A DNA stretch of 25,933 nt from a virus. The DNA lies in the IMG/VR virus record IMGVR_UViG_3300047333_000138, positions 1-25,933 of that record; one strand, written 5' to 3'. Position 1 is the first letter of the stretch, and each line of letters begins with the position of its first letter. This document shows positions 1-25,933 of this stretch, piece by piece. A model generated the notes under the pieces. That model made no database searches. It saw only the letters and a list, made by a program, of their open reading frames with translations, and was not told the DNA's origin. The position numbers and the translations under genes were made by a program.

Positions 1-1
1 C

Positions 2-406
2 AAGATCCGCACCGAAGCTCGGCGCATCGCCCGTGACATGGTCCGCGACCTCCTCCGCGAGCGCGGACTCAAGCCCAGCAAATATGCAGCGAAGGATATC
101 ACCATCGCTGCCGACGGCCTAATCGCAAAGGACCCGTCCATCCTCGACCAAGCCAAGGCCAACCTCGCCAACCGTGCGGCCCCACCCAAGGCCATCGATG
201 TCGAGGCGCTTGGTCTGAAGGAAGATCCCAAGAAAGTCAAGGAAGCCGCCGACAAAGCCGCCAAGGCCAAGGAGAAGAAAACCACCCTCTCCGCTGCCCA
301 GGCCGGTAAGACCACCAAGCGGCGCAAGGCCAACATCGCTGCGGATGACTCAACAGCGATCCTCGCCCAGGTCGCCCCGGTGCATACCAACCATCCGATG
401 CACTAA
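2..406 (+). CDS. Lys/Ala-rich hypothetical protein, 5'-partial
   Basis: The frame is open to the left edge of the window, so the start probably lies upstream; the first in-window ATG is at 38. The codons before it (K-I-R-T-E-A-R-R-I-A-R-D) read as normal protein. The N-terminal half is helical and charged, with the segment RERGLKPSKYAAKDITIAAD. The C-terminal half (from about residue 65) is Lys/Ala-rich and likely basic and disordered, which could fit nucleic-acid binding, though no domain is recognised. It ends just inside a cluster of GTGCAT/ATGCAC repeats. It is the first of a long series of same-strand early genes. Function unknown. Confidence 0.6.
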   Translation, partial: KIRTEARRIARDMVRDLLRERGLKPSKYAAKDITIAADGLIAKDPSILDQAKANLANRAAPPKAIDVEALGLKEDPKKVKEAADKAAKAKEKKTTLSAAQAGKTTKRRKANIAADDSTAILAQVAPVHTNHPMH

Positions 407-435
407 GGCCGGGGTGCATCCCCCAGTGCATCCCC
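397..435. repeat. GTGCAT-type inverted and direct repeats around a stop codon
   Basis: GATGCAC (397-403) pairs with GTGCATC (414-420) across a 10-base loop containing the stop codon of the first gene. GTGCATCCCC then occurs twice in tandem (414-423 and 426-435), and another GTGCAT lies at 380-385. The arms could form alternative hairpins. No T-run follows, so a classical intrinsic terminator is not supported; an operator or mRNA-processing element is possible. Confidence 0.45.
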
Positions 436-477
436 TCCCAGGGCGCGACTGAGCCCTAACCCACCAAGCAATGTGCA

Positions 478-518
478 GACCTAGGCCCGGGCATGGCGCC
501 GTGTCCTCGCCCTAGGTC
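478..518. repeat. Inverted repeat, 8-bp arms GACCTAGG / CCTAGGTC
   Basis: GACCTAGG at 478-485 is the exact reverse complement of CCTAGGTC at 511-518, with a GC-rich 25-base spacer. Each arm also contains the palindrome CCTAGG. It lies in the only long intergenic region and could be a protein-binding site or a hairpin. Confidence 0.45.
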
Positions 519-547
519 AAGCCCAGGATTGGCGGCCCGATCAGCAA

Positions 548-594
548 ATGGTAGGCAGCAATGCGCAGCAGGTCATTCGCAGGATGCCTACCAT
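548..594. repeat. Perfect 10-bp inverted repeat ATGGTAGGCA / TGCCTACCAT
   Basis: ATGGTAGGCA at 548-557 and TGCCTACCAT at 585-594 are exact reverse complements with a 27-base spacer. The long spacer suits a dimeric or looped binding site better than a terminator, and no T-tract follows. It lies about 20 bases before the GTAAG tandem array. Confidence 0.5.
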
Positions 595-617
595 CCCATT
601 CCTACAGGTCAAGGGAA

Positions 618-637
618 GTAAGGTAAGGTAAGGTAAG
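618..637 (+). repeat. Tandem pentamer (GTAAG)x4
   Basis: Four perfect consecutive copies of GTAAG run from 618 to 637, with partial flanking similarity on both sides. Its purine-rich G/A/T composition contrasts with the C-rich surroundings. It sits about 75 bases upstream of the ATG at 711. It could be a slippage-prone spacer, a binding array or part of an origin; the sequence does not decide. Confidence 0.6.
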
Positions 638-710
638 GGGAGCGCCCAGCAAATCGCTCAGTCCACTCCCCTTCCCGCCCAGAAACAGCCCTAACAAACA
701 GGAAATCCCC

Positions 711-1622
711 ATGTCCAACATTAACATCAACGCCTTGGTCACTGCCCTGGTCGAAGCCGATGCGGCGGTCAAGGAACTCCCCGAGCTTCGGGAGCGATTG
801 GCCCAAGCGGATAGCATTCAGGAAGCCCAGCAGGATACCATTATCAGCCTCGAAAGCGAGCTATCCGCCTTCGACGAAAAATATTCCCAAGCCCAGTCCC
901 GTATCGCCGAGCTGGAAGCCGAGGCTGCCACCCTCAAGGACAAACTATCCTCCTCCGAAGCCAAGTCCGAAAGTCTAATCCAACAAGTCTTCGACCGAGA
1001 CGCACTCATCTCCTCCCTGGAGGCGGAGTTGGCCTCGGTCAAGTTTCGCGCCGACACCGCCGAGTCCCGTATCGCCGCTGTGTTGGTTGCTTTGGGCAAC
1101 CCTGACAATAGCGTGCATACTCCTCCTCACAGCCCCGAGGAGGTAATACCCGTCACCGATGAGGTAACACCCCCCGCCTGTCCCGCCGACCCCATCGAAC
1201 CTCCCCTTCTCCCCGCCGCCGACCTCACCCCCTCGGGTCAGAGTGACACGGACCCTACTGCACTCGCCCAGGGCATGGAACTGTCCTCCCCGCCCAATGC
1301 CGATTCGGATACTGCCAGCGACAACGCCGATGTGAATGGGCAATCTTCGCCACAGCCGTTACCCATCTGCGATACCCACTCCCCGGATGGGAGTGACACG
1401 GACCACACTTCCATCCCTGAAACATCCGACACTCCCGCCAGCCCGGCCCAGCAATCCACTTGGGTTCCCATCGACTACCACTCCACCGCCAAGCCCGACT
1501 CCATGCTCTGGGGCGAATGGCTCGCCGCCGGTGGCCCAGCCCCTTACTGGATGGATGAAGCCGAAGCCAACTGGCACAAGGAACAACACCGCAAGGGAAT
1601 CGCCCACCTCGCTGCCGAGTAG
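711..1622 (+). CDS. Coiled-coil, Pro/Ser-rich hypothetical early protein (303 aa)
   Basis: AGGAAA about 8 bases upstream supports the ATG at 711. Residues of about 18-130 form a long heptad-rich, Glu/Ser/Leu-rich coiled coil (for example ELESELSAFDEKYSQAQ-like spacing). Residues of about 135-255 are a Pro/Ser/Asp/Thr-rich linker, probably disordered. The last 45 or so residues are Trp/His-rich and look like a small folded tail (SMLWGEWLAAGGPAPYW). The linker contains an in-frame 14-base direct repeat (1241-1254 and 1391-1404, GAGTGACACGGACC), which suggests internal duplication. The architecture would fit a scaffold or adaptor, but no family is recognised. It stands alone between the repeat-rich gap and a hairpin, so it may be its own transcription unit. 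Confidence 0.75.
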   Translation: MSNININALVTALVEADAAVKELPELRERLAQADSIQEAQQDTIISLESELSAFDEKYSQAQSRIAELEAEAATLKDKLSSSEAKSESLIQQVFDRDALISSLEAELASVKFRADTAESRIAAVLVALGNPDNSVHTPPHSPEEVIPVTDEVTPPACPADPIEPPLLPAADLTPSGQSDTDPTALAQGMELSSPPNADSDTASDNADVNGQSSPQPLPICDTHSPDGSDTDHTSIPETSDTPASPAQQSTWVPIDYHSTAKPDSMLWGEWLAAGGPAPYWMDEAEANWHKEQHRKGIAHLAAE

Positions 1623-1641
1623 CGCCACCCCGTAGCGCCAC
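1619..1641 (+). repeat. Direct repeat GTAGCGCCAC x2
   Basis: The 10-mer GTAGCGCCAC occurs at 1619-1628, overlapping the stop codon of the coiled-coil gene, and again at 1632-1641. The 3-base spacer is CCC. It may be a recent slippage duplication. Confidence 0.45.
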
Positions 1642-1660
1642 TCCTTCCTGATCGCAGCTC

Positions 1661-1686
1661 GAGGGGGCGGAGTGTTCCGCCCCCTC
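1661..1686 (+). other. Strong GC hairpin, 11-bp stem, 4-base loop, in the 1623-1715 gap
   Basis: GAGGGGGCGGA (1661-1671) and TCCGCCCCCTC (1676-1686) are perfect complements around the loop GTGT. There is no U-tract after the stem, so it is not a textbook intrinsic terminator. It could attenuate transcription, protect a 3' end from exonucleases, or mark an RNA processing point between the coiled-coil gene and the small-gene operon that follows. Confidence 0.55.
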
Positions 1687-1715
1687 CCACGGCGACCCGG
1701 AAAGGAACCCCGCCC

Positions 1716-2009
1716 ATGCCGACTCCCACCGACTCCCCAGCCCTAACCGCCGCCCCGCCCAATGCCCTACTCATCTGGACCGACACGCAATTCCTCTACA
1801 CCCAACTCCCCGGCCCAGATGGCCTCCCCTACGTCATCCGCGAGCGGCTCGATACCATCGGCCTTGCCCGACTACTATCCATCATCCGCACACGAGCCGC
1901 CGATACCCTCGACCGTACCGCCTTCCAACCCCTCCCCGCCCGGGTAGGCACGCCCGCGCAACGTGAAAACGCTCGCGAGGTTTTGCGCCGTCTTGGTTTC
2001 ATAGGATAA
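1716..2009 (+). CDS. Hypothetical protein (97 aa)
   Basis: GGAAAGGA lies 8-15 bases before the ATG, one of the better ribosome binding sites in this region. The product has a Pro/Ala-rich N-terminus, a compact middle with IWTDTQFLYTQLPG, and an Arg-rich helical C-terminus (QRENAREVLRRLGF). There is no signal peptide or transmembrane segment. The stop is embedded in the junction AGGATAACCCC, which also supplies the ribosome binding site for the next gene. It is the first gene of a tightly packed run to about 7.5 kb. Function unknown. Confidence 0.65.
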   Translation: MPTPTDSPALTAAPPNALLIWTDTQFLYTQLPGPDGLPYVIRERLDTIGLARLLSIIRTRAADTLDRTAFQPLPARVGTPAQRENAREVLRRLGFIG

Positions 2010-2017
2010 CCCCCGCC

Positions 2018-2209
2018 ATGCCCCGCCAGTCCCATACCCCTCTCATCCCCGCAGACTTCTGGTCCCGCCTCGGCCCTTTAGCGGAGAAGATTCATCATGA
2101 CCTCGAACTCAACCTCATCGCCATCGATCGAGCCAAAGCCCTCCGCCGTGCCCGCGCCCTTCGCCGACTCTACCTCCGCGCCCGGGGAGCCTATGGACCT
2201 CCTCACTGA
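2018..2209 (+). CDS. Small basic hypothetical protein (63 aa)
   Basis: The ATG lies 8 bases after the preceding stop, with AGGATA serving as ribosome binding site at 2003-2008. The product is a short, strongly basic helical protein; residues 40-57 are dominated by Arg/Ala/Leu (RAKALRRARALRRLYLRAR). Such Arg-rich amphipathic helices often bind nucleic acid or partner proteins, but no family is recognised. Its 3' end overlaps the next gene by 17 bases. Confidence 0.55.
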   Translation: MPRQSHTPLIPADFWSRLGPLAEKIHHDLELNLIAIDRAKALRRARALRRLYLRARGAYGPPH

Positions 2210-2519
2210 CCTAATCGCCCACGCCAACGCCCAGGGCTGGCGAGTCACCCTCGAACAGCAATCCCGCCATCTCTGGCTCGCCCGGCTCTTGCGCCGCCTG
2301 CCCAATCCCCACCCCGACGGCGCAGTCAACCTGCTCCACACTCGTGGCGCCGACTCCCCATACTGGGCCCTTAATCTCGCACTCACCACCAGCGCCGATG
2401 CCGAGCCCATTGAACCTGCTGGTATCTCCGCCGCCCAGGGGCATGAACCCCCAGGCGGTCTACTCAACCTCCTAGGCCTCACTCAACCTGCGATCCCCTC
2501 CATCTCCCGAAGGATCTAA
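2193..2519 (+). CDS. Hypothetical protein (108 aa)
   Basis: I start this at the ATG at 2193 (MDLLTDLIAHANAQGWRV), preceded by GGGGAG, rather than at the ATG at 2097. The extra 32 residues upstream are low-complexity Ser/Pro translated from the neighbour's coding sequence. The folded part (residues 1-65) looks like a small alpha/beta domain with W16, W31 and W56. The C-terminus is Gly/Pro-rich and ends in SISRRI. It ends in the recurrent junction AGGATCTAACCCCC that leads into the next ATG. Function unknown. Confidence 0.6.
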   Translation: MDLLTDLIAHANAQGWRVTLEQQSRHLWLARLLRRLPNPHPDGAVNLLHTRGADSPYWALNLALTTSADAEPIEPAGISAAQGHEPPGGLLNLLGLTQPAIPSISRRI

Positions 2520-2524
2520 CCCCC

Positions 2525-2842
2525 ATGTCCAACCTGCGCACCTGGATCGGAGACTACCTCGGCATAGTCCGCCTCGCCGAGATGCAGATCACCCTCCGCG
2601 AAGGCCAACACCGAACCGACATCAAACTCAACGAGTTTAGTCAAGAACTCCGCGAAGCAGTCCAACAACTCCACGTCACCAACGCCGCCCTTGCCGCTAT
2701 CATCGCCAAACTCGACCCCATGTCGGGCCTCCCCGAAGACAACCCAATCAAGCGCCAAGTCAGCGACGAACTTAACAAAGCCGTCCTCGCCAGACTCGAC
2801 GCCGAACAGGCCGTTCTCGAACATTACGGATACAAGCCATGA
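2525..2842 (+). CDS. Helical hypothetical protein (105 aa)
   Basis: ATG at 2525 follows the previous stop by 5 bases and shares its AGGAT ribosome binding site. The product is almost wholly alpha-helical. Residues of about 15-65 form a heptad-like helix (RLAEMQITLREGQHR onward), and residues 78-100 form a second charged helix, suggesting a helical hairpin or coiled-coil dimer. It overlaps the next gene by ATGA, consistent with translational coupling. Function unknown. Confidence 0.65.
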   Translation: MSNLRTWIGDYLGIVRLAEMQITLREGQHRTDIKLNEFSQELREAVQQLHVTNAALAAIIAKLDPMSGLPEDNPIKRQVSDELNKAVLARLDAEQAVLEHYGYKP

Positions 2843-3069
2843 AACACTACGAAACCACCGCCGGCTACGTCAACCGCGGCGACACCTTCGCCCAAATCAA
2901 CGAAAAACTCATCGAAACCGAGGAACTATGCACCGTCATGGGCCATCTCCACAAACTCCAAGACAACCCTCGCGATGACCTCCTCGGCACCGGCTGGCTG
3001 GGGATCGCCCAACTCATCGCCAAAATGCGCGCCCAGGTCATCACCCTCGCCCAAGGACACATGCAATGA
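2839..3069 (+). CDS. Hypothetical protein (76 aa)
   Basis: ATGA overlaps join it to both neighbours, which is the main evidence that it is translated. The product is a small soluble helical protein with an acidic middle (NEKLIETEELCTVMGHLHKL) and a C-terminal helix (GIAQLIAKMRAQVITLAQGH). No motif is recognised. Confidence 0.6.
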   Translation: MKHYETTAGYVNRGDTFAQINEKLIETEELCTVMGHLHKLQDNPRDDLLGTGWLGIAQLIAKMRAQVITLAQGHMQ

Positions 3070-3257
3070 CCGCCCCCGACATCTCCTCCCAAGCCATCTA
3101 CACCCTCACCCTCACCCTCCGCCGCGCCGATCCCGACCATCCCCTCTACGACGCCATCCAATCCGCCGCCAACAAACTCATCGCCCAACTCGAGCGCATC
3201 GACGACCTAGAAACCGAACTTGAATTCCACAGATCCCTCCATGCCAACCAAGGATAA
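3066..3257 (+). CDS. Hypothetical protein (63 aa)
   Basis: It starts in an ATGA overlap with the upstream stop. The product is a two-helix acidic protein with a C-terminal leucine/glutamate heptad pattern (KLIAQLERIDDLETELEFH). The stop lies within AGGATAACACCCC, which provides the ribosome binding site for the TTG-initiated gene after it. Function unknown. Confidence 0.6.
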   Translation: MTAPDISSQAIYTLTLTLRRADPDHPLYDAIQSAANKLIAQLERIDDLETELEFHRSLHANQG

Positions 3258-3263
3258 CACCCC

Positions 3264-3602
3264 TTGACCCTCCCCCTCACCCCAGCAGCGTACGAAGACT
3301 GCTACAAACTCTTTGCCCTGGCAATCACCTACCCCACCGGAGTCCGCACCCCCTTCCCCACCGAATCCGCGGCCCGCCATTTCCAAAACCGCATGCACAC
3401 CGCCCGCAAACTCCAGCGCGATCAATCCCGCCGTGTGTATCCCCCCGACAACCCTCTCTACGACACCTCGGAGTTCGACTCACTCCAAGTCCAGCTCCGC
3501 TTCACCGACGACGAATGGTGGATCTACGTCCGCCCGCACGGCGTCAAACTCTCCCATGTAGAAATCATCGACGAAGAGGAAGCCCTCCCCGATGCCACGT
3601 GA
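3264..3602 (+). CDS. Hypothetical protein (112 aa), TTG start
   Basis: The start is a TTG at 3264. The first in-frame ATG is over 40 codons downstream and would remove a well-formed N-terminus (LTPAAYEDCYKLFALAITYP). AGGATA at 3251-3256 is the ribosome binding site. The product looks like a small alpha/beta domain with an Arg-rich middle helix (residues 40-57) and a beta-rich acidic end (DDEWWIYVRPHGVKLSHVEI). It overlaps the next gene by 11 bases. It resembles many uncharacterised small phage proteins; no function is assigned. Confidence 0.6.
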   Translation: MTLPLTPAAYEDCYKLFALAITYPTGVRTPFPTESAARHFQNRMHTARKLQRDQSRRVYPPDNPLYDTSEFDSLQVQLRFTDDEWWIYVRPHGVKLSHVEIIDEEEALPDAT

Positions 3603-3807
3603 CCTTTCCCGCTGGGCCCAACTATTCCACCGCGCTGCCGAGTCGGAGATCGGAATTAGTATCACCCTAGACACCCATCCCGATCTTGACTTAATCACCA
3701 GTCAAATCCACCCCTCCCGCCCGCCCGGGTTCGAAGACTACACCGTCGCGATCCCATCCATCCCCAAAACCATCTACATCGTCAAACCAGGAGTGACCCT
3801 TGACTGA
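3592..3807 (+). CDS. Hypothetical protein (71 aa)
   Basis: The ATG at 3592 lies inside the end of the previous gene; GAAGAGGAAG just upstream provides a good ribosome binding site. Residues 1-18 form a basic helix (RDLSRWAQLFHRAA). The rest is beta-rich with a repeating I-T-L / D-L-I pattern. It overlaps the next, TTG-initiated gene by 8 bases. Function unknown. Confidence 0.55.
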   Translation: MPRDLSRWAQLFHRAAESEIGISITLDTHPDLDLITSQIHPSRPPGFEDYTVAIPSIPKTIYIVKPGVTLD

Positions 3808-3991
3808 CGAGCCCAGCCATAAACAGCCTGCCCCTTCCGTCCTGGAAAGAATCGAAGCTGAAATGGTCGAAAGGCACGGAGTGGCCAAACTGGCCAAGAT
3901 AGCGGAGCTCCTAGCCCAAATGAACGACATACTAGACGACTACCCAAAACCCGAAATAAAAATCATCTGCCCAGGAGATTTCTTCCCATGA
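3800..3991 (+). CDS. Small acidic hypothetical protein (63 aa), TTG start
   Basis: A TTG at 3800, preceded by AGGAG, gives the reading frame; there is no in-frame ATG before residue 22. Residues 14-48 are a heptad-like helix (VLERIEAEMVERHGVAKLAK), with a short hydrophobic tail. It overlaps the next gene in an ATGA junction. This part is visibly less C-rich than the genes around it. Function unknown. Confidence 0.5.
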   Translation: MTDEPSHKQPAPSVLERIEAEMVERHGVAKLAKIAELLAQMNDILDDYPKPEIKIICPGDFFP

Positions 3992-4242
3992 ATGACGTCA
4001 ACCTCCTCATGTCTCGAATCGAATCCATCAACTCCGAGCCCAACCCCCGCAACCTCTCCAAATCCGACATCGACACCCTAATCGCCTACCACCGCCACAA
4101 CCGCGCCCGCCGCCTAGCTGGCGATCGTCCCGCCAAACCTGCCGTCGCTCCCAGCGTCGATCTCTCCGCCCTGCTCAACCTCCCTGCCAGCAAAGGCCCA
4201 GCCCCAGGCTCTACCATCCCCACCATCACCCGCCGAGTATAA
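3988..4242 (+). CDS. Hypothetical protein (84 aa)
   Basis: It starts in an ATGA overlap. Residues 1-45 are helical (RIESINSEP, then SKSDIDTLIAYHRHNRARR), followed by a Pro/Ala-rich tail. The C-terminus TITRRV resembles the ends of two other plus-strand genes (SISRRI and LTLRRV), because the DNA at these junctions shares a ribosome-binding-site/stop motif. No domain is recognised. Confidence 0.6.
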   Translation: MNDVNLLMSRIESINSEPNPRNLSKSDIDTLIAYHRHNRARRLAGDRPAKPAVAPSVDLSALLNLPASKGPAPGSTIPTITRRV

Positions 4243-4247
4243 CCCTC

Positions 4248-4565
4248 ATGCCCACCACCTGGTCCGCCGACCCAATCATCCACACCCTCACCGTCGCCCG
4301 TATCTCCCGTGGACTCACTCAATCCCACACAGCCCAAATCGCCGGCATCCACCGCAACTCCATCCTCTACTACGAACTCGCTCGCCACCAACCCACCCTC
4401 CTCGCCCTCCATCGCTGGGCCGCTGCCCTCGGCTACACTCTAACCCTGGTCCCCACCCCATGCCCGACCAATCCCTCGACGAATCTGCCCTCACCCCAGC
4501 CGATGTCCACTCCCCATTCCTCCCAGGAACCAACCTGCAATACGCTTTTGATTCGACGTCCCTAG
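4248..4565 (+). CDS. XRE-type helix-turn-helix protein (105 aa)
   Basis: Residues 12-69 read as a Cro/C1 HTH domain: LTVARISRGLTQSHTAQIAG is helix 1-2, HRNSILYYELARHQPTL is the recognition region, and LHRWAAALGYTLTLVP closes the fold in the way typical of XRE proteins. Such proteins bind operator DNA as dimers and often control phage early genes. After residue 70 the sequence is low-complexity Pro/Ser/Thr that overlaps the nuclease gene in another frame by 106 bases, much more than any other pair here. The functional protein may therefore be just the first 70 residues. Its position directly before the recombination module would suit a local regulator, but that is inference. Confidence 0.75.
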   Translation: MPTTWSADPIIHTLTVARISRGLTQSHTAQIAGIHRNSILYYELARHQPTLLALHRWAAALGYTLTLVPTPCPTNPSTNLPSPQPMSTPHSSQEPTCNTLLIRRP

Positions 4566-5464
4566 GCCTGCTCAAAACCTGCCCGCGCCTTTACCAATAC
4601 ACCATCATCGACGGCTGGCAATCCCGCGATGAATCCGTTCATCTCCGCTTCGGGATCGAATACCACGCAGCCCTGGAACTTTTCGATCGGCTGGTGGCGT
4701 CAGGCGCCGATCGTGATGATAGTCTACAGCAAGTGGTGCGAACCATTTTAGAACGGACTGTCGGCTGGGCCTCAGACCAAAACACTAAGGCAGGTAAATA
4801 TAAGAATCGGGAGACGCTCGTTGGACTGGTTATTGACTACCTCGACCACTTCAACCCCGACCCAGCCACCACCTACATCAAATCCGACGGTACCCCCGCC
4901 GTAGAGCTCAGCTTCCGGTTCGAACTCGACTTCGGCCCCGGTGGCTACGGCCCCTCCCAACCCTACCTCCTCTCCGGCCATCTCGATCGCGTAGTCTCTT
5001 TCAACGACCAGCTCCTGGTCATGGACCGCAAAACCACCACCACCACCCTCGGCCCATACTACTTTCGCCAATACGAGCCCAACAACCAAATGACTCTCTA
5101 CACCCTCGCCGGGCGTATGCTTCTCTCCGCTCCCATCCGCGGGGTCATCATCGACGCAGCGCAGATCATGCTTGAAAAACCCAACGCTTTCGCCAGGGGC
5201 TTCACCTACCGCACCGACGACCAGCTCATCGAATGGCTCGACGACCTGCGCGATCTCCTCACCATCAACGAAGCCTACGCCGATCGCAACCACTGGCCCA
5301 TGAACGACACCTCCTGCGACAAGTTCGGCGGCTGCCGCTTCCGCGAAATCTGCACCAAATCCCCAGCCATTCGTGAGCGATTCCTCGCCAACGACTTCAC
5401 CAAACTGGAGACTCAAAATCGATGGAACCCCTTGAAACCAAGGCTTGCAGAAGAAAGAAAATGA
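4460..5464 (+). CDS. Cas4/RecB-like PD-(D/E)XK nuclease with Fe-S cysteines
   Basis: The 334-residue product has the marks of the PD-(D/E)XK exonuclease superfamily: STSLGLLKTCPRLYQY at the N-terminus, an HxxxE-like helix around H69 (FGIEYHAALELF), G-H-L-D with D176, the D189-x-K191 catalytic pair in VMDRKT, and a Q210/Y214 helix. C41 together with C286, C292 and C298 matches the four-cysteine 4Fe-4S pattern of Cas4/AddB-like nucleases. In phages such enzymes resect double-stranded ends for recombination and replication. The Sak4-like ATPase and ssDNA-binding candidate downstream fit that role. The start at 4460 has a poor ribosome binding site, but no later in-frame ATG occurs before residue 188. 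Composition shifts to less C-rich DNA around 4660-4860. No CRISPR array or other cas gene is present. Confidence 0.85.
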   Translation: MPDQSLDESALTPADVHSPFLPGTNLQYAFDSTSLGLLKTCPRLYQYTIIDGWQSRDESVHLRFGIEYHAALELFDRLVASGADRDDSLQQVVRTILERTVGWASDQNTKAGKYKNRETLVGLVIDYLDHFNPDPATTYIKSDGTPAVELSFRFELDFGPGGYGPSQPYLLSGHLDRVVSFNDQLLVMDRKTTTTTLGPYYFRQYEPNNQMTLYTLAGRMLLSAPIRGVIIDAAQIMLEKPNAFARGFTYRTDDQLIEWLDDLRDLLTINEAYADRNHWPMNDTSCDKFGGCRFREICTKSPAIRERFLANDFTKLETQNRWNPLKPRLAEERK

Positions 5465-5658
5465 CCATGTCCACACCACCCTCCCAATCCCTCACCATCA
5501 AACTCCGCAAATCCATGATCGCCGACTACATCGCCGGAATGCCCATTAAACAAATCGCTAACAAATACAATATCCACCAATCCTACCCCGCCGTACTCGC
5601 CCGACGCCTTAACATCCCCAGGAGGCGAACATGGACAAACCACTACCGGACCAGATAG
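5461..5658 (+). CDS. Small HTH-like protein (65 aa)
   Basis: I choose the ATG at 5461, which overlaps the nuclease stop as ATGA, over the upstream ATG at 5422 inside the nuclease gene. Residues of about 14-52 resemble a simple tri-helical DNA-binding motif of the homeodomain/Hin type: RKSMIADYIAGMPIKQIANK, then a turn and IHQSYPAVLARRLNIPRR. The protein is basic. It could be a small transcription factor or a nuclease accessory protein; neither is shown. Confidence 0.6.
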   Translation: MTMSTPPSQSLTIKLRKSMIADYIAGMPIKQIANKYNIHQSYPAVLARRLNIPRRRTWTNHYRTR

Positions 5659-5837
5659 CCCCGCCCCTCCCCTCCTGGCTCCGCTGGCCACCCAACTGCT
5701 GCGAGACCTGCACTGGATGGCAACAATTCACCCACTACGAAGGACGCTGCGAACAACCCAACTCAATCAACTCCCCAAACATCACCGACTCCCGCTTCCG
5801 CTGCCCGGATTTTATAAGGAAACCCGATGCCCAGTAA
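5631..5837 (+). CDS. Small Cys-rich, putative zinc-binding protein (68 aa)
   Basis: AGGAGG lies 5 bases before the ATG at 5631, the strongest ribosome binding site on this strand. Cysteines C23, C24, C27, C40 and C58 form a CxxC...C...C arrangement (CCETCTGWQ, then GRCEQP, then ITDSRFRCPDF) that suggests a single zinc ribbon or knuckle. Similar short Cys-rich proteins are common in phage early regions without known function. It overlaps both neighbours (28 and 11 bases). Confidence 0.6.
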   Translation: MDKPLPDQIAPPLPSWLRWPPNCCETCTGWQQFTHYEGRCEQPNSINSPNITDSRFRCPDFIRKPDAQ

Positions 5838-6027
5838 ACACGATGAATCCAAAGCCCTCCTCGCCGGACAAATCCAAGTCCATCGAAAGAACATCGAAAC
5901 CTACGAGGTCCAAGTCGAACGCAAACTCAAAGAAATTCAACAACTCTACCACGAAATCGAAAGAATACAACGCCGAATTGAAAACATCACCGCCACCTTG
6001 GAGTCCCTTAATGCCCAGTCTAGCTAA
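5827..6027 (+). CDS. Coiled-coil protein (66 aa)
   Basis: From residue 10 to 62 the product is one continuous charged helix with heptad spacing (VERKLKEIQQLYHEIERIQR), so a coiled-coil dimer or oligomer is likely. TATAAGGAAA upstream supplies the ribosome binding site. It overlaps the Cys-rich gene by 11 bases and the ATPase gene by 17 bases. It could tether or regulate the ATPase, but that rests only on adjacency. Confidence 0.6.
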   Translation: MPSKHDESKALLAGQIQVHRKNIETYEVQVERKLKEIQQLYHEIERIQRRIENITATLESLNAQSS

Positions 6028-6895
6028 CCACCACTCCTCCTCCCTCGTCAAACTCCTCCTCCTCGGCGACGCCAAAACCGGCAAAACCACCGCCCTCGCC
6101 TCCCTCGTCTCCGCCGGCTACCTCCTCCGCATCCTAGACTTCGACAACCTCCTCGACGGGTTCGCCGAACGAGTCCGCGATGAATGCCCCTCCCGCCTCG
6201 ACAGCGTCGAATACCGTTCCCTCCGCGACGCCTACAAAGGCACCGCCGCCGGCACCACAATCGACGGCAAGCCCCGCGCCTGGATCGACTCCCTCAAAAT
6301 GCTCAATCGCTGGCAATACGACGACATCGACCTCGGCATCCCCGCCCAGTGGGGGCCCGAAACCATCCTCGTCATCGACTCCCTCTCCCGCTGGTGCGAC
6401 GCTGCCTACGACTTCCACGAAGCTATGACCCCCAAAGGTCGCTCCGGCGATGCCGACGGCCGCGCCATCTATGGCAACGCCCAGGACGATGTTGAAAAAC
6501 AACTCGCCAACCTCACCTCCCCCAGCTTCGCCACCAACGTCATCGTCATCTGCCACGGCAACTACATGACCCAGCCCGACGGCACCACCAAAATCTTCCC
6601 CCAAGGCGTAGGCCAAAAACTCTCGCCCAAGATCCCCCAATACTTCCCCAACTACATCCGCATGACCAAGCGCGGCGAGAAGCGCACCCTCCAACTCCAC
6701 TCCGACGCGATGATCGACCTCGCCACGTCCAAACCCAAAGCCTTCGCCGGTCGCGATCTCGACGCCGCCACAGGCCTTGCAGAATTCTTCCGGGTACTCA
6801 GGGACTCCCCCGCGAAGATTGAGGAAGGGCACATCGCCCCCATCGGGCCCAACCCCCCGCCTCACCCAAAGTCCCTAACCCTCCGCAGAGTATAA
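6011..6895 (+). CDS. Sak4-like RecA-fold ATPase (phage nucleotide-binding/recombination protein)
   Basis: I start at the ATG at 6011 (294 residues). The frame is open further upstream, but that part is low-complexity read-through of the coiled-coil gene. Residues 19-26 (GDAKTGKT) are the Walker A motif, residues 118-124 (TILVIDS) are Walker B with D123, and the strand NVIVICHGN around H182 is in the sensor position. Length and motif spacing match the Sak4/AAA_24 group of phage single-strand annealing ATPases, RecA-fold proteins that act on ssDNA together with an SSB. The Cas4-like nuclease upstream and the SSB-like gene downstream are typical partners. A role in homologous recombination-dependent replication is inferred. 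Confidence 0.82.
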   Translation: MPSLANHHSSSLVKLLLLGDAKTGKTTALASLVSAGYLLRILDFDNLLDGFAERVRDECPSRLDSVEYRSLRDAYKGTAAGTTIDGKPRAWIDSLKMLNRWQYDDIDLGIPAQWGPETILVIDSLSRWCDAAYDFHEAMTPKGRSGDADGRAIYGNAQDDVEKQLANLTSPSFATNVIVICHGNYMTQPDGTTKIFPQGVGQKLSPKIPQYFPNYIRMTKRGEKRTLQLHSDAMIDLATSKPKAFAGRDLDAATGLAEFFRVLRDSPAKIEEGHIAPIGPNPPPHPKSLTLRRV

Positions 6896-6900
6896 TCCGA

Positions 6901-7104
6901 ATGGAATACAACAACCATCCCCATCCAATACCCATTAACCAACCCAAACCTGCCGCCGTCCCCATCTCCATCGACAACATCTTCCAATACCGCATCGCCT
7001 TGGAGCAAATCAAAGACCGTTCCCCAGAAATGAAAGGCGCCCTCCTCAACCTCGACACCATCATCCACAACTTCACCAAATCCCTCAACTTCGGAGCCAA
7101 GTAA
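6901..7104 (+). CDS. Small hypothetical protein (67 aa)
   Basis: ATG at 6901 follows the ATPase stop by 5 bases, with GCAGAG as a weak ribosome binding site. The N-terminus is Pro/His-rich (HPHPIPINQPKP); residues 25-62 are helical (IFQYRIALEQIKDRSPEMKG). It sits between the Sak4-like ATPase and the SSB-like gene, so a recombination accessory role is possible but unproven. TATAAT occurs at 6891-6896 just before the ATG; it overlaps the stop codon and has no clear -35 partner. Confidence 0.55.
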   Translation: MEYNNHPHPIPINQPKPAAVPISIDNIFQYRIALEQIKDRSPEMKGALLNLDTIIHNFTKSLNFGAK

Positions 7105-7109
7105 CCACC

Positions 7110-7556
7110 ATGTCCACCACCCCCCACTTCGCCTCCATCCTCGACGAAGCCCCGACCGAGGTTGTCTTCCCGCCCCCGCTTCCGGTCGGCACCTACCTCT
7201 GCACCGTCGGGCAACACGCTGAAACCCCCAAGTCCAAGGCCGGCAACACCGGGATCAAATTTCCCCTCCGCCCCATCGCCGCCATGGAAGACGTCGACGA
7301 GGAAGCCCTCAACGAGATCGGCGGATTGGAAGGCAAGTCCCTCTCCATCACCTTCTGGCTCACGCCCGACTCCATCACCTTCCTCGACCAATTCCACCGA
7401 GACTGCGGTATCGACCTCTCCGAACCCGTCTCTCGCCGAGTCCGCAACCAGGAGGTTGTCAACTCCCAGGTCCTGGCTGTGGTCACCCATCGCATGAGCG
7501 ACGACAACACCCGCGAATTCGCCGAAGTCAAGCGAACCGCGAGAGTGGAGGATTAA
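7110..7556 (+). CDS. Probable phage ssDNA-binding protein (Sak4-associated type)
   Basis: The 148-residue product has the layout of uncharacterised phage proteins that accompany Sak4-type ATPases and DUF669-like SSBs. PLPVGTYLCTVGQHAETPKS is a first beta-hairpin with a basic loop, an acidic insert (residues 58-70) follows, then SLSITFWLTPDSITFLDQF and a C-terminal beta segment (VLAVVTHRMSDDNTREFAEV). An OB-like or SSB role is inferred from gene order and this pattern, not from a diagnostic motif. CGGAG upstream serves as ribosome binding site. It is the last gene before a strong terminator, so the recombination operon likely ends here. Confidence 0.55.
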   Translation: MSTTPHFASILDEAPTEVVFPPPLPVGTYLCTVGQHAETPKSKAGNTGIKFPLRPIAAMEDVDEEALNEIGGLEGKSLSITFWLTPDSITFLDQFHRDCGIDLSEPVSRRVRNQEVVNSQVLAVVTHRMSDDNTREFAEVKRTARVED

Positions 7557-7560
7557 TCAC

Positions 7561-7597
7561 AATATGGGGGTGTGATATTCCACACCCCCATATTTTT
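7561..7597 (+). terminator. Rho-independent terminator
   Basis: AATATGGGGGTGTG (7561-7574) and CACACCCCCATATT (7581-7594) form a perfect 14-bp stem around the loop ATATTC. The descending arm runs into five T residues (7593-7597). The element fills the gap between the SSB-like gene and the next ATG and is the clearest terminator in the window. Because the structure is symmetric with an A-rich 5' flank (AATA), weak activity on the minus strand is also possible. Confidence 0.88.
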
Positions 7598-7610
7598 GTG
7601 GAGAGAATCC

Positions 7611-7925
7611 ATGCCAGAATCCCACGAAACAATTCCAGAGCCGAAGATCTTCCCCGGCTCCCCCACCAAGCCCACTCCCAGGGAACTAATCGCCGAACGC
7701 GGCAAGACCCACGGCGACTACACCCTCCACGCCGAGATAACCCAAGCCATCAAACGTGTTATGTACGAACGGTCCACAAAGACACTTACCGCTCCCCAAC
7801 TCGAGTCCCTCGACATGATCGCCCACAAAATCGGCCGCATCCTCGCTGGCGATCCGGACTTTCGCGACCACTGGGCCGACATTGCCGGCTATGCCCAGCT
7901 AGTCGCAGATAGGTGCAGCAAATGA
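7611..7925 (+). CDS. DUF6378-like phage protein (104 aa)
   Basis: ATG at 7611 has GGAGAG at good spacing; a GTG at 7572 in the same frame lies within the terminator and is not used. The sequence matches what I know of the DUF6378 family: LIAERGKTHGDYTLHAEITQ, then LESLDMIAHKIGRILAGDPD, then FRDHWADIAGYAQLVADR. The helical layout and conserved Glu/Asp residues recall all-alpha NTP pyrophosphatases (MazG-like), but catalytic activity is not established. It is the first gene after the terminator and so may lead the replication transcript. It overlaps the next mini-gene by ATGA. Confidence 0.7.
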   Translation: MPESHETIPEPKIFPGSPTKPTPRELIAERGKTHGDYTLHAEITQAIKRVMYERSTKTLTAPQLESLDMIAHKIGRILAGDPDFRDHWADIAGYAQLVADRCSK

Positions 7926-8035
7926 CCCTAGCCTTCTATTGGTTCCCCATCAACTGGGGCGGAACTTTCTTCGCTTTCTACACCAACGGCCAGATCACGG
8001 CCATAATCTGCGAATGTGGAGACCCGTTTCCATGA
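7922..8035 (+). CDS. Mini-gene, 37-aa hydrophobic peptide
   Basis: A 38-codon frame begins in an ATGA overlap with the DUF6378-like gene and ends in an ATGA overlap with the UDG-exonuclease gene. This double coupling is the main argument that it is real. The peptide starts MTLAFYWFPINWGGTFFAFY, very rich in aromatic residues, and ends with C-E-C-G-D-P. It could be a membrane-associated micropeptide or simply a translation bridge to the next gene. No homologue is recognised. Confidence 0.5.
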   Translation: MTLAFYWFPINWGGTFFAFYTNGQITAIICECGDPFP

Positions 8036-9162
8036 CCCCCCTCTTCCTCCTCGCCGAAGCCCGTGGCGAAGCCGAAGCCCGCCATTCCTCCACCCTCATC
8101 GGTGCCTCGGGTATCGAACTCCTCCGCATGATGGGGGAGGCCCAGCTAATCGACCTCTCCCCAGTCGATCACGGCCTAATCGACCTCTACTACCGCACCA
8201 ACGACAATCGCCACATCATCGCCATCTGGGCCAACCACCCCGAAGTTCACCGCACCAACGTATTCAACATCCACCCGCCTGGCAACAATCTCGCCCACTT
8301 CCTCGGAGCCAAATCTGATGCTATCCCCGGCTACCCAGCGCTTAAGCTCACTATCAACAAATCCGGCCCCAGACCTGCTGGTAACTTCGTGCGTGCCGAA
8401 TTCGCCCCCGAACTCGACAAACTTGGAGATGAGCTTATTAAACACAACCCCAATCTTGTTATCTGCCTGGGTAATGTTGCTCTCTGGGCTCTTACTGGCT
8501 CGACTGGGATTGCTAAACTGCGGGGTACTACTTTATTGTCTACCCATACTGCTGCTGATTTCAAGCTTCTCCCTACCTACCATCCTTCCGCTGTACTTCG
8601 CAACTACGATCTGCGCCCAACCGTAATCGCCGACTTCATGAAAGCCAAGCGAGAATCCACCCATGCCGATATCCACCGACCTCCCCGCCAAATATGGATC
8701 GAACCGTCGATCGAAGATATTCACCACTTCATCGCCACCCATATCCTCAGATGCCCACTCCTTTCAGTCGACATTGAAACGTCTGCAGATCGAATTACGT
8801 GCATTGGCTTCGCTCCCCGAGCCGACCTTGCGATCGTTATACCATTCGATGACGCCCGCCGAGCAGATAACAACTACTGGCCGACTGCTCACGATGAACG
8901 ATCAGCTTGGCGCGCTATCCGTGACGTGCTTGAGGATCCATCAATCCCAAAGCTGTTCCAAAACGGAGCCTACGACATCGCCTTCCTCTGGCGATCAATG
9001 AAGATCAAAGTGCTGGGCGCCGCCCACGACACCATGCTACTCCACCACGCTCTCCAGCCCGAGTCCCTAAAAAGCCTCGGCTACTTAGGTTCCATCTACT
9101 CTGATGAAGGCAGCTGGAAACACATGCGCAAGCGAGAGAAGACAATCAAGAGGGATAACTAA
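8032..9162 (+). CDS. UDG-superfamily domain fused to Pol I-type 3'-5' exonuclease (N-terminal part of split DNA polymerase)
   Basis: I start at the ATG at 8032, overlapping the mini-gene by ATGA; 376 residues. Residues 1-205 read as a uracil-DNA glycosylase superfamily fold: FLLAEARGEAEARH (equivalent to GEAPGxxE), GASGIELLRMM, VFNIHPPGNN, NLVICLGNVALWAL, KLRGTTLL and H184-P-S-A-V-L-R. Residues 240-376 are a DnaQ-like exonuclease of DNA polymerase I: Exo I D247-I-E249, Exo II N311-x3-D315 (LFQNGAYDIAFL), then AHDTMLLHHALQPESLKSLG. The protein stops at KTIKRDN, before any Exo III motif; that motif (YNGLD) is at the start of the polymerase gene at 9426. The two proteins probably act together at the fork, proofreading and possibly removing or sensing uracil. 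Confidence 0.82.
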   Translation: MTPLFLLAEARGEAEARHSSTLIGASGIELLRMMGEAQLIDLSPVDHGLIDLYYRTNDNRHIIAIWANHPEVHRTNVFNIHPPGNNLAHFLGAKSDAIPGYPALKLTINKSGPRPAGNFVRAEFAPELDKLGDELIKHNPNLVICLGNVALWALTGSTGIAKLRGTTLLSTHTAADFKLLPTYHPSAVLRNYDLRPTVIADFMKAKRESTHADIHRPPRQIWIEPSIEDIHHFIATHILRCPLLSVDIETSADRITCIGFAPRADLAIVIPFDDARRADNNYWPTAHDERSAWRAIRDVLEDPSIPKLFQNGAYDIAFLWRSMKIKVLGAAHDTMLLHHALQPESLKSLGYLGSIYSDEGSWKHMRKREKTIKRDN

Positions 9163-9163
9163 A

Positions 9164-9418
9164 ATGGAACCCAAATACAAGCCAGGCGCATTCTACTGGG
9201 TTAAACCTGTCTTCGATGTAGACTTTACCCCGCCAGGATCGCCCGATGCCGATTTTGATACTCGTTACAACCATTGGAGACAACAAGAACAGCCCGCAAG
9301 ATTCGAAGGGTATTCTGAAACAGGAGAGGAGATTTGGATTTATTTAGGGGTAGATGACCCCCACCCATGGCCAGTTTGCTGGGTGGGGGATGAAATTACC
9401 AAAGGAGACCACCGGTGA
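9164..9418 (+). CDS. 84-aa protein inserted between exonuclease and polymerase genes
   Basis: The ATG at 9164 follows the exonuclease stop by one base (TAAaATG). The product is acidic and Trp/Tyr-rich: FYWVKPVFDVDFTPPGSPDA early, an NHWRQQEQPARFEGY middle, then EEIWIYLGVDDPHPWPVCWV. This Trp-rich beta pattern resembles small uncharacterised phage cargo proteins. It carries no HNH, GIY-YIG or LAGLIDADG endonuclease motif. The DNA is less C-rich than its neighbours, suggesting separate acquisition. Its stop overlaps a GTG in the arrangement GTGA at 9415-9418. Function unknown; it may be a cargo gene or a factor bridging the two polymerase halves. Confidence 0.65.
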   Translation: MEPKYKPGAFYWVKPVFDVDFTPPGSPDADFDTRYNHWRQQEQPARFEGYSETGEEIWIYLGVDDPHPWPVCWVGDEITKGDHR

Positions 9419-9429
9419 TCAAACTGTGA
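9415..9429 (+). other. Nested four-codon reading frame at the polymerase start
   Basis: AAAGGAG at 9401-9407 is ideally spaced for the GTG at 9415, but that frame reads only V-I-K-L before TGA (9427-9429). That TGA overlaps GTG 9426, the likely polymerase start. The result is two consecutive GTGA stop-start overlaps. It may act as a reinitiation relay, or it may reflect a small indel that separated the ribosome binding site from the polymerase frame. Confidence 0.4.
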
Positions 9430-10928
9430 AAATCATCTCCACCCACCTCGACGACCCAGCCCAATACACCGACTTCGAGCGTGATCAAATCTACAACGGC
9501 CTCGACGTATGTGTAACCCAGGACGTGTTCAATGCCACCCATCCCCAACTCGACCCCATCACCGCCGCCACCTACACCTTCTCCCGAGCTCTTCAAGGCC
9601 CTGTTCTGGATATGCGTTGTCGCGGCGTGCTTGTTGATCTGGTTCGTCGTGGTGAAGTTATCGATGAGCTCTGCGACAGCATTGATCATATAGAACAGCA
9701 ACTCAACCGCATCATCTACAACGGCGTTGGAATGTCCGGCGATTTCAACTGGCGATCCAACGCCGATCTGCAGCGCCTATTCTACACCGAGCTAGGCATC
9801 TCCCCCATCACCAAACAAGGCCGACCCACTACCGACCGCAACGCTCGGGAGAAACTCGCCGCCTACCCCATCGCCACCCAGCTAATCCACCACATCAACG
9901 CCCTCACCGAACTTGGAGATAAACTCAGTGTCCTACGAACAGCGATTGATCCCGACGGCCGAATACGAACAAGCTATAACATTGCTGGGACAAGTACAGG
10001 CCGCTTTAGCAGTTCCCTATCAGAGTTCGGGACAGGGGGAAACTTACAAAATGTTGAAGAATCCCTACGATCTATATTCATCGCTGACCCAGGTTATAAA
10101 TTTGCTAAGTTCGACGCCAAGTCCGGCGAGTCCTTCTGCGTCGGCGCCATCGAATGGAACCTCTTCCGAGACGGAACTTACCTCGACGCATGTGAGACTG
10201 GAGACCCTCATACAGCGGTTGCAAGAATTGTCTGGCCGGAGTTGGACTGGACCGGAGACCTTAGCCGAGACAAGGCGACAGCTGAGAGACCTTATTATCG
10301 CCACCACAGCTATCGCTTTATGTGTAAAAAACTCGGGCACGGCTCAAATTATGGCGGCAAACCCTACACCCTCGCCCAGCAAACCCAACTCCCCATCGAC
10401 GTCGTCGCCGGATTCCAGCCCAAGTACTTTAACGCTTTTCCTGCACATCGCCGATGGCAAGCTCACGTCGAGCATACCCTCCGATCAATGGGGCATCTTA
10501 CGTCGCTTACTGGTCGGAAGCGATGGTTCCTCGGCCGACGTTCTGATCCAAGCACCCTTCGTGAAGCGATCGCCTATGATCCTCAGTGTTCCCTTGCGGA
10601 TATTGTAAACTCCGCGATGCTGAAAATCTGGCGGATGGGGATCGCCACAGTCATGATGCAAGACCACGATGCGATCACGTTCATGTACAAGGAATCCGAT
10701 GAAGAACGAATCATTCCCATCCTTCTCCGGGAATTGGAGGTCCCCATCCCATTGGCAGATGGACGGGTCCTCAGAATCCCTTATGATGCGGAGGTTGGAT
10801 GGAACAAAGGCCACGTATCATCCAGCAATCCTGACGGGCTTATCCCTTACCGAGGCCACGACCCCCGCCGTCGCCACCCAATCCGCAATCTCCTAGACAA
10901 CCTTGTCGCCAGCCATAAGGTATCATAA
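9426..10928 (+). CDS. Family A DNA polymerase, polymerase domain (C-terminal part of split enzyme)
   Basis: About 500 residues counted from GTG 9426; ATGs at 9390 and 9354 are alternatives but would only add sequence overlapping the previous gene. Near the N-terminus is YNGLDVCVT (Y23, D27), the Exo III signature of Pol I exonucleases, whose Exo I and II lie on the gene at 8032. Polymerase motifs follow: GTSTGRFSSSLSEFGTGGNL, motif A KFAKFDAKSGESF (D230, E235), motif B RFMCKKLGHGSNYGG (R297, N308, Y309), an SLADIVNSAMLKIW helix, and motif C MMQDHDAITF (H414, D415). These are the catalytic residues of the replicative phage PolA type. No 5'-nuclease domain is present. A 231-residue second frame overlaps part of this gene and is treated as a shadow. 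Confidence 0.88.
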   Translation: MKIISTHLDDPAQYTDFERDQIYNGLDVCVTQDVFNATHPQLDPITAATYTFSRALQGPVLDMRCRGVLVDLVRRGEVIDELCDSIDHIEQQLNRIIYNGVGMSGDFNWRSNADLQRLFYTELGISPITKQGRPTTDRNAREKLAAYPIATQLIHHINALTELGDKLSVLRTAIDPDGRIRTSYNIAGTSTGRFSSSLSEFGTGGNLQNVEESLRSIFIADPGYKFAKFDAKSGESFCVGAIEWNLFRDGTYLDACETGDPHTAVARIVWPELDWTGDLSRDKATAERPYYRHHSYRFMCKKLGHGSNYGGKPYTLAQQTQLPIDVVAGFQPKYFNAFPAHRRWQAHVEHTLRSMGHLTSLTGRKRWFLGRRSDPSTLREAIAYDPQCSLADIVNSAMLKIWRMGIATVMMQDHDAITFMYKESDEERIIPILLRELEVPIPLADGRVLRIPYDAEVGWNKGHVSSSNPDGLIPYRGHDPRRRHPIRNLLDNLVASHKVS

Positions 10929-10929
10929 C

Positions 10930-12174
10930 ATGGGCTCCTCCCCCACCAACGGCGCCCGACATCTCCCCAACTGGATCGACGCATTTGTCTCCCACACCGA
11001 TAACCTCCACTCCCCCAAGCCGTTCCGTATCTGGTCGGCGATCACCACCATCGCGGCGGTGTTGGAACAAAAGGTCTGGATCCAAACTTCAACCCCAGTA
11101 TACCCCAACCTCTATGTCTTCATCGTCGGTCACCCATCCACCGGCAAGACCCGGGCCATTCGCGAGGCCCGAAAACTTGCCGCGGCCATGCCCGACCCCT
11201 TCATCACCCCCACCAGCATCACCTTCGCGGCGTTGGTGGACTTCCTCGCCGAGTCCAAGCGCACAATCATCCGCCAGCCCGAGGGGGAGATCATCTACAA
11301 CGCCGCCTTTATCTGCGCCGATGAGCTCGGGTCATTCATGCACAAATACGAGAAAGAAATGACCGATGGGCTTTCCTCCTTCTACGACCAAGACGCCTAT
11401 GGCCAGCGCCGGCGGACTGGCGATCTCAAGGTCAAACTCACCAGCCCATTAGTCAACATCCTCGCCGGGTCCACGCCCCAGAACCTGATGGACTTCATCC
11501 CCGAAAGCGCCTGGGGCCAGGGATTCACCTCTCGGCTGATCTTCGCCTTCTCGGACGAGCGGATCATCGGCGACGACTTCGCCAAATCCGCTGCCAACGA
11601 CCCGACCGAGCTAATCCATGACCTGAAACTAATAAACTCCCTCTATGGGGAGTTCCGCGTCACCGAATCATACCGTGATGCCGTTAACCAATGGCGGGCG
11701 CTAGGTGAACCTCCCGTCCCAAACCATCCCCGGCTGATCCACTACATCGGCAGAAGAAAGATGAACATCTACAAACTCTCCATGATCGCGTCCATCAACA
11801 AATCCTCCGGGCTTATCCTCACCGAAGCCGACTTCATGCAGGCCCTAGAATGGCTCGTCGCCGCCGAAACTAGCATGCCCGACATCTTCAAAGCCGGTGC
11901 AGTCAACGCCGACGGTATGGCCATGGATGAAATCCAACACTACGTCCGCGTCAACGACCTCGGCACCGGTGTGTCCGAACAGCGGATCGTCCACTTCGCT
12001 CGCAGCCATGTCCCACTCCATTCCATCCTCCGCATAATGGAAATCATGACCGGCTCAGGGATGCTTCGCCTGGTCCGTACCGAAAAACGAACCGGGGCGA
12101 GGTTCTTCTCCGCCACCCCGGTTGCGCCTACACCTCCGGAAGTTTCGCCCGAAGTAAAGTCTCTATTGCAGTGA
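10930..12174 (+). CDS. AAA+/P-loop ATPase, DUF3987-like phage replicative helicase candidate
   Basis: The 414-residue product starts at the ATG at 10930, one base after the polymerase stop; an earlier in-frame ATG at 10903 lies inside the polymerase gene. GHPSTGKT (67-74) is Walker A, AFICADELG with D131-E132 is Walker B, ILAGSTPQNL (178-186) is a sensor-1-like strand, and GFTSRLIF with R202 is a candidate arginine finger. The N-terminal LPNWIDAFVSHTDN and the WSAITTIAAVLEQKVW segment are typical of DUF3987-type phage proteins that accompany or replace primase-helicases. The C-terminal 90 residues look like a winged-helix domain (EQRIVHFARSHVPLHSILRI). A replicative helicase role next to the polymerase is inferred. 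Its 3' end overlaps a convergent gene by 47 bases. Confidence 0.75.
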   Translation: MGSSPTNGARHLPNWIDAFVSHTDNLHSPKPFRIWSAITTIAAVLEQKVWIQTSTPVYPNLYVFIVGHPSTGKTRAIREARKLAAAMPDPFITPTSITFAALVDFLAESKRTIIRQPEGEIIYNAAFICADELGSFMHKYEKEMTDGLSSFYDQDAYGQRRRTGDLKVKLTSPLVNILAGSTPQNLMDFIPESAWGQGFTSRLIFAFSDERIIGDDFAKSAANDPTELIHDLKLINSLYGEFRVTESYRDAVNQWRALGEPPVPNHPRLIHYIGRRKMNIYKLSMIASINKSSGLILTEADFMQALEWLVAAETSMPDIFKAGAVNADGMAMDEIQHYVRVNDLGTGVSEQRIVHFARSHVPLHSILRIMEIMTGSGMLRLVRTEKRTGARFFSATPVAPTPPEVSPEVKSLLQ

Positions 12175-12406
12175 TCCGCAGATTAGTCGCGGTGAGATCA
12201 GCCCGCAGGGAAATCAGCCGTTCCTCCATTCTGGCGTTGTCCACCACCAACTTCCCTAGTTCATGTACCTCCTCCTCAACTGCGGATAGCCGCTGCACTT
12301 GATACCCCAAACTAGTCCGCATTTGAACCACAACAACAAATGCCCCAATCATCATCGCCAGGACTTGAACTATAGTCCCATAGCTAATAGTCGGCTCAAG
12401 AGACAT
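12128..12406 (-). CDS. Single-TM coiled-coil protein, inner-membrane spanin candidate (92 aa)
   Basis: I use the ATG at 12406 (MSLEPTISYG), preceded by AAGGA, rather than the ATG at 12475, which lies in the upstream gene. Residues 11-28 are a clear transmembrane helix (TIVQVLAMMIGAFVVVVQM), followed by a charged helix of about 55 residues with heptad spacing (VEEEVHELGKLVV onward). One N-terminal membrane anchor plus a periplasmic coiled coil is the layout of i-spanins, and a lipoprotein lies two genes upstream. It could instead be a generic phage membrane protein. It is the last gene of the minus-strand unit and overlaps the convergent helicase gene. Confidence 0.6.
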   Translation of the reverse strand: MSLEPTISYGTIVQVLAMMIGAFVVVVQMRTSLGYQVQRLSAVEEEVHELGKLVVDNARMEERLISLRADLTATNLRITAIETLLRAKLPEV

Positions 12407-12416
12407 AGCGATATCC

Positions 12417-12716
12417 TTATTGCGTTGAGGTCGGAAATCCATCATCACTCGCCGCCGATTCGAACGCGGCATCATACTGCGCCGAGAGGGTTTGCAGGGC
12501 CGTTACTTGATCGGCAGTAACACTCCCATTCCCCTGCAATGCCGCGATGATATTCTGCACCGACGGCACGATGCTGGTGACCTCATTAATCGCCACCGGG
12601 AGGATATTCTCCAACAACGCGATCACACTCGCCGCCTGGCCGGAAGTGAAGCTGCCGATCACAGGCAGCAACCCGCTCAGTAACGTCACAATCAACTGCG
12701 CTATAGCTGCGGTCAT
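12417..12716 (-). CDS. Hydrophobic helical protein of lysis block (99 aa)
   Basis: ATG at 12716 has ATAGGAGAA at good spacing; an ATG at 12737 in the same frame is less likely because it lies before that ribosome binding site. Residues 4-22 (AIAQLIVTLLSGLLPVIGSF) and roughly 35-67 are hydrophobic helices; the rest is soluble (GNGSVTADQVTALQTLSAQY, then a Ser/Asp-rich end). Proteins of this shape are common beside phage holins and endolysins. It may be a holin, an antiholin or a membrane-associated structural protein; the sequence alone does not say which. Confidence 0.55.
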   Translation of the reverse strand: MTAAIAQLIVTLLSGLLPVIGSFTSGQAASVIALLENILPVAINEVTSIVPSVQNIIAALQGNGSVTADQVTALQTLSAQYDAAFESAASDDGFPTSTQ

Positions 12717-12726
12717 GTTCGTTCTC

Positions 12727-13071
12727 CTATATCCCACCCACAGATTGCATAGTCACCACCGCCGCGCTGAGGGTTTGCAGCAAAGTCAGCGGAACGGTGG
12801 TATTAGTCTGCAGATCCGCCAACACCGCCCGGCGAGCAGTTCGCCCGGCCCGAACAGCGTTTACAATCGACTGACTAATCGCCTGTGTTCGGCAGGTGGT
12901 TTTAACCTCCACCCCACACAACGGCAGCCGAAGATAATTCGTCGCCGATACCTCCGCAGCGTTGTACGCATTGGCAGCGATAATCACCTGATTCGGTGTG
13001 GCCACGTTCGGGTTGATGTTGACATTACACCCCGCCAGGCCCAGTAAGGTGATCGCCCAGAGCTTGTTCAT
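12727..13071 (-). CDS. Phage lipoprotein (114 aa), possible outer-membrane spanin or exclusion lipoprotein
   Basis: The N-terminus has K3, a hydrophobic stretch and the lipobox L-A-G-C with C15, so export by Sec, cleavage and lipidation are expected. GGGAG upstream supports the ATG at 13071, which overlaps the holin candidate's stop as ATGA. The mature part contains C52 and C60, which could form a disulphide, then Ala/Thr-rich helices. It lies in a membrane-protein block typical of lysis cassettes, so an o-spanin role is possible, but it is longer than classical Rz1 proteins and lacks their Pro-richness. A surface-exclusion lipoprotein is an alternative. Confidence 0.65.
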   Translation of the reverse strand: MNKLWAITLLGLAGCNVNINPNVATPNQVIIAANAYNAAEVSATNYLRLPLCGVEVKTTCRTQAISQSIVNAVRAGRTARRAVLADLQTNTTVPLTLLQTLSAAVVTMQSVGGI

Positions 13072-13367
13072 GGCTTATCTCCCTTCAATGGCCCATCCAC
13101 ACTCGGGGCCTGGACCACATCACTCACAACCTTAACACCATTATCCGCGGTGTTGATTTCATCAATCATCGCTTTCTGGCTATGCTGCCGAGCTTTGTAC
13201 CAAGCCAACCCAGCCGCTGCCAGCCCGCTGCCCAGTGTCACCAAATCATTCGCGATGGTGTTCTGATCTGCGGAGGGAATCAACCCCTTGCTCGCCGCGT
13301 ACGCTGCCACCGAGCTTGCTACTGCCAGTCCGATGCTTGTGAGGATACTACTTACCTGCGGATCCAT
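13068..13367 (-). CDS. Putative holin (Pam3-gp28-like, two TM segments, 99 aa)
   Basis: AGGAGGT lies 6 bases before the ATG at 13367, one of the best ribosome binding sites in the window. Two hydrophobic helices (about residues 8-26 and 40-57) are separated by a short loop (KGLIPSADQNTI) and followed by a charged tail (WYKARQHSQKAMIDEINTAD). This resembles the Pam3-gp28-type phage holins. Such proteins form pores in the inner membrane to trigger lysis. It lies 12 bases downstream of the giant ejection-protein gene and starts the lysis block. The family assignment is from memory of the pattern. Confidence 0.65.
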   Translation of the reverse strand: MDPQVSSILTSIGLAVASSVAAYAASKGLIPSADQNTIANDLVTLGSGLAAAGLAWYKARQHSQKAMIDEINTADNGVKVVSDVVQAPSVDGPLKGDKP

Positions 13368-13378
13368 TGTGCTACCTC

Positions 13379-16300
13379 CTACCTATTCGGCATGGACTTC
13401 CCTGCCAAGTAATCATTAAACGTCTGCGAATGCCCCCGGATGGTACCATACCTCCCCAACACCAACCATCCCCAGGGACCTTTGGGTTTCTCAATCCCCT
13501 GGGCCAGGCCGTACCCGGCACTAACCTCCTTACTCACCTGTTCCGGTACCCCAGTAAACGCCCCGGCGAACATCCCTGCATCGCGAATCATCTTTTCCGC
13601 GTGGAGTGGACTGAGCGGTTCTTTCTTCCCCCAATCACGAGCAACTTCATACATCGCCTTACCCTCGGTGGACAACAATCCCACATCCGGGTCCTTGGCG
13701 TCAAGAATCGCGTTGGTGAACTCCCGTATCACCGGCAGCGTCGCGCCCTCGGTGTAGATCAACGACTTTGCCGCCCGCTTTCCCCAACTATCCTTGGGAT
13801 CACTTGGCTGCGGACTCACCAAGCTCTCCACAATCGCTGGGTAGATACTATACGCAAACATCCCCACCGCCACTCCAGCCGCTACCTTCATCGCCGCATC
13901 GTGTTGGCCGGATTTAACCAGCCCCTTAATCTCTCCCGCTCTCCACAGCGTCTCCATCTGGCGATTGAAAATATCATTGAAGAAATTATACACCGAGGTA
14001 AACCAAGGACTGACATAATTCGTCAACATCGGCCGATTCGTCACCGACGTCGACCCATGCGCGCCCCGCACCGCCCGGTCAGCTTCATACACCGCATCGC
14101 CGTGGGTCGCGCCTTCCTCTATGGCCTTTTTATACTGCGCCAACCACGTAGGCACCGCCGACATCATATCCGACAGCGCGATTGGTTTGCTGCCCCATTC
14201 CATAATCCGCTGCCGCCACTTGCCGAATTTATTCCCCGCCCGCAGTTCGCCGGTCGCGCCGTACAGCGTCTCTTGCCAGTTCCGATCGCGGCGTTGTAAC
14301 TCCAGCGAATTACTCACCGCGAAGTTCCAGTTGGTATCATTGGTTTGATCATTAATAGAGAACAGGCTATGTACCGCATCGGCGAATGGCCTGAACCCTA
14401 CCTCCGCCACACTCAACCCCGCCGCTGTAGGCCCGTGTTTCAACACCGTCCCCGGATTCAACAACACTAATGCGCCGATTAAATTCTGTCTCATGAATTC
14501 ACTAACCCCCGCCAGCCAAAGCCCATCCTTCTGCGCGTTGTTGCTAGCATTAGCCACACTCCGCAGATAAGGCACAAGCATATCGGTGTATTCCTTGCCA
14601 TAATGCGTCGTGATCGCTGCTCGAATCTGTGGATCTTTGAACACCTTAATCGCATTCAACACCGCCGGCCGCACCGCGGTGTTGTGAATCATCTGCGCTA
14701 TACGATTAGGCATTTGATCCAACGTCAGCGCAGTCGGGGCAATATACCCCGTCCGATCATTCTCATACCCCGCCCCAGGCATGGCGCGGTCAAACCCTTC
14801 AAACCCCTCCCCGAGCAGCCCGACATTCCCCATCAACTTCCGGCTTTCACCTTCATACGTGGGATGGTATATCATCGGATAATACCCGCCGCGATAGCTC
14901 CCATGCCGATTCGTGAATGGTACCGCCTCAATCCGCTGGGCCGGGACGCCAGACACCGACAGATACATTGTATCCGACCGATCCTTGAGCCCCTTAAATA
15001 TATCCCAAATCGCCTGGACCCGATCCCAATCCGCAGCCGTGGCGTGGGTGTTCACCCAGTTTCGAATCGCGTTCGGATCCACTCCCCAACCCTTAGACAT
15101 TTTAGTCAGATTCGATTCATTCCCCATATTCAACATTATCGCGTGCAAACCCTCGCGGTTGATAGTCAGTGTCCGCCCACCATAATCTGCCGGAGCTTTG
15201 AACAACCCCGGATTGGGGACGTTTTTGTGCATATCCTCAATATCCGGCAGCGCGGATATTTTTTTACTGGTTTCTTTCTTCCACGCATCGGATTGATTCA
15301 CCCCATCAATCATATCCCGCAGGACATACTGATTCCACACACCATATTTATCAAAGTTATCCCAGCGAGTGAACACCCGCTCGATTTGTAGAACGCTGGC
15401 CAGCCCGGAACGTAGGGTTTGGGTTACTATATTCGCCCCGCCAGTTTCGTTCTTTTCAGTCGCAGCGAATCGGGAGACATTCTCGATCAGTTGTTCCTTA
15501 ATCTCCTGGCGATCTGCCTCATCGCCAGCCTTGATCAGCTTCCGTTCTTCCCGGCCGTTGTGTATCAACGCCACTATCGAATCCCGCACCGCCCTGAACT
15601 CTGGCGGGGATAGGTCTTTATATTCACTCTTCCAGTTCGCATCATACAACTTATCCCAAATCGGCAGAACCTGCAACATCGATCGCTTGGCCTCGACAAA
15701 GTCCTTCAGCGTCCCCTCAGTCTCCGCCGCAATCGCCCGGGCCAGGTCCTCAGGTGTCCGGCGAACTTTCTTGCCGATTTGCATTAATATCGAATGCACC
15801 CAGTTGGTATACTCCGTCTCCATACTGGGGATCACCCGCTTGGAGAATTGTTTGGCGGTTTTATCGAACCTAGCCATTTCCTTCTCGAGGAGCCTGGCCT
15901 CCTTCGCTGCGTAGGTCAGCAGCGTCTGTTTCTCCAACGCCACCACCGCCTTGCCGAAGTCTTTGTTCGCCAGGAAATTCTCTGCGTCCCTGGCATGTTT
16001 GCCCATGTCCTGCATCAAGCGGAATGAATTGATCTGCCCCAAGGTCTTGGAGTTGATTACATTCCTTGCCGCGGCCTTGACCACCTCCCGGTCAACCCCG
16101 ATCTTCCCCGCCTCCAAGCACGCGGCCATGTATTCTTCATGCAACAAATTCAACGCCGGTTCACTCAACGCCTGCTCAGTCGCAGCGTCCATGATATTAT
16201 CATCCAGCGCTCCGTACCGCGCCTCCATTCGCCGTTCGGTTTCGGTCTTCACCATCTGCCGAATAAAATCATCCCTCCCCATCCGGTTGCCATTATCAGC

Positions 16301-19300
16301 CTTCCGCAGTTCACTCACCCGCCCCAGGGCCCAGGCCAGTTCATCCCTCGACCCATATCCAAACATCCCCGCGACTTGATCGGCAGGGAGCCCGTTCTTG
16401 GAGGTGTAATGCTCCGGTATCATCGCGAGTTGTTCGGGGGTGAAATCCTCTCTGCGGAGAGTGTATCGCTGTTGGAGTTTCTTCCCCATAAGTTCACCAG
16501 AGCCGATGAACAAATCCGCAGCGATGTCCGGCCGCTGGCGAATCTCCGCCGATACTTCCTTGGCTATATCCGCAGAGTTGGCTTTCCATTCCTTAGTCTG
16601 TCTCCGCGCCTGGTCTCTCTCGGCCCGGGCCTGGGCGGCTTTCATGTCGAACTCGTCCTTTTCACGGGCGGCTTGCATGACCCTGGCGAAGGACTCTGGG
16701 CGCAGACCCACAGCCTGGGCGCGGAGGTTGTCGGCACCCTCGAGGGAGAACTTTGCCTCCAGCCCACGGATATCCGCCGCTCCTTCCACTCTCGGCGCAC
16801 CCGGTCCCCGGCCAGCGACTTCCCCAGAATGGACCTTCGCGAAGACCTCCTCCCAAGTCGCATCGGCACCGAACCCCAACCGGGCCTTGATCGCGTCGAA
16901 CAAATCCATAATCTTCTGGAACACTGCGCCGATCCCGGTCTTGGGTCGAATCTCCGGGGCCTGGGCAGCCCATTCGCGGAATCCATCGACGACGGCTTCT
17001 TCTAGTTGTTCCTCGTGGGTGAGGTGTCCGTACCGTTGGCCGATGTTGTACCGCGCCAGCCAACCTTCGGACATCGCCGCAGATTCCAGCGCCGCCCATT
17101 CCTTGTCGGTGAGGAAATTATACCCTCTCAGAAAATGCATCGCTTCGTGGCGGCCCACACCAACCGGGTCGTCGCGCATAATATCCAGCAGAATATCCGG
17201 GCGGCCCTCCCGGCTGGGCATGTAGGCCCCAGCTGCGTACTTCCCCGCCCGTTCACTATAGATCCCTGTGGTCGGTACGACTTTACTATGTCCACCAGTG
17301 ATACGCTGAACTTCCTCCATCGCAACTCGGCCCAATTCCGTCTGGGCCAGGGAGGCTTCACTCTCTCGAGTCAGTAAAGAATCGCTATATCGCTGCCAAC
17401 CCCCCTCAAATATCTCCTGCATGTCATGATGACTCTGCGGATCAAAATCATCCGCATCCAACTTCACCTTCGCCACCCCGGTCGCGCCCGCATTGGCCCG
17501 AGCCCCACTAACCCGAAACCCAGTGATGTAATCATAATCCGGATAGAGTTCCTTCAACTGCCGTTTCAAATCCCTAATCAGTGCCGGGCCGAAACTATTA
17601 GACCACAATCCGGCTTGGCCGCCGACCCAGTTGACGAACAGCGATCGATCAGTGCCTAATCCAAGACTTATCTCTCCAACACTTTGCCCGTTTTCATCGA
17701 GAATATTAAATTCATGGAATCGGGTTCCACTCAGCCGTTCGCCGGTTGGTTCAAGAGATATTCTGCCTTCAAGTTTTTTCCCTGGGATGGGAATTGCAGG
17801 TGAGGGCCTCGTGCTTGAGTCATCCCCAATCTGGTTTGTTTCTTCAACTCCCAAAGCGTTCCGCAGATGGGCGTAGGGGTCATCCTCCTCCACAGCCAGC
17901 TTGGGCTTCAGGGTTTGTTTATTTTCCAAACCTAATTGTTCTGACGCTAAACCCCCTTCTTTTACATCCTCCATATCATCCGCTGATAACTGTCGAGCCT
18001 TGGAGGCGATTTCTCCAGCTTCGATATTATTTACTACACGGCCAGTGGAGGTTTTGAACAGAGTCTTTGTTCCATCTCCTATAATCTGATCCTTATATTT
18101 ATCAAAGAACTGTTCGAAATCCATTTCTGGTGCAATAGCTTCATGGGCCGCCTCCATAGAATGTGCATGTGTTGGCCCTGAGAATACTTGTCCGTCGATT
18201 ACTGTCGCTGCTCCAGTTATAGATTCTGAAGGCGAATCGGCTCTCGATAAAGTTAACTTCCGATCCCCCATGCTAAACTTTGGTTCCAACCCCGCCCCAG
18301 CGCGGACCTGTGGCAGCGGATCGTCAATCACAGCCCTTGGAGGAATCGGCTCTTTGGCTTCATTGGCTGTAATCCCTCCCGGCGACATGCGGATGTCATC
18401 ATGCAGGGCCCTAGCTACCTTGGGATCAACATTCGCCAGCCAATCTGCGGCTTTGACCGAGATCCCTTCCCCAGTATCCCTGGCCGCGGCCAGTTGAGCG
18501 TCGATATTAGGCACCCAGCCCAGTAACCCATCCCCAGGCCCAGGAAGTTTATCCCCATACAACCCCAACACTGCATCACCGTGAATGGTGAATGTACTAT
18601 CCCCAAAATGTTGCTTCACAAACTGCGCAAACATCTCTGAACTGCGGTCTTTGGTCAGATCGGCTTGGGCATTGGCTAGATCTCGATCCAAGAGATTCAG
18701 CATTATTTCATTAAGCTTGCCCTTGGCGGCATCCACCGTTGCGCTCAGCCCCGCCGGGGGTTCCTTCCCCTGAGCGAACCAGTTTCGAATCACTGCAATT
18801 TCAGAATTAGCCTGGGCCTGCTGTCGAATGAAATCTTCGTGCTTAATCCCCGCCGGACCCTCCCCATGCAGTGGCATATCCCCACGCATCATGGCCCATT
18901 CAGTCATGGCCCCGAGTTCGCGACCAAACTGGCCAGCGCCCAGGGCCGCCCCGGTTTGGTCCTCCAGAGATTTAAGATACGTCTCCCCGCCCGCCGACGC
19001 CCCCGCCACCGCCGCTGCCCCGGTTGCGTTCATCACCCGCAACAGCAGACTCGCTGCGGAGAGTTCCCCGGTCGCCAGCGACCATCCCGGCCCTCGGACG
19101 CCGTGGTACATCTCATCCGCGATTTCGGTCGGAGCCTTGCCTAGGGGTTCCTGTTCAAACGCCTCATCCCCTGCCTGCCCCGCCGCGCGCAGGGCCGCAT
19201 CGACCACCTTCACCGGGGTGGCAAAGGTGCTGGTCATGGCCTTTAACAGTCCCGCCGATAACCCAGCATCGCGGGAGAATTTGTCTAGATTGGCCCAGTC

Positions 19301-19636
19301 ATCGTTGGAGATCGAGGCCGCCAAGGGATGGGATTGCAGATACGCAACCAACTCGGGGTTGTTCAACACAATCTGCTGAGCAGTCTGTCGTCGGACATTC
19401 TCCCGTTCTTCATCGAGGTTATTCAGCGTCCACGCCGGGGGTGTGCCAGTGAGGTCTGACAACTGCTTGGCTTCGGCAGCGTCGTCGGGGTTTTGTTCAA
19501 GGCCGTCGTTGATAGCGATTCGCTGTTGGACTTGGGCCGAGCGGATAGTCCTGGCGATATCATCGCCGCCGAGCGTGAAAGGATCGATCGTTGGGTCAAA
19601 GTCGATGTTGGGATCCAGCGGAGTCATGGCGTTCAT
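13379..19636 (-). CDS. Giant internal virion/DNA-ejection protein (2085 aa), gp16-like position, with HEAMH metallopeptidase motif
   Basis: Position, size and order (after gp13-, gp14- and gp15-like genes) match the T7 gp16 ejection protein, although T7 gp16 is about 1300 residues. I see no N-terminal lytic transglycosylase. The middle contains GVGRHEAMHFL, a HExxH zinc motif (H830, E831, H834), with a candidate third ligand at E880 in LEEAVVDGF; this looks like a gluzincin-type peptidase. Residues of about 635-715 (FNILDENGQSVGEISLGLG onward) have an alpha/beta pattern that could be GNAT-like. Residues of about 983-1030 are a charged helix, and 1915-1936 are hydrophobic (VAAGVAVGMFAYSIYPAI). 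The protein is probably packaged in the virion and ejected into the host, perhaps with the peptidase. It overlaps the upstream gene by ATGA. Confidence 0.75.
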   Translation of the reverse strand: MNAMTPLDPNIDFDPTIDPFTLGGDDIARTIRSAQVQQRIAINDGLEQNPDDAAEAKQLSDLTGTPPAWTLNNLDEERENVRRQTAQQIVLNNPELVAYLQSHPLAASISNDDWANLDKFSRDAGLSAGLLKAMTSTFATPVKVVDAALRAAGQAGDEAFEQEPLGKAPTEIADEMYHGVRGPGWSLATGELSAASLLLRVMNATGAAAVAGASAGGETYLKSLEDQTGAALGAGQFGRELGAMTEWAMMRGDMPLHGEGPAGIKHEDFIRQQAQANSEIAVIRNWFAQGKEPPAGLSATVDAAKGKLNEIMLNLLDRDLANAQADLTKDRSSEMFAQFVKQHFGDSTFTIHGDAVLGLYGDKLPGPGDGLLGWVPNIDAQLAAARDTGEGISVKAADWLANVDPKVARALHDDIRMSPGGITANEAKEPIPPRAVIDDPLPQVRAGAGLEPKFSMGDRKLTLSRADSPSESITGAATVIDGQVFSGPTHAHSMEAAHEAIAPEMDFEQFFDKYKDQIIGDGTKTLFKTSTGRVVNNIEAGEIASKARQLSADDMEDVKEGGLASEQLGLENKQTLKPKLAVEEDDPYAHLRNALGVEETNQIGDDSSTRPSPAIPIPGKKLEGRISLEPTGERLSGTRFHEFNILDENGQSVGEISLGLGTDRSLFVNWVGGQAGLWSNSFGPALIRDLKRQLKELYPDYDYITGFRVSGARANAGATGVAKVKLDADDFDPQSHHDMQEIFEGGWQRYSDSLLTRESEASLAQTELGRVAMEEVQRITGGHSKVVPTTGIYSERAGKYAAGAYMPSREGRPDILLDIMRDDPVGVGRHEAMHFLRGYNFLTDKEWAALESAAMSEGWLARYNIGQRYGHLTHEEQLEEAVVDGFREWAAQAPEIRPKTGIGAVFQKIMDLFDAIKARLGFGADATWEEVFAKVHSGEVAGRGPGAPRVEGAADIRGLEAKFSLEGADNLRAQAVGLRPESFARVMQAAREKDEFDMKAAQARAERDQARRQTKEWKANSADIAKEVSAEIRQRPDIAADLFIGSGELMGKKLQQRYTLRREDFTPEQLAMIPEHYTSKNGLPADQVAGMFGYGSRDELAWALGRVSELRKADNGNRMGRDDFIRQMVKTETERRMEARYGALDDNIMDAATEQALSEPALNLLHEEYMAACLEAGKIGVDREVVKAAARNVINSKTLGQINSFRLMQDMGKHARDAENFLANKDFGKAVVALEKQTLLTYAAKEARLLEKEMARFDKTAKQFSKRVIPSMETEYTNWVHSILMQIGKKVRRTPEDLARAIAAETEGTLKDFVEAKRSMLQVLPIWDKLYDANWKSEYKDLSPPEFRAVRDSIVALIHNGREERKLIKAGDEADRQEIKEQLIENVSRFAATEKNETGGANIVTQTLRSGLASVLQIERVFTRWDNFDKYGVWNQYVLRDMIDGVNQSDAWKKETSKKISALPDIEDMHKNVPNPGLFKAPADYGGRTLTINREGLHAIMLNMGNESNLTKMSKGWGVDPNAIRNWVNTHATAADWDRVQAIWDIFKGLKDRSDTMYLSVSGVPAQRIEAVPFTNRHGSYRGGYYPMIYHPTYEGESRKLMGNVGLLGEGFEGFDRAMPGAGYENDRTGYIAPTALTLDQMPNRIAQMIHNTAVRPAVLNAIKVFKDPQIRAAITTHYGKEYTDMLVPYLRSVANASNNAQKDGLWLAGVSEFMRQNLIGALVLLNPGTVLKHGPTAAGLSVAEVGFRPFADAVHSLFSINDQTNDTNWNFAVSNSLELQRRDRNWQETLYGATGELRAGNKFGKWRQRIMEWGSKPIALSDMMSAVPTWLAQYKKAIEEGATHGDAVYEADRAVRGAHGSTSVTNRPMLTNYVSPWFTSVYNFFNDIFNRQMETLWRAGEIKGLVKSGQHDAAMKVAAGVAVGMFAYSIYPAIVESLVSPQPSDPKDSWGKRAAKSLIYTEGATLPVIREFTNAILDAKDPDVGLLSTEGKAMYEVARDWGKKEPLSPLHAEKMIRDAGMFAGAFTGVPEQVSKEVSAGYGLAQGIEKPKGPWGWLVLGRYGTIRGHSQTFNDYLAGKSMPNR

Positions 19637-21507
19637 GGCACCACTCGATCTTCAACTTTAGATTTGGCCGAGCCAGCGGATTTACCCAAATTGTTGTAGA
19701 TAGCATGCAAGGCCAGCTGATTCGCGACATCCAGATCCGCTGGACTGGACAGATCTGGTTCGCGGTTGTAAGCTTGCCTGAACAGTGACCGTGCTGCGCG
19801 GGTGACACTATCCGGCTTCTCAGGAGCCGGATCGGCGTCGATGAGATTGGTGATGGATTTGCTATTATAAAACCAGCCTCTATTTATCTTCGTTTCTCGG
19901 GAGATTAAATCCTTGGCGATAATTCCCAATTCATTATCATTCTTAACCGACCGTTCGGCGCCCAGGCCGTATTGAATAATAGCTTGTTGGTATTCAGTTT
20001 GGAATTTGTTGTATGTATCCTGGTCAACAGCCTTACCATCATCCCCCAAAATCCCAGCGTCCTTGAGCATCTTAGTCACTTGAGGTAAATGCAACGCCAT
20101 TTGCATGGGCGGGTTCTGAATCTGCTGATGAACCACATCGTGCTGGATTTTAATCAGATTACTTATCTGATCTCGTGTCATGCTGGTATACTGCGGTTTT
20201 GTAAAATCCGCCTCGGCCAGGGTCTTCAAATCCTCAGGCGTCGATGTGGTGTCGCGGTTAATTCCGATCCGCATCAGGCTGTAGTAAGTCAAATCCCCAG
20301 TGGGATTATGCTCCACTCCGCCGATGTCATTGTTCTTGCGAAAACGTTCCAACAAAGCTTTTTGTGAAGTGGGATCGAGCGTGTTAAACTTCTGATTAAA
20401 CCCTGGATTCATCCGCTCCGCTTCTTCGGGGGATAGTGGGACCTTACCGTCCTTAGATTTATCCCCGTTAATCTGCGACATCAACTCATTGCGGACTTGT
20501 TGATTGGCGAGGAATACAGCCTTCTGGTGTTGTTCCACCTCCGCCATCGACCGCTGTTCGGCATTATCGGCAAGATCAGGATTTCTCGGGTCCTTGGCCA
20601 TAGCCTTAGCCCGAGCCAGCGCGCCGACGTCCTTGACCGTCGCATCCGGCGGGGCAGTGCGCACCGCTTCGCGGGCGATGTCCGCTGCGCCTTTGTTCAA
20701 CTCATGGGACTCAATAACTCCGCGGATAGACTCAGCATCCTCGGGCAAGAGCAGCGGATGATCGCCGCTGGACATCCGCTCGAAGAATGCTTTGCCATCG
20801 ATACCATTGGCATTGGACCGCGCCAAGGCGACTTTCTTGATCTCCTGCGACAACAGCCTCGACGCAGCAGCTTCGTTCTCAGGCGTCCCGGGCGCGAACC
20901 GACCAAGGGCTTTGCTCTCACTCACCGACGTAACAGCAGCGGATTTAAGTCCCGCGATTCGCTGGTCAAACTCCGGCCCAGCGGAGACGTTCAGAGTAGC
21001 AAGTTGATCGCCCAGGGAACTAATCTTAGCCAACCCCGCCTTGGTGGTGGCTTGTTCAAACCCCTCCCGGCCCAGCACAGCACCGTGCCAGATCATCATC
21101 GATTCATTACGCCGAGTTTGATCTAGGTAGGCTTGTTTGGCCCATGGGGAATTTAACCCCGCCGCGCCGTCTTCACGCATCTTGGCAAGATCGCGCATGT
21201 ATTGAGGCAAGGCAGCTTTTTGATCGCCGGGCGGGAGATCAGAGAGTTCAAGATACCGCAGGGTTTGCTTGGTAAACACATCCGCAGATGCAGCGTCGGC
21301 CTTGTTGTGTTCATCCATTTCCTGCATTGCATAGGCGCGGGCGAAGAGTTCCTTCCCAGCCCCTTCGCTGACCTCGCCCATGTGTGTGATCGCCCCAGCC
21401 ACAGCCCCGCCGAACGCGGCGATTGGAGTGTCGACATGCACCGGCGACAGGGGGTCAACCTGTGGTGTTACATCCAACGTGCCGGAGTATGGGACTGGTG
21501 TGGCCAT
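19633..21507 (-). CDS. Internal virion protein, gp15-like (624 aa)
   Basis: TAGGAAG upstream supports the ATG at 21507. The product is long, hydrophilic and almost entirely helical, with no signal peptide. The N-terminus is Pro/Val-rich (TPVPYSGTLDVTPQVDP), followed by long charged helices and Lys/Asp/Glu-rich loops. There is no recognisable catalytic motif. Size and position, between a Gln/Ala-rich gp14-like protein and the giant gp16-like protein, match the internal core protein gp15 of T7-like podoviruses, which helps form the ejection channel. The assignment rests on gene order and helical character rather than sequence identity. It ends in an ATGA overlap with the giant gene. Confidence 0.65.
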   Translation of the reverse strand: MATPVPYSGTLDVTPQVDPLSPVHVDTPIAAFGGAVAGAITHMGEVSEGAGKELFARAYAMQEMDEHNKADAASADVFTKQTLRYLELSDLPPGDQKAALPQYMRDLAKMREDGAAGLNSPWAKQAYLDQTRRNESMMIWHGAVLGREGFEQATTKAGLAKISSLGDQLATLNVSAGPEFDQRIAGLKSAAVTSVSESKALGRFAPGTPENEAAASRLLSQEIKKVALARSNANGIDGKAFFERMSSGDHPLLLPEDAESIRGVIESHELNKGAADIAREAVRTAPPDATVKDVGALARAKAMAKDPRNPDLADNAEQRSMAEVEQHQKAVFLANQQVRNELMSQINGDKSKDGKVPLSPEEAERMNPGFNQKFNTLDPTSQKALLERFRKNNDIGGVEHNPTGDLTYYSLMRIGINRDTTSTPEDLKTLAEADFTKPQYTSMTRDQISNLIKIQHDVVHQQIQNPPMQMALHLPQVTKMLKDAGILGDDGKAVDQDTYNKFQTEYQQAIIQYGLGAERSVKNDNELGIIAKDLISRETKINRGWFYNSKSITNLIDADPAPEKPDSVTRAARSLFRQAYNREPDLSSPADLDVANQLALHAIYNNLGKSAGSAKSKVEDRVVP

Positions 21508-21510
21508 GAA

Positions 21511-22086
21511 TTAGCTTCCTAACGCTCCGCTATTCGATCCGCCGGGATTGCCCCACATCCCAACCCGCTGGCCTTGCAGCCACATGGATGAAACAGAGCT
21601 GGCCCCGCCCAGTATCGACGACCCAGCGCCGATTGCTCCAGCTTCCATCGCGTTGGCCCCGGCCGCGGAATACACCTGGGCCTGGGCCCCAGCGACCGAA
21701 GCTTGTTCTTGGTAATTATACGCTGTCTTCGCTGCGTTAGACCGGATTATGGATTGGTCAAGCCCGGCGAGTTTCTGCTGACTGGCCTGGACTTGCAGAT
21801 TCGAGCCAGACCTAACATCAAACCCAGACGAGGCTTGAGCGACCTTGATCTGCCCGGCCTGCTGGCGAGATTTAAGCCCGGATTGCAGAGCCTGTTGTTC
21901 GCCGGTTTGGGTAGCGAATTCAGCGTTTTGTTGAGCAATCTGTTGGTTCAGTCTAGCAACGCCGGACTGGTAGTTGTCCATGTTTTTGTTAGCAACGCCG
22001 GAAGTTAGCGCCCCGAACGCGCCAAGAATGCCCCCACCCGCGGCCGCGCCCATGCCGATTCCAGCGATAGTGGAGTTATCAACCAT
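21511..22086 (-). CDS. Internal virion protein, gp14-like (191 aa)
   Basis: The N-terminus has a Gly/Ala-rich hydrophobic helix (residues 8-33, AGIGMGAAAGGGILGAFGAL). A Gln/Ala/Ser-rich helical body follows (NQQIAQQNAEFATQTGEQQA), then a second Gly/Ala-rich segment near residues 140-165. This composition is characteristic of podovirus gp14-type proteins, which leave the capsid and insert in the outer membrane as part of the ejection conduit. The start overlaps the GNAT gene's stop by 8 bases; its ribosome binding site is weak, suggesting translational coupling. Confidence 0.7.
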   Translation of the reverse strand: MVDNSTIAGIGMGAAAGGGILGAFGALTSGVANKNMDNYQSGVARLNQQIAQQNAEFATQTGEQQALQSGLKSRQQAGQIKVAQASSGFDVRSGSNLQVQASQQKLAGLDQSIIRSNAAKTAYNYQEQASVAGAQAQVYSAAGANAMEAGAIGAGSSILGGASSVSSMWLQGQRVGMWGNPGGSNSGALGS

Positions 22087-22501
22087 GCGCTGGACTTTCG
22101 ATTATGAATGGTTTGGGTGTGCGGGCGTTGGGCATGAACTTCGCGCCCAGGGATTGTAACCACGCTTCACTACGGGCACCTAAAGAACAAGTCCCAATCA
22201 CGCGGGGGTAGTGAGTCATCGCCACTTCCAGCACCGCCCGGCCAGTGCGAATGATTGCGATTGGGTGTTCAAACGCGGCCAGAGTGTGTTGCATCCACAC
22301 AAACGCAGTACCGGGGCAATCGGGAACTGGATAAAACCCACCCAAGCACAGCAGCGTCTCACCCAACCACACCGACACAGCCGGATCGCAGGCATCACAG
22401 ATTTCATGAATTGCCCGCAGCTGGGTGGCATTGGTGGGGATATACACCCTCGCCAGCCGTTCCGCCTCGGCGCCGTCGATTTTTCTCACTTCGGTGTTCA
22501 T
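22079..22501 (-). CDS. GNAT-fold protein, T7 gp13-like internal virion protein A (140 aa)
   Basis: The product resembles the small GNAT-like proteins (DUF2833 group) located between tail tube and internal-core genes in T7-like phages: VSVWLGETLLCLGGFYPVPD supplies the central strands, then VWMQHTLAAF, THYPRVIGTC, and RSEAWLQSLGAKFMP as the typical C-terminal helix. T7 gp13 is needed for virion assembly; acetyltransferase activity is not established for these proteins. The ATG overlaps the upstream stop as ATGA. Confidence 0.7.
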   Translation of the reverse strand: MNTEVRKIDGAEAERLARVYIPTNATQLRAIHEICDACDPAVSVWLGETLLCLGGFYPVPDCPGTAFVWMQHTLAAFEHPIAIIRTGRAVLEVAMTHYPRVIGTCSLGARSEAWLQSLGAKFMPNARTPKPFIIESPAHG

Positions 22502-25344
22502 GGGTCGTCTTCTACAACCAGGGTGGGGAACACACCCAAGATCGTGGCAGGGTAAGGATTGGATTGCTGGATGCAGTATTGGCCGGGAACTGTGTAAGTT
22601 GGGCCCAGAAAGGTGCGGGCGTCGCCGGAGTACAGGCCAGAGACAACTTGGGTTTGCTGACCAGTGAGCATGGAGGAGACGTTTCCTTGAACAAGATCGG
22701 CCATGGGAGTGAGGTGGTTAAAATCATCGCCGATGGTGAGGCCTAGGGTGTTGTTTACACGTACTACAACATTAGGAATCTTTTTAAGCTTACCTTGAAT
22801 CTGCTGTTTGGAAGTGTCGATGGCGAGGGTTTGGAGTTTGCAAGTGAACCCCAACCCAATGGTGACGGTGGTGTAGTTAACCGCTCCGCTAGATGGGGCT
22901 GGAAGGGTGAACTGGCCATTGAGGGGCATTATAAACGGGGTGATGATGGTTACATTCCCCAAATTATCCGTGGCTAGCCCAGTGACCGTCAACCCCGCCA
23001 GATGCTCCCCACCAGTAAAGCTAAGAGCTCCCGCGCCGGTGTATTGCGATCCGCTGTCCACACACCAGGCCGAGGAGAGGCCATTAGTAAATGCCCGGTC
23101 AGCGACTCGCTCGATGTATTGAACGGTATTGCCATTTACAACCCGTTGAACGGCAGTATACACCGCATCGACATTGCCAGCATCGGAGGTGGATTCAGTA
23201 ACGCTGGAGACGGATTTGAACAGCCCCTGGGTGGTTTGGTGTGTCCAGCCGACAAATTCCTGTTCCTTAAGAAAGGTTAACGTTAACATCACCCCATCAC
23301 TACGCACAGCCCAGACGACATAGTATGGACATTCCGCCCAAGTCCATTCGTTGATGGTGTAGCCGAAGAATAGATGCGAGGAGGTGATGGAGATATCTGT
23401 GCCGGTGAAGACGTTGAAGTAGATATTATACGTCAAATCCCGAACAGCAGATCCCTTGAACTGCACAAACAACACATCATAGTTCGACACAATCGGCGGG
23501 ACATCATTAGCTCCAACATGGGACTGCAAATTCGCCACAATAGCCGACGGCGATACCGCCGAGCCAGAGGTGCCTCCGTTGATCAACCACGAGGCTTTAT
23601 CGGTTAGTATCAACATCCCCGCTGGGGCGGAGACAATGGATTTGATTGTATTAAGTGTCCCTGCCACCAACGTCTCGGTGATGGCATTATCGGCGGCGAT
23701 TGGATCGGTGACATTGAAATTAAAATACAACCCCGGCTGGGACATATAAAACGTCTGCGGAGCCGCAGTTGGTGCGGCGAGGACCAGCCGCTGCTGGAAG
23801 AAACTCGGCACGGAAGGATTGCCATTGGACGCAGCCGTTAACGTCACCGTCGCTGCCGCGGACCCGGATGAAAAGTTCACGGTCGGCACCGAACCATACC
23901 CAGCCCCAGCGGCGAGAACATCAACCGCCGTCACTCCCCAAGTCACAGTCGCCTGGGCGTTAGTACCCGCCCCGCTGGTAGCCACTTGCACAATCGGATT
24001 ACTGGGCACAGACCCGGACGTGATCGCTCCACCCAATGCAAACGCCCAGGACGTGATCGCCCCTCCGGACTGCCCAGTAACAGTCAAAACCAGACTGTGC
24101 CCGAAGCTGACTGTATCCCCAACAACAAACCCAGCCCCGCCACTGGTGATGGTCGGAAGGGCGATTGCTCCCAGCGATGCCACCAACGAAGCGGGGATGC
24201 TAGGGCTACCCCCACTCAGTGTCACACTCGGGACTGTGGTGTAGGTACCATTCGCGGTGATGGTAAGGAACGCCACTCCGCTACCAACAAACGGGTTCTG
24301 CGCCACCGGCGGCGATTCGGAGAAATCTTGGCCAATATTCGAATCGACAAACTCCGTGCCCTTACAGGTGCCGATGAACCCATAATTCACCCCTGGCGGG
24401 ACGACACCATAATAGTTCACATAAGATTCATAGACATTATACGCCACCGCACCAGGCTGGGCCGTCCAAGAGACGGTGTTGGACCCCGCGACTGAGCGAA
24501 TATCTTGTCTGTTAACCAAACTCGCCGCGGTAGATAGGACTGATTCCTGGCCAGAGTTGTCGATGGATGTAACCGCATAGCTGTAGTTGGTATTTCCCGA
24601 GCCAAGCGTTGATGCAACAGACACCCCACCAGGCGGCGAAACTGTAGCCCCGAATGTGATTGGGGTCAGCGTCCAATCTGTGGCGGTAATCACCGATAAC
24701 AACATCGGCGCGTAGTTGGGATGGCACAGCACCATCTCATTCGTGGCCTGGGCGAACTTGAGCAGAGCCAAATCCGCAGCGGCGTAGGTGGTGGTGAGAG
24801 TATAGACCCGCTGGGCCGTGCCGCCAGAGGTGTAGGCAGTGTAGGCTGTGGAGTTAATCGCTACGCCGTTGAGATCGGCGAGGGTGAGGTTATTCCCAGA
24901 AACATTACTGATCGAGAAATATCGCCCGTTGAGTTGGGTCATACCTCCCAGGCCGGAGAGGTAGATCCAATCCCCAACCGAATAAGCATTCCCCGGGACA
25001 GTGATGACACATGAACTAGCCTGAGTCGCGGCGGTGACGGTAATGCCAGTTTCCAAAACCGGTGAGCCTTGGTAATAGAATCGAATATAATACTGCCCAA
25101 ACTCGAGGATATAACCAACCAGGGTACTAGCCTGAAAGCTGATCAATCGTACTGGGTAGGCAGATTTGTAAGCTTGGAGAATATACTGCGTCCCCGGGCG
25201 TGTGCTGGCTCCGCCTCGATAATCAATGAAAAAATTCTGCAACAGCGCTGCACCGGAACGGTATTTCTGCAGATCCACCCGCGCGAATAGATTCGGGGCC
25301 CATTCGCCGCTGTTGAACGAAGCTTGGGCAATTATCTCAGCCAT
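22498..25344 (-). CDS. Tail tubular protein B-like (gp12-like) with FCCH and fibronectin-type inserts (948 aa)
   Basis: The N-terminus ASFNSGEWAPNLFARVDLQK, followed by LLQNFFIDYRGGASTRPGT (to about residue 51), is the standard opening of gp12-like nozzle proteins. FFQQRLVLAAPTAAPQTFYM at about 516-535 is the second conserved segment. Residues of about 110-178 match the FCCH-type domain widely annotated in phage tail proteins (GDWIYLSGLGGMTQLNGRYF). Residues 238-310 look like a fibronectin type III domain (NYSYAVTSIDNSGQESVL, then AYNVYES). Residues 355-505 are Gly/Ser/Thr-rich beta repeats (GAGYGSVPTVNFSSG). The protein forms part of the tail tube/nozzle in podoviruses. The inserts may decorate the tail surface and contact the host. 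Confidence 0.78.
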   Translation of the reverse strand: MAEIIAQASFNSGEWAPNLFARVDLQKYRSGAALLQNFFIDYRGGASTRPGTQYILQAYKSAYPVRLISFQASTLVGYILEFGQYYIRFYYQGSPVLETGITVTAATQASSCVITVPGNAYSVGDWIYLSGLGGMTQLNGRYFSISNVSGNNLTLADLNGVAINSTAYTAYTSGGTAQRVYTLTTTYAAADLALLKFAQATNEMVLCHPNYAPMLLSVITATDWTLTPITFGATVSPPGGVSVASTLGSGNTNYSYAVTSIDNSGQESVLSTAASLVNRQDIRSVAGSNTVSWTAQPGAVAYNVYESYVNYYGVVPPGVNYGFIGTCKGTEFVDSNIGQDFSESPPVAQNPFVGSGVAFLTITANGTYTTVPSVTLSGGSPSIPASLVASLGAIALPTITSGGAGFVVGDTVSFGHSLVLTVTGQSGGAITSWAFALGGAITSGSVPSNPIVQVATSGAGTNAQATVTWGVTAVDVLAAGAGYGSVPTVNFSSGSAAATVTLTAASNGNPSVPSFFQQRLVLAAPTAAPQTFYMSQPGLYFNFNVTDPIAADNAITETLVAGTLNTIKSIVSAPAGMLILTDKASWLINGGTSGSAVSPSAIVANLQSHVGANDVPPIVSNYDVLFVQFKGSAVRDLTYNIYFNVFTGTDISITSSHLFFGYTINEWTWAECPYYVVWAVRSDGVMLTLTFLKEQEFVGWTHQTTQGLFKSVSSVTESTSDAGNVDAVYTAVQRVVNGNTVQYIERVADRAFTNGLSSAWCVDSGSQYTGAGALSFTGGEHLAGLTVTGLATDNLGNVTIITPFIMPLNGQFTLPAPSSGAVNYTTVTIGLGFTCKLQTLAIDTSKQQIQGKLKKIPNVVVRVNNTLGLTIGDDFNHLTPMADLVQGNVSSMLTGQQTQVVSGLYSGDARTFLGPTYTVPGQYCIQQSNPYPATILGVFPTLVVEDDP

Positions 25345-25347
25345 TAA

Positions 25348-25932
25348 TCACCCGTACGCCGGCCACATGCCGCCGAAGTCAAAGCCGGAGTAGGGGCCCG
25401 AGTATGGATCGACAAAATCAATCCCGCGGATACGGATCCAATCGGGAGAGATGTCATTCACAGTCAGCCCTTCATTCCCATCCGCTTGACGGGCTTGCGT
25501 GATAACCTGATTGGCTTCTTGAATAGCGAAGTTGGCGAGTTTCTTATCGCCAGTGAGCGGGATACACAAATGCGCGCCGAGGATCTTTACATACGCATCG
25601 ATGAACATGTCGTCCATTATATTAGGATCGACGATGTCCTGACAGTACACCAGCGTGGCGTATTCTTGATTAGTCAACACCACTCGTTGGGGGGATGCTG
25701 GACCGTAGGTAAGGGTGAATGTTGCGCCAGTCCCTGCCCCGGTGGTGGAGCCTTGGGCAACGGGGTTGGGCTGGGCAGCGAAGTAGGACCCGCCGAGGAC
25801 CTCAGCAGTGCCGGAGGTATCGCCGGTGTAGACTTGATTAATCACCGACACATTAGTAATCACTCCGCCAGGGGCTGCGGCGACTAGTAACTGGGCTGGG
25901 GCGCCGATGGGTGGCGATCCAGCCGGGGTCGA
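25348..25932 (-). CDS. gp11-like tail/adaptor protein, 5'-partial
   Basis: The frame is open through the right edge of the window (S-T-P-A-G-S-P-P onward), so the GTG at 25863 is unlikely to be the true start. The visible 194 residues are beta-rich at first (GDTSGTAEVLGGSYFAAQPN), then contain a helical part typical of podovirus tail tubular A/adaptor-like proteins: DDMFIDAYVKILGAHLCIPL, then ANFAIQEANQVITQARQADG, and the SPDWIRIRG signature. The C-terminus is Tyr/Gly-rich (PYSGPYSGFDFGGMWPAYG). It is immediately followed by the gp12-like gene, as in T7 (genes 11 and 12). Confidence 0.6.
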   Translation of the reverse strand, partial: STPAGSPPIGAPAQLLVAAAPGGVITNVSVINQVYTGDTSGTAEVLGGSYFAAQPNPVAQGSTTGAGTGATFTLTYGPASPQRVVLTNQEYATLVYCQDIVDPNIMDDMFIDAYVKILGAHLCIPLTGDKKLANFAIQEANQVITQARQADGNEGLTVNDISPDWIRIRGIDFVDPYSGPYSGFDFGGMWPAYG

Positions 25933-25933
25933 G

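Follow-up and report, generated by a model that had tools for sequence, protein, structure and literature searches.

Two genes in the window (the whole 25,933-nucleotide stretch of viral DNA analyzed here) are very probably a single UDG-exonuclease-PolA polymerase in pieces, divided by an ancient insertion, whose halves, P1 and P2, reassemble in trans to give a complete metal site. The split itself is ancient and is found throughout a large clade of environmental phages. Because the catalytic residues are unchanged in both halves, we infer that P1 and P2 rebuild one enzyme; judged from the protein sequences, the two chains probably associate and probably retain exonuclease activity. Split polymerases are already known, and the notable part here is a cut that passes through the catalytic metal site and is kept throughout a clade.

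When searched against Pfam, P1 matches UDG (PF03167, 1.7e-8, residues 3-196) and DNA_pol_A_exo1 (PF01612, 9.3e-8, residues 238-351), and P2 matches DNA_pol_A (PF00476, 6.7e-30); the start position of P2 is backed by relatives whose reading frame opens there. A family profile aligns the exonuclease residues of the two proteins to the ExoI (D-x-E), ExoII (QNxxYD), and ExoIII (YxxxD) motifs of Klenow, and the polymerase motifs are aligned as well (Table 1), with R297 and K301 of motif B invariant in 61/61 split sequences. The PF00476 domain and motifs A, B, and C expected of a Pol I-type enzyme are thus found, and Exo I-III are all present but over two chains instead of one polypeptide, with the stop codon of P1 (9160-9162) falling between Exo II and Exo III. 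The original prediction, which had placed Exo I and Exo II on P1 and Exo III with motifs A/B/C on P2, is borne out in its ORFs, coordinates, and motifs by the ORF calls, the Pfam matches, and the Klenow alignment. The exonuclease metals of Klenow are bound by Asp355, Asp424, and Asp501, and its Tyr497 sets the position of the substrate (PMC9629493); in the alignment to P1 and P2, the ligand that corresponds to Asp501 is on the second chain.

Table 1. Coordinates in the window of the two polymerase genes, their motifs, and adjoining features
Feature	Position	Strand	Remarks
P1 ORF	8032..9162	+	376 aa; UDG-like domain, then the N-terminal portion of a Pol I-type 3'-5' exonuclease
UDG-superfamily domain of P1	8038..8619	+	Residues 3-196; AEARG at motif 1 (altered); H184 and P185 of the HP motif retained
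Exo I codons D247-I-E249 (DIET; Klenow D355/E357)	8770..8778	+	Profile alignment to Klenow
Exo II codons N311...D315 (QNGAYD; Klenow QNxxYD, D424)	8962..8976	+	Profile alignment to Klenow
P1 C-terminal tail codons T371-I-K-R-D375 (TIKRD)	9142..9156	+	DNA AAGAGGGAT
Intervening 84-aa ORF	9164..9418	+	Homologue in the same position only in L019
GGTGA, possible Shine-Dalgarno for the P2 GTG start	9413..9417	+	Inferred from sequence
P2 ORF	9426..10928	+	500 aa, GTG start; Exo III and family A polymerase
Exo III codons Y23...D27 (YNGLDVCVT; Klenow Y497/D501)	9492..9506	+	Profile alignment to Klenow
Polymerase motif A aspartate D230	10113..10115	+	Invariant in 61/61 split rows
Polymerase motif B R297-K301-H305-Y309	10314..10352	+	H replaces E. 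coli F762
Polymerase motif C H414-D415	10665..10670	+	Invariant in 61/61 split rows
DUF3987 / primase-helicase-like gene	10930..12174	+	Downstream of P2; in L103 and L105 the same neighbor lies after an unsplit polymerase

A search of phage genomes for the same split, proposed as a check on the original prediction, found it in about 90 IMG/VR loci (80 loci with P2 as the query, 23 with P1) and in Caulobacter phage Kuura. The break is the same in every IMG/VR locus that carries both genes, with the match to P1 running as far as the stop codon and that to P2 beginning at the first residues. Kuura shares this organization, with two genes between P1 and P2 (the pair being Kuura_029 and Kuura_026), and its P1 is annotated "hypothetical protein," an example of the mis-annotation of such genomes that the split explains. 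Because Kuura is an isolated podophage that forms plaques (PMC9959647), the split is compatible with productive infection and is no assembly error. In a maximum-likelihood tree of 94 rows, built by a quick method and with some long branches, the 61 distinct split sequences (including the window, Kuura, and L109) form one clade with an SH-aLRT value of 99 and with Kuura at its base. Mean identity to the window is 58% for P1 and 65% for P2, and no DNA-level relatives were found in phage records or in bacterial and archaeal genomes. Tree distances for P1 and P2 are in moderate agreement (Spearman 0.60), which counts against the explanation that we favor.

Single-chain UDG-exo-PolA homologues exist in Microcystis phage Mel-JY34, Caudoviricetes vir526, a Desulfofustis phage, MW202489, and many IMG/VR contigs, and unsplit orthologues adjoin the same DUF3987/primase-like neighbor; as expected of a gene in pieces, there are thus unsplit orthologues, and both pieces keep their catalytic residues. 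The Mel-JY34 and vir526 polymerases are homologous to P1/P2, with the same domain order and a similar neighborhood, but they are unsplit and have a linker of 16-20 residues. Between WK and YNGLD, the window pair has 13 + 22 = 35 residues, as compared with about 16-20 in unsplit relatives, so that its junction is about 15-19 residues longer; two new tails have been gained and nothing has been lost. The earlier claim that nothing is missing at the linker therefore stands, whereas the claim that its length is normal does not. The new tails at the break are conserved: TIKRD ends P1 (T371 in 59/59, K in 50/59, R in 49/59, and D in 54/59), and (M)(K/R)II-T begins P2. The TIKRD codons, AAGAGGGAT, also resemble a ribosome-binding site for the next ORF; because the R codon varies among AGG, AGA, and CGN, selection probably acts on the amino acids of this tail, whose DNA may also serve as a ribosome-binding site. 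Both flanking tails may have a role in docking.

D247, E249, N311, and D315 on P1 and Y23 and D27 on P2 are identical in 61/61 split sequences, and the same six residues are present in 26/26 unsplit ones, save for one S at D247. Synonymous codons are freely exchanged at these positions (GAC in 29 and GAT in 30 at D247; GAC in 30 and GAT in 29 at D27), and both ORFs are under purifying selection. Of the 50 N-terminal residues of P2, just five (Y23, G25, D27, T31, and Y50) are invariant (n = 59). The invariance on both chains, the synonymous exchange, and the location of the junction in a disordered loop (see below) all support reassembly in trans, one of the outcomes envisaged in the original prediction. 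A further step, in which the split has been exploited so that P1 is a detachable subunit for proofreading and base sensing and supplies the missing part of the metal site in trans, is unlikely; it would let these phages use one polymerase both with proofreading and without it.

A second outcome envisaged at the outset, that proofreading has been lost, with P2 an exonuclease-minus polymerase and P1 alone a UDG-like DNA-binding or repair protein, is disfavored by the invariance of the exonuclease residues and appears unlikely. Neither chain alone can hold a complete exonuclease site, family A polymerases without the exonuclease exist (Taq, Bst), and P1 would have a use of its own in the UDG-like domain; against this, the six residues are invariant on both chains despite synonymous saturation, Y23 and D27 stand as islands in the variable N terminus of P2, and the exonuclease part is never lost from P1. 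A caution for the explanation that we favor is that the dimer might, in principle, need the invariant residues for some other nuclease-like function.

It is distinctly unlikely that P1 and P2 assemble with the exonuclease serving a purpose other than proofreading, such as UDG-directed excision, or with P1 as a replaceable subunit by which proofreading is turned on or off. The UDG-like domain is carried by P1 in all cases, with H184/P185 and N76 retained in 61/61 split sequences, and separate genes permit separate dosage, but in the unsplit relatives a single chain carries these domains in the same order, so that a role of this kind does not require the split.

In the window, the 84-residue ORF between the two genes is unrelated to them and has no family in Pfam and only a weak match in PHROG (E 0.051); this insert is itself not an endonuclease, and the closest relative of the window (L001) is without an insert. 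Among 94 gap measurements (the IMG/VR loci and the window, some loci being overlapping records of one contig), P1 and P2 abut or overlap in 29: they overlap as ATGA, GTGA, or TTGA in 14 loci and by one base (TAATG or TGATG) in 12, and in L033, L037, and L077 the frames are in register and separated by one TAG and one codon only. The remaining loci have 35-792 bases between the genes. The gaps contain 91 called ORFs, which form 56 clusters without detectable mutual similarity, and an endonuclease is present in only about nine gap-carrying contigs (HNH genes in L002, L012, L034, L046, and L073; LAGLIDADG-like genes in L045 and L068; endonuclease-VII-type genes in L059 and L065). At least 15 switches between insert and no insert are needed on the tree, as compared with 17.0 when the labels are shuffled; because this is close to the value for random labels, the two states replace one another almost freely, with the stop and start staying in place. 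No general insertion footprint, seen as the last bases of P1 repeated at the far end of the insert, was found in 46 loci (mean 9.9 versus 9.75 for shuffled sequences), and a 14/14 repeat is present in L065 and L097 only.

These measurements bear on the possibility that the genes are joined before or during translation, by intron splicing, frameshifting, stop readthrough, or a split intein, which is barely credible. Some phage polymerase genes do contain group I introns (as cited in PMC10580990), and the three loci parted by a single TAG and one codon speak for such a joining; however, the genes of 26 loci lie in different frames and share 1 or 4 bases, inserts are found in all three frames, the abutting junctions have no slippery heptamer on their upstream side, a scan of 12 loci gave no match to an Rfam intron, and the 13 residues past WK in P1 and the 22 before Exo III in P2 are far too short for intein halves. 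Since abutting or overlapping genes leave nothing to splice, splicing of an intron, like fusion, is excluded for the clade, and the suggestion that the transcript is processed to join the two frames is refuted for the family. An assembly or sequencing artefact, or a decayed polymerase, might be suspected in a 25.9-kb metagenomic fragment, but the chance of this is negligible, as about 90 independent loci, together with an isolated plaque-forming phage, have this break, and both ORFs are under purifying selection.

We modeled the polymerase with AlphaFold2 as one chain, using the L077 locus with its single TAG read as Q, so that the join is built in; the folding alignment consisted of P1 (cut at WK), P2, and unsplit rows. 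The model has a mean pLDDT of 92.9 and a pTM of 0.88, and in the PDB it resembles Pol I and Klenow most closely, phage G20c DNA polymerase I being another match; the Klenow fragment and the G20c enzyme (PDB: 1d9d, 7r0k) have the same fold and the same exonuclease and polymerase motifs, but in a single chain. Residues 357-366, which span the junction, are the only segment with pLDDT below 50, and the RII residues of P2 form a short strand (371-374) ahead of the Exo III helix. The model shows the cut in a loop that is predicted to be flexible, with no fold element missing, and, being a single-chain model, it says nothing on chain association.

In the explanation that we favor, a gene, most likely for an HNH-type homing endonuclease, would have entered the loop between Exo II and Exo III in the ancestor of the clade; the insert would later have been lost or replaced many times, while the new stop and start persisted. 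P1 and P2 would be made from one operon by coupled translation and would associate non-covalently, with P1 contributing the UDG-like domain, the equivalents of D355, E357, and D424, and most of the DnaQ-like sheet, and P2 contributing the Exo III helix, with the equivalents of Y497 and D501, and the polymerase. The complete two-metal exonuclease site, and with it proofreading, would be present in the dimer only.

An endonuclease probably made the founding split, and a second, independent split at the same site is found in L124, a row nested within unsplit ones; there, the insert encodes a member of the HNH endonuclease family (PHROG 3377, 8e-28) and starts one base past the stop of the first piece, and the two pieces retain all six exonuclease residues. 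The wider family is also split at other places, which makes the polymerase a repeated target. The break lies between UDG and exonuclease in L144/L150, by an HNH_3 gene, just past Exo III in L106, and inside the polymerase domain in L101, L141/L145, L146/L147, and L152. Stop reassignment was considered for L141/L145 and rejected; this is another split at a polymerase-domain site, with a small insert.

The original prediction had called a split of this kind unusual; it is real, yet less singular than supposed, being common to a whole clade and preceded by two known split polymerases, gp43A/gp43B and MEP401 PolA. The gp43A/gp43B pair of the T4-related Aeromonas phages 25 and 44RR is likewise a two-gene replicative polymerase, sometimes with a homing endonuclease between the genes, but is of family B (PolB), whereas P1/P2 is of family A; the phage 25 proteins co-purify with polymerase activity (Petrov, Ratnayaka & Karam 2010, as reviewed in PMC2988022). 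The split PolA of OM43 phages (MEP401/MEP402), in two ORFs with a small ORF of no known function between them (PMC10580990), is of family A and common to a phage group, like P1/P2, but its break lies in the polymerase domain and leaves the exonuclease whole on one chain, whereas that of P1/P2 lies within the exonuclease. The split NrdA of phage Aeh1, which carries an insertion of mobE, is active (Friedrich 2007, as cited in PMC2988022); in Aeh1, a phage enzyme was cut in a critical region by an HNH endonuclease and kept its function through association, but NrdA is a ribonucleotide reductase and a single reported case, whereas the P1/P2 split defines a broad clade and has outlived its insert. 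A search of the literature outside subscription journals turned up no PolA with its break between Exo II and Exo III.

With the ligands of a two-metal exonuclease on two chains and fixed in a clade, P1 and P2 offer a clean test of how proteins survive a cut through the active site. The natural pairs (split and unsplit enzymes, and two independent splits at one site) may reveal how mobile endonucleases turn a gene into a complex, and the pair is a natural two-part polymerase to which proofreading might be added, or from which it might be withheld, via one protein.

The N-terminal half of P1 is a UDG-like domain that was unnamed in the original prediction. Active uracil-DNA glycosylases have a catalytic motif 1 of the GEAPG type and an HPS motif. 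Motif 1 reads AEARG in the window, and its fourth position has become hypervariable in the split clade (R, W, Q, Y, M, P, K, or L) but is P in 22/26 unsplit rows, whereas H184/P185 are retained in 61/61 split sequences.

The end of P1, the chain that carries a UDG-like domain and the front of the exonuclease, recurs at insert boundaries in two loci of related polymerases. At L065, a copy (ATAAAAAGGGATGA) lies where two inserted genes meet, and an inserted protein there has the C-terminus TIKRDE, identical to the P1 end; at L097, an exact 14-base repeat of the P1 end likewise sits at the junction of two inserted genes, close to the first insert boundary.

Related polymerases are also broken at other sites (see table). 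In four of them the break falls directly past the NLQN motif of the polymerase domain, with a small insert that is different in each, and one of the four comes from a cultured Vibrio phage, VS-ABTNL-3.

In the UDG-like domain of P1, motif 1 reads AEARG in the window (versus GEAPG), and its fourth position is hypervariable across the split clade (broken between Exo II and Exo III), in which N76 and H184/P185 are invariant. The domain is perhaps a uracil sensor and not a glycosylase. In P2, the Exo III and polymerase chain, H305 is His in 61/61 split rows and in 25 of the 26 unsplit relatives.

Coordinates of the features (window unless a locus is given)
Feature	Position	Strand	Remark
UDG-like domain, P1 N-terminus	8032-8619	+	motif 1 degenerate
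Polymerase motif B, P2	10314-10352	+	H305 = E. coli Pol I F762 position
Region with copy of P1 end	L065:4355-4570		copy exact, 14 bases
HNH_3 endonuclease ORF within polymerase	L144:1343-1684		break between UDG-like and exonuclease domains
HNH_3 endonuclease ORF within polymerase	L150:3626-3967		break between UDG-like and exonuclease domains
Related polymerase	L101:2909-6043		break inside polymerase domain
Related polymerase	L146:2902-5679		break inside polymerase domain
Related polymerase	L152:2989-6364		break inside polymerase domain
Related polymerase	L141:2956-5592		break inside polymerase domain
MW202554 polymerase	L106:1727-4364		further break immediately past Exo III; small ORF separates pieces
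117-aa protein	7572-7925		DUF6378
Structural module	13379-25932	-	podophage-like virus

The structural module encodes tail and internal virion proteins as well as a 2085-aa protein (PHROG 9880). The 117-aa protein matches phage families labelled "phosphofructokinase" (PHROG 474), an annotation that looks doubtful.
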